Of a stretch of 44,728 nucleotides of DNA, positions 1 through 44,728 are shown in pieces. Every line of letters begins with the position of its first letter. Position 1 is the stretch's first letter. The DNA is taken from NCBI GenBank assembly GCA_900316715.1, contig ONEC01000006.1, forward strand, positions 1 through 44,728. Reading direction: 5' to 3'. The notes under the pieces were generated by a model that worked only from the letters and a program-made list of their open reading frames with translations, made no database searches and was not told the origin of the DNA. The DNA comes from an uncultured Eubacteriales bacterium (GTDB lineage: Bacteria > Bacillota > Clostridia > Lachnospirales > Lachnospiraceae). The position numbers and the translations under genes were made by a program.

Positions 1-1403
1 CCATACTCATCAGCCGCCTTATATATCTTCTCAGCCACACGGATTCTTCCGTCAGCTGTCTCAGGAATACCATCTTCGTCCAGAGCAAGACCGACAAGAA
101 CTCCGCCGTACTTCTTAACGATAGGCATAACACTCTTTATGACCTCTTCCTTACCGTTAACGGAATTGATCATAGCCTTACCGTTGTAATATCTGAGTCC
201 CTGCTCAAGAGCCACAGGGTCTGTTGTATCCAGCTGAAGCGGAAGTCCCGTAACACCCTGAAGTCTGGTTACAACCTCACGCATCATAGCCGGCTCATCA
301 ATCTCAGGAAGACCTACATTTACATCCAGGATGTCAGCACCGGCATCCTCCTGTTCCAGTCCCTGAGATAAAATGTAATCTATATCGTTCTCTCTTAAAG
401 CTTCCTTGAATCTCTTCTTACCTGTCGGATTGATTCTCTCACCGATTATAATAGGCTTCTTATCACATACCACTGCCTGGCAGAAGGAAGTAATCACTGT
501 GATATCCTTCGGCGTATTAGGATGAAACTCTCTTTTTCTTACCTTTTCAGCAGTCTGTCTTATATGCTCAGGGGTAGTTCCGCAGCATCCGCCCAGAACC
601 TGTACACCCATATCTGCAATCTTGCACATTATGTCTGAGAACTCTTCAGGAGTTACATCGAATACAGTCTTATCTCCTTCGGTTCTTGGAAGTCCTGCAT
701 TTGGATTGATAACTATAGGAACTGACGCAACCTCTACCATCCTTTCTACCATAGGGATCATAAGGTCAGGACCCATTCCGCAGTTCATTCCCAGTGCATC
801 TACTCCGAGTCCTTCCAGCATTGCTACGGTAGAATCTACATTTCCACCTGTAAGGAGTTTACCTTTCTGGTCATAAACCGTTGTAACTATAACCGGAAGA
901 TTTGTATATTCCTTAGCTGCAAGTACTGCCGCCTTTGCTTCGTAGCTGTCACTCATGGTCTCTATGAGAACCAGGTCACCGCCTGCTTTTTCTCCGGCTG
1001 CCATTGCCTCACCAAAAAGCTCTACAGCTCTGTCAAAGCTCAGATCACCCATAGGTTCAAGAAGCTTTCCTGTAGGTCCGATATCGATTGCTATATAAGC
1101 ATCCTCTCTGCCTGTATTTATACGTGCCTGCTTAGCGAGACTGACTGCTGCATCCATCAGTTCCTCGATACGTCCTGGGAACTTAAGGCTGTTCAGTCCA
1201 AATGTATTCGTATTAAATATATCGGCACCTGCCGCAAGGTAACTCTCATAGAGTTCAAGAATGACCTCCGGATGTGTAACATTCCAGGTTTCCGGAAGCT
1301 CTCCTCCCTGAAGGCCATGCTCCTGGAGAAATGTACCCGTTCCGCCGTCACAGAACAGCCATTCTTTACCCAATCTGTCTCTTAATGCTTTTTTCATATC
1401 CAT
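1..1403 (-). CDS. metH: B12-dependent methionine synthase, N-terminal part (cut by window edge)
   Basis: This gene encodes 5-methyltetrahydrofolate:homocysteine methyltransferase, which makes methionine in the cytoplasm. The 467 visible codons cover the homocysteine-binding barrel (about residues 1-290) and the start of the pterin-binding barrel (from about residue 310). The barrel begins with CDGGTGTFLQ. The zinc/homocysteine cysteines expected of this family are visible as MNCGMGP (Cys208) and GGCCGTTPEHI (Cys273, Cys274). The pterin domain shows GERINPTGKK and DAGADVLDVNVG. The cobalamin domain lies beyond the left edge. The ATG at 1403 has a GAGGT ribosome binding site, and a second in-frame ATG follows two codons later. 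It sits 18 nt after the activation-domain gene, which suggests a split MetH in which reactivation is done by a separate protein. Identity is very secure; the downstream extent is unknown. Confidence 0.95.
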   Translation of the reverse strand, partial: MDMKKALRDRLGKEWLFCDGGTGTFLQEHGLQGGELPETWNVTHPEVILELYESYLAAGADIFNTNTFGLNSLKFPGRIEELMDAAVSLAKQARINTGREDAYIAIDIGPTGKLLEPMGDLSFDRAVELFGEAMAAGEKAGGDLVLIETMSDSYEAKAAVLAAKEYTNLPVIVTTVYDQKGKLLTGGNVDSTVAMLEGLGVDALGMNCGMGPDLMIPMVERMVEVASVPIVINPNAGLPRTEGDKTVFDVTPEEFSDIMCKIADMGVQVLGGCCGTTPEHIRQTAEKVRKREFHPNTPKDITVITSFCQAVVCDKKPIIIGERINPTGKKRFKEALRENDIDYILSQGLEQEDAGADILDVNVGLPEIDEPAMMREVVTRLQGVTGLPLQLDTTDPVALEQGLRYYNGKAMINSVNGKEEVIKSVMPIVKKYGGVLVGLALDEDGIPETADGRIRVAEKIYKAADEY

Positions 1404-1421
1404 ATTACCTCATATATTAGT

Positions 1422-2069
1422 TCAGGCTCTGCTGTATTCACACGTCTCATGCATGTTGCATTCCTCACAGCCTGCTCTGTGGCAGTCCGTCGCCCTATCT
1501 GAAAGACCAATGACTGCTGTAATAGACTTAGTAGGCGTCATCAAAAGACTCTCCGAAAGTGAAACACCTATGGACTTAGGCATTTCAAGTATCCTCTCAA
1601 AATCCTTCTGAACCTCCAGCGGAAAATCTCCATATCCCGGAGAAAACCTCGGTCTTGCATACAGCTCCTTGTCGGCAGCCTCCTGCTTTATACGCTCATT
1701 TACCTCATCACACCAGGCTTCCACGGCAGCTGCTCCTACCGCCTGATATGTATAAGCTTTCAGCATATCCCTGATCTCCGAACGTTTCACCAGTCTGTCC
1801 GCTCCCGGACCAATGGTCACCGCCAGCATGACTATCTCTTTGCAGCCCTTCAGATTCCTTGTAAGATTTCCGGGTTCCACTCTGATTCCTGCGAATTCAC
1901 AGGACTCACCATCCCATTCTATAGGAAATGTTTTATATATACATCTCGGAGTCATGGCCTCTTCCATCTCCCTGATGCAATCCTCTATCACTGACTGCAT
2001 CTTCTCATCAATGGTTGTCAGCCCTCTGTATCCCAGATATCTTTCAACTTCTTTTCTGTTTACTTCCAT
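1422..2069 (-). CDS. Methionine synthase activation-domain protein
   Basis: This stand-alone protein of about 215 residues resembles the C-terminal activation (SAM-binding, reductive reactivation) domain of MetH. The diagnostic motif is RFSPGYGDFPLEVQ in the middle of the protein, followed by a region ending in Ser-Ile-Thr-Ala-Val-Ile-Gly-Leu. The C-terminus carries a cysteine cluster of the form C-x4-C-x2-C-x4-C, which is common in clostridial versions. It should return oxidised cob(II)alamin on MetH to the active form. An ATG at 2075 has its AAAGGGG sequence only 1 nt away, whereas the ATG at 2069 has it at 7 nt, so 2069 is preferred. The start lies inside the 3' end of larE (translational coupling), and metH follows 18 nt downstream. 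The function is inferred from motif and neighbour and is well supported. Confidence 0.9.
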   Translation of the reverse strand: MEVNRKEVERYLGYRGLTTIDEKMQSVIEDCIREMEEAMTPRCIYKTFPIEWDGESCEFAGIRVEPGNLTRNLKGCKEIVMLAVTIGPGADRLVKRSEIRDMLKAYTYQAVGAAAVEAWCDEVNERIKQEAADKELYARPRFSPGYGDFPLEVQKDFERILEMPKSIGVSLSESLLMTPTKSITAVIGLSDRATDCHRAGCEECNMHETCEYSRA

Positions 2070-2847
2070 CAGCATACCCCTTTAGGTCTAAGGTTACATG
2101 ACTGAAGCCAAGGCGCTGCAGCTCCGATGATACCCTTTCAGCAGTATCTTCCTGCGCCATCTTACTGAACTCTGACGGATATATCTCTATCCTTGCAGTT
2201 CCTTCTTTTGCTCTTACTCTTACCTGACTGAACCCGAGACTGCGGATATACTTCTCCGCCGCATCGATTCTTTTCATAGTCTCAGCACTGAGTTCCGTTC
2301 CTGTAGGAATTCTGGTCGCAAGGCAGGCCATGGATGGTTTATCCCAGGTTGGGAGGCCCAGCTCCTTCGACAGTATTCTTATATCAGCTTTCGTAAGTCC
2401 GGCTTCCCTAAGCGGGCTTACTATCCCCAGCTCCTCCAGTGCTCTCATGCCCGGCCGGTCGCCGAAATCATCATCCGCATTGGTTCCATCTGCAACTGTA
2501 TCTATGCCTCTCTCATATGCCTTTTCCAGAAAGCCGCTCATAAGGGCAGTCTTGCAGTGATAGCATCTGTCCGGCTGATTGCTTAATACCTCAGGAATCG
2601 ACAGCATGTCATGTTCTATTATTATAGCCTCGATTCCCTCTTTTTCGCAAAATTTTTTTGCTCCCAGATATTCCGTCTCCGGAAATGCAGCGTGCCTTGC
2701 GATAATGGCTGTCACATCATCCCCCAGCACGTCATGTGCCGCCTTAAGCAGATATGTCGAATCGACTCCGTAGGAAAAGGCAACGGCAAGCTTTCCCTTC
2801 TCTTTTATATAAGCTTCCAGCTTATCCCGTTTTTCATATAACTCCAT
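2044..2847 (-). CDS. larE: LarE, sulfur transferase for nickel-pincer cofactor synthesis
   Basis: LarE adenylates pyridinium-3,5-biscarboxylic acid mononucleotide (the LarB product) and inserts sulfur, giving the dithio compound that LarC loads with nickel. The 267-residue length is normal. The PP-loop is at residues 25-30 and reads SYGVDS rather than the usual SGGVDS. Three cysteines stand out: Cys95 and Cys98 in RCYHCK, and Cys175 in ACLATRI. Cys175 lies where the sacrificial cysteine of the Lactobacillus plantarum enzyme (Cys176) is expected. The extra CxxC pair suggests the variant that holds an iron-sulfur cluster and is not consumed, but this is inference. It lies 12 nt after larC and overlaps the next gene. 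Identity is strong. Confidence 0.93.
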   Translation of the reverse strand: MELYEKRDKLEAYIKEKGKLAVAFSYGVDSTYLLKAAHDVLGDDVTAIIARHAAFPETEYLGAKKFCEKEGIEAIIIEHDMLSIPEVLSNQPDRCYHCKTALMSGFLEKAYERGIDTVADGTNADDDFGDRPGMRALEELGIVSPLREAGLTKADIRILSKELGLPTWDKPSMACLATRIPTGTELSAETMKRIDAAEKYIRSLGFSQVRVRAKEGTARIEIYPSEFSKMAQEDTAERVSSELQRLGFSHVTLDLKGYADGSKQKRS

Positions 2848-2859
2848 AAGAAAAACCTC

Positions 2860-4185
2860 TCAGCTCTGATCTGTTTCTATAACCGCTTTTACATCATCAA
2901 GACTGATTCCCTGCTCTCTGGCAATCTCTGCTATATCTTCATATTCGTACTTAGTTCTTTCAACTCCATAGCCTGAAGATTTCTTAACACGCACCTTGCC
3001 ATATGAGGTATTTATGGTTTCCACCGTTCTGTCAAGAATATATCTTCTTGTAACAGTCTCCCTGACTCCGATGGTTGTTGTATATTTATAGATGAGTTTT
3101 ATCATCTCATCCCTCTCTTCCGGACTGCAGATAACACGGATAAGAGTTCCCGGTCTTGACTTCTTCATTCCTACAGCAACTGTATAGACCTCCCTTGCTC
3201 CGCCTGAAAGGATTCTGTCTGTAGCAAAGCCTATCTCCTCAGCCGTCATGTCATCCACGTTACAGGAGAGCTCTATCATCTGCTCCGTACCATTCTCCGT
3301 TTCACCACATCTGTTCTTGTTCTCCGCTGCCGTTTCACCCAGCATGATTCTCACGCAGTTAGCAGCTTCAAAGTCCTTCTTACCCATACCATAACCGATC
3401 TTCTCAGTCGTCATAACAGGCTGGCTGCCAAATTCAGTCACAAAGTACTTAAGCAGTGCTGCACCTGTAGGAGTACATAGTTCTCCCTGAATGCTTCCGC
3501 CATAGGAAGGAATACCCTGAAGAATATAAGCTGTTGCCGGTGCCGGTACAGGAAGTATTCCATGTGCACATCTTACCTGTCCGCTTCCCACATGCACAGG
3601 AGAAGCCACTACTTTGTCTGCTCCGATTTCTTCCATCAGCATTGCTACAGCAGTCACATCTGCCAGTGCATCCATGGTTCCCACTTCATGAAAATGAATC
3701 TCAGTCACAGGAACGCCGTGAACATGGCTCTCCGCCTCAGCTATAAGACCATATACCGCAAGCACGGCGGTCTTAACCGTATCTGAAACCTTCATATGGT
3801 CATTAACTATATGCTCTATGTCATGCATGGAGCTGTGATGATGGTGATGTTCATGATCGTGGTGGTGGTCATGGTTGTGGTGCTCGTGATCATGGTGATC
3901 GTGGTCATGATGATCGTGGTCATGGTGATCGTGGTCATGATGATCGTGGTCATGATCATGATGATGATCATGGGACTCTTCCTCGACTCCATCCACAAGG
4001 ACAGTCATGTGACTTCCTGTAACGCCGCATTTAACTGACTTCTCCAGACTATAGGTCACTCCCGGTATTCCGATCTCATTCAGTTTCTTCACAAAGCCTT
4101 CCCTGTCCGGAAGAAGCTCCAGCAGAGCAGCTGTAAGCATATCTCCAGCAGCGCCCATTCCACAATCTATATATAATGTCTTCAT
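2860..4185 (-). CDS. larC: LarC, nickel insertase for the nickel-pincer nucleotide
   Basis: LarC is the CTP-dependent nickel insertase that completes the nickel-pincer nucleotide cofactor used by lactate racemase and related LarA-type enzymes. The protein has 441 residues in one continuous frame, unlike L. plantarum, where larC1 and larC2 are joined by programmed frameshifting. The N-terminus MKTLYIDCGMGAAGDM is typical. Residues 71-117 form an extreme His/Asp tract with about 30 histidines in 47 residues, probably a nickel store or chelator. Further family motifs are HFHEVGTMDALADV and LCTPTGAALL. The ATG overlaps the larB stop codon in an ATGA junction, so the two are translationally coupled. 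Identity is strong. Confidence 0.95.
   Translation of the reverse strand: MKTLYIDCGMGAAGDMLTAALLELLPDREGFVKKLNEIGIPGVTYSLEKSVKCGVTGSHMTVLVDGVEEESHDHHHDHDHDHHDHDHHDHDHHDHDHHDHEHHNHDHHHDHEHHHHHSSMHDIEHIVNDHMKVSDTVKTAVLAVYGLIAEAESHVHGVPVTEIHFHEVGTMDALADVTAVAMLMEEIGADKVVASPVHVGSGQVRCAHGILPVPAPATAYILQGIPSYGGSIQGELCTPTGAALLKYFVTEFGSQPVMTTEKIGYGMGKKDFEAANCVRIMLGETAAENKNRCGETENGTEQMIELSCNVDDMTAEEIGFATDRILSGGAREVYTVAVGMKKSRPGTLIRVICSPEERDEMIKLIYKYTTTIGVRETVTRRYILDRTVETINTSYGKVRVKKSSGYGVERTKYEYEDIAEIAREQGISLDDVKAVIETDQS
3838..3975 (-). repeat. Tandem 15-bp DNA repeat encoding the LarC His/Asp tract
   Basis: A degenerate 15-nt unit (plus strand GTGGTCATGATGATC and near variants) is repeated in tandem and encodes His-Asp-His-His-Asp units of LarC. 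The 15-nt period keeps the reading frame. Unit-number changes by slippage would therefore lengthen or shorten the metal-binding tract without disrupting the gene. The antisense frames here give Met/Val- and Ile/Thr-rich open frames that are artefacts of this repeat. Confidence 0.85.
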
Positions 4186-4937
4186 AGTTTCGCCTCCATA
4201 TGATTGATCATTGAAGCAAGATAACCTGCTCCAAATCCGTTATCAATATTTACAACCGACACACCGCTTGCACAGGAGTTCAGCATTGAAAGAAGTGCTG
4301 AAAGTCCTTCAAAAGCAGCCCCATATCCTACACTGGTAGGTACTGCTATAACAGGCGCATCTGCAAGTCCTCCAATCACACTGGCCAGTGCACCTTCCAT
4401 ACCTGCAATGGCTATTATGACTGACGCGCTCATTATCTCTTCCTGATGAGCCAGGAGTCTGTGCAGGCCGGCCACACCCACATCATAGAGACGGACCACT
4501 TCATTTCCATAACACTCTGCAGTAATTGCGGCTTCCTCAGCAACAGGAATATCACTGGTTCCTCCGGTGGCAACCACAACCCTTCCTATTCCGTCCGGCT
4601 TTGGCAGTTCTCCCAATATTCCGATACGGGCATCTTCATAATAGTGTATATCATGTTTCCGACTTACCTCCTGATAAGCCTCTGCAGAAAGCCTGGTTAT
4701 CAGAACTATACCTTCTCCGTTTTCCTTCATTACATCTATTATGCCGGATATCTGTTCCGGAGTCTTTCCTGCTCCATAGATTACCTCTGCCATTCCCTGT
4801 CTGATCTTTCTATGATTATCTATCTTGGCATAACCTATATCACTGAAGGGCTCTGTCTTAAGAAGGAGAAGCGCATCATCTACTGACATTTCTCCACGGC
4901 TTACCGCCTCAAGTATTTCCTTTGCTTTTGTTTTCAT
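4182..4937 (-). CDS. larB: LarB, NaAD carboxylase/hydrolase for nickel-pincer cofactor
   Basis: LarB carboxylates and hydrolyses nicotinic acid adenine dinucleotide to pyridinium-3,5-biscarboxylic acid mononucleotide, the first step of nickel-pincer nucleotide synthesis. The 251-residue protein has a helical N-terminus and a PurE-like C-terminal domain with ATGGTSDIPVAEEA, VIIAIAGMEGALASVIGGLADAPVIAVPTSVGYG and a glycine-rich end (NGFGAGYLA), all characteristic of the family. The start ATG has GAGGT 7 nt upstream. It is the first gene of the larB-larC-larE-activator-metH run, and no larA is visible in the window. Identity is strong. Confidence 0.95.
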   Translation of the reverse strand: MKTKAKEILEAVSRGEMSVDDALLLLKTEPFSDIGYAKIDNHRKIRQGMAEVIYGAGKTPEQISGIIDVMKENGEGIVLITRLSAEAYQEVSRKHDIHYYEDARIGILGELPKPDGIGRVVVATGGTSDIPVAEEAAITAECYGNEVVRLYDVGVAGLHRLLAHQEEIMSASVIIAIAGMEGALASVIGGLADAPVIAVPTSVGYGAAFEGLSALLSMLNSCASGVSVVNIDNGFGAGYLASMINHMEAKL

Positions 4938-4955
4938 ATATCATACCTCGCCAAG

Positions 4956-4967
4956 GTCGTACACGAC
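4956..4967. promoter_or_regulatory. Short dyad upstream of larB
   Basis: An inverted repeat (GTCGT-AC-ACGAC on the plus strand) lies about 19 nt before the larB start. No convincing -35/-10 pair is visible in the 60 nt between larB and the upstream terminator. The dyad could be a small operator or chance. Low confidence. Confidence 0.2.
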
Positions 4968-5001
4968 TCGTTCAATATGCGCACCGCCAGGAACGTAAAT
5001 C

Positions 5002-5036
5002 AAAAAAACGGTTCCACTGTTACACAGCAGAACCGT
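5002..5036 (-). terminator. Rho-independent terminator of the 5048-5765 gene pair
   Basis: Downstream of the stop at 5048 on the minus strand is a stem ACGGTTC / GAACCGT extended by CTGT / ACAG, followed directly by a run of seven T. It separates the two small membrane-protein genes from the lar operon. Confidence 0.9.
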
Positions 5037-5047
5037 AATCCTTATAT

Positions 5048-5359
5048 CTACTTCTTTATCAATGCTGCCTTAACAATACCCTTTGGATCCTTTATGATAA
5101 GCATTCCCAGCCATATGATAAGGCCAAGCGCCACAACTGAGAGTCCAAGGAATGCATCATTAAGCATATCCATCGGCTCAGGACTGAAGAATGCCTCAGC
5201 ATCCTCTATATATTCCATCACAGAATCTACTATCCACATAAGGGAAGCGCCCCAGTACATAAGTGCAAGCTTTCCAAGCCCCATATCATCTGTCGGAGCT
5301 TTCTTGTACCATACAATAGTAGTGATAATTGCAGCAAATACAGTAATAAGTAAAGTCAT
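5048..5359 (-). CDS. Small membrane protein, function unknown
   Basis: This 103-residue protein has three predicted membrane segments (about residues 2-18, 30-46 and 67-88). A short acidic and aromatic stretch lies between the second and third (VMEYIEDAEAFFSPEP). There is no signal peptidase site. The start ATG is 7 nt from a GGGGG ribosome binding site, 22 nt after the stop of the gene at 5382, and the pair shares one terminator. I do not recognise a family with certainty. The partner at 5382 is also a small membrane protein, so the two may form a complex; that is inference from adjacency only. Confidence 0.8.
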   Translation of the reverse strand: MTLLITVFAAIITTIVWYKKAPTDDMGLGKLALMYWGASLMWIVDSVMEYIEDAEAFFSPEPMDMLNDAFLGLSVVALGLIIWLGMLIIKDPKGIVKAALIKK

Positions 5360-5381
5360 ATCATGTCCCCCTATTCACAAA

Positions 5382-5765
5382 CTATGCGTTCTCTCCAGAT
5401 GTTTCTCCTTCTGTCTTCTTCTCAAGCACAGAAGAAACACCTACCATCACGCCCCAGACAGCTGTTACCAGAAGTGCCATAAAGACACCGTTTGTAGCCA
5501 TCTCATGGAACATCTCGGAAGCACTCTCCGGAGTACTCATAGCCGTAAGGAATGGGAACCATGGAACAACCTCGCCATGCCATACATGCTCAAATGCAAG
5601 AAGAGCTGAGCCTCCCCAAAGCATAGTATTAAGCCAGCTGAGCTTGTGTGAGAAAGGTACCTTTTTCTCTGATGAAGTGTTTTCCTTCTTTTCTTTACTC
5701 TTAACAACCTTAGTAACAATAGTAGTAACAACCGCTTCAGCGGCAGGAACAACAAAACATGCCAT
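5382..5765 (-). CDS. Small membrane protein, function unknown
   Basis: The protein has about 127 residues, starting MACFVVPAAEAVVTT. The frame is open further upstream to 5831, but the ATG at 5765 has an excellent GGGAGG site 8-9 nt before it and is preferred. The N-terminus is a hydrophobic segment followed by a lysine-rich cytoplasmic stretch (residues about 20-38). Then come a segment around LNTMLWGGSALLAFEHVWHGE and a C-terminal helix around MALLVTAVWGVMVGVSSV with an acidic tail. Two histidines and a glutamate sit in the middle membrane segment. It heads a two-gene unit with the 5048 gene, transcribed divergently from the ABC importer at 5985. No function can be assigned. Confidence 0.8.
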   Translation of the reverse strand: MACFVVPAAEAVVTTIVTKVVKSKEKKENTSSEKKVPFSHKLSWLNTMLWGGSALLAFEHVWHGEVVPWFPFLTAMSTPESASEMFHEMATNGVFMALLVTAVWGVMVGVSSVLEKKTEGETSGENA

Positions 5766-5802
5766 AACCGGTTCCTCCCAAAATAAAAAATATTGTAAAA
5801 AA

Positions 5803-5831
5803 ATTTTATCATGAATATCCCATACAGACAA
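5803..5831 (-). promoter_or_regulatory. Probable sigma-A promoter for the 5765-5048 gene pair
   Basis: On the minus strand there is a TTGTCT hexamer (5826-5831), a 17-nt spacer and TAAAAT (5803-5808), about 40 nt upstream of the ATG at 5765. Spacing is ideal and sequence match is fair. Confidence 0.5.
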
Positions 5832-5881
5832 CTGATTTCATGTTATATTATGCCCGATTTTTGCGGTTTCAACTTGCAATG

Positions 5882-5911
5882 TTGTATTTTTTTATAATAA
5901 TGTGTTATTAT
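5882..5911 (+). promoter_or_regulatory. Probable promoter for the ABC importer operon
   Basis: TTGTAT (5882-5887), an 18-nt spacer and TATTAT (5906-5911) lie about 75 nt upstream of the ATG at 5985. Several overlapping AT-rich alternatives exist, so the exact elements are uncertain. I see no cobalamin riboswitch sequence in this leader. Confidence 0.4.
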
Positions 5912-5920
5912 ATCGTACTG

Positions 5921-5951
5921 GATTTTGGAAAAATAACCCCTTTCCGAAATC
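5921..5951 (+). promoter_or_regulatory. 11-bp hairpin in the ABC importer leader
   Basis: GATTTTGGAAA and TTTCCGAAATC can pair over 11 bp (one G-U in RNA) around a 9-nt loop. It lies between the proposed promoter and the AGGAGA ribosome binding site of the substrate-binding protein gene. No T run follows, so it is not a plain terminator. Possible roles are mRNA stability, attenuation or a repressor site. Confidence 0.45.
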
Positions 5952-5984
5952 TAAAACTATTTTACATTTTAGGAGATATTTAAA

Positions 5985-7046
5985 ATGAAAAAGAGATTTA
6001 TCACATTTACACTGGCCGCTGTAATGTCAGTTTCACTTCTCGCAGGCTGCGGAAAGACTGAAGAAGCTACTACAGCAGCTGCAACCGAAGCTGTTACAGA
6101 AGCTACAACCGAAGCAACTACAGAAGCAGTTACAGAAGCTGCAACAGAAGCAACTACAGAGGCTGCTACATCAAGCGACGCTTCAATCTCAGATAAGCCG
6201 ACACAGGACAGATCAGGCAACGACATCGTTATTCCTGACGAAGTTAACAGGATCATATCTATGGCGCCTTCAACAACACGTTTTCTTATCGACCTCGGAC
6301 TTGCAGATAAGATCGTAGCTATCGATACAAACTCATACGCTTACATCGAGCAGCTTCCTACCGATGTTCAGCAGTTCGATATGATGTCCCCTGACAACGA
6401 AGCACTCGTTGCACTTGAGCCGGACATTATCTTCACATCGGGAATGAGCTCTTTCGGAGGAGAAGATGTATTCCAGCCTGCAAGAGATGCGGGAATCTGT
6501 GTAGCAGACATTCCGTCAAGCAACTCTTTCAATGAGATCATTGAAGATCTTCAGTTCATCGGTGACGCAGTCGGTGAATCAGATAAAGCTCATGAGCTTA
6601 TCAAGACTTTTAAAGGTACAATCGATGAGATTCATGCTGCAGGAAGCACAGTAACAGATAAGAAGAAGGTTCTCTTCATGATCTCACTTCCAAGTGCCGA
6701 ATATCCTTCAATCTACACCTTCGGCAAGGGTACATATCTTGATGAAATGATAACAGCTATCGGTGCCGAGAACGTAACAGGTGACCAGGAGGGCTGGGTT
6801 TCAATCTCAGAAGAAGAAGCTATCGCTATGAATCCTGATGTCATCCTTACAAATGTTGATTACATCGAAGATGCAGTAAATGTAATCAAAGGAGGTGCAG
6901 GTTGGGAAAATGTTAATGCAATTAAGAACGATGAGGTATATTATATAGATGCAACATCAAGTAACCAGCCTAACAATCACGTTGTTGACGCTATGATTGA
7001 AATGGGTAAGAAAGTTTATCCTGATCAGTTCGCTTACTTCCAGTAA
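5985..7046 (+). CDS. ABC importer substrate-binding lipoprotein (BtuF/FepB-like)
   Basis: This is an extracytoplasmic binding protein of the iron-siderophore/cobalamin/heme class, 353 residues. It has a lipoprotein signal peptide with lipobox LLAGC (Cys22). A low-complexity Thr-Glu-Ala linker (about residues 25-65) then tethers the binding domain to the membrane. The mature domain begins around DRSGNDIVIPDEVNRIISMAPS, typical of the TroA/BtuF fold, and contains LEPDIIFTSG and the C-terminal half around NPDVILTNVDYIED. It is followed by a FecCD permease (38 nt) and an ATPase, making a complete importer. The substrate cannot be read from sequence: ferric siderophore, heme, cobalamin or a nickel/cobalt chelate are all possible. 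Nearby MetH and Lar genes make B12 or nickel worth testing. Confidence 0.9.
   Translation: MKKRFITFTLAAVMSVSLLAGCGKTEEATTAAATEAVTEATTEATTEAVTEAATEATTEAATSSDASISDKPTQDRSGNDIVIPDEVNRIISMAPSTTRFLIDLGLADKIVAIDTNSYAYIEQLPTDVQQFDMMSPDNEALVALEPDIIFTSGMSSFGGEDVFQPARDAGICVADIPSSNSFNEIIEDLQFIGDAVGESDKAHELIKTFKGTIDEIHAAGSTVTDKKKVLFMISLPSAEYPSIYTFGKGTYLDEMITAIGAENVTGDQEGWVSISEEEAIAMNPDVILTNVDYIEDAVNVIKGGAGWENVNAIKNDEVYYIDATSSNQPNNHVVDAMIEMGKKVYPDQFAYFQ
6059..6172 (+). repeat. Low-complexity Thr-Glu-Ala repeat in lipoprotein linker
   Basis: Imperfect repeats of 9-12 nt (ACAGAAGCT / ACAACCGAAGCA) encode the TEATTEA-type linker directly after the lipidated cysteine. Such tracts are common spacers in Gram-positive lipoproteins and can change length by slippage. 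Confidence 0.7.
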
Positions 7047-7084
7047 GAAATATTCGCGGATTAAAGATCAGTTTAGGAATCAAC

Positions 7085-8098
7085 ATGAAAAAGTATATTC
7101 TGTCTTTAATCATCTGCATATTTATACTTATTATGTGCATAAATATAGGGAGCGTCTATGTTGCGCTCCCTGATGCACTTTACATTACTATGCATAAGCT
7201 CTTCGGAATCACTCTTCCGGCCAGAATAGAGCCTATGACCGTATCAATATTCTGGAACATCCGCGTTCCACGAGCTCTGGTATCATTCTTTGTAGGCGGT
7301 GCCCTGGCTGTCAGCGGTGCTGTTATGCAGTCTCTTCTTCAGAATCCCCTTGCTTCATCTTATACAATGGGTGTTTCATCCGGTTCAGCCGTAGGAGCTG
7401 CACTTATCATAATATCCGGCATTCAGTCCTTTGCCCTCAGAAGCTTCCTGCTTCCATTAACAGGTTTCGTCTTTGCTCTGCTTACCGTATTCTTTGTAAT
7501 ACTTTTCTCAAGCAGGATTGACCGGAATATCCACAGCTATACAATAATACTTATAGGAATGGTCATATCACTTTTCGTAAGCGCCATGCTTACTCTTATT
7601 GCTGCGCTTTTCCCGGATCATTCCCAGCAGATATATTTCTGGATGATGGGATCCTTCTCCGCAAGAAACTGGTCCCATGTTCTGATAATAATACCGGTAA
7701 GCATTATCGTTACATTTATCATCATGCTCTTTTCAAGAGAACTGGATATAATGACCTTCGGTGATGATCAGGCCATGTCCATAGGTGTAAATACAAGGCA
7801 TAAGAAAATACTTCTTATTATGCTTACAGCTCTTCTTACAGGAGTATCAGTTGCATTTACAGGAACCATCGGTTTTATAGATCTGGTTGCACCCCATGCG
7901 GTACGACGTATCTTCGGCGCCCGCCACAAGGCTGTAATACCAATGAGTTTTCTTTTTGGCGGTGCCTTCATGTCCGTTATGGATCTGATAGCAAGAACCC
8001 TTCTCTCCCCAAGAGAGATTCCGGTAGGAGCTGTTACAGCCCTTCTCGGTGCACCATTCTTTATCATCCTCTTCTTTAAGAAGCGCGATACAAAATGA
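7085..8098 (+). CDS. ABC importer permease, FecCD/BtuC family
   Basis: This polytopic membrane permease has 337 residues, the usual size, with about nine to ten hydrophobic segments. Family features are visible: FWNIRVPRALVSFFVGGALAVSGAVMQSLLQNPLASSYTMGVSSGSAVGA in the N-terminal half (given here as a signature, residues about 57-106) and GTIGFIDLVAPHAVRRIFG near residue 262, which contacts the ATPase. It forms the membrane channel for the lipoprotein at 5985 and the ATPase at 8112. Both neighbours are on the same strand with short gaps. Confidence 0.93.
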   Translation: MKKYILSLIICIFILIMCINIGSVYVALPDALYITMHKLFGITLPARIEPMTVSIFWNIRVPRALVSFFVGGALAVSGAVMQSLLQNPLASSYTMGVSSGSAVGAALIIISGIQSFALRSFLLPLTGFVFALLTVFFVILFSSRIDRNIHSYTIILIGMVISLFVSAMLTLIAALFPDHSQQIYFWMMGSFSARNWSHVLIIIPVSIIVTFIIMLFSRELDIMTFGDDQAMSIGVNTRHKKILLIMLTALLTGVSVAFTGTIGFIDLVAPHAVRRIFGARHKAVIPMSFLFGGAFMSVMDLIARTLLSPREIPVGAVTALLGAPFFIILFFKKRDTK

Positions 8099-8111
8099 AA
8101 GTGAGTCAGCC

Positions 8112-8927
8112 ATGAATATTTGTCTGGACAAAGTATCTGCGGGATACGAAAAGAACAACTTCATACTTCAGGATATATCGGCCGACTTTACAAGCGGCGG
8201 CATATGGGGCATTCTTGGTCCAAATGGTTCAGGAAAAACCACTCTCCTAAAAGTTCTTGCAGGCATCCTTCCATACGAAGGACATATTCATATCGAAGCA
8301 GTCCCGGATGAGGAGCTTTCTGCTCTTTCAAAAAAAGAACTTGCCAGATATATTGCAATGATGCCGCAGTTTACTTCGCTGTATTTCTCCTACTGTGTCT
8401 ATGACGCTGTCATGCTGGGAAGGTATGCCCACTCCGGCAATTCTCTCAGCGAGAGACTGGGAAGAAGCTCTGCCCGTGACAAGGAGGTTGTTGATAAAGC
8501 CATCGAAACCACCGGTCTTACCGAGCTGACGGATATTCAGCTTTCTTCACTCTCCGGCGGTCAGCTTCAGCGCGTCATGCTGGCAAGAACAATCGCTCAG
8601 GAAACTCCTGTAATACTTCTGGATGAACCTACAAATCATCTTGATCTTAAACATCATATAGAACTTATATCCTATCTTCGTGACTGGTCAAAGCACAGCA
8701 CCGAAGTCGCGGGAAAGACTTATCCAAATACAGTGATCTCCGTATTTCACGATATCGGGACCGCTGCTATTCTTGCGGAAAACATCCTGCTTCTTAAGGA
8801 CGGAACTATCATAAAAAAAGGTCCCGCCGAGGAAGTACTCACGCGAAACCTTCTTAACGATATTTATGATACTGATGTTATAAAATACTATGAGGAATTA
8901 TCAGGCAGACTCAGCCAGTTTTCCTGA
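8112..8927 (+). CDS. ABC importer ATP-binding protein (FecE/BtuD-like)
   Basis: This is the ATPase subunit of the importer, about 271 residues. Walker A is GPNGSGKTT (36-44), the signature is LSGGQLQR (147-154), and Walker B is VILLDEP followed by TNHLD (167-178). The H-loop histidine is in SVFHD. The frame is open upstream to 8049 inside the permease gene, but the ATG at 8112, 13 nt after the permease stop, matches the usual N-terminus (MNICLDKVSAGYE). The third gene of the operon; no later gene is obviously coupled. Substrate is undetermined, as for the other subunits. Confidence 0.92.
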   Translation: MNICLDKVSAGYEKNNFILQDISADFTSGGIWGILGPNGSGKTTLLKVLAGILPYEGHIHIEAVPDEELSALSKKELARYIAMMPQFTSLYFSYCVYDAVMLGRYAHSGNSLSERLGRSSARDKEVVDKAIETTGLTELTDIQLSSLSGGQLQRVMLARTIAQETPVILLDEPTNHLDLKHHIELISYLRDWSKHSTEVAGKTYPNTVISVFHDIGTAAILAENILLLKDGTIIKKGPAEEVLTRNLLNDIYDTDVIKYYEELSGRLSQFS

Positions 8928-8952
8928 TGATCGGGTATCCATACATTTCCCA

Positions 8953-8981
8953 TTGACAACGAATATATGGTATGTTATTAT
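8953..8981 (+). promoter_or_regulatory. Consensus sigma-A promoter of the 9023 gene
   Basis: TTGACA (8953-8958), a 17-nt spacer and TATTAT (8976-8981) form a near-perfect promoter about 40 nt before the ATG at 9023, which has an AAGGAGA ribosome binding site. Confidence 0.85.
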
Positions 8982-8994
8982 CATTATGATAATA
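8976..8994. promoter_or_regulatory. Perfect 19-bp palindromic operator over the -10 box
   Basis: TATTATCAT-T-ATGATAATA has perfect 9-bp arms around one base and starts exactly at the -10 element. Its composition resembles the ATTATC/GATAAT units of Fur-family (Fur, PerR, Zur) boxes, but the half-site order is not the classical one. A repressor bound here would block RNA polymerase. The regulator identity is inference. Confidence 0.7.
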
Positions 8995-9022
8995 TGTATC
9001 ACATTTTACAAGGAGATTTTGT

Positions 9023-9781
9023 ATGGCATCATTAAGCGTTATAGAACTTGTTAAACATATATTCTACCTTCGTATACCGGTAGTTATCGTATATATTTTT
9101 GTATGCGGTTTTCTGATACTCATCAGTTCCAAAAGAGAAATGCGAATACTGGGTATATGGGCATTACTGGTTGGAACCGGCAACTGTCTGTCTAATATAC
9201 GCCTTCTATTAGAGTATCTGTGCTCTAAAAATCTCGTAAGCCAGGATATCTTCCGCAAAGACGGCTACATCAGTTTCATGAACTTAGTCGGCCTTATCAC
9301 ACTCGCTTTATATATTGCAAGAAATATTATGATGTGGTTATATGAAAAGCGTAACTACGGAACAAAAAACGCGCCTATTATCGCAATCATTATCCTGATA
9401 ATCTGTAACATGACCTCACGTTATATAATATCAATGACTTTCAGGTCATATGATCAGTATAAATCCATGCTTATAGCCACCTCCTGTTCGGAAGCTGTCT
9501 TTTCAATAGCTATCGTAGCCATTCATCTGGTAATATTCTTTAAAAACAGAGCTATTGATAGAAATATACCTAAATTCTGGTTATTCCATCTTTACGCAAT
9601 AATAACCGCTGTTACTTCCTTACCAATGGATTTAAAAGCCAATCTTGACTATAACAATGATAATTTTATATTTATTTATATGCTCGTATGCATTATGTTC
9701 TCTATTTTCACATTGAGTTTTTATACATATGCTGCAATCCGTGCACATAAACAGGAAACAGCACAGACATGGTATTACTAA
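9023..9781 (+). CDS. Seven-helix membrane protein, function unknown
   Basis: The 252-residue protein has about seven hydrophobic segments (roughly residues 13-33, 40-57, 83-103, 116-136, 149-170, 183-200 and 212-234). It has no signal peptidase site and ends in a short hydrophilic tail. Loops are rich in Lys/Arg (SSKREMR, YEKRNYG), which helps orient the chain. I do not recognise a family. It is monocistronic: an importer operon ends 95 nt upstream, and the next gene downstream is convergent with 20 nt between. Its strong promoter is covered by a 19-bp palindrome, so expression is probably tightly repressed by a metal- or stress-responsive regulator. That is inference. Confidence 0.8.
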   Translation: MASLSVIELVKHIFYLRIPVVIVYIFVCGFLILISSKREMRILGIWALLVGTGNCLSNIRLLLEYLCSKNLVSQDIFRKDGYISFMNLVGLITLALYIARNIMMWLYEKRNYGTKNAPIIAIIILIICNMTSRYIISMTFRSYDQYKSMLIATSCSEAVFSIAIVAIHLVIFFKNRAIDRNIPKFWLFHLYAIITAVTSLPMDLKANLDYNNDNFIFIYMLVCIMFSIFTLSFYTYAAIRAHKQETAQTWYY

Positions 9782-9801
9782 GACGTGGCAGATGTTAAGA
9801 T

Positions 9802-10533
9802 TCAGCCTCTTTCTTCTTTAAGGAGGCCAAACTTTGCTCTTTCCTCAGTCCATTCAAGACCAATAATTTTTGCCGTAATATAATCTATGATACAGTCCAT
9901 ATCATCTCTAAGATATACATTTCCTAAGTTTTCGGCATTGGAATCAAGAAGTCTCTGCTTATCTTCTTCATTTCCCGGTGTAACAATCCGGGAAGAGTTA
10001 AGCTTCTTAGGAATATTTTCCAGACAAGCTTCTGCCTCTTTATATTGATCCTGATGAATATACACAAGAAGCGCCTGCATAGGATATTCTTCCTTGTTAT
10101 CCAAGAAGAAGCTTTCAAGGTCACCATGCTTTTCTTTAACTTCAACGAAGAACTTCTGATACCACTCTTCAATATGTGAAAATGTAGTCTCACATATTTT
10201 GGAGTATGCCGCGTCGCTGCCATCACAGTCAAAATCCAAAGAATCTTCACCCACCTGGGATCTCACCTTTATCACACTGTTTGCACGGACCTTATCTGTG
10301 ATCTTAGTTGTGGAATCAAGCTCAACTATATATAGTTTAAGCTGGTCAAAATAATCACACTTAGCCTCATACTCAATTTTCATAGTAAGCTTCTGTGCTT
10401 TTTTATCGTAGTCTTCCCAATAAAAAACATTCAGGAAATCCGGTGAATACATTTTATACAGATCATGCTGAGGGGATGCCTTCACACCCTTACTCTTAGC
10501 TATGACTTTCATAGCCTGATAAACTTTATCCAT
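9802..10533 (-). CDS. Hypothetical cytoplasmic protein coupled to metF
   Basis: About 243 residues, starting MDKVYQAMKVIAKSKG. The protein is soluble, with no signal peptide or membrane segment. The first half appears alpha/beta, with alternating strands around FLNVFYWEDYDKKAQKLTMKIEYEAK. The second half is helical (QALLVYIHQDQYKEAEACLENIPKKL), with a tetratricopeptide-like feel. The ATG at 10533 follows the metF stop by one base (TAATATG), indicating translational coupling. An upstream TTG at 10557 is possible but less likely. I cannot assign a family or function, and its tie to metF is positional only. Confidence 0.78.
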   Translation of the reverse strand: MDKVYQAMKVIAKSKGVKASPQHDLYKMYSPDFLNVFYWEDYDKKAQKLTMKIEYEAKCDYFDQLKLYIVELDSTTKITDKVRANSVIKVRSQVGEDSLDFDCDGSDAAYSKICETTFSHIEEWYQKFFVEVKEKHGDLESFFLDNKEEYPMQALLVYIHQDQYKEAEACLENIPKKLNSSRIVTPGNEEDKQRLLDSNAENLGNVYLRDDMDCIIDYITAKIIGLEWTEERAKFGLLKEERG

Positions 10534-10534
10534 A

Positions 10535-11422
10535 TTATCTGTTAAAGTCCTTTCCAAGTATGTTAGAAAGATTCTCCATTATAGTTTTGGCCACGTCCGG
10601 CTTATTCATGGAATAAACATGAACATTTGTTATTCCGTTGGCATAAAGATCGATTATCTGATCCGTTGCATAAGCGATTCCGGCCTGCTTCATAGCTTCC
10701 GGATCATTTCCGAAATAATCCACAAGACTCTTAAATCTCTGTGGCATAAAAGAGCCTGAAAGCTTTATGGCACGCTCTACCTGATTTGCATTTGTGATAG
10801 GCATGATTCCCGGAATGACAGGAACTGTAACACCTATCTCTCTTATCTTATACATAAAGTTGTAGAACAGATTATTATCGAAAACCATCTGGGTTGTAAG
10901 GAATTCTGCACCTGCCTCAACCTTTTCCTTAATGTGAGTAAGATCATCCTTCTGATTAACACTGTCCGGATGAACCTCAGGATAGCAGGCTGCTCCTACA
11001 CAGAAATCTCCCATTTCCTTAAGTTCACGAACAAGCTCTGTGGCATGCTTATAATCCCAGGTTGATGGATCTGTCTTCTCCAGCTCAGGTGTAAGATCTC
11101 CACGAAGAGCCATTACATTCTTTATGCCAAGCTGCTTCATCTGCTCTATCTTCTCATGAACAGCTTCTCTGCTGGAAGATACACAGGTAAGATGAGCCAG
11201 CGTCGGAACATTATATTTATCCATGATGTTCTTAGCAATCTCCATGGTATACTTACTGGTTCCGCCGCCCGCACCATAAGTAACACTCATGAATGCCGGA
11301 TGACATGCAGCTATCTCTTCTGTAGTTGCTTCAACAGTTTCAAATGAACTCTCTTTCTTTGGAGGAAAAACCTCAAAGGAAAGTGACATCTCTCTCTTAT
11401 TAAGTATATCAATTATCTTCAT
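10535..11422 (-). CDS. metF: Methylenetetrahydrofolate reductase
   Basis: This flavoenzyme reduces 5,10-methylene-THF to 5-methyl-THF, the methyl donor used by MetH elsewhere in this window. The 295-residue length and motifs are standard: SFEVFPPKKESSFETV at the N-terminus (with the catalytic glutamate), MSVTYGAGGGTS, PTLAHLTCVSSS, ALRGDLTP, and FLTTQMVFDN. The gene is first in a two-gene unit with the hypothetical protein at 9802. A good promoter lies directly upstream, and no SAM riboswitch fits in the roughly 50-nt leader. Identity is secure. Confidence 0.95.
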   Translation of the reverse strand: MKIIDILNKREMSLSFEVFPPKKESSFETVEATTEEIAACHPAFMSVTYGAGGGTSKYTMEIAKNIMDKYNVPTLAHLTCVSSSREAVHEKIEQMKQLGIKNVMALRGDLTPELEKTDPSTWDYKHATELVRELKEMGDFCVGAACYPEVHPDSVNQKDDLTHIKEKVEAGAEFLTTQMVFDNNLFYNFMYKIREIGVTVPVIPGIMPITNANQVERAIKLSGSFMPQRFKSLVDYFGNDPEAMKQAGIAYATDQIIDLYANGITNVHVYSMNKPDVAKTIMENLSNILGKDFNR

Positions 11423-11474
11423 AACACTATCTTCCTATTCCTATTACTACCTGCTGTTACGCGCAGACAAGCGT

Positions 11475-11504
11475 ATTATACCCGATATCTCGCATTATAC
11501 GCAA
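11475..11504 (-). promoter_or_regulatory. Sigma-A promoter of metF
   Basis: On the minus strand: TTGCGT (11499-11504), 18-nt spacer, TATAAT (11475-11480), giving a leader of about 45 nt before the metF ATG. It starts directly after the end of the large ABC operon, and I see no terminator between them, so read-through into metF is possible. Confidence 0.7.
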
Positions 11505-11512
11505 GGCTGTAT

Positions 11513-12469
11513 CTAATCCTCTTCATCACTACCAACACTGCTGATAACAACCTTGCCGTCAACAACTTCAATCTTAACACGAGACGAATTAAGTCCCGTC
11601 TGTTCACGGATCTCATCTGAAAGCTTCAGTCTTCCCGCCTTATCCAGTACCGAATATTCCTCATGAGCTGATGACATATCGAATCCCTCTTCGTTCATGG
11701 ATTCAATCTTTTCGCGGTACTTCTCCTTCATTACCTTCTCTGTTGTAACTCGGCCATCGGATATCATAACCACTCTGTCAACTTTATTGGCAAGGCTGAT
11801 ATCATGAGTAACTATGATTACTGTTATGCCTCTTTCCCTATTCAGCTTTCTGAAAAGATTCTGTATCATGTCAGAAGTCTTTGAGTCCACCGCTCCTGTA
11901 GGCTCATCCGCCAGAAGTATCTCCGGATCTCTTATAAGAGCGGCTGCTATGGCAACTCTCTGCTGCTCTCCTCCGGACATTTCCTTCGGATAAGAATCAG
12001 CTTTATCTGCAAGGCCCACTTCCTCTAATCGTTCAAGAGCCCTTTTACGTCTTTCCTTCTTAGAGATTTTCTCATAATAGAGCTGTGACTCAACGTTCTC
12101 AACCGCAGTCATATATGGGAAAAGATTCTGGGAGGACTTCTGCCATATGAATCCGATCTTACGTCTTCGCAGTTCTTCAAGCTGTTTCTCTGTTGCAAGA
12201 GACAGGTCCTGACCATCTATAAATATCTTTCCCGCCGACTGGCGCTCTAAGGCTCCTATTATATTAAGCAGAGTGGACTTCCCACTTCCTGATTTACCGA
12301 TGATGGCTATCAGCTCGCCCTTCTCTATGCAGAGCTCCAATCCCTGCAGTGCCATAACCTCTACTTCACTGGTTTTATATAGTTTAACGAGGCCGTCGCA
12401 CTCCACCATGTAATTATGATGTGGAGCCGTGCTCTGATTTTCTTCAATTACTTCGTTTTTATCTTCCAT
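11513..12469 (-). CDS. ABC exporter ATPase with C-terminal AbrB-like domain
   Basis: This is the ATPase of a MacB/LolD-type exporter. Numbered from the ATG at 12469 (318 residues), Walker A GKSGSGKST is at 58-66, signature MSGGEQQR at 164-171, and Walker B ILLADEPTGAVD from 184. All catalytic motifs are intact. A normal LolD-type ATPase ends near residue 230. Here about 85 extra residues follow, and the last 48 (271-318) read SVLDKAGRLKLSDEIREQTGL and a beta-hairpin VKIEVVDGKVVIS, matching the swapped-hairpin AbrB fold. That domain could dimerise the ATPase or bind DNA. The ATG at 12475 is too close to the AGGA site; 12469 is 9 nt away. Last gene of the ten-gene operon. Confidence 0.92.
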   Translation of the reverse strand: MEDKNEVIEENQSTAPHHNYMVECDGLVKLYKTSEVEVMALQGLELCIEKGELIAIIGKSGSGKSTLLNIIGALERQSAGKIFIDGQDLSLATEKQLEELRRRKIGFIWQKSSQNLFPYMTAVENVESQLYYEKISKKERRKRALERLEEVGLADKADSYPKEMSGGEQQRVAIAAALIRDPEILLADEPTGAVDSKTSDMIQNLFRKLNRERGITVIIVTHDISLANKVDRVVMISDGRVTTEKVMKEKYREKIESMNEEGFDMSSAHEEYSVLDKAGRLKLSDEIREQTGLNSSRVKIEVVDGKVVISSVGSDEED

Positions 12470-12487
12470 AAACATCTATCCTTTTCA

Positions 12488-12633
12488 TCAGCCGAGCACT
12501 TTTTTGGCGCTTTCTTGCTTCTCAAGAAGCATCTTGCACTTCGTGCAATCTGGATTCTGCTTCGCTCTGCTCGCAGAATGCGTGCGGCTCACGCCGCATG
12601 CTCGCCATGAGCTGACGCTCAGCCGAGCACTTT
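12488..12633. repeat. Hairpin-array element flanked by 15-bp direct repeats
   Basis: The gap between the two ATPase genes is filled by five consecutive stem-loops. Plus-strand arms are TGCTTC/GAAGCA (12516-12531), TTGCAC/GTGCAA (12534-12548), ATTCTGC/GCAGAAT (12554-12579), TGCGGC/GCCGCA (12583-12598) and TGAGC/GCTCA (12608-12621). The block is bracketed by identical 15-mers TCAGCCGAGCACTTT at 12488-12502 and 12619-12633, the latter containing the stop codon of the upstream gene. The layout suggests insertion of a small palindromic (REP/MITE-like) element with duplication of its target. It has no coding capacity and may act as an RNA-processing or stability block between the two cistrons. Confidence 0.75.
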
Positions 12634-13302
12634 ACCGTCACTCATCTCATACACTGTGTCGCCCATCTGCATAAGTCCCGGGTCATGGGTTGTCATGACA
12701 ATTGAGAGTCCCTCTTTCTCAATAAGCTTCTTAAATAGCGTCACAACCTTGATACCGGTTGCTGTATCCAGAGCTCCTGTCGGCTCATCTGCAAAGAGCA
12801 CTTCCGGTCTTGGAGCTATGGCACGGGCTATGGCAACTCTCTGCTGCTCTCCTCCGGACATCTCCTCAGGTGTATGTCTCATACGTTCCTCTATTCCTAC
12901 GAGAGTCATAACCTCTTTGATTCTCTCATCTCTGTCGCCCTCATATTCTGCCAGTCTGAGTGCGAAGTCCACATTCTCATATGCCGTCATAATCGGGAAG
13001 AGCGCCACTGACTGAAAGACAAAGCCCATATGAACACGCCTGAATTCCTCCATCTTCTCAGCACTGAGTTCGGTAAGTTCCGTGTCATCCATAACCACAC
13101 TTCCGCTGGTAGGCTTATCCAGCGCACTCAGCATATTTATGAGAGTGGTCTTACCTGAGCCGCTTCGTCCTTTTAGGATCGTAAGCTCCGCTCTCTTTAT
13201 CCCTATGCTTACATCATCCAGTGCAGCAAAGGGTTCCGCCTTACCGGTCTGATATATCTTGGTAAGATGTTCTCCTCTAAGTATAATGTTCTCTGTATCC
13301 AT
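12619..13302 (-). CDS. ABC exporter ATPase (MacB/LolD type)
   Basis: An ATPase of 227 residues counted from the ATG at 13302, which has GGGG 6-7 nt upstream; a GTG at 13329 in the same frame is less likely. Walker A GRSGSGKTT (45-53), signature MSGGEQQR (148-155), and Walker B VLFADEPTGALD (168-179) are all intact. It lacks the C-terminal extension of its partner at 11513. Since the operon encodes only one large permease, the two ATPases probably form a heterodimer under it, or serve it alternately. The stop codon lies within a 15-bp direct repeat that brackets the hairpin array. Confidence 0.92.
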   Translation of the reverse strand: MDTENIILRGEHLTKIYQTGKAEPFAALDDVSIGIKRAELTILKGRSGSGKTTLINMLSALDKPTSGSVVMDDTELTELSAEKMEEFRRVHMGFVFQSVALFPIMTAYENVDFALRLAEYEGDRDERIKEVMTLVGIEERMRHTPEEMSGGEQQRVAIARAIAPRPEVLFADEPTGALDTATGIKVVTLFKKLIEKEGLSIVMTTHDPGLMQMGDTVYEMSDGKVLG

Positions 13303-13344
13303 AATATCCCCTGTAAATTCTCTTAACACATCCGTTATGATTGA

Positions 13345-14328
13345 TCAGTCGATTGGCAGGAATCCTTCTATCAGCCTGCTGCCGTCATGGTAAATATAAA
13401 ATAGGTACTGTACGCTGTCATCAGATTCATGTTCTGCTACAGTTATCTTTTTTATCAGCATATATTCATCATCCCCCGAAGCATCTTCTCCTATAACTTC
13501 TTCCGAGGTCTCTTCTGAACTTTCTTCCGAAGCTTCTTCTATACCCTTTTCTGTCTTCAGCTCCTGCCACAGCTCATCCTCTTTCTTGATGAGACTATCT
13601 TCTAAGATAAAGTTATATACCTCATCCTTTTCTGTACTTGCGCAATTAGTAAGATCCTGAACAACCATTCCATCTCCGAGCATCAGCCCCGCCAGTCTCC
13701 GGACCATACCATCATTGAATTCATCTGAAAAGCTGAGATCTTTTTCTCTTCCTTCATTCTCTGAATAATACATACTCTCGATTATTCTTCCTTCAGGAGT
13801 GATATATACTACAAGCTTCTCAGCATTTTCATAATGCGTAAACTCAACTCTCCAGAAGAAACCTGCATAACTCCTGAAGTTTGTATCCAGCGCCTGCATA
13901 TAGGTGCATTTCCAGTTATACCAGTCAGAATACGCCGACTCTATGCCTATAGGATAGAGATTCTTACTCTCCAGCGTATTTATAAGTTTCTTGGTCATCT
14001 CTTCGATGTGATAACCGGAATCCTCATAGTATTCCTTATCCACATCACTGATCTCACTCTCCCACCGTCCGGATATAAGCTGTCTCTTCTGATACTCAGA
14101 AAGCTTCTCTGAAGAAGCCTTGGTAACCTCATAATAGGATGATGTCGGATAATACTCCTCCGGAACATCCATATATACATCTGCCTGGGCTTTTGCCTGA
14201 CGGTCCATCATTTTGCCCGGCATGATCACACAGAGCATCGCAGCAAGGATAGCGAGAAGCATAAGAGCAAGGTTCTTCTTTCTTCCCGGATGTTTATTCT
14301 TCTGTTTTTCAGTCTTCTGTTTCTTCAT
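13345..14328 (-). CDS. Membrane-anchored extracytoplasmic protein, unknown
   Basis: The 327-residue protein has a very basic N-terminus, one membrane segment (about residues 20-38) with no lipobox, and a long hydrophilic domain outside the cell. The domain has an aromatic-rich part (YSDWYNWKCTYMQALD and GFFWRVEFTHYENAEKLVVYITPEGRI), then an acidic Glu/Ser tract (about residues 257-282), and ends with a beta-like segment YLFYIYHDGSRLIEGF. It overlaps the histidine kinase stop by 20 nt, so it is co-translated with the two-component genes. It could be an accessory sensor for the kinase or a part of the exporter. I do not recognise a family. Confidence 0.8.
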   Translation of the reverse strand: MKKQKTEKQKNKHPGRKKNLALMLLAILAAMLCVIMPGKMMDRQAKAQADVYMDVPEEYYPTSSYYEVTKASSEKLSEYQKRQLISGRWESEISDVDKEYYEDSGYHIEEMTKKLINTLESKNLYPIGIESAYSDWYNWKCTYMQALDTNFRSYAGFFWRVEFTHYENAEKLVVYITPEGRIIESMYYSENEGREKDLSFSDEFNDGMVRRLAGLMLGDGMVVQDLTNCASTEKDEVYNFILEDSLIKKEDELWQELKTEKGIEEASEESSEETSEEVIGEDASGDDEYMLIKKITVAEHESDDSVQYLFYIYHDGSRLIEGFLPID

Positions 14329-15736
14329 CGTCTGATTCCATCTTCCATTCGGTATAGATCCGTGTTCCCTTACCTAATTCACTCTCAACTCTGATATCTG
14401 CTTCATGCTTGTTAAGTATTATCGAAACCAGTGACATTCCAAGGCCTGCACCGCCTTCCTTTCTGGTTCTCGACTTATCTGCCATAAAGAATTCATCGAA
14501 GAGTCTTTTCTTAGTCTCTTCGTCCATTCCGATTCCGCTGTCCTCAACAAGGAATTCGTATTTCCCGTCCGGCTTTACACGGCCTGTAAAGTTTACAACT
14601 GCGCCTTCATCCGAAGCCTTCCTTGCATTATCCAGAAGGTTTATAAAGACGGTCTTTATAAGCTCTATATCACCGTATACAGTTCCTTCTTCAAAGTCGG
14701 TATTAAGACTTACATTTTTTCTATCCATGATAGGCTTCATGTGAAGCACTATCTGATGACCCAGGTCTTCTGCATCAATCTCTTCCATGAAGATATCATT
14801 GCCCTTCAGATATATCAGATCAAAAAGCTTCTGGGACATATTCTCCAGTCTTCTTCCCTCGGTATAGATATAGTCCAGCGACATATCCTTCTCTTCCTCG
14901 GAAAGATCCAGATGCCTTACAGAATCTGCATAACCGATGATGGTTGTCATCGGAGTTTTCATCTCATGGGTAAAGTCAGCAACAAACTGATCACGGCGCT
15001 TAACCATATCCTTCAGTTCTTCCACGTGATCTTCCACGGAACCTGCCATGGCATTGAAGTTGCCGGCCAGCTCGCCTACTTCATCATCTGACTTCACATC
15101 TGCACGTACTGTATAATCTCCACCGGATATCTGAGTGGTGATCTTATTCAGTTTTTCAAGCGGTCTTGTAAGGAGATATGTAATGACATACATGATAAGT
15201 GCCGACAGAAGAAGCACTGCCACAGAAATGGTTTTAAGGAACTTCAGATTGTCACTGAGCTGGGTATAAACACCGGTTATGTCCTTACGTGTAATGATAT
15301 ATAAATTTGCTTTATTGATGTATCCCGGAGAGCTTATATAAACATAGTACTCTTTACCGTTATCATGATAAATGTACCGCTTACTGCCAACATCGGTAAG
15401 TTCTGCCGGAATGTCTGCTTCATTTCCGTCTCCGGAATATACTACTTCATCTTCTATTTTTATATAAAGTGTACTTCCTGAAAGAAGCATACCTGTATCT
15501 ACTCTCTTGGCAATTCTGCTTACATCTTTCTTAAGTGAGTAGTCAGGAGAATTAAGAATCTCAAGGAGCTCATACTCCAGAGATGCCTTAACCATGTTGT
15601 TTTCAGATGCTGCATTTCGAAGCTCTGATTCCAGTGCCTGCTTGTAATTTCTGTACACGAAGAGATACCCGGTACAACCAAGTATTATCGACAGGATTAT
15701 TAAGTTTACAAAAAGCACCTTGTATCTGAACTTCAT
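14309..15736 (-). CDS. Sensor histidine kinase of the exporter operon
   Basis: A membrane histidine kinase of 475 residues. TM1 is at about 8-28, followed by an extracytoplasmic sensor domain of about 135 residues, TM2 at 167-188 and a HAMP domain at about 189-242. The dimerisation/phosphoacceptor motif is FTHEMKTPMTT, with His257. The ATPase domain has the N-box NLLDNARKAS, G1 DSGIGMD and G2 GGAGLGMSLV, all intact. It lies 39 nt after the response regulator gene and overlaps the membrane-anchored protein gene downstream. The sensor domain is large enough to bind a ligand itself, unlike the short-loop BceS type that reads flux from its transporter. Confidence 0.94.
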   Translation of the reverse strand: MKFRYKVLFVNLIILSIILGCTGYLFVYRNYKQALESELRNAASENNMVKASLEYELLEILNSPDYSLKKDVSRIAKRVDTGMLLSGSTLYIKIEDEVVYSGDGNEADIPAELTDVGSKRYIYHDNGKEYYVYISSPGYINKANLYIITRKDITGVYTQLSDNLKFLKTISVAVLLLSALIMYVITYLLTRPLEKLNKITTQISGGDYTVRADVKSDDEVGELAGNFNAMAGSVEDHVEELKDMVKRRDQFVADFTHEMKTPMTTIIGYADSVRHLDLSEEEKDMSLDYIYTEGRRLENMSQKLFDLIYLKGNDIFMEEIDAEDLGHQIVLHMKPIMDRKNVSLNTDFEEGTVYGDIELIKTVFINLLDNARKASDEGAVVNFTGRVKPDGKYEFLVEDSGIGMDEETKKRLFDEFFMADKSRTRKEGGAGLGMSLVSIILNKHEADIRVESELGKGTRIYTEWKMESDDEETED

Positions 15737-15775
15737 ACTTATCCTGCTGCCGGAGGGTCTGATACCCTGCTGCCG

Positions 15776-16432
15776 CTACCTTTCCGTGAGCTTGTAACCC
15801 ATATTATAAACTGTAACCAGATTGCTCTTTAGTCCAACCTTTTTTCTGATTCTCTGTACATGGAGATCAACTGTTCTTGTTTCTGCATCTGAGTCACCGC
15901 CCCAGACCTCTTCATAAATCTTATCTCTGTAAAGAGTTATATTCTTATTCCTGAGGAAGAGAACCAGCATCTCATATTCCTTCGGGGTGAGACGAATCTG
16001 CTCTCCGGCTTTTATTACTTCGTTGCTTTCAGTATTTACCGTAAGATCTCCCAGAGTAAGAATCTTCTCTGTCTTATCATATCTTCTCAGGACGATATTT
16101 ACTCTGGCTATAAGCTCCAGCGGATCAAAGGGCTTTATCATATAGTCCTCCGCTCCTGAAGTAAGACCATGAAGGCGATCATCTATCGTAGCTCTTGCAG
16201 TAATAAAAATAACAGGTATTGAAAGTGGTTTTATATAATCCATAACTTCAAAGCCATCTGCTCCCGGAAGCATGACATCCAGGAGAACCAGGTCGAAATG
16301 CTCCGTATCCACTATATCTATAGCATCAAGGCCGTTATAGACTGCCGTACATTCATAGCCTTCCTTTCGGAGATTGAGCCTTATAAGATCTGATATTGGT
16401 TTTTCATCTTCAACAACAAGTATTTTTATCAT
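15776..16432 (-). CDS. OmpR-family response regulator of the exporter operon
   Basis: A 218-residue regulator with a receiver domain (acidic pair Glu8-Asp9, phosphoacceptor Asp52 in LLDVMLPG, Thr78, Lys100) and a C-terminal winged-helix DNA-binding domain (LTPKEYEMLVLFLRNKN, then RTVDLHVQRIRKKVG and VYNMGYKL). It is followed by its kinase gene. It probably binds the three 10-bp-phased repeats at 26224-26253, at the operon promoter, giving autoregulation. That target is inference. It starts 5 nt after the stop of the lipoprotein gene at 16438. Confidence 0.94.
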   Translation of the reverse strand: MIKILVVEDEKPISDLIRLNLRKEGYECTAVYNGLDAIDIVDTEHFDLVLLDVMLPGADGFEVMDYIKPLSIPVIFITARATIDDRLHGLTSGAEDYMIKPFDPLELIARVNIVLRRYDKTEKILTLGDLTVNTESNEVIKAGEQIRLTPKEYEMLVLFLRNKNITLYRDKIYEEVWGGDSDAETRTVDLHVQRIRKKVGLKSNLVTVYNMGYKLTER

Positions 16433-16437
16433 CGTTA

Positions 16438-18132
16438 TTATTCCTCGTCATCAGTAGTGTTCCATCTGTTCATATGGTCACGTATTATCTGATATCTCTC
16501 CCATCCGCCGTTATCATAAAGCTTATAGCCTTCATTTCCTCTCTTATAACCATCAAAAGGATCACTCAGCTCATCCTGAACCTTTATAAAACTTCCGTCC
16601 ACTGCATTTATTATCATACATGGTCCTGTCGTCATCTGTACACCACCGCCTGCACCTTCTACCATTACATTTCTCGCAGCTGCATCTGTATCGCCCGAAT
16701 TATAGAGTATGTAGGCCGGAACATAAGTGTACTCACCTTTATTTTCTCTGGATCTGAGCGGGAAGTTTATAAGTTTCAGCTGGTTCAATTCAATATTTAC
16801 TGCAGAAAAATCCTTTGGAATATTCCATGCATCCGCATTATCTACGTTATCTATTATAATATCTTTTATGTCATATGTTGTAAGTAATTTTTCTGTCTGC
16901 TCTTCTTTCATGACCTTCATAGGATTGACCAGCTGGCAGCCAAGTACATCACCTTTTTCTGTGACCATTACAGTGATATAGGAATTAATATCCATTATCT
17001 CCAGATCATCTGCATATACATTCAGCTTAAAGAGTTCAGCCTCATAGTTGATATCTCTGTCCTCTATACCATCAAATGTAAACTTTACAGTATAGCCCTT
17101 CTGAATATCATCCGGGCCAACCTTTGAATACTGTGTATAAGGAAGATCTGTTCCATAGGTTATAACCCCATCCACGCCCTTGCGATAAACATATCCGTAT
17201 GACTTATCGTCAGTATATTTATAATCAGTGAAGCCGATTGCTTCGACGAACTTCTCCGCCTCGGATATTATATTTTCAGGAACATCCATAGGACTTGCAT
17301 TTCCTTCTATAGGCATGTAGTCATATGAACAGCCATACATTCCATCGTATAGCTCACCAGGATTTTCTCTGAATATAGTACACTGTCTTCCATTCATATT
17401 CATGCTGTATGGTGCCTGAACATACTGATTCAGATTACAGTTGCCAAAATACATATAGTAGGAAGCACCCTCTATCTCCCCTATATATCCTCCATAGGAG
17501 TAATCATTTTCAACAGTATCAGGTGCTGCATCTCTTTCACTCTGCAGATCAGCTATAACTTTATCCACGTTATTTAACATATTTTCGTAGGCATCCGGTC
17601 CCGGTTCCTCTTCTCCCGGCAGCGCTTCAATTATAAGTCCTGCATTTTCATCAAGATACATAGCTTTAAGAGCTTCATACATAGCTATCTCTGAATCATA
17701 GAGTCTCTTTGTTTTATTTGAATAATCATAAACCTCTACACTATCTCCAAAGACCTGCTTACAGGTACTCTCTATGAAGGCCTGATCATAGTCCCCTGTT
17801 TCTACAGTTATTATGCTTCCGGCAGCACCTGTGTTATCCTTTATTTTTGCCTTGATATTTACTGATTCAAAAGGTCCGTCAGAACATGATAATTTCTCTG
17901 TCCAGTATTCCGGTTCAGCACTGTTTTCGCTTCCCTTATCTGACTGTGACTTATTATCTTTACTATCTTTCTCTTCAGTCTTCTTACCTTCTTCAGCAGA
18001 TGTGCCTTCCGTTGATACTTCCTCATAACCGCTTACAACTTCAGCCTGCTTCTCACATCCTGTGGTGCTCCCCAGTATCATGCATACAGCAAGTCCTGCT
18101 GCGGCTAATCCTTTATTCTTTTTCACCTTCAT
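16438..18132 (-). CDS. Large lipoprotein, paralogue of the 18161 gene
   Basis: This 564-residue surface lipoprotein has a signal peptide ending ILGSTTGC, then a charged linker rich in Lys, Glu and Ser (about residues 30-72), and a globular domain. It shares many conserved stretches with the product of 18161: VEVYDYSNK, ENDYSYGGYIGEI, AWNIPKDF against LWNIPYGR, NKGEYTYVPAYILYNS, and INAVDGSFIKVQDEL. The two are tandem duplicates that have diverged. I cannot name a function; the beta-rich look and position inside an exporter operon suggest a substrate-handling or sensing partner. It lies just before the response regulator gene. Confidence 0.88.
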   Translation of the reverse strand: MKVKKNKGLAAAGLAVCMILGSTTGCEKQAEVVSGYEEVSTEGTSAEEGKKTEEKDSKDNKSQSDKGSENSAEPEYWTEKLSCSDGPFESVNIKAKIKDNTGAAGSIITVETGDYDQAFIESTCKQVFGDSVEVYDYSNKTKRLYDSEIAMYEALKAMYLDENAGLIIEALPGEEEPGPDAYENMLNNVDKVIADLQSERDAAPDTVENDYSYGGYIGEIEGASYYMYFGNCNLNQYVQAPYSMNMNGRQCTIFRENPGELYDGMYGCSYDYMPIEGNASPMDVPENIISEAEKFVEAIGFTDYKYTDDKSYGYVYRKGVDGVITYGTDLPYTQYSKVGPDDIQKGYTVKFTFDGIEDRDINYEAELFKLNVYADDLEIMDINSYITVMVTEKGDVLGCQLVNPMKVMKEEQTEKLLTTYDIKDIIIDNVDNADAWNIPKDFSAVNIELNQLKLINFPLRSRENKGEYTYVPAYILYNSGDTDAAARNVMVEGAGGGVQMTTGPCMIINAVDGSFIKVQDELSDPFDGYKRGNEGYKLYDNGGWERYQIIRDHMNRWNTTDDEE

Positions 18133-18160
18133 CTTATGTACCTCTGTTCAGTCTTACCTT

Positions 18161-19909
18161 CTATTCCTCTGTTGAACCTATAGGTCCCACTTTCCCAAGT
18201 CTTGGATTTCTTTCATTCCTTTTCCACTGACCGGCAACATAATTGGTATATCCAACATTTCCGTTATCCCATCCTGCCGGATAATCAGTGAGCTGATCCT
18301 CTACAGTTACCACGCTTCCATCTAATGCATTTATTACGATAAACGGTGAATCTACATCACTCTTGGCAGGAATTATATAGCCTGAGTTTACTTCGTATTC
18401 ATCCATCAGCCTTGAATATATTACATAACAAGGAACGAGGGTATATTCTCCCTTCTCTTTATCTGAGCGGATCGGAAAGCTTACAAGTTTTGCGCTGTCC
18501 AGATTGAAAAGATTAACCTTTCTTCCGTATGGAATATTCCATAATTCCTTATCATCCACGCTTTCTCTTACTATATCCTTAACAGTATCTCTATCTATTA
18601 TGCTCTTCACCGGCTCTGACTTAACCACACTTGCCGGATTGTATATCTGACATCCGAGGACACCATTTGCATTCACATAGACATCCACGAAAGAATCATA
18701 GTCCAGCGTATCACCATCCTCTGAATATACCGGCATCTGAAGATCGTAGTGTTCCAGTCTTTCCATGCCGGAAGAACTTATATCAAATCGATACCTCTTT
18801 CCGTCATTCATCTGCTGCATATATGAAACCATCTTATAACCATTGGCATACATAAAACCGTCATCGATTTTATTGCTCCATATAAGTTCTCCGATTTCAT
18901 CCTCACAAAAACTATAATCATTATATCCCAGTCTGCCCAGAAATTCCTCTGCCTGTTCAAGCATCTTCTCATCATCGGCTGTATCACCGCCAATGTTTTG
19001 AAGCATTGGGCTGGAGCCTATAAGGCTGTTCATCTTAAATGATGCATCTTCTAAAACCAGGTCCAGCTCAGATGGATCAGCCCCTTCTTTTTCCATAATT
19101 TCAGCTATAGAGTGTCCTGCAAAAGCTGACTCCAGATCTCTCCTCATAATAGTCACGACACGGCCATTATACTGAAGTGTATCAATTGAATTTAAGTACT
19201 CATTATAATTTCTGTTTCCAAAGATCATATAGAATTCTTCACCATCTATTTTTCCAAGATATCCGCCATAGGAATAATCGTTTTCAATTTTCTCCGGTGC
19301 CGATTCTCTCTCACTCAGTAAAGCATTATAATCTTCTTCTATGACAGACCTGTCCATCCTTTCAATATTTTCGCTGAGAGACCAGTATCCGTTTGCCATA
19401 AACTCATCCGGTGCATACTGAAATGCCTGATCTATCCCCTTCTCGTCATACATATCATACAGTTCAAGTGCTTCGCTGTAATCTTCTATCACGTCATCAT
19501 ACAATTTCTTAGACTTATTCGAATAATCATAGACCTCAACTTCTCCATTATCGAATACCGTATCACACATTTTCTTGGCAAAGTCCGCATCAAACTTCTC
19601 ATATTCGACCGTTATGACATTCATTTCCTGTGCACTGTAATCTTTAAGAGAAACTGCGGCGTCTATATATTCAAAGCCGTCTCCTGTTCCCTCTATCCTC
19701 TCGTACCATCTTTCAGTCTCTCCGGGTGCACTCTTTTCTTCTGATTTTCCGTTATCTTCAGAACTCTTATCTGCTGCAGTTTCCCCCGATTCTGCAGCAG
19801 TTGACTTCTCTGTATAGCCCTCAACGGTATCTGCCTTTTTCTCGCATCCGCTGCACATCAGCATGCCTGCTGAAAGCACCAGACTGATCATAATTCTTCT
19901 TTTTCTCAT
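18161..19909 (-). CDS. Large lipoprotein, paralogue of the 16438 gene
   Basis: A surface lipoprotein of about 582 residues counted from the ATG at 19909, which has GGAGG 5 nt upstream; an open frame continues to 19963 but starts with an alternative codon inside the permease gene. The lipobox is in LMCSGCEKK, followed by an acidic Ser/Glu linker. The globular part parallels the 16438 product (VEVYDYSNKSKKLYD, ENDYSYGGYLGKI, LWNIPYGR, KGEYTLVPCYVIYSR, INALDGSVVTVEDQLTD). The two lipoproteins probably form a pair at the cell surface working with the exporter. No known enzyme motif is seen. It lies 44 nt after the permease gene. Confidence 0.88.
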   Translation of the reverse strand: MRKRRIMISLVLSAGMLMCSGCEKKADTVEGYTEKSTAAESGETAADKSSEDNGKSEEKSAPGETERWYERIEGTGDGFEYIDAAVSLKDYSAQEMNVITVEYEKFDADFAKKMCDTVFDNGEVEVYDYSNKSKKLYDDVIEDYSEALELYDMYDEKGIDQAFQYAPDEFMANGYWSLSENIERMDRSVIEEDYNALLSERESAPEKIENDYSYGGYLGKIDGEEFYMIFGNRNYNEYLNSIDTLQYNGRVVTIMRRDLESAFAGHSIAEIMEKEGADPSELDLVLEDASFKMNSLIGSSPMLQNIGGDTADDEKMLEQAEEFLGRLGYNDYSFCEDEIGELIWSNKIDDGFMYANGYKMVSYMQQMNDGKRYRFDISSSGMERLEHYDLQMPVYSEDGDTLDYDSFVDVYVNANGVLGCQIYNPASVVKSEPVKSIIDRDTVKDIVRESVDDKELWNIPYGRKVNLFNLDSAKLVSFPIRSDKEKGEYTLVPCYVIYSRLMDEYEVNSGYIIPAKSDVDSPFIVINALDGSVVTVEDQLTDYPAGWDNGNVGYTNYVAGQWKRNERNPRLGKVGPIGSTEE

Positions 19910-19952
19910 CTTAACCTCCACACAATGTCCGCTTTTCCAGACATCTTCCTTA

Positions 19953-22766
19953 CTACTCTTCACCCATCTTAATTGCTTCTGTAATATTAAGTCTCTTTAT
20001 GAATCTGACTATTATAAACATGCAGAGTATTATTACTGCTGCCATCATAATTCCGATCCTTATGAATCCTGAATATGACATATATATCTTTAATGGTATC
20101 GTGTGTTTATCCGGCAGATATACCAGACTTAACAGCTTGATAAAGAATGCTGAGGTAAGCGCACCTACTATCACACTGGATATAAGTGATGTCATGGTGC
20201 TGAACACATGCTCCTTCACCAGCATTCTGTTCACTGACTTCATTCCAAGTCCCATAGCACGATATACACCGAAGTACATCTGTCTTGCATGAATTGATGT
20301 GAGCCAGTAGATCAGGAAGCCTATCATACAGATTACCATGGATACGATAAAACTTATATTGAAAAGTCCGTTGGTGATAAGAAGGACCGCTGAACTGAAT
20401 ACCTTATCTATCTCATCATCCATTCCGATAAGCTTATTGAACTTAATCTCCTGACTGTCAAGATATGCAGCAATATCATCGATTGTCACATCCTCACTCA
20501 TATCTATCCATACTTCCGGAGGAATCTCCCCATAGGCTATGGTAAGCGTTGCTGAATTAACAACCACAAGATATCTTTCCTGCATCATGGTCTTCTCATC
20601 TTCTTCATTGTAGAAATATCTGTTATATCCCGGGAAGGCATCAACTATTCCTACAACCTGAAAGTCAAGGGAATATATTATTCCTGACGTATCATCACTG
20701 AGAGGAGACTCAAGTTTAAGTTCTATGGAATCACCCACTGCAAGATCAAATTTCTCTGCCATATTACTGGAGATTATTACACCATTTGATATCATCGCCA
20801 GCTCATTCAGATCCTTATACCAATGATGATCATTAAGCATTTCATCAAATACAGCGGTCTCTCCGAATTCCTTTGTATCTATTCCCATAAGAAGAACATC
20901 TTTAGCTTTTCCCTTATGAGTTACTGCACTCAGCTTTTCAGTCCTATAAACCTTTGTCATTCGGTCCACAAGACCTTCATCCTTCATCTTTGTGAGTTCG
21001 CTGTAGTCCATTCCTAAAAGCGACCATCCGCCGCCCTTACTCTCAGACTCGGCTACCAGTCTGCAGGCCGGAGAAAGAACCGCTTCTGCACCGATATTAT
21101 TTACCAGTCTTTCTCTCTTATTCCTGTTCACGGTCTTGGCAAGATTGGCGTTATAGATACCCATCGCAATGGTTATGATAAGAAATACCGATATAACCCA
21201 TGACTTTCTTCTTGTTCTTATAACCTCCAGAAATGCCGCCAGCGTTGCCGGCTTCCACTTCTTCTGACCTGCTTTATAAATTGCAGTTATGATAAGTCTT
21301 GAGAGTCTTATCATAAGAAATGCAGCGCCAAAGGTGAACAGTTCCGAATCGATAAGACACATCGGATCCGCAACCTTTCCGGAAAGTATCTCTGCTACCA
21401 TCACGTCCTTCTGTCTGTTGTAGTTGTATAAAAGATAACAGGATACTGCTACAAGTATGATATCGATGTAATACTTTTCTATAAAACTGTTCTTTCCTGT
21501 ACCGGACTTTTTACCACGGTTCGAAAGGATGGTATTCTTTGATGCTTTGATAATAGGTATGATACATATGATCATTGCCACAGGAAATGCAGCTGCCACA
21601 TATAACAGAAGTTCCGGTCTTAAAGTATAGGATGGAGTAGGCTTCCACTTAAAGGATAAAAAGTCTACCGAAGCTGCTCCGGCCTTGCACATGAAGTATC
21701 CAAGCATAACACCCGGAATCACCGCCGCAAGGGTTATGATAAAAGACTGAAGTATATACTGTCTTATGATCGTAAATCTCGATATACCTCTGCTTCGAAG
21801 TACATTAATCTCTCCCTCTTCTGCAACTCTTATTCTGTCTGAGATCATATATATGAATATAAGGATCAGTGCAAAGAGCGGAAACAGAATCGACAAAACC
21901 GTAACCTTTACCTGCTTTGCCGTTTCCATGTAATCGTCCAGGATGCCGTCAAAGTTTGACTTAAACTGCATATCAAGGCTTCCGAACTGTGACAGATAAC
22001 TGTTTGTTGCCTTAATGTTGCTGCTGTCTATGGCTCTGTAGTCAAGCATTTCATATACTTCATAAGAAACACTTTCTACGCCGTATTCTGCAATCATCTT
22101 ATCGAGATATTCTTCTCTCAGAATAAGCATCTCTTTATTCTTTCTCAGCGAATCATACCAATAATAATCACCATTATCACATGGTTCTGCTATACCGATT
22201 ATCCTGAGCTTCGGAGTTTCGCCCTTGTCGTTCTCCATGGCCGTAAGTTCCAGTGTTTCTCCAACACTCAGGTTCTTATCTTCCATTGTATATTTGGACA
22301 TATAGCAGGGAAGAACTCCCGGTTCCTCTTTATAATCCTCATCGATATCGATAAGCTTCAGATTCTTATCCATATCATTAAAGATACCGGTCTGAATAGT
22401 ACCTCTTTCACCTGCCATATCAGGTTCTATTCTTCCTGCAGAGATAGTAATTATCTTTTCTGTACTGAGAACAGGGATTTCAAAATATCTGTTCCACTTC
22501 GATGTGGTTTCATCAATTACGGCATTTACTTCAGCTATACTCTTTGCTTCTTCTGTATAGATTTTACCGGAGGTCTGAATAGTTGCCGGAAATCTCGCTT
22601 CCTCTACTCCCTTTGTTTCAAAATTATAGATGATAACATCATCGAGGGCACCTCTCTCAAACATAGGTATAAGAGAAAACATTGCTATAAGGATAACTAT
22701 TCCGAAGAACAGACATCCATTAAGCAGCTTTTGATTTTTCAGTTTTTTGCTTATAAACTGAAGCAT
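19953..22766 (-). CDS. Large FtsX/MacB-like ABC exporter permease
   Basis: The 937-residue membrane protein has about ten hydrophobic segments: one at residues 16-36, three at about 288-410, more at about 433-545, and three C-terminal ones in the last 140 residues. Two extracytoplasmic domains lie at about 40-285 and 550-790. This is the tandem FtsX arrangement of large MacB/BceB-like permeases, which move lipoproteins, peptides or antibiotics by mechanotransmission rather than through a classical channel. The C-terminal FtsX unit includes RAMGLGMKSVNRMLVKEH; the first unit has RSRGISRFTIIRQYILQS. It starts 2 nt after the adaptor gene stop at 22769. Confidence 0.93.
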   Translation of the reverse strand: MLQFISKKLKNQKLLNGCLFFGIVILIAMFSLIPMFERGALDDVIIYNFETKGVEEARFPATIQTSGKIYTEEAKSIAEVNAVIDETTSKWNRYFEIPVLSTEKIITISAGRIEPDMAGERGTIQTGIFNDMDKNLKLIDIDEDYKEEPGVLPCYMSKYTMEDKNLSVGETLELTAMENDKGETPKLRIIGIAEPCDNGDYYWYDSLRKNKEMLILREEYLDKMIAEYGVESVSYEVYEMLDYRAIDSSNIKATNSYLSQFGSLDMQFKSNFDGILDDYMETAKQVKVTVLSILFPLFALILIFIYMISDRIRVAEEGEINVLRSRGISRFTIIRQYILQSFIITLAAVIPGVMLGYFMCKAGAASVDFLSFKWKPTPSYTLRPELLLYVAAAFPVAMIICIIPIIKASKNTILSNRGKKSGTGKNSFIEKYYIDIILVAVSCYLLYNYNRQKDVMVAEILSGKVADPMCLIDSELFTFGAAFLMIRLSRLIITAIYKAGQKKWKPATLAAFLEVIRTRRKSWVISVFLIITIAMGIYNANLAKTVNRNKRERLVNNIGAEAVLSPACRLVAESESKGGGWSLLGMDYSELTKMKDEGLVDRMTKVYRTEKLSAVTHKGKAKDVLLMGIDTKEFGETAVFDEMLNDHHWYKDLNELAMISNGVIISSNMAEKFDLAVGDSIELKLESPLSDDTSGIIYSLDFQVVGIVDAFPGYNRYFYNEEDEKTMMQERYLVVVNSATLTIAYGEIPPEVWIDMSEDVTIDDIAAYLDSQEIKFNKLIGMDDEIDKVFSSAVLLITNGLFNISFIVSMVICMIGFLIYWLTSIHARQMYFGVYRAMGLGMKSVNRMLVKEHVFSTMTSLISSVIVGALTSAFFIKLLSLVYLPDKHTIPLKIYMSYSGFIRIGIMMAAVIILCMFIIVRFIKRLNITEAIKMGEE

Positions 22767-22768
22767 TA

Positions 22769-25159
22769 CTAATCCTCCACCACAGTTGTCGTTTCTCTTA
22801 TGATCTTATCGCCTATCTCTACTCCATCGATGATTATATACACATCACCAGATGGTATAGCCTGAATATATCTCTTTGTAAGTGTGCCGTTCTCAAGCAC
22901 CCATACATAATCAATCGGTTTATTCTCATTATATTCCGAATAGATTACTCCCTTGTCCAATACCGGAACTCCCTTCAGCTCCGTAGACTTGAACTTAACA
23001 AGGACATCGCTCTTTTCCTTAAGTGCCTTTTCATAATCTATTTCTTCATCAAATTCCGCATAGAACTGATCTCTGTATTCAGCTCCGGCGGTACAGGTTG
23101 TAAATACAGGATTACCCGCTCTCTCTGCGAGATATACTGATTTTTCTGCACCATTTACACCTATGCATCTTCCTCCAAAGGTTTTATCTTCTATGGTTAT
23201 TTCCAATTCTCTTCCAAGCTGCGCTGACTTAAATGGTGCACTCGGATCTGAATCATCTCCTCCTCCGAACTGAGATGTCTTCATCTCTCTCATCTGAACC
23301 AGAGTTTCGTCCACCCCTTCTTCAACAACGGAGAGTATATGTGATCTGCTCTTATAGACACTGCCGGAGAATGCATCCTTATCTATATTTTTTACTATTC
23401 CGTCAGACTCTGCATATACACTGATAACTCCATCACCATTATTATTCTCACTGATCGCTGAATATTGTTTTTCCAGTCTTGCAAGACTTGTATTAAAGGT
23501 CAGATTTTCAAGCTGTATTCTGTAATCGATTATTGTGAGATTCAGATTCTTCTTTTCTTCCACATATCTTGGTATATATTGTGGGGTTTCCGGTATGTCC
23601 GTAATCTCAGGAGCTGCCGGAGCTGTCGGAATAATATATTTATAAGCATCCGTCGCTGATGCATCTGTGGCTGTTGCTGTTCCTATCTGTGTGTCCTTTA
23701 TTACCTCCGGTTCAGGTGCCGGTGTCTCCTCCGGTTCCTCCGGATTCTTCATATCATTAAACATCTTAATAGTGTCATTATGATTTTTCTTAAGTGTTAT
23801 AATGTTCTGCTCAAGCTCTCCAAGTTTTGCTCTTCCATTTTCCGTTGCATAAGAAAACAGCAGATCTCCCTTCTTAACTTCCTGATTCATCTTTACATTA
23901 ACTTCTTCAATCTTTCCCGGGAAATCATTGTAATAACCCTTAACATGTGAATTCTTTCCCAGAATAAAACTGCTGGTCTGTTCTTTACTTACATCCCCTG
24001 TTCCTACTTCAACTTCCTTGTAGTACTGAGGATAGTACTCTCCCAGTGGATAACAGATATCATCCTCTAATGTAAGTCCGTAAGTTATCTCCACATACTT
24101 TCCATCAGTATGACCGACCTCGACATTTCTCTTTTCTACATCTTCTCCTTCTTTTCTGACATAGACATATTTATTCATTCCATGATAGGATACTGCGCCG
24201 GCTCCAACTGTAAGTACGTTTTCTGCGATCGTATCCTTAAATACCAGAAGGTAATTATCTCCCGCCTTAAGTTCTCTGCTTACTCTGTATCTGAGCGGCA
24301 GCGGATTGCCTGTAACTTCTGCCAGGCTGAGCACCTGCTGGGAATACTCAATCTCTGTGATATCAACCTTCTCACCATCTATATACGTGTAATGCTCTTC
24401 ATAATCCTTTACCTGGTTTTTGGTTGCATTTACATTTGAACACTCTATATAAAGATCATCCATATCCGATATGACAACCACATTTTCATAAGGCTTTGCC
24501 ACATCATTAACACTTATATCTTTTAAAAATGTAATGTATCCCGAATGATCAGCTACAAGAGTTGCATTTCCCTGGCTTGCTGAATACTTATCTTTCTCAG
24601 CCTTGCTCTTTGCTGCTTCGTAAGAAGCTACTTCATCGTTATAACGCTTATCCTCTACCGCAAGCGCAATATTCGTATCAGCTCTTTTTACTCCTTCTTC
24701 ATCCCCATTCTCTACAGCTTCCATGCGGTTATAATTCTGAAGTTCTATCAGAAGATCATCTATCTTTCTCTGGATGCCCACTCCTTCACTTCCGTCGGTA
24801 CCTTCACTGTATCCCATGCCCTGGCTGACGGATTCTCCCACAGCGATCACATCTCCTTCTTCAACATAATCACCGATCTTAACCTTAACCTCTTTCACCG
24901 TCATGAATTTATCATAGAAGACCGGATATGCAGTCGGAACCACAACGCCCTCATAATACTTAACATCCTTCAGGTCACGCATCTCAGGATTTCTGAATAT
25001 CCTGGAAACTGACACAGGTGCGATAAGCTCCGGAGCGTCATAACCCTTTCGGGCTCCGCATCCCGTAAGAGATGTAAGCATCACAGCCGCCGAAAGAACT
25101 ATTGCTGTTATTCTGTTTTTACGACGCTCGCCATGAGCACTACTTAGCCAAAATCTCAT
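22769..25159 (-). CDS. Double-module HlyD/MacA-like adaptor lipoprotein
   Basis: The 796-residue periplasmic-adaptor-like protein is anchored as a lipoprotein (lipobox around LTSLTGC). It contains two adaptor units in one chain. Unit one has a lipoyl half-motif VKVKIGDYVEEGDVIAVG (about residue 90), a helical hairpin and a returning lipoyl half ADHSGYITFLKDI. Unit two has GKIEEVNVKMNQEVKKGDLLFSY (about residue 420), a hairpin interrupted by a Pro/Glu-rich insert, and YAESDGIVKNIDKDAFSG. A C-terminal membrane-proximal-like domain ends with VEIGDKIIRET. The N-terminal 13 residues (MRFWLSSAHGERR) are coded by sequence overlapping the previous gene's end and a short palindrome. It starts 20 nt inside the previous gene. 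Confidence 0.9.
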   Translation of the reverse strand: MRFWLSSAHGERRKNRITAIVLSAAVMLTSLTGCGARKGYDAPELIAPVSVSRIFRNPEMRDLKDVKYYEGVVVPTAYPVFYDKFMTVKEVKVKIGDYVEEGDVIAVGESVSQGMGYSEGTDGSEGVGIQRKIDDLLIELQNYNRMEAVENGDEEGVKRADTNIALAVEDKRYNDEVASYEAAKSKAEKDKYSASQGNATLVADHSGYITFLKDISVNDVAKPYENVVVISDMDDLYIECSNVNATKNQVKDYEEHYTYIDGEKVDITEIEYSQQVLSLAEVTGNPLPLRYRVSRELKAGDNYLLVFKDTIAENVLTVGAGAVSYHGMNKYVYVRKEGEDVEKRNVEVGHTDGKYVEITYGLTLEDDICYPLGEYYPQYYKEVEVGTGDVSKEQTSSFILGKNSHVKGYYNDFPGKIEEVNVKMNQEVKKGDLLFSYATENGRAKLGELEQNIITLKKNHNDTIKMFNDMKNPEEPEETPAPEPEVIKDTQIGTATATDASATDAYKYIIPTAPAAPEITDIPETPQYIPRYVEEKKNLNLTIIDYRIQLENLTFNTSLARLEKQYSAISENNNGDGVISVYAESDGIVKNIDKDAFSGSVYKSRSHILSVVEEGVDETLVQMREMKTSQFGGGDDSDPSAPFKSAQLGRELEITIEDKTFGGRCIGVNGAEKSVYLAERAGNPVFTTCTAGAEYRDQFYAEFDEEIDYEKALKEKSDVLVKFKSTELKGVPVLDKGVIYSEYNENKPIDYVWVLENGTLTKRYIQAIPSGDVYIIIDGVEIGDKIIRETTTVVED
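25126..25138. repeat. Short palindrome shared with the hairpin array
   Basis: GCTCGCCATGAGC occurs here directly after the stop codon of the adaptor gene at 25140 and again at 12600-12612 in the hairpin array. It pairs GCTC with GAGC. A shared 13-mer alone can be chance in 45 kb; the matching position after a stop codon in the same operon is the reason to record it. Confidence 0.35.
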
Positions 25160-26153
25160 CGCCTTCGCTTAGTCCTTCCCTAATGATGATATCCTCGCCC
25201 AGAATGCCATCTGTCTCAACTTCTCTCGCTACTCTTGCCCCATGCTCATCAAGAACAAATGCGTAGTAATGTCCATCGTTCTCTTTGATGCATTTAGCAG
25301 GTACATGGAGCACATCCTTTTTTACTTCTTCTGCTACTGTAACCTTCAGTCCTCTTTCTATAGTCATCTCTTCCCCAGAATTGATGATCTTAAAGTATAT
25401 CTTTGAACCCGCCGAACTTTTTTCTACCTTTTCAACCTTTGCATCATACGAAACTATATAACTGTATGCCTGTACCACATCTCCCTCTTTAAGGGTTGTG
25501 CTCTCCTTTGTTTCCAGAAAGTAAGTATCGTCTCCCGATGCGATTGTTATAAGATTATCTGTGCTTGAAAGAACTCCGCTTATGGCTCTGTCCGAAACAT
25601 TTATTACCTTTCCGTCTTCCTCTGCATATATGCTGAGAGACGCTTTCTTTTCTTCCAGCTCTGCCAGATATCCGTTTGCAACCTTTATGGTTTCTTCGCA
25701 TCTGTTGATTGCTCCTGAATTATCTTCATCAGGGTTAATGGCACTTCTGTTTCTCAGATGCTTTATATCTATTTCTGCTCTTTCCTTCTGCTCCTCATAC
25801 TGCTTTATACTGTCCTCTAATGACTGTGAGCGGAGTCTTATCAGTACATCGCCGGCCTTTACCGTATCTCCCACATTTACAAAGAGCTGATCAAATTCTA
25901 TATCCTCCAGCATGGTGGCATCCATACGCTTTACTTCAAAGCCATAGGACTTCTCCTTATAATTATCCAGCTGAAGCTCTTCCTCTATTCCGTATACCAG
26001 ATCACCCTTCTGAACATAGGCCATGGAAAACTCAGTTTCCTGATCCGACTCCTCCGGAACTCTGACCAGCGGCCTCTCCTTCTCAAGAGAACATCCGGTG
26101 AGTGACATTATTAAAATTATAAGAAGCAGACTGTATCGTCTCTTGTTCTTCAT
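25140..26153 (-). CDS. Single-module HlyD/MacA-like adaptor lipoprotein
   Basis: A 337-residue adaptor, the first gene of the ten-gene operon. It has a signal peptide with lipobox MSLTGC (Cys21), then a lipoyl half LFVNVGDTVKAGDVLIRL (about residues 90-107), a helical hairpin (about 110-172), and the second half YAEEDGKVINVSDRAISG. A beta-barrel part follows, then a C-terminal domain with VLHVPAKCIKENDGHYYAFVL and GLSEGDEILAK. This is the order of membrane fusion proteins of ABC and RND exporters. In a Gram-positive it would bridge the permease and the wall or a surface partner. Its start is 9 nt after GGGG and about 38 nt after the proposed transcription start. Confidence 0.92.
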   Translation of the reverse strand: MKNKRRYSLLLIILIMSLTGCSLEKERPLVRVPEESDQETEFSMAYVQKGDLVYGIEEELQLDNYKEKSYGFEVKRMDATMLEDIEFDQLFVNVGDTVKAGDVLIRLRSQSLEDSIKQYEEQKERAEIDIKHLRNRSAINPDEDNSGAINRCEETIKVANGYLAELEEKKASLSIYAEEDGKVINVSDRAISGVLSSTDNLITIASGDDTYFLETKESTTLKEGDVVQAYSYIVSYDAKVEKVEKSSAGSKIYFKIINSGEEMTIERGLKVTVAEEVKKDVLHVPAKCIKENDGHYYAFVLDEHGARVAREVETDGILGEDIIIREGLSEGDEILAK

Positions 26154-26197
26154 AATTGATTACCCCAACAGCGCATATTACTCTTATTGTCGAAGCT

Positions 26198-26203
26198 ATT
26201 ATG
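26198..26203 (-). promoter_or_regulatory. Extended -10 box of the exporter operon promoter
   Basis: On the minus strand CATAAT preceded by TGG gives an extended -10 element. At the proper distance upstream there is no good -35 hexamer (ACAACT/TACAAC), which is typical of an activator-dependent promoter; the direct repeats at 26224-26253 occupy that position. Confidence 0.55.
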
Positions 26204-26223
26204 CCAAAAAGTTGTTTCTAAGT

Positions 26224-26253
26224 TGTATCCGAATGTATACAAATGTATCTAAA
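26224..26253 (-). promoter_or_regulatory. Three 10-bp-phased direct repeats, probable response regulator box
   Basis: Read on the minus strand the three units are TTTAGATACA, TTTGTATACA and TTCGGATACA: the same ATACA every 10 bp exactly. They overlap the -35 position of the exporter operon promoter. Tandem sites one helical turn apart on the same DNA face are how OmpR-family regulators bind, and one such regulator is encoded in the operon. Confidence 0.7.
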
Positions 26254-26289
26254 AATAAAAAAATGGGATACAGTAAATGCATCCCATTT
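26252..26289 (-). terminator. Rho-independent terminator after the GH95 gene
   Basis: AAATGGGAT / ATCCCATTT arms (9 bp) around an 11-nt loop are followed on the minus strand by TTTTTTTATTTTT. It ends the glycan operon just before the exporter operon promoter. Confidence 0.9.
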
Positions 26290-26300
26290 CGGTAGTATTT

Positions 26301-28439
26301 TTATTCATATTCAACTTTTGTAACAGCACCGTCTTCCCATTCAAGGCACTTTATTATTCTGCCTCCGCGAAGTCTCAGTCCGGTTACTCTTCCCTTCCTC
26401 CAGCAGGACGGAAGTGCAGGGAGAAGTCTTACCTCATCCTCATGACTCTGTACCAGCATTTCAGCTATTCCGGCTGTACATCCGAAGTTTCCGTCTATCT
26501 GGAATGGCGGATGATTATCGAACAGATTCGGAAGAGTCTGTTCATCTATCAGCTTTTCAATATTCTTATGAGCAAGATCACCCTCGCCAAGTCTCGCATA
26601 CATATTTATGATCCAGGCTCTGCTCCAGCCTGAATGTCCGCCTCCGAAGGAAAGCCTTCTGTCAATGGTCTTACGGGCGGCAGCAAAAAGCTCCGGAGTC
26701 TTATCCCTGGTAATCTGTGAACCCGGATACAGTGCAAAGAGCTGGGATATATGTCTGTGTCCCGGTTCCTCTTCTTCATAATCCTCATTCCATTCCATGA
26801 TCTGACCGTATTTTCCTACAGAATCCGGCTTGATATGCTTTAATGTTTCTATAGCTCTGGCAGATATACTGTCTGCCTCAGAATCTATTCCAAGCACCTT
26901 CTCAGCCTCTATGCAGGCATTCAGAAGTTCGCGGATGATCTGATTATCCATAGATGCCCCCTTGCAGATTACACCCTTTTCTCCATTTGGCAGGATGTAG
27001 GTGTTTTCCGGTGAAAGGGTAGGACATGTAACCAGCCATTCCCCATCCGGTACAAGGTAGTCCATTACGAATATAGCTGCATCTCTCATGATCTCATACT
27101 TTGCATTAAGGAAATCCCTGTCCTGTGTAAAGAGATACTGTTCCCAGATATGAAGTGACAGCCATGCCCCTCCCATAACCCAGTAGCTCGAGGACAGACA
27201 TACATCCTGTGGACATGTATCAGCCCAGATATCCGTATTATGATGAGCCATAAATCCGTTGCAGCCATACATATCAGCTGCTGTTCTCTTACCGCTTTCC
27301 CTGACTCTTTCAATAAGTGAGATAAGTGGTTCAGTACACTCGGCCAGATTCGTAACAAGTGCCGGCCAATAGTTCATCTCTGCATTTATGTTGATAGTAT
27401 ATTTACTTCCCCATACCGGAGTATAATCCTGATTCCAGATTCCCTGAAGATTTGCAGGAAGAGAGCCTTCCCTGGAACTTGCGATAAGAAGATATCTTCC
27501 AAACTGGAAGAAACGTACTATCTTCTCCTGACCTTCTATATCCAGTGTCACCCTGTTAAATAGTGACTGATAATCCCTGATATGTTCCTCCAGGATTTCT
27601 TCCCAGCTGCACTCTGCCACACTGCTCAGTCTTTTAACTACTGTGTCAGCCGGATCATCCTCACGGAAGGTTGTATCAGCCGCAAGAAGTATCAGTGCCT
27701 CGTCCGCTCCTCGAACGATAGCTGTATTTCCGATATTCTCTACAGTTCCGCCTGTAGGAATAACCTTTATAGCTGTGGCTGAGCTTATGCTTCCCTTACC
27801 GCCGCTGGTTGCTTCCATAATCTGGATATTACCGGGCAGTGCCTTGATACTATCCACATAATGATTATAGTTCTGTCGTCTTATAGACAGCATCTCATAT
27901 GGAAGATTCTCCCATGGAGCAAAGCCTCGTCCCAGCTGTGCGTGGAAGTTCAGGCTTCCCGGCTTATCAGCTGTAAGATGAACAGCCATTACATTCTTTG
28001 GATAGCTGGTAATGACCTCACGGGTATATCTTACTCCATTCATAGTAAAGGACATATCAGCTACGGCACGGCTTATATCAAGACATCTCTCATAATCGCT
28101 GTACTCAGTCTCACGTCCCATAAACTCTATATATAAATTGCCCAGACATTCATAATGTCTCTGTTCTTCCGGTGTTCCCGAAAGGGCAAAGCAGCATAGC
28201 TCCTCTGCTTCCCTGATGCGTCCCTCAAAGATAAGACGCCTTATCTCCGGAAGCTTTTCCTTTGCAGAGGGATTAAGCCTGTCCTGCTTTCCACCAAACC
28301 AGACGCTGTCCTCATTGAGCTGAATACGCTCGATATATGGATTTCCAAAAAACATTCCGCCAAGACGTCCATTTCCTAATGGAAGCGCCTCATTCCAGTC
28401 GCCCGCCGGCTTATCAAATGATATCTTATTTACGTCCAT
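26301..28439 (-). CDS. GH95 family alpha-L-fucosidase-type glycosidase
   Basis: This 712-residue glycoside hydrolase of family 95 inverts alpha-1,2-L-fucosides or, in some members, alpha-L-galactosides. The N-terminal domain has the hallmark [16 protein letters not shown] and [14 protein letters not shown]. The (alpha/alpha)6 barrel has [16 protein letters not shown] and the asparagine pair Asn350 and Asn352 in [12 protein letters not shown], then CPTLSPEN, and Asp649 in QIDGNFG, corresponding to the catalytic Asn/Asp set known from Bifidobacterium AfcA. There is no signal peptide, so it acts on imported oligosaccharide in the cytoplasm. It is last in an operon with an MFS transporter and a GH27 enzyme, overlapping the preceding small gene by 14 nt. 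Fucose versus L-galactose specificity is not readable here. Confidence 0.92.
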
Positions 28440-28851
28440 CGTATCTCCCCGCCCGATCTATATAAATCTCAGCTTCCTCTTCCGTCAGCTTTCTATAAAC
28501 ATCAAATATGGTCATATCTCCAACCTGTACCGGTTCCATAACTCCCTGCAGTACCACCTGCGCAATATGATTCGCACATACTCTGCAGTCAAAAAGATCC
28601 CTTAAGTTATAAGCCGGAGATATATCAGGCACATCGCTGATCCCCAGCACCTTACGTCTGTACATATGAAGAATCCGGGCTGCCGTTCTTCTGTCTATCG
28701 CCTCCTCCAGCGAATGAATGTCCTGATCTTCTACCCAGCCCAGCTGTCTTGCCTGCTGAAGCCGACAGTCCAGCTCAGCATCAACCGTCTCCCCTGATTC
28801 TTCAGGTTTCTCTTCAAGAAGTCTCTTCAAAAATTTCCGTACTGTTACCAT
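28426..28851 (-). CDS. Small protein with an SLH-like domain, function unknown
   Basis: This 141-residue soluble protein has no signal peptide. The middle and end, from [17 protein letters not shown] through [23 protein letters not shown] to [18 protein letters not shown], follow the order of an S-layer-homology repeat (helix, acidic loop, helix with Gly-Val-Met, then Phe...Leu-Thr...Glu-Ala). A cytoplasmic SLH-like domain would not bind the cell wall, so it may serve protein-protein contact. It lies between the GH27 and GH95 genes with a one-base gap and a 14-nt overlap, so it is made together with them. A role as a partner of these enzymes is inference. Confidence 0.75.
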
Positions 28852-28852
28852 A

Positions 28853-30649
28853 TTATCTGATCGGTTTTACCTTTATTGTAAGATTGCCACAGGCCTTCAG
28901 TGCTCCGCTTGAGAAGCTTGTTCCACGACGTGAGTCTGTCTCTGCCTGAACCTCACTCTTCTCTCCTGTCCAAAGATCTGTAACTTCATAACCGGATGCT
29001 GCAAAGAAGCCTTCCGGATCAACCATTTTATTCTTAAGATAATTTTCTATCAGTGCACAGTCTATAGTTACACCATTTTCTCTGTCGGCCATACTGACAT
29101 TGATAAAGGACAGTGCTATACTTCCGTCACTAAGCGGCTTGGCAAGTACATCTATTCTGTCATTATCTCTGACATAAGCTGTATCAGGAGCCACTGCCTT
29201 TGTGGTAAAGATTCTCTTAGCCTGAATTCCCAGACTATCCTGATTGAGTGCTATAAGATCCTTGTTGCTGATTATCTTATATATCTCGTCATCCTTCTCA
29301 ACACGTCTTAAGTCAAGGCCCAGCATAAGAGGTGCATTCAGCATACACCACATAGCCATATGAGTCTGGCACATCGTATTGTTAAGTCCGTCCATTCCGA
29401 TCATAAGCATATCCGGGTCATTCCAGCCCTTATCAAGACCAGCGAACTCATCCATGATGACTGCCTTATTATACTGAGCAGTTACGCTTGTTGTATAAGC
29501 GCCCTCCCAGACACCATGTCCCGGATCTCCGTCTGCTCCGACCTGGAAGGTGATATCATTCAGGATTCTCCAGTAATCACCTACCTTGTATCCCCAGTTC
29601 TGCGGCTGTGTCTTACCCCATTCACAGATAGAAAAGATAATATCATTATCAGGTGCCACCTTATTAAAATGCTCCTGAATCTTTGCATAAGATAAGAGAG
29701 TATTCTCCTGACGTCTGTGGTTCATCAGACGGATAAGGTTGCTGCCCTTTCCGAGACGTATTCGTACAGGTACCGGCTCTATAAAGTCATCATGGAAATA
29801 CTCCACGGAGTCACCATTTTCTACAGCCACCTGAAGCCACTGACCTACTCCCTCGCTGCTGCCGCCGCGATAATCAACGAAAAGGTTGTATTCTCCTGCT
29901 TCATCTATATTTACATTAAAATGCAGCTCACTGCTCAGGCATCCAACAGGGGAACTATCCGGTGCTGTTCCGTCAAAGGTTCCGATTCCCACTACGTAAT
30001 CGCCTTCAACGTATGCTCTGTTTCCTGTTATAACACCGTCCTTCACAGCTGAAAGTTCAGCTATAAGTCCGCCTTCATCTCCTGCTCTGCATACCTTAAT
30101 ACCCTTGATGGCAGGTGCAAAGGTAAACCTTGCATTTTCAGGATTGGAAAATGTAGCGTTATCCCATACGTTATAGCAGTTATCAACCTTGATAAAATCT
30201 ACGCCCCACTTGATATAATCTGCAGTATCCACATCCTCATATCCGCAGGTTCCTACCTCAAGACCTGAGCAGAGTTTTGAACCGATATCGTTATACATAC
30301 CGAACTTAAGGCCCTTACCGTGGATATAATCAGAAAGATCGCCAAAATCTCCAGGGAACTTTACCGGATCACCTGTGAGATGTCCATCCACACGCTGAGC
30401 CGCATAACATCCGTCATCCAGAATGACATACTGATATCCCAGCTTATCCAGTCCAAGCTCCACTAACTTATCTGCCATAATCTTTGTAAGTGCTTCTGTG
30501 TTTCCGCTGCCGAAGGCATTCCAGCTGTTCCAGCCCATAGCAGGAAGACGTCCCTTCTTACCAAACAGAACCTCTCCATTCTCAAATGAATCATATCTGT
30601 ATGAATCATCCTTTATCTCGATCGGCTTTTCATAATACTTCTCATCCAT
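28853..30649 (-). CDS. GH27 alpha-galactosidase-type enzyme with inserted domain
   Basis: A retaining glycosidase of clan GH-D, 598 residues from the ATG at 30649 (GGAGA 7-8 nt upstream; TAATG overlap with the transporter stop). The barrel shows MGWNSWN (38-44), LDDGC (77-81), nucleophile Asp156 in KVDNC, CEWG (342-345) and probable acid/base Asp365 in RILNDI, then WNDPDMLMIG. Between strands four and five, about 145 residues (177-323) form an inserted beta-sandwich-like, CBM6/35-type segment (FNVNIDEAGEYNLFVDYRG and LGKGSNLIRLMNH). No signal peptide, so it is cytoplasmic. Substrate could be alpha-galactoside or beta-L-arabinopyranoside. It acts with GH95 on an oligosaccharide imported by the neighbouring MFS protein. 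Confidence 0.93.
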   Translation of the reverse strand: MDEKYYEKPIEIKDDSYRYDSFENGEVLFGKKGRLPAMGWNSWNAFGSGNTEALTKIMADKLVELGLDKLGYQYVILDDGCYAAQRVDGHLTGDPVKFPGDFGDLSDYIHGKGLKFGMYNDIGSKLCSGLEVGTCGYEDVDTADYIKWGVDFIKVDNCYNVWDNATFSNPENARFTFAPAIKGIKVCRAGDEGGLIAELSAVKDGVITGNRAYVEGDYVVGIGTFDGTAPDSSPVGCLSSELHFNVNIDEAGEYNLFVDYRGGSSEGVGQWLQVAVENGDSVEYFHDDFIEPVPVRIRLGKGSNLIRLMNHRRQENTLLSYAKIQEHFNKVAPDNDIIFSICEWGKTQPQNWGYKVGDYWRILNDITFQVGADGDPGHGVWEGAYTTSVTAQYNKAVIMDEFAGLDKGWNDPDMLMIGMDGLNNTMCQTHMAMWCMLNAPLMLGLDLRRVEKDDEIYKIISNKDLIALNQDSLGIQAKRIFTTKAVAPDTAYVRDNDRIDVLAKPLSDGSIALSFINVSMADRENGVTIDCALIENYLKNKMVDPEGFFAASGYEVTDLWTGEKSEVQAETDSRRGTSFSSGALKACGNLTIKVKPIR

Positions 30650-31869
30650 TACTGTTTCTCCTTTGTTGCCTTTGATGCTCTTCTTCCCAGGGCATAAACT
30701 GCTATAAATACACCAACAGCACATACAGCCGTTCCGGTAATAAGCATTATTCTGATTCCCAGGTGATCTAATATAACGCCGCTGATCAGATTGGAGAATA
30801 CACCGCCTATGGTTATGGCACTTGTTACATAGGCCTGTCCCTTAACCTGATCAGAGTCGCTCATAGTTTCATTTACATAGTATGCTACTGCCGGTATATA
30901 AACCGCATAAGCAAAAAGCTGCATAGACTGACTCAGATACATCATTACCATATTTGTGGCAAAGACTAAGATAAGTATCTTTATAAAAAATGCAGTGCCT
31001 GATAATATCAGCATCTTTCCTGACGAAATCTTCTTCATCACTATTCCTATAAGTGCCATGACGGGCAGCTCCAGGATAGCCTGCAGGAAATTCGAATATC
31101 CGAGTTCCTTCTCTCCTCCGCCCAGATTTCTGATGATCTGTATCATAAAATCATTGATCATGTTATGGGCAAAGTAAAAGCATATGGTAGCAAGCAGAAA
31201 TATCATAAATGCAGGATATGTACGTGCAAAATCCATGATATTGTTATGTGCCTCTTCCCCGGATGCATCTGTCTTTTTCTCAGTTTCTTCAACCTCTGCG
31301 CCTTCCGGTTTCTTAAAGGTAAATACCACCAGCACTGAAAGCGCCATGGTGATTATATTGATCACCTGCAATATTCCAACACCCTGCTTCTCGATAAGAC
31401 GGCCCATAATAGCTGATGTCACGGCAAAGCTGGCAGAACCCAGTCCTCTTGCAAGTCCGTAGAAAATATTGCAGCCTGCTTTCTTATACTCAAAGTACAG
31501 TGCTGTCATGACCGGCTGATATGCAAACTGAATCATATAGATGATCACATAGATGATGAATACCATCACTTTGTTTTCTTTCAAAAACATAAGTGATGCG
31601 GATCCGATAAGAATAATTGTAACTGCTATGATTATAAATCGCCGATTAGTAAGCCATCCCGGCTTATCTATAATGCCCGCAATAATAGGCTGGCATAGGG
31701 CTGAAGTGATATTTGCTACCGCAAGAAGGATACCCACCTCTGTATTGGTGAATCCGTTTGCTAAAAGATAAACTGCAGCCATTGCATGAATGGTGCAGAA
31801 CGCTGCAAAATAGAGCGCATTAATAAGTGTGTATCTGAGGGTCCAGAAACCCCTTTGGACTCTGTTCAT
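30649..31869 (-). CDS. MFS oligosaccharide transporter
   Basis: A 406-residue secondary transporter with about twelve membrane segments, of the LacY/nucleoside-symporter-like branch of the major facilitator superfamily. The first loop after TM2 reads PIIAGIIDKPGWLTNRR, an equivalent of the conserved G-x3-D-R/K loop. A hydrophilic central loop (about residues 190-210) separates the halves. First gene of the operon with GH27, the SLH-like protein and GH95, so it most likely imports the alpha-galactosyl/fucosyl oligosaccharide they degrade. Substrate is inferred from neighbours. Confidence 0.9.
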   Translation of the reverse strand: MNRVQRGFWTLRYTLINALYFAAFCTIHAMAAVYLLANGFTNTEVGILLAVANITSALCQPIIAGIIDKPGWLTNRRFIIIAVTIILIGSASLMFLKENKVMVFIIYVIIYMIQFAYQPVMTALYFEYKKAGCNIFYGLARGLGSASFAVTSAIMGRLIEKQGVGILQVINIITMALSVLVVFTFKKPEGAEVEETEKKTDASGEEAHNNIMDFARTYPAFMIFLLATICFYFAHNMINDFMIQIIRNLGGGEKELGYSNFLQAILELPVMALIGIVMKKISSGKMLILSGTAFFIKILILVFATNMVMMYLSQSMQLFAYAVYIPAVAYYVNETMSDSDQVKGQAYVTSAITIGGVFSNLISGVILDHLGIRIMLITGTAVCAVGVFIAVYALGRRASKATKEKQ

Positions 31870-31904
31870 TTATGGTACTCCATGGTAATTCTATTGATTA
31901 AGTA

Positions 31905-31913
31905 ATTATATCA
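31905..31913 (-). promoter_or_regulatory. Extended -10 promoter of the glycan operon
   Basis: On the minus strand TGATATAAT is an extended -10 motif (TG-N-TATAAT) about 35-45 nt upstream of the MFS transporter ATG. No good -35 is seen, which is normal for extended -10 promoters. Confidence 0.6.
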
Positions 31914-31967
31914 GATTAAGATTCAAATCATATATAAAATATAACGAATTTATATGTGCAAAACAGC

Positions 31968-32000
31968 GAAAAAAACCGGCAGATTTTGCAATCTGCCGGT
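31968..32000 (-). terminator. Strong rho-independent terminator after rfbB
   Basis: ACCGGCAGATT / AATCTGCCGGT form a perfect 11-bp stem with a 4-nt loop, followed on the minus strand by TTTTTTTT. Confidence 0.95.
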
Positions 32001-32032
32001 CCTTAAACCAGAGTATTAACTTAATCTATCAA

Positions 32033-33052
32033 TTAGCGGTTTCCGTACATCTTCTCGTAGTAATTCTGATACTCACCTGAGATGATCGGCTCCCACCATT
32101 CCTGATTATCAAGATACCACTTAATAGTCTTCTTGATACCATCTGCAAACATTGTCTCAGGAAGCCATCCGAGCTCGTTATGGATCTTTGTAGGGTCGAT
32201 AGCGTATCTCATATCGTGGCCCTTACGGTCAGCAACATATGTGATAAGGCTTTCAGGCTTTCCAAGTTCCTTACAGATAAGCTTAACGATGTCGATGTTC
32301 TTCATCTCATTATGACCACCGATGTTGTAAACCTCACCAACTCTTCCGTTATGGATAACAAGGTCGATTGCCTTGCAGTGATCCTCAACATACAGCCAGT
32401 CTCTTACGTTAAGACCTTCACCATATACAGGAAGCGGCTTATCATGAAGTGCATTGATGATCATGAGAGGAATAAGCTTCTCAGGGAAATGATATGGTCC
32501 ATAGTTATTTGAGCAGCGGCTGATAGATACCGGAAGACCAAATGTTCTGTGATATGCAAGAACAAGAAGATCTGCTCCCGCCTTTGATGAGCTGTATGGG
32601 CTGCTTGTGTGAATAGGTGTCTCCTCTGTGAAGAAGAGGTCAGGTCTGTCAAGCGGAAGGTCTCCATAAACCTCATCTGTAGATACCTGATGATATCTCT
32701 TAATTCCGTACTTTCTACAAGCATCCATAAGTACTGATGTACCGATGATATTTGTCTCAAGGAAGATGCTTGGGTTCTCGATAGAACGGTCAACATGGCT
32801 CTCTGCAGCGAAGTTTACAACCATATCCGGATGCTCTTCCTCAAAAAGCTTTTCTACTGCTGCTCTGTCTGTGATGCTTTCCTTTACAAATCTGAAGTTC
32901 GGATTGTCCATAACAGGTGCAAGTGTTGAAAGATTACCTGCGTATGTAAGACAGTCTAAACATACGATTCTGTAATCAGGATACTTATTTAACATATGAA
33001 ATACGAAATTACTGCCGATGAAACCTGCACCACCTGTAACTATAATTGTCAT
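32033..33052 (-). CDS. rfbB: dTDP-glucose 4,6-dehydratase
   Basis: This enzyme converts dTDP-glucose to dTDP-4-keto-6-deoxyglucose, the second step of dTDP-rhamnose and other deoxysugar synthesis for surface polysaccharide. The 339-residue SDR protein has the NAD motif GGAGFIGSNFV, the Thr-Asp-Glu catalytic trio in STDEVYGDL, and Tyr/Lys in SPYSSSKAGAD, with DNPNFRFVKESITD and RCSNNYGPYHFPEKLIP, all typical of RmlB. It stands alone: no rmlA, rmlC or rmlD is adjacent, and it has its own promoter region and terminator. AAAGGAG precedes the ATG. Confidence 0.96.
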   Translation of the reverse strand: MTIIVTGGAGFIGSNFVFHMLNKYPDYRIVCLDCLTYAGNLSTLAPVMDNPNFRFVKESITDRAAVEKLFEEEHPDMVVNFAAESHVDRSIENPSIFLETNIIGTSVLMDACRKYGIKRYHQVSTDEVYGDLPLDRPDLFFTEETPIHTSSPYSSSKAGADLLVLAYHRTFGLPVSISRCSNNYGPYHFPEKLIPLMIINALHDKPLPVYGEGLNVRDWLYVEDHCKAIDLVIHNGRVGEVYNIGGHNEMKNIDIVKLICKELGKPESLITYVADRKGHDMRYAIDPTKIHNELGWLPETMFADGIKKTIKWYLDNQEWWEPIISGEYQNYYEKMYGNR

Positions 33053-33076
33053 AGTATGACTCCTTTCATAAATGTC

Positions 33077-33105
33077 CGGTACTGAGTTATCTTATGTCAG
33101 TACCG
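33077..33105 (-). promoter_or_regulatory. 9-bp perfect hairpin in the rfbB leader
   Basis: CGGTACTGA / TCAGTACCG arms around an 11-nt loop lie in the untranslated leader of rfbB, about 25 nt before the ATG. No T run follows in either direction, so it is not a simple terminator. It may control translation or mRNA stability. Confidence 0.55.
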
Positions 33106-33123
33106 ATTATTGGTTCTGAGGCC

Positions 33124-33154
33124 ACTATAATGGGTGACGTAACGTCATGCGCAA
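33124..33154 (-). promoter_or_regulatory. rfbB promoter with palindromic operator in the spacer
   Basis: On the minus strand TTGCGC (33149-33154) is followed by an ATTATAGT -10 region (33124-33131; spacing 16-19 depending on the hexamer chosen). The perfect 13-bp palindrome TGACGT-A-ACGTCA (33135-33147, plus strand) lies between the two boxes, as a repressor or MerR-type activator site would. Confidence 0.55.
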
Positions 33155-33205
33155 GTACTTTTTTCAAAATTCATTATTTTTTAATTAATCACCCCGGAAC
33201 AAGCC

Positions 33206-34396
33206 TTAATATGCCTTGAAATATCCCGCTTCTTTCGTGATCCTGAAGCCCTTGTCCCTGCTGACCTTCTTCTCAACGAAGGATCTGAATTCCTTATATC
33301 GGTCAATGATATACTGATTCTGATTACCATGGCACGACATTATATATTCAAGAAGAGGCTCTGCCTTATCAACCAGCAGTGCATCATCATAGATTACCTT
33401 TTCCACATTCTCAAAACTCGTTTCCAGTATATCCGCTCCATTATCCAGTCCGAAAATGTGGTACAATTCCCTTGCAGCAAGATCTATCCTGTCATCAAAT
33501 CCCTTTACAAGTTCCGTAATCTCCTTCATATGCCTGCTGCCATAGGTACTTGCATAGAGTACACCTCCCGGCTTAAGAACACGCCTTATCTCGGCAGCTG
33601 CATTCTCAGGATTCTCACAGTAAAACAGTATATGATTTGCTATCACCACATCAAAATGATCATCCTCATATGGAATATTCTCACAGCTGAACTCTTTGAA
33701 GGATATGGTCTTCTTCAGTGAATCAAGATTTCTTCTGGCATCCTGAAGCATTCCACCTGAAATATCCGAAAGTACTATTTCAGTACCTTTTCCCTTTGGA
33801 ATCCGGTTTATATTCTCCGTCCAGAGTGCTCCGTTGCCGCATCCCACCTCTAAGATCTTCATTCCCGGTGCAAGATGCATCTCACTGAATATCCATGGGA
33901 ACCAGCCTGCACTATTCACTGAATATAACTTATGCAGCTTTATCCTGGCAGATACATTGTTTGCATTCTGATACTGCTTATTAAGGCTGTTCTCCATACT
34001 GGTAAGGTCGATTATGCTGAGCATTTTATCCCAGTCGATAGTCTGTCCCTCCTCATAAGCAACCAGGGTTTCATCGACAGCCTTCTTAACAAGCTGCATC
34101 TGATCTATCTTGTCGCTTATCAGAGTCTGCTGAAGCTTCAGGGAATCCACCATGAAGTTTTTATCCTCAGCCTTTACCATCAGCTCCTTGATCTCATCCA
34201 GAGAAAATCCCAGATACTTATAAAGAAGGATCTGCTGAAGCTTCACCAGATCCTTCGTAGTATAATACCTTGCTCCTGTCGATTCATTTACAAAGCTAGG
34301 CTTTAATATATTCTGTTTATCATAGAACCTCACGGTTCTTACAGACACCCTGGCCATCTTTGCAAACTGGCCGGATGTCAGATATCCATTCTCCAT
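33206..34396 (-). CDS. MerR-type regulator fused to a SAM methyltransferase
   Basis: A 396-residue two-domain protein. Residues 1-75 are a MerR winged helix (LTSGQFAKMARVSVRTVRFYDKQNIL, then GARYYTTKDLVKLQQI), followed by a dimerising helix (about 80-130). From about 175 it is a class I methyltransferase with motif I ILEVGCGNG, LSDISGGML, an acidic motif in FDVVIANHILFYCENP, and RRVLKPGGVLYASTYG. The methyltransferase probably acts as a SAM- or substrate-responsive part, or modifies the small molecule that the MerR part senses. It lies 22 nt after the GGDEF gene on the same strand. The natural substrate is unknown. Confidence 0.9.
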   Translation of the reverse strand: MENGYLTSGQFAKMARVSVRTVRFYDKQNILKPSFVNESTGARYYTTKDLVKLQQILLYKYLGFSLDEIKELMVKAEDKNFMVDSLKLQQTLISDKIDQMQLVKKAVDETLVAYEEGQTIDWDKMLSIIDLTSMENSLNKQYQNANNVSARIKLHKLYSVNSAGWFPWIFSEMHLAPGMKILEVGCGNGALWTENINRIPKGKGTEIVLSDISGGMLQDARRNLDSLKKTISFKEFSCENIPYEDDHFDVVIANHILFYCENPENAAAEIRRVLKPGGVLYASTYGSRHMKEITELVKGFDDRIDLAARELYHIFGLDNGADILETSFENVEKVIYDDALLVDKAEPLLEYIMSCHGNQNQYIIDRYKEFRSFVEKKVSRDKGFRITKEAGYFKAY

Positions 34397-34418
34397 GACA
34401 ATCCTTTATATGTATAGT

Positions 34419-35825
34419 CTATCTGTTGCTTCTGTACTGCAGTTCCGGATGCTTCTCGTAATAAGCTTCCTTATCTGCATACATCCTCTCGTCTGCCTCA
34501 TGCATGGCTTTTCTGATATCCAGATTCTTGTCTCCGAAACATGTACCCACAGCCAGCTTAACTGCGCCGGAACCATCTGAATTCTTTCTGAGATTCTCAA
34601 CCAGCTTATTAAATTTCTCTTCAGTTTCTCCTGTCTGAAGTATCAGGAACTCATCACCGCCGACTCTGAAAATCTCCCCTTCCGGAAATGCATCTCTCAG
34701 AACACAGGCAGCTGCCTTGAGAAGCTCATCACCTGCTATATGTCCGTCGGTATCATTTACAGTCTTAAGACCGTTAAGATCTGCAAATACAATTCCATAA
34801 TCACCGATAAGCGGATTAAGTCCGGATACGATATCCGTAACTCTGTTATTCATTGCATTACGATTATAGAGTCCGGTAAGAAGATCTGTATCACTAAGAA
34901 TCTTCATACGCTTAAAGAGCTGATGGTTGGAAATCTCAGCAGCTAATATAAACGATGTAACACCCAGTATAGACTTGATATTAAGTGTTTCCTCACTGTT
35001 AAAATTAGTAGCCATTATATAACCGATAGTCTCACCATTAGTTCTGAGTGGGAAAAGAACAAGACTGTATATCTCATCATGTTTTAAAGATTTATACCAT
35101 CTCTCGTCAACTTCTTTAAGATTTTCAAGTTCTTTCTCATCATGTATGATATAGCAATTGCTTCCTGCAATCAGCTGATCCCATACTTCAACTATATCAA
35201 AGAAGCCTTCTCCCAAAAATGTTTCGTCCGGCCTTATATGATCATCTTCAACTACACTATCACAGAGCATGGAGGCTGTACGTTTTTTGAAGTCGGTGAG
35301 CAATATACAGCTTCTGTTTGCTCCACAGTATTCCCTGAGATCATGTATGATAGAATCCATGGCTGCATGAAAATCATCAGATTCTCTCATTTTAATACTT
35401 GTTCTGATTACCTGTACTGCGATATCAGGTGAAATGTCTGAAAGCTTTGATGTATCAACCTTTGACTGCATATCATAGGAAAACAGATAGTAACCCTTAT
35501 CTTTCTCATCAGATATAAGCGGCATCATAATAACTTCCATCCATGCGTTATAAAATGCTGCATCTACGTATGAGTGGACTATCTTATTCTCCTTTACACA
35601 TCTGCAACTCATAGCCTCAAAATTAAGGTCATTAGGAACATAATTATAGTATGGCTTTCCCGGAACAAAATCCTCTCTCTTAACATTTACAGATGCAAGA
35701 TAAAGATCATTCGCTGCTTCAAGACAGATTTCTCCGCATGATCCATCTTCATTGATCTTTACAGACAATACACTAGCTATCTTCTTCTGTTTATTCGCAA
35801 CTTCATTATAATCCAATGGGCTCAC
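34419..35825 (-). CDS. GAF-GGDEF protein, probable diguanylate cyclase
   Basis: A soluble 468-residue protein. The N-terminal 130 residues look PAS-like. The middle (about 150-305) has GAF character (CGANRSCILLTDF, LVLFPLRTNGETIGYIMATNF). The C-terminal GGDEF domain has DTDLLTGLYNRNAM, FADLNGLKTVND, HIAGDELL and an intact RVGGDEFLIL active loop, so cyclic di-GMP synthesis is likely. The usual RxxD inhibitory site before the loop is absent. The start is uncertain: a GTG at 35825 touches a G-run, while a TTG at 35816 stands 8 nt after it. No transmembrane segment. Confidence 0.9.
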   Translation of the reverse strand: MSPLDYNEVANKQKKIASVLSVKINEDGSCGEICLEAANDLYLASVNVKREDFVPGKPYYNYVPNDLNFEAMSCRCVKENKIVHSYVDAAFYNAWMEVIMMPLISDEKDKGYYLFSYDMQSKVDTSKLSDISPDIAVQVIRTSIKMRESDDFHAAMDSIIHDLREYCGANRSCILLTDFKKRTASMLCDSVVEDDHIRPDETFLGEGFFDIVEVWDQLIAGSNCYIIHDEKELENLKEVDERWYKSLKHDEIYSLVLFPLRTNGETIGYIMATNFNSEETLNIKSILGVTSFILAAEISNHQLFKRMKILSDTDLLTGLYNRNAMNNRVTDIVSGLNPLIGDYGIVFADLNGLKTVNDTDGHIAGDELLKAAACVLRDAFPEGEIFRVGGDEFLILQTGETEEKFNKLVENLRKNSDGSGAVKLAVGTCFGDKNLDIRKAMHEADERMYADKEAYYEKHPELQYRSNR

Positions 35826-35892
35826 CCCCCAATTGTTAAAGTTATGCCTATCAGCAGTGAAAAAACCTCTGAATAGACAATACCACGAATAT

Positions 35893-35922
35893 ATTATACC
35901 TTAAAATTGTCTGAAAAATCAA
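35893..35922 (-). promoter_or_regulatory. Probable promoter of the GGDEF gene
   Basis: On the minus strand TATAAT (35893-35898) is preceded by TTGATT with a 19-nt spacer. The leader to the gene start is about 65 nt. Spacing is slightly long, so an activator may help. Confidence 0.5.
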
Positions 35923-35949
35923 AATAAAATCTCCGATTCAGTTTAAATT

Positions 35950-35991
35950 ATTAATCAATTAAACTTGATTACAAGCAATAATTAATCAATT
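35950..35991. repeat. Pair of 11-bp direct repeats before the GGDEF promoter
   Basis: ATTAATCAATT occurs at 35950-35960 and 35981-35991, 31 bp apart, upstream of the GGDEF promoter and touching the end of the VOC gene. AT-rich, so chance is possible; the three-turn phasing could suit a dimeric activator. Confidence 0.35.
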
Positions 35992-36375
35992 CCCCACGGT
36001 AATCTCTATCAGATTCCCTTCTATGCCTATAAAACAGCTCTCATAGTAGCCATCACCTGTGGTACGCGGACCACTGACAATCTCATATCCATCCGATCTG
36101 ATTCTCTCAGTCAGTGTATCAAGCTCTTCCTTAGTCTTAACTGCAAATGCGATATGACTATAACCCGTACAGTTTAGCTTATTATCATTATCCTCAACCC
36201 CGGGCTTATTCATTACCTCAAGTCTTGAACCATCTTCAAAAGAAATAAAATAAGACCTGAAGCCCGTAGTCTTGTTATGATATCCATCATTAGACTTACC
36301 GTCAAAATACTTTACAAAAAAGTCTCTGGCTCCCTCCAGATTATTTACATATATTGCAACATGTTCTATCTTCAC
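35986..36375 (-). CDS. VOC family (glyoxalase-like) protein
   Basis: About 129 residues, starting at a GTG (36375) with AGGAGG 7 nt upstream; the longer frame to 36423 lacks such a site and would overlap the HAD gene. The fold is the vicinal oxygen chelate type: KIEHVAIYVNNLEGARDFFVKYF at the start, YSHIAFAVKTKEELDTL in the middle and IEGNLIEITVG at the end. Metal-ligand positions are visible as His4, His around YSHIAF and the Glu in NLIEIT. Could be a lactoylglutathione-lyase-like enzyme or a resistance-type binding protein. It starts 1 nt after the HAD gene. Confidence 0.88.
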   Translation of the reverse strand: MKIEHVAIYVNNLEGARDFFVKYFDGKSNDGYHNKTTGFRSYFISFEDGSRLEVMNKPGVEDNDNKLNCTGYSHIAFAVKTKEELDTLTERIRSDGYEIVSGPRTTGDGYYESCFIGIEGNLIEITVGN

Positions 36376-36376
36376 G

Positions 36377-37210
36377 CTAAAACCTCCTGTCGTATAACTG
36401 CTGCAGATATTCAGCCACTCCATCTTCTTCGTTTGAGCCGATTACTGCTGTTGCATATTTTTTCAGCTCCGGCAATGCATTCTCTACCGCATAGGCTTCA
36501 TCCGCCACCTGAAACATAGGAATATCATTTACCGAATCTCCGAATACAACTATTTTTTCCAGTCCCAGCTTCTCCTTAAGTCTGACTATTGCCTTGGCCT
36601 TGGTACTGTTCTCAGGACATATCTCCAGCCAGTATTCCTCATCATAGGAATCCTGCTGAAATACTGCCTCCCATCCGGAACTGTCTTTTACTTTTTCATA
36701 TACAGGTCTAAGTACATCCCTGTCATCGATCATAGTGATATATCCGACGTCCCCTGCCCAGAGCTCATCTATATCACTCACTATCTTAAGACCCTTTTCG
36801 CCTTCATGCTCTTCCAGATATTTCTTTATTCCAAGAGAATGCTCTCCGGCATAGAAGACCTTTTCCATTTCGCCGCCATGCCAGATACTTGTAAAGCCAT
36901 AGACTGGAAGGTCTGTGAGAATCTCTCTGATTGAACTCACTTCTTCTTTGGTAAAGACTGCCTTCTCCATAATTTCAAGAGTCCCCGGTGCTGCAAGAGC
37001 CGTACCATTTCTCACAACCAGGGGAATCGATATATCGAGCGGCTTTACTATATGCTGCAGGCTGCTCACGGATCTGGCCGACGCAACAGTAAAGTTCATC
37101 CCCTCTTCTATAAGTTTATTGATAATACTAATAGATCTTTCAGAGACGCTCTTATCACCTCTCATGAGCGTCCCGTCAAGATCTGTAACATACAAAGTCT
37201 TATTTGTCAT
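36377..37210 (-). CDS. HAD-superfamily (Cof-type) phosphatase
   Basis: A 277-residue haloacid-dehalogenase-like phosphatase with a type IIB cap. Motif I is VTDLDGTLM (nucleophile Asp9 and Asp11), followed by the helix SERSISIINKLIEEG, motif II in FTVASARS, a lysine in the C-terminal core (KAKAIVRLKEKLGL), and motif III/IV VVFGDSVNDIPMFQVADEAYAVENA. Such enzymes dephosphorylate sugar phosphates or flavin precursors; the substrate is not readable from sequence. It lies 37 nt after the CPBP gene and is coupled to the VOC gene. Confidence 0.92.
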   Translation of the reverse strand: MTNKTLYVTDLDGTLMRGDKSVSERSISIINKLIEEGMNFTVASARSVSSLQHIVKPLDISIPLVVRNGTALAAPGTLEIMEKAVFTKEEVSSIREILTDLPVYGFTSIWHGGEMEKVFYAGEHSLGIKKYLEEHEGEKGLKIVSDIDELWAGDVGYITMIDDRDVLRPVYEKVKDSSGWEAVFQQDSYDEEYWLEICPENSTKAKAIVRLKEKLGLEKIVVFGDSVNDIPMFQVADEAYAVENALPELKKYATAVIGSNEEDGVAEYLQQLYDRRF

Positions 37211-37247
37211 TTAATTCTTCCACGTCATACTTTCTGTCTCTGTCTCG

Positions 37248-38051
37248 TTATAAATTTACCTGTGCTGTTGCTGGTTTCTTTGATCGTCCTGACAGCCGTA
37301 TTATTATTGCCGATACCGGCAGTATGATCAGATTAAGCAGTACCACTATCATGGCTCTGCTGTTGTTCTGAGCCATAAAGATCGTAAAGTAACAGCCATA
37401 AAGATTAAACAGCATATGAAGTAATATGCCCGGCCAAAGCTTTCCTGTCTTCACTCTTACATCTGCCCATACAAGGCCCACTAAAAATGTTGAGAATAAC
37501 TGTGGAAGTCCCTGAGAAAAAAGATGTGGCAATCCAAATAATATCGCAGACATGAGTATTGCTTTCTTTTCACCAAGAACCAGCAGTCTGTCTAAGAAAA
37601 GCTTTCTGAAAAACAGCTCCTCTACTATAGGTGCAAAGATAAGCAGTAATACGAGATAAAAAATCTTATGTTCTCCCCATACCTGCTCAAATGTCATGCC
37701 CTGTGCCGGGAAACCCATAATCCTCATAATGATATTCAGAATCATCATAACAGGCATAGCCATTCCCATCTGAATAAGAAAAGACTTTAATATAAAGCCC
37801 GGTGTTACTTCTACGGATCCTGATGCAATATAACCTCTGTCCGGTTTCTTCATTCCTCTGACTATCAGATATGCCGCACCTATACCTAGTGTATATGGCA
37901 CCACCATAGCACTGAATATCATTCTGATAACCTCCGGAAGCCTTCCTTCCAGCATCGGATCTATAAATACTCCATAGCATTTATAGATTATAAACCAAAC
38001 AGCAAGTGCAGTAAAAACTCTTAAAACCGTTAAAATATTATTATTCTTCAT
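37248..38051 (-). CDS. CPBP-family intramembrane protease
   Basis: The 267-residue polytopic protein has about eight hydrophobic segments and the Abi/CAAX (Rce1-like) signature: EELFFR (Glu144, Glu145, Arg149), His176 in LPHLFSQ, and HMLFN (His212, Asn216). In bacteria these are linked to bacteriocin maturation or self-immunity, or to membrane-protein regulation. It overlaps the end of the DUF3021-like gene by 11 nt, and its regulator gene LytTR lies two genes upstream, so this looks like a quorum- or stress-regulated unit. No bacteriocin precursor is recognisable nearby. Confidence 0.9.
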   Translation of the reverse strand: MKNNNILTVLRVFTALAVWFIIYKCYGVFIDPMLEGRLPEVIRMIFSAMVVPYTLGIGAAYLIVRGMKKPDRGYIASGSVEVTPGFILKSFLIQMGMAMPVMMILNIIMRIMGFPAQGMTFEQVWGEHKIFYLVLLLIFAPIVEELFFRKLFLDRLLVLGEKKAILMSAILFGLPHLFSQGLPQLFSTFLVGLVWADVRVKTGKLWPGILLHMLFNLYGCYFTIFMAQNNSRAMIVVLLNLIILPVSAIIIRLSGRSKKPATAQVNL

Positions 38052-38508
38052 CCCACGAATGCTCCTTTTGAAATTCTTTCAGAGCATCATTCATTTTATC
38101 AGTTTTAGCTTTTTCCAGAAAATATTCCACCAGCTGCCTTATAGTAAACGTCACTACAAAGATAGCAATATAGATACCTATCATCCAAAGATCCAGCGAT
38201 ACTCCCATATCTCTGACAATATCTATAACCAGTATCAGAGCAGTCAGCAGATACAGTGGCATAAAGATCAGATTCTTCACATAGAATGGCTTGCTCCTGC
38301 ACCAGTTTGTCTCACCAAACATAAGCCTGACAACTGATAAAATGCCTATTATAAAGAATGCTATCCATATCTTCACTATATGAACCGGCTTGATATAAAT
38401 ATCCGATAAGCTAAAAGTTATTGAATAGAATAAGATGCCCATTGAGAAGCCGATGGCAGTAGTTGAAAATGCTTTTTTTATGATGTTTTTGAATCTTTCA
38501 TTACTCAT
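38041..38508 (-). CDS. Four-helix membrane protein, DUF3021 type
   Basis: About 155 residues with four membrane segments (approximately 13-32, 42-61, 79-98, 108-130) and a charged C-terminal tail (LEKAKTDKMNDALKEFQ). Small four-helix proteins of this type are regularly encoded directly after a LytTR-domain regulator, and are thought to modulate it at the membrane; that pairing is seen here with overlapping genes. The ATG at 38508 is 7 nt from GGAGG, better than the ATG at 38511. Family name from recollection of pattern, not a search. Confidence 0.85.
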   Translation of the reverse strand: MSNERFKNIIKKAFSTTAIGFSMGILFYSITFSLSDIYIKPVHIVKIWIAFFIIGILSVVRLMFGETNWCRSKPFYVKNLIFMPLYLLTALILVIDIVRDMGVSLDLWMIGIYIAIFVVTFTIRQLVEYFLEKAKTDKMNDALKEFQKEHSWDEE

Positions 38509-38960
38509 CATTTTGCCTCCTTCATTCCTATGCCTGCTTTAAAATCAGCGACATAGTTTCTGGACACCACTATCCACTCTCCGTTACGAAGCTCTAGTTT
38601 CAGCCTTCTTGCGTCCTCCGGAGCTATCCGCTTCACAGCTTTGATATTAACGATAACGGATTTGGATATTCTGACAAAATGCCTCTTTTCGAGATCTTCT
38701 TCGAGATCATAAAGGGTTCTTTTAATTCTATAGAATTCCTGATCTGTATAGCCATATACATTTCTGTCTACCGCCTCAAAATAAAGGACTCTGGATATTC
38801 GTACCGGTACCTTATCTCCATTCTCCTTTTCTCCCATCAGCGTATCTTCAACATTTCTGACAGACTCTATGATGGCCTCAACCTCGTTATCCCTTTCCCT
38901 GCATCTGATCTCAACTTCAGTTTCAGAGAGATTCATTTTATCCTTTACAAAAATTTTCAA
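38508..38960 (-). CDS. LytTR-domain transcription regulator
   Basis: A 150-residue protein without a receiver domain. The C-terminal half is a LytTR DNA-binding domain: VPVRISRVLYFEAVDRNVYGYT, FYRIKRTLYDLEEDLEKRHFVRISKSVIVNIKAVKRI and LRNGEWIVVSRNYVADFK. The N-terminal 50 residues are a short beta-alpha part. It heads the operon with the DUF3021-like protein, the CPBP protease, the HAD phosphatase and the VOC protein. A perfect palindrome upstream of its own promoter is the likely binding site, giving autoregulation. Control by the membrane partner is inference. Confidence 0.92.
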   Translation of the reverse strand: MKIFVKDKMNLSETEVEIRCRERDNEVEAIIESVRNVEDTLMGEKENGDKVPVRISRVLYFEAVDRNVYGYTDQEFYRIKRTLYDLEEDLEKRHFVRISKSVIVNIKAVKRIAPEDARRLKLELRNGEWIVVSRNYVADFKAGIGMKEAK

Positions 38961-38982
38961 TACTGACGCTCCTCATGCATCC

Positions 38983-39011
38983 CTTATACTTTAGTTTGTT
39001 TTTCTATTCAA
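38983..39011 (-). promoter_or_regulatory. Promoter of the LytTR operon
   Basis: On the minus strand TTGAAT (39006-39011), a 17-nt spacer and TATAAG (38983-38988); the ATG is 23 nt further on and has a GAGGAG site. Confidence 0.7.
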
Positions 39012-39026
39012 CAGATTGCGAATAAG

Positions 39027-39044
39027 ATGTACATTTCTGTACAT
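39027..39044. promoter_or_regulatory. 18-bp palindrome upstream of the LytTR promoter
   Basis: ATGTACA-TTTC-TGTACAT has perfect 7-bp arms and ends 15 bp before the -35 box of the LytTR operon, the position of an activator site. LytTR is the likely binder. Confidence 0.6.
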
Positions 39045-39082
39045 AACCCGCCACATCGGCCTGGTTTTCCGTCTGCGCTGTT

Positions 39083-40105
39083 TTACAGCTCAACCTTTCC
39101 GGCAAGAATATCCTTATAATCAGCCAGGTTCTTCCTCAGCAGATTCGGTGTATCCAGCTCATAAGGACATCTGGTCTTGCAGAGTCCGCAGTCTACGCAC
39201 TGTTCAATCTGCATCATGTTGGCCTGCCACTCTTCTGAGAGGAAATTCTCTGATGGAGCTCGGCGGATCAGCTGTGACATTCTTGCACAGTTGTTAATCT
39301 GTATTCCTACAGTACATGGCATACAATATCCGCATCCCCGGCAGAAATCACCCATGAGGTTTCGTCTGTCTGCCTCTATAAATGCAGCTATCTCATCCGT
39401 CATCTTCACATCCTTATCAAAGAAGCTGAGCCACTGAGCCAGTTCTTCTTCTCTTTGAATTCCCCATATTGGAAGTGCGTTATACTGACTCATGAACGCC
39501 ATACAGGCATCGCTGTTTGTAAGCAGTCCTCCCGACAGTCCCTTCATGGCTATAAAGCCCATCCCTGCCTCTTCTGTGGCCTTCACAAGGGCAATATCCC
39601 TGTCGGTCGCAAGATAACAGAACGGAAACTGCAGTGTCTCATAGAGACCGCTCTCTACTATCTCTTCTGCAACACCGATTAAGTGTGCCGTGATTCCTAT
39701 ATGTCTTATCTTTCCCTGTTTCTTTGCCTCCACCATGGCTTCGTACATTCCTGTACCATCGCCCGGCTTATAGCACTGCTGTACACAGTGGAACTGGTAA
39801 ATATCCAGATAATCTGTTCTGAGATTCCTGAGCGTTGTTTCGAGATCCTCCCAGAACTTTTCAGGAGTCTTAGCCATGGTCTTCGATGAGATATAAACCT
39901 TCTCACGCATTCCATCAAATGCCGCTCCCATCTTCTCCTCACTGTCGGAGTAAGCTCTCGCTGTGTCGAAGAATCTCATTCCACCATCATATGCACCGCG
40001 AAGCAGCTTCACCGCCATCTCAAGACTTACTCTCTGAATAGGCAGTGCACCGAAGGCATTCTGCGGAACCCTGATTCCTGTTTTACCCAATACAATTTCT
40101 CTCAT
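39083..40105 (-). CDS. Aldo/keto reductase with C-terminal iron-sulfur domain
   Basis: The 340-residue protein has an N-terminal aldo/keto reductase barrel with the catalytic set visible as FFDTARAY (Asp47, Tyr52), SSKT (Lys75) and YQFHCVQ (His106). The C-terminal part has two cysteine motifs, CRGCGYCMPC and CVDCGLCKTRCP, that bind iron-sulfur clusters, suggesting a ferredoxin-linked oxidoreductase. This fusion is common in anaerobes. The ATG follows AAGGAG. It lies 14 nt after the broken hipA gene and may be transcribed from the hip promoter. Substrate unknown. Confidence 0.92.
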   Translation of the reverse strand: MREIVLGKTGIRVPQNAFGALPIQRVSLEMAVKLLRGAYDGGMRFFDTARAYSDSEEKMGAAFDGMREKVYISSKTMAKTPEKFWEDLETTLRNLRTDYLDIYQFHCVQQCYKPGDGTGMYEAMVEAKKQGKIRHIGITAHLIGVAEEIVESGLYETLQFPFCYLATDRDIALVKATEEAGMGFIAMKGLSGGLLTNSDACMAFMSQYNALPIWGIQREEELAQWLSFFDKDVKMTDEIAAFIEADRRNLMGDFCRGCGYCMPCTVGIQINNCARMSQLIRRAPSENFLSEEWQANMMQIEQCVDCGLCKTRCPYELDTPNLLRKNLADYKDILAGKVEL

Positions 40106-40119
40106 AAGCGTAAACTCCT

Positions 40120-40479
40120 TTAAATATTTCTATATCCGCCGTTTTCGAGTATTTTACTTTTTAATTCCTTAACTCCTGAAATGCCTGTATCCTTGAGTTT
40201 TTCTGCTGCTCTGCCGAGAGCATTCTCAAAGTCATCAGCAGCTTCATCGAAGATTTTCATAGCCATACGTTCAGTTATTCCCGCCTCAGCTGCAGCATCA
40301 ATAAATGTACTCCTGTTCATATGCTCTATACTGATCTCATCACCTATAAATATGCTCATTTCATCTGTCATATTATAGACTCTTGTACTAACAATATCAT
40401 AAGCAGGCGCTAAAGATATACCCTTTAAATTGCTGCTGTATAAAAGGGAATAATTCTTTATATGTGCATCTGTATTCCC
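40120..40479 (-). pseudogene. hipA: hipA C-terminal remnant, out of frame
   Basis: In the frame shifted relative to the hipA N-terminal part, codons from 40479 read GNTDAHIKNYSLLYSS and then SLAPAYDIVSTRVYN, continuing into MTDEMSIFIGDEISIEHMNRSTF. These are the catalytic loop (Asp in NTDAH) and magnesium loop (YDI) of HipA kinases, followed by the C-terminal helices. The first 36 codons have no start codon before the ATG at 40371, so only an 83-residue tail could be made. The two reading frames overlap at GGGAATA, where about 50 residues expected in the family are missing. A deletion with microhomology best explains it. Confidence 0.88.
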
Positions 40480-41252
40480 ATGGCCTGTGCAAAATCTTCC
40501 TGATGAAGGCGGAAAGGAACCGAAAGTCCATCTATATTTTTATCGCTTTCTTCTCTTCGGTCATAACGCTTAGTTGCAAACAGCACTTCAGAGTCTGTAC
40601 CTTTACCGATGTTGATAATAAAGCTCTCCGGAATTTCTATTCCCAGTTCTTTAGCCGTCATCATACAAAGCTGTTCATTTAAAACCAGCTTAGATAATCT
40701 GACATGACTCTGTTTCACTATATAATTGCTTGGTGCCTCACTCTTAGGAAGATACCATTTATCTTTTTTCTCATCATAGTATAAACCAACTTTTCCCGAT
40801 GCTCCGGTTAGTGACAGGTGAGTCTCCATAAGAATCTGGGTCGATTTTGTCGCACCTTCTTCCGCCAGTTCTTTCACTCTCTTAAGGGGAAGCCTGTCGT
40901 AGCCTGGCAGTTCTTCAGCTTCCGACTCTTCTAAAATTTTAACCGCACCCAGACATTCTCTTCCAAGCTTTGATAAAATCGTAAGATAATCTTCTTCATC
41001 GGTCTTTATCCAGTTTGCTACAGCCCTGCGGGAGAATCCTTCCGGGAGTAATCCTTCAAAGAAGTTTCGTGTTCTTTCCGAAGTAAAAGCTTCATCCGTC
41101 AGAGGAAGAGATATTGAAATTGGTCTGGCATAATCAGCTTTTAGGTAATCCTCTGAATACTGAAATGATGCATCACGAAAATTCTCACCTGTTATGAAAC
41201 CCACAGATCTGAACTGCCCCTGCATTTCCAGATAAACGGCAAGTCTCTTCAT
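40458..41252 (-). CDS. hipA: HipA-like kinase, truncated N-terminal fragment
   Basis: A 264-residue product containing the HipA N-terminal domain (LAVYLEMQGQFRSVGFITGENF, SISLPLTDEAF, NFFEGLLPEG) and the start of the kinase domain (SLTGASGKVGLYYDEKKDKWYLPK, NYIVKQSH, FATKRYDR, LHQEDFAQAMG), then stopping five codons after the HQEDFAQAMG motif. Functional HipA proteins are about 400-440 residues. The catalytic and magnesium loops lie downstream in another frame, so this protein should lack kinase activity. It begins 3 nt after hipB. If still made, it could bind HipB without toxicity. Confidence 0.9.
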   Translation of the reverse strand: MKRLAVYLEMQGQFRSVGFITGENFRDASFQYSEDYLKADYARPISISLPLTDEAFTSERTRNFFEGLLPEGFSRRAVANWIKTDEEDYLTILSKLGRECLGAVKILEESEAEELPGYDRLPLKRVKELAEEGATKSTQILMETHLSLTGASGKVGLYYDEKKDKWYLPKSEAPSNYIVKQSHVRLSKLVLNEQLCMMTAKELGIEIPESFIINIGKGTDSEVLFATKRYDRREESDKNIDGLSVPFRLHQEDFAQAMGIQMHI

Positions 41253-41255
41253 GTT

Positions 41256-41468
41256 TTATCCCCTTTCATTCATATCAATATCTATTCCCAGCAGGTTAGC
41301 AAGATAAATAGCTTTGCCCAGTTCTATAGTTTCTTTTCCATTCTCCAGGTCCGATATATAACTGGCGCTTATTCCACTCACTTCGCATATATACTTCTGT
41401 GTATATCCCAGCTTCTTTCTTTGTTCCTTTACTGCTTCACCAAACATTTTTGCATTATTTATCTTCAT
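41256..41468 (-). CDS. hipB: HipB-like XRE antitoxin/repressor
   Basis: A 70-residue helix-turn-helix protein of the XRE/Cro type: FGEAVKEQRKKLGYTQKYICEVSGISASYISDLENGKETIELGKAIYLANLLGID, given here as the family signature (residues 9-64). It is intact, with the ribosome binding site CGGAGG 5 nt before the ATG. In HipBA modules HipB represses its operon and neutralises HipA. Here hipA is broken, so HipB may now serve only as a DNA-binding regulator. Three matching operators lie directly upstream. Confidence 0.92.
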   Translation of the reverse strand: MKINNAKMFGEAVKEQRKKLGYTQKYICEVSGISASYISDLENGKETIELGKAIYLANLLGIDIDMNERG

Positions 41469-41479
41469 GAGAACCTCCG

Positions 41480-41497
41480 TATAGTCGTACGGCTATA
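41480..41497. promoter_or_regulatory. hip operator O1
   Basis: TATAGTCGTACGGCTATA, an 18-bp palindrome with one mismatched pair, between the ribosome binding site of hipB and O2. It overlaps the region a ribosome would load on. Confidence 0.85.
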
Positions 41498-41518
41498 TCT
41501 GACCTTTTCATATACAAA

Positions 41519-41536
41519 TATAGCCGTTCAGCTATA
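41519..41536. promoter_or_regulatory. hip operator O2
   Basis: TATAGCCGTTCAGCTATA, a degenerate copy of O1/O3, 39 bp from O1 and 40 bp from O3, in the transcribed leader. Confidence 0.8.
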
Positions 41537-41550
41537 TTTATACATATCTA

Positions 41551-41580
41551 ATTATAAATATAGTCGTACGGCTATGTCAA
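41551..41580 (-). promoter_or_regulatory. hipBA promoter
   Basis: On the minus strand TTGACA (41575-41580), 18-nt spacer, TATAAT (41551-41556): both boxes are perfect consensus. Operator O3 fills the spacer, so a bound repressor blocks polymerase directly. Confidence 0.9.
41559..41576. promoter_or_regulatory. hip operator O3
   Basis: TATAGTCGTACGGCTATG, matching O1 in 17 of 18 positions, located between the -35 and -10 boxes of the hip promoter. Confidence 0.85.
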
Positions 41581-41604
41581 CACCATTCTGCGCCCATAAG
41601 CGAT

Positions 41605-42795
41605 TTATTCATTCTCGACAACAATAAGAGGTATTATATATTCTTCCGGTGTAAGTCCTGCATGGCCTCCCGGCATCAGCTGAGCCTCAAGATGTGTGAT
41701 AAATATCGAGGTATCAGATACTGCAAGAGCAACATAATCACCTATCATGTCTTTCAGTCCTTCTCTGATATTACCTGGTCCAAAAAGCTTATTCTCTATA
41801 ACTTCATCTCTTGTAAGAAGCAGGAACTTGTCTCCAAAATTCTTCTTAAAGATTTCAGGGAAGTCTGCCTTATATTCATCCTTGATATAGAGATTCAATG
41901 TTCTCGGCTCTATAGACGGAAATCTCATAAGGCATTTCATAACCTCCGGATAATCAAGTATACAGAGATTCTTACTGTCCATATGACCATGATCTGCAGT
42001 AATAATGATCAGAGTATCCTTAAGCTTTGATAAGTACTTCTCTGTTATAGTTTCCAGCTCTGTTACCATATCATGAGTTTCTTCACTGACAGTTCCTGTT
42101 CTGTGCATGGTTCCGTCAGGCTCATTCCAATAAGCATAGATATATTTCTCGCCCGGTTCACTGCACAAGTTTTCCACTCTTTTAAGTATTGCTTCATAGT
42201 CCTGTGGAAACGGCGGCATAAATGGCATTGAATAATACGCCTTACCACCTGCATCATTGATCTTATCAACTACTGACTTATATGGCAGATAGGTATATCC
42301 CACATGATAATCTGCAGCTTCGCTGCCCTCCTGAATGGAATCAAAGCCCCAGATACGCTTTCCTTCCGGATCTGTATCTGTCGGTTCTGCTCCTTCCTTC
42401 TCTGTTGACTGCTCTACGTTTCTGAACAACGTAACATTTTTATCCAGGTCAGGAATATACATGTCCCAGCCCAGCCAGCCATGCTCATCAGGATAGAGTC
42501 CATTCATAAGCGATGTAGTTGCTGCAACTGTAGTCGGAGGATATACAGAGTTATACTCTCCTGCAAGATGAGATCTGAAGAATCCATCCTCCTTAAGATG
42601 CTTCTCAAGTATGGATATTCCCATGGCATCAAGAAGAAGCACGACCACGTTCTTATATTTTTTATCCAGGTATTTATCAGCCAGCGGCAGCGTATCTGCT
42701 GTCGTCTCAACTCCAAACTTTTTCTCAATTGAATTTGCAAGATTTACCAGACAGTTGTTGTAATCCGGAAGCTCCGGAATCTGTGTCTTACTCAT
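41605..42795 (-). CDS. Alkaline-phosphatase-superfamily hydrolase
   Basis: A cytoplasmic 396-residue protein (no signal peptide) of the nucleotide pyrophosphatase/phosphodiesterase branch. Metal-site motifs are visible: VVLLLDAMG (Asp56), the Thr nucleophile in YPPTTVAATTS (about residue 88), TADHGHMD, and GGHAG near the C-terminus. The phosphodiesterase signature includes NGLYPDEHGWLGW. Substrate is not readable; candidates are nucleotide or lipid-linked phosphodiesters. It is last in a run after the serine hydrolase and epimerase genes, 32 nt downstream of the latter. Confidence 0.9.
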   Translation of the reverse strand: MSKTQIPELPDYNNCLVNLANSIEKKFGVETTADTLPLADKYLDKKYKNVVVLLLDAMGISILEKHLKEDGFFRSHLAGEYNSVYPPTTVAATTSLMNGLYPDEHGWLGWDMYIPDLDKNVTLFRNVEQSTEKEGAEPTDTDPEGKRIWGFDSIQEGSEAADYHVGYTYLPYKSVVDKINDAGGKAYYSMPFMPPFPQDYEAILKRVENLCSEPGEKYIYAYWNEPDGTMHRTGTVSEETHDMVTELETITEKYLSKLKDTLIIITADHGHMDSKNLCILDYPEVMKCLMRFPSIEPRTLNLYIKDEYKADFPEIFKKNFGDKFLLLTRDEVIENKLFGPGNIREGLKDMIGDYVALAVSDTSIFITHLEAQLMPGGHAGLTPEEYIIPLIVVENE

Positions 42796-42827
42796 ATAAT
42801 CGTCCTTTATATCATTCGTTTTGGTGT

Positions 42828-43697
42828 TTAACCCTCGATGTAATAATCGAGCAGTTCATATATCCAGTCATGGATGTCTGTGAACTTGAATCCCAGTGCC
42901 CTTGCCTTGTCAGTATTGATGCTGAACTCAGGATCCCCATTATACGGAGCCTTATCCACATCCTCTGAATCTTCTGCCAGCACAGCTTTCTTCCCGGTTT
43001 TTTCTTCCACGTAATTAACAATCTCACGTAAAGATATGGTTCCGGAAGATGCTCCGTTTACAGCTCCTGTAATATCCTTATCCACGAGATAAGCCATGAA
43101 GCCCCCTGCCTCATCAGACCTGATATAGCTCATCTGATAATCAATATTATCTATATACATAGGAGTACCGGTCTTCACATGATCCACATAGAACTTAAGT
43201 CTTCCTGTATAATCATCTTTGCCGATTACAACCGGATATCTTACCGCTATCCATTTCTTATCAGCATACTCCTGCCATAATGCATATTCGGTCTGACGCT
43301 TTATCTCATCATAAGGGAAGTCCGGTCTGTTGCACCAGATAACCGGTCTCTCCAGTCCATCGAAATCCTCTTCTACTGTGTTCAATTTCTTTGGATTATA
43401 AACCGCAGTGCTGGACATCTGAATATACTTATCACAGTTAACCGCATCCATTGCGATGCGTAGATCATTTGATGCATAGGCCAGCTTATCTATTACCACA
43501 TCATAGTGTATCCCGCTGAGTGCCAGTTTCATACTCTCAGCACTGGTTCTCTCAACAGTTATTCTCTTTACTCTGTCTCCAAAGTTATCCGCTGCATTTC
43601 CCCTGGTTGCTATGGTCACATCATGACCGGCTTCCAGTAACGCCTCCACCATATGTATTCCAAAGAATCTTGTGCCGCCCAATACAAGTATTTTCAT
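42828..43697 (-). CDS. NAD-dependent epimerase/dehydratase-like protein
   Basis: A 289-residue extended SDR protein with a Rossmann motif LVLGGTRFFGIHMVEALLEAGHDVTIATRG at the N-terminus (residues 4-33), and MSSTAVYN followed by YDEIKRQTEYAL, which supplies the Tyr-x3-Lys-like site in degenerate form. GGTRFFG is typical of proteins related to chloroplast stem-loop RNA-binding/epimerase families. Acts on an unknown nucleotide sugar or other substrate. It starts 7 nt after the serine hydrolase stop. Confidence 0.88.
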   Translation of the reverse strand: MKILVLGGTRFFGIHMVEALLEAGHDVTIATRGNAADNFGDRVKRITVERTSAESMKLALSGIHYDVVIDKLAYASNDLRIAMDAVNCDKYIQMSSTAVYNPKKLNTVEEDFDGLERPVIWCNRPDFPYDEIKRQTEYALWQEYADKKWIAVRYPVVIGKDDYTGRLKFYVDHVKTGTPMYIDNIDYQMSYIRSDEAGGFMAYLVDKDITGAVNGASSGTISLREIVNYVEEKTGKKAVLAEDSEDVDKAPYNGDPEFSINTDKARALGFKFTDIHDWIYELLDYYIEG

Positions 43698-43704
43698 GCT
43701 GTCC

Positions 43705-44577
43705 CTACTCCTTTGTTATTCCCAGAATATTCTTCTCCATACTGTCCAGAAGATCGTGTGAATCATCTTCTATATGAGAAAGGTATGTCACAATGATTCC
43801 TCTTTCCGGAAGCACATAGCATTTCTGCTTCCACTTGCCGTTGATGCTGAAGCCATCACGATATTTCCAGATATAATAACCGTATCCGCCTTCTCTGTTC
43901 ATTTGCTGAATAGATGTGGCCATATCAACGTATTCCTCGGACACTATTCTCTGTCCATCATACACACCCTTATTATAGAGAAGCAGTCCGATCTTACTGA
44001 GATCGTGCACGGTAAGCTTCATCTGGGATGCTCCGTAAAAATAGCCTTCCGGTCCTCTTTCATATTCGTAATCGGTTATTCCAAGAGGCTTAAATATCTC
44101 CCGCTCTATAAAGCCGCCAAGGTCTTCTCCTAGAATCTCGGTAAGGGCAACACCCACAAGATAAACGTTGATATTATTGTAATTAAATACCTTATCATCC
44201 GGGTTCTGTATCTTACTGGAAAGAGCAAAGTCTATCCACGAATCCCCCTCTGCACGAAATGGAATTCCATCCACCGACATGGTAAGAAGTCTCTGAATGG
44301 TTACCTTCTTAAATACCTCCGTCTGGCTCTCTGAAAGCTTCTCAACATTCTCCTTCGGAAGATAATCAAGTATAGACTTGTTAAAGTCTATAAGTCCTCT
44401 GTCATAGGCTATTCCCACAGCAACGGACTCAACTGTTTTCGTCGCTGAATAAAGCTCATGCAGACTTTCTGTTGTATCTCCCCAGCTGTGAGTGAGAACT
44501 CCATTCTCATAAACTTCAGTTCCAAAGACACACCAGTTGTTATCTTCAATATCTTTTACAAATGCATCAAAATTCAT
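43705..44577 (-). CDS. Beta-lactamase-family serine hydrolase
   Basis: A 290-residue protein of the class C beta-lactamase/esterase family without a signal peptide, so probably cytoplasmic. The catalytic SxxK is SATK (Ser44, Lys47) and the tyrosine site is in VFNYNNINVYLVG (YNN). C-terminal motifs include GGYGYYIWKY. Lack of an export signal argues for an esterase or peptidase role rather than antibiotic resistance. It is coupled to the epimerase gene downstream. AGGA lies 8 nt before the ATG. Confidence 0.88.
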   Translation of the reverse strand: MNFDAFVKDIEDNNWCVFGTEVYENGVLTHSWGDTTESLHELYSATKTVESVAVGIAYDRGLIDFNKSILDYLPKENVEKLSESQTEVFKKVTIQRLLTMSVDGIPFRAEGDSWIDFALSSKIQNPDDKVFNYNNINVYLVGVALTEILGEDLGGFIEREIFKPLGITDYEYERGPEGYFYGASQMKLTVHDLSKIGLLLYNKGVYDGQRIVSEEYVDMATSIQQMNREGGYGYYIWKYRDGFSINGKWKQKCYVLPERGIIVTYLSHIEDDSHDLLDSMEKNILGITKE

Positions 44578-44623
44578 GTAAATATCCTTTCACCTTCACC
44601 CGGTTCTCTGCTCAACAAACTGC

Positions 44624-44728
44624 TTACTCGCTCATCGCCAGTTCAATAAGTTTTCTGATATGTATCTCCACACTGTCCAGACATGGAAGCGGAGTATTCT
44701 CTGAGTTAAGAAGAAGCGGAAGTTCTGT
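44624..44728 (-). CDS. 3' end of an unidentified gene (cut by window edge)
   Basis: Reading from the right edge, the minus strand gives 34 codons ending in TAA at 44624: TELPLLLNSENTPLPCLDSV followed by EIHIRKLIELAMSE. The frame is open at the edge, and the stop lies 46 nt before the serine hydrolase ATG, so it is probably in the same operon. Too little remains to name the protein. Confidence 0.6.
   Translation of the reverse strand, partial: TELPLLLNSENTPLPCLDSVEIHIRKLIELAMSE

Follow-up and report, generated by a model that had tools for sequence, protein, structure and literature searches.

A shared predicted operator before an exporter operon and scattered DUF6034-group lipoprotein genes suggests a defence regulon against peptide-like attack in Lachnospiraceae

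Ten genes on the minus strand of a 44,728-nucleotide stretch from an uncultured Lachnospiraceae bacterium (contig ONEC01000006.1, positions 1 to 44,728; the whole stretch is here called the window) are one operon behind a conserved promoter. As a well-supported prediction, one operator is common to this exporter operon, to a regulator operon and to dispersed lipoprotein genes, which makes the regulon wider than the operon. The presence of the same predicted operator before scattered lipoprotein genes suggests a defence regulon against peptide-like attack. We give a probability of about 0.5 to the reading that the system is an autoregulated envelope-defence regulon directed against membrane-active peptides, in which a Type VII exporter with several adaptors is joined by a number of DUF6034 lipoproteins. 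That the exporter substrate is peptide-like is something we infer.

An ORF check of the window placed all ten reading frames on the minus strand, transcribed in the order ADP1, ADP2, PERM, LIPA, LIPB, RR, HK, ANCH, ATP1, ATP2. With the two DNA elements in front of them they are:

26260..26290, minus strand: terminator-like hairpin behind the upstream gene (ORF 26301-28439)
26198..26249, minus strand: predicted response-regulator operator, four phased GAWACA-like units and a CATAAT -10 box (sequence, cross-locus architecture)
25140..26153, minus strand: ADP1, adaptor lipoprotein with one HlyD/MacA-like module (domain match; lipobox by eye)
22769..25159, minus strand: ADP2, fused two-module adaptor lipoprotein (domain match, halves compared with separate genes; lipobox by eye)
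19953..22766, minus strand: PERM, fused FtsX/MacB-type permease of 937 aa with two FtsX stretches (domain match, hydropathy)
18161..19909, minus strand: LIPA, DUF6034-group lipoprotein (listed ORF start GTG 19963; ATG 19909 preferred)
16438..18132, minus strand: LIPB, second DUF6034-group lipoprotein, 31% identical to LIPA
15776..16432, minus strand: RR, OmpR/PhoB-type response regulator (domain match)
14309..15736, minus strand: HK, HAMP-HisKA-HATPase kinase with an extracytoplasmic stretch of ~140 aa (domain match; hydropathy)
13345..14328, minus strand: ANCH, single-TM protein with an extracytoplasmic alpha/beta domain, kinase-linked (hydropathy, model, gene order)
12619..13329, minus strand: ATP1, MacB/LolD-class ATPase, Walker A GRSGSGKT (domain match, motif)
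11513..12475, minus strand: ATP2, MacB/LolD-class ATPase with a C-terminal extension (domain match)

Pfam and NCBIfam searches identified two ABC ATPases, a HAMP/HisKA/HATPase kinase, an OmpR-type regulator, an FtsX permease and two HlyD/MacA-like adaptors. Neighbouring genes overlap by at most 20 nt or are separated by at most 43 nt when the preferred LIPA start is used; the exception is the gap of 143 nt between ATP1 and ATP2. The tightly spaced, one-strand arrangement of ten genes given in a preliminary description, including its coordinates, was therefore confirmed with this one exception. The start of LIPA is probably the ATG at 19909, which gives a protein of 582 aa, because GGAGG lies just upstream of it. 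The operon promoter is found downstream of the terminator-like hairpin. This hairpin closes the gene of ORF 26301-28439, which is presumably GH95-like, and sugar-related genes of the alpha-galactosidase-like, MFS sugar transporter-like and sugar epimerase/dehydratase-like types lie upstream in the window.

The permease PERM has ten hydrophobic segments and two large intervening stretches of ~250 aa each, which were read as extracytoplasmic from hydropathy. Pfam and NCBIfam showed two FtsX stretches and MacB core domains. Since both the FtsX and the large extracytoplasmic stretches occur twice, the single polypeptide is read as a two-lobed pseudo-dimer. The earlier view of one large FtsX-type permease was right as to the domain, and is corrected in that two FtsX stretches are fused. 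The ATPases were analysed for their motifs. All 74 ATP1 relatives have the Walker A GRSGSGKT and all 73 ATP2 relatives have G.SGSGK[ST]; signature and H-loop are present throughout, and Walker B was found in 72/74 (ATP1) and 69/73 (ATP2). With the motifs intact in both, we rejected the idea that one ATPase is a dead copy. For ADP2, relatives with split genes were informative: one gene matches the N half (profile positions ~7-370) and the other the C half (~364-727) of the fused protein. Long flanks were available for 61 loci, and 49 of them have the fusion; in this survey a distance filter gave the window's own ATP1 a count of 0, which is an artefact. We rejected the idea that the fusion arose from faulty assembly or a frame error because separate genes of relatives match each half, and the double adaptor proposed earlier thus corresponds to two adaptor genes elsewhere. 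Since each ATPase is conserved and the ADP2 halves are separate genes elsewhere, the core ADP1-ADP2-PERM-ATP1-ATP2 is, as judged from sequence, a machine in which a single asymmetric permease works with two different ATPases and adaptor modules of three kinds. The conserved core and its domain matches thus agree with the earlier proposal of a composite exporter that uses two ATPases and several adaptor modules.

By its domains, the exporter is a multi-adaptor member of the Type VII (MacB/FtsX) superfamily, with an FtsX permease, a MacB-type periplasmic core and ATPases of the MacB/LolD class. In MacAB sensu stricto the ATPase is fused to a four-TM permease and one adaptor kind is used, whereas here the ATPases are separate, the permease is fused and three adaptor modules are present. 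YbbAP(-TesA) has one ATPase kind and is not known to have adaptors or a dedicated two-component system or lipoproteins. According to a passage of PMC5985334 and the abstract of PMC12646458, its permease YbbP is a fusion of two MacB-type units and has two periplasmic domains, and domains and hydropathy give PERM the same plan. A single ATPase kind was not found, as ATP1 and ATP2 are both conserved with distinct Walker A motifs. BceAB-BceRS and PsdAB are similar to the present system in the FtsX-superfamily permease, the ATPase and the OmpR-type two-component system. The BceAB-associated kinase is not known to have a large sensor domain, whereas ~140 aa of HK are predicted outside by hydropathy, and the present system in addition has adaptors. 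A passage of PMC5985334 describes a single periplasmic domain for BceB, whereas hydropathy gives PERM two stretches of ~250 aa.

When the PERM profile was searched against the PDB, the best solved-structure matches were LolF and LolC (E ~3e-6), and PsdB was also among the matches. PDB sequence searches gave superfamily matches without a close relative for PERM and ADP1, and nothing for ADP2, ANCH and LIP. Among NCBIfam models, LolD ranked first for ATP2 and third for ATP1, with every score below cut-off. LolCDE and LolDF, members of the same superfamily, have one ATPase kind and are not known to have adaptor lipoproteins or a two-component system. A Lol-like machine that extracts, releases or exposes the DUF6034 lipoproteins as its cargo, with machine and cargo co-induced from the common predicted operator, would be consistent with these matches. 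It is quite unlikely, since the LolC matches probably reflect the whole Type VII superfamily, relatives of the lipoproteins also stand beside transporters with a small permease pair and no adaptors, and 34/65 flanked exporter loci have neither a LIP gene nor the two-component system.

The spread of the exporter was followed with PERM. Relatives were found in 29/200 genomes of the family at E <= 1e-20 and, by profile search at E <= 1e-30, in 39/295 genomes of the order and 8/299 of the phylum, the window's genome being counted each time. These presence counts are lower bounds, because the ORF caller takes the longest ORF and sometimes masks a gene under an antisense ORF. The wider locus set, the best 80 of 556 confirmed stretches in the profile scan, comes mostly from MAGs of Lachnospiraceae, Eubacterium or Clostridiales, and the order ADP1-ADP2-PERM-ATP1-ATP2 recurs in it. 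ATP1-ATP2 follow PERM in 28 of the 31 loci annotated first, and a contig end cuts one of the remaining three. They overlap or are at most 19 nt apart in 54/67 measured loci, compared with 143 nt in the window. The gene 3' of PERM is ATP1 in 66 cases and LIP in 7, and none was found in 10. The LIP insertion between PERM and ATP1, mostly together with RR-HK-ANCH, is confined to the window's clade (window, L062, L063, L064, L065, L173, L177). The full ten-part set, with two or three LIP genes, is present in the window, L063, L064, L173 and L177; L065 has no RR-HK-ANCH, and contig borders truncate L062 and, from the same genus, L176. We therefore do not regard conserved synteny of the ten genes as what defines the system, since their order characterises the genus clade. 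A gene order confined to close relatives had been named beforehand as a refuting outcome; by this measure the exact order, found only in the window's genus, fails, while the set of parts, rearranged, does recur across the family. A second core in the same genome (G000:C98) has divergent ANCH, HK and RR, with tandem LIP genes farther out. The host bacterium of the operon has close kin in the rumen.

A tree of 83 permease sequences, made with a quick method and SH-aLRT support only, showed two large groups. No LIP gene and no such kinase or ANCH was found nearby in the group of 27 rows (24 with enough flank), whereas they are often present in the group of 56. Sufficient flank was available at 65 loci, of which 22 carry both LIP and kinase/ANCH, 7 carry LIP only, 2 carry kinase/ANCH only and 34 carry neither; in an independent-pairs test the association of LIP with the two-component system did not reach significance (median p 0.125). 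Since so many loci have neither, the pump can operate in their absence, and its role may be a general one. In the group without DUF6034, alternative core neighbours were seen upstream of the three-adaptor core: a DUF4349 lipoprotein gene in L116 and L126 and a penicillinase-repressor-like gene in L127.

The promoter with phased repeats noted before was found as described. In the window, four units are spaced by 10, 10 and 11 nt, and the distance from the first base of the last unit to that of CATAAT is 15 nt. On its two strands together, the window has a single perfect match to three ATACA copies spaced 10 nt apart. The same architecture with the same -10 distance is kept before ADP1 in L063, L064, L065, L173 and L177, and the predicted family-wide pattern is GAWACA-N5-GAWACA-N9-YATAAT. 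For scoring, a matrix was drawn up by eye on the basis of the ADP1 promoters in the window and these five loci, whose sites are therefore not independent of the test. With a score of at least 21, 13 sites were found in ~1.8 Mb of loci, 10 of them intergenic and upstream of system genes, compared with 0, 0 and 1 in three block shuffles. At a cut of 15.4, chosen after the scores were known, 39/71 first genes had an upstream site (ADP1 14/28, LIP 16/29, RR 9/14), as against 3/121 internal ADP1, LIP or RR genes and 1/350 other core genes. The remaining 32/71 first genes have no strong operator. Among dispersed LIP promoters of three genomes, 14/20 scored at least 15.4; these 20 include three near-copies between G000 and G207 and several already met in the pattern search, and exclude the LIP loci of ten-gene operons and two from L174 and L178. 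In a background of 147 regions, which include system genes, the best non-system score was 14.7. Within the genus, seven genomes with LIP had a raw number of 7-15 pattern sites each, as against 0-6 in eleven LIP-negative genomes that were chosen from 53 without a LIPA match (U test, p = 0.0005); controls with the reversed pattern gave 1-4. A pattern with 4-nt spacing was in weak excess (4, 6 and 6 sites versus 1, 1 and 2). Since the predicted operator precedes many exporter, RR and LIP first genes, the self-regulation proposed earlier is well supported as a prediction. Operator-like sites also precede genes that are not clearly DUF6034 (G203:C1:1086201, G000:C92:37762, G000:C171:5284), and the LIP-negative genus mate G205 has two good-looking sites (G205:C1:624261 and 631073). 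These extra sites are possibly further regulon members or chance occurrences.

The sensor module consists of RR, HK and ANCH. The ANCH gene stands immediately after HK in 23/26 cases; in L092 and L176 the two overlap through over-extended ORFs, and in L098 they are apart. Because of this position, ANCH is assigned to the sensor module, and its gene order indicates that it travels with the kinase rather than with the pump. ANCH had no family match in Pfam or NCBIfam at E <= 0.001. Its structure model (pLDDT 81, pTM 0.73) gave no Foldseek match below E 0.1.

LIPA and LIPB had no family match in Pfam or NCBIfam at E <= 0.001, and hmmscan with LIPA gave nothing at E <= 0.1. In the genome search, however, the LIPA region matched DUF6034 with 31.9 bits at a cut-off of 27. 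Among 65 aligned LIP members, 54 match DUF6034 (PF19499) and 7 match a PepSY-type model, both at E <= 0.1. In the genome of the window, a profile search counted by rows gave 14 LIP genes, which lie at 9 places, plus two fragments; 7 of the 9 places have the predicted operator. The system is patchy in the genus, since only 8/61 genomes have a LIPA relative. The AlphaFold2 model of LIPA (pLDDT 79, pTM 0.80) had one strong Foldseek match, 5coz, with E 5e-7 and TM-scores of just 0.23/0.33; the second match, YycI, a sensor kinase regulator, was weak (E 0.04). The entry 5coz is EUBREC_2869, a solved uncharacterised protein of Eubacterium rectale, and neither it nor the DUF6034 family was named in any paper found in the open-licence literature. 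The YycI match, the PepSY-type matches and the sugar-related genes upstream in the window would fit an exporter for a polysaccharide or peptide that the cell makes for its own surface, with the two-component system and the lipoproteins steering cell-wall remodelling and not defence. The terminator-like hairpin splits off the sugar genes, flanking genes vary between the relatives' loci and no biosynthetic gene was seen to stay with the core among these flanks, so we consider this explanation unlikely.

Nine additional DUF6034 loci from the order (L189-L197) were compared. RR-HK lie immediately upstream of the LIP gene in 7/9 and a pair of small membrane proteins is nearby in 6/9; the complete order RR-HK-LIP-permease-permease-ATPase was found in three (L190, L193, L194) and partially in L195 and L196. 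In these Cpr-like loci, the two ATPases tested matched best to TIGR03740 (lantibiotic protection), below its cut-off, and one small membrane protein weakly matched a lantibiotic immunity permease model (E 9e-4). Their top operator score was 15.0, and we rejected them as members of the same regulon. LIP genes also adjoin other FtsX transporters in L174 and L178; in the latter (G000:C127, 9386-16336) a LIP gene with its own predicted operator shares one strand with genes for an M13-family peptidase, an ATPase and an FtsX permease. With RR-HK before LIP in seven loci with other transporters or neighbours, and ANCH immediately after HK, LIPA, LIPB and ANCH might be purely sensory, binding a ligand and signalling to HK with no role in transport. 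This is improbable, as ~14 LIP genes at 9 places, 7 of them with the operator, are more in keeping with an output than with one input to a sensor. The preliminary description of a composite exporter or sensor with dedicated partners thus holds for the single operon and the composite exporter. It does not hold for the lipoproteins as dedicated to the pump, with their many places and their relatives beside Cpr/LanFEG-like transporters, nor for ANCH as a dedicated exporter partner, which is a partner of the kinase.

We found no characterised system with this parts list in the open-licence literature, in agreement with what had been stated before. The Gram-positive pumps closest in plan combine adaptor, FtsX-type permease and ATPase, as does the present operon. 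Spr0693-0694-0695 of S. pneumoniae is described in passages of PMC5768738 as a MacAB-like three-gene pump with one adaptor and one ATPase, modelled as 6:2:2, and MadEFG of E. faecalis, in passages of the preprint PMC10614854, is under the two-component system MadRS and protects against LL-37. Such pumps are thought to carry peptides from the membrane past the wall (passages of both sources). They differ in having three genes, whereas the present operon codes for a fused permease with two ATPases and three adaptor modules, and also for lipoproteins and ANCH. In Cpr/LanFEG-LanI-LanRK systems, as a passage of PMC5786555 describes, a two-component system, an ABC transporter and in some cases a lipoprotein share one locus, and LanI binds the peptide. 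The present system has the same three components and DUF6034 occurs in loci of that plan; however, those systems have a small ABC-2-type permease pair and no adaptors, whereas the sole permease gene here is of FtsX type, and the operator is not common to the DUF6034 loci of that plan.

The present system joins the MacAB-like pump plan to the Cpr/Lan module plan, and we prefer the defence reading. The DUF6034 genes in RR-HK-LIP-permease-permease-ATPase loci, with ATPases closest to TIGR03740 although below its cut-off, support it, and Spr0693-0695, MadEFG and the LanI and Cpr lipoproteins serve as precedents. Several findings count against it: the Cpr-like loci have no shared operator and their ATPase matches are below the NCBIfam cut-off; 34/65 flanked loci are without LIP and two-component system and 32/71 first genes without a strong operator; LIPA is found in only 8/61 genus genomes, and G205 has sites despite its LIP-negative scoring; LIPA matches only 5coz strongly, with low TM-scores, and YycI weakly, and the fold of ANCH is unmatched. 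In the defence reading, HK, with ANCH as an accessory subunit and perhaps a lipoprotein as ligand binder, would sense a compound that acts on the membrane or the wall and is most likely a bacteriocin-like peptide. Once phosphorylated, the regulator would bind the phased repeats and switch on the pump, itself and the DUF6034 lipoproteins, which may bind the compound at the surface like LanI lipoproteins. The permease and an ATP1/ATP2 heterodimer would pull the compound out of the membrane by mechanotransmission, and the adaptors would carry it past the wall. MacA forms a six-fold ring, and our guess is that the three unlike adaptor modules, possibly taken twice, make a similar one. In a more specific form, which we regard as rather doubtful, one RR-HK-ANCH module would run a hetero-adaptor Type VII pump (three unlike adaptors, two unlike ATPases, possibly a 2x3 hetero-hexameric ring, an asymmetric permease) together with a dispersed, diversified DUF6034 set whose members would be interchangeable and would serve, each for other peptides, as surface receptors or immunity proteins, an arrangement not yet described.

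With this parts list, a role that can be tested is proposed for the first time for the DUF6034 lipoproteins, most of whose 9 places in one genome are tied to one predicted operator. The Gram-positive MacAB-like pumps compared here have one adaptor and one ATPase; the exporter deviates from this plan and could therefore reveal the working of an asymmetric adaptor ring. If the system does serve defence, its regulon would provide Lachnospiraceae of rumen and gut with resistance to community-shaping peptides.

An Rfam scan of the window gave zero matches at the gathering score. The gap between ATP1 and ATP2 is occupied by a hairpin-rich element (window 12485-12620, minus strand; fold z-score -3.0 for 12476-12618) that is flanked by repeated AAGTGCTCGGCTGA. 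One further copy of this element is present in the same genome (C167), with 88% identity over 109 nt.
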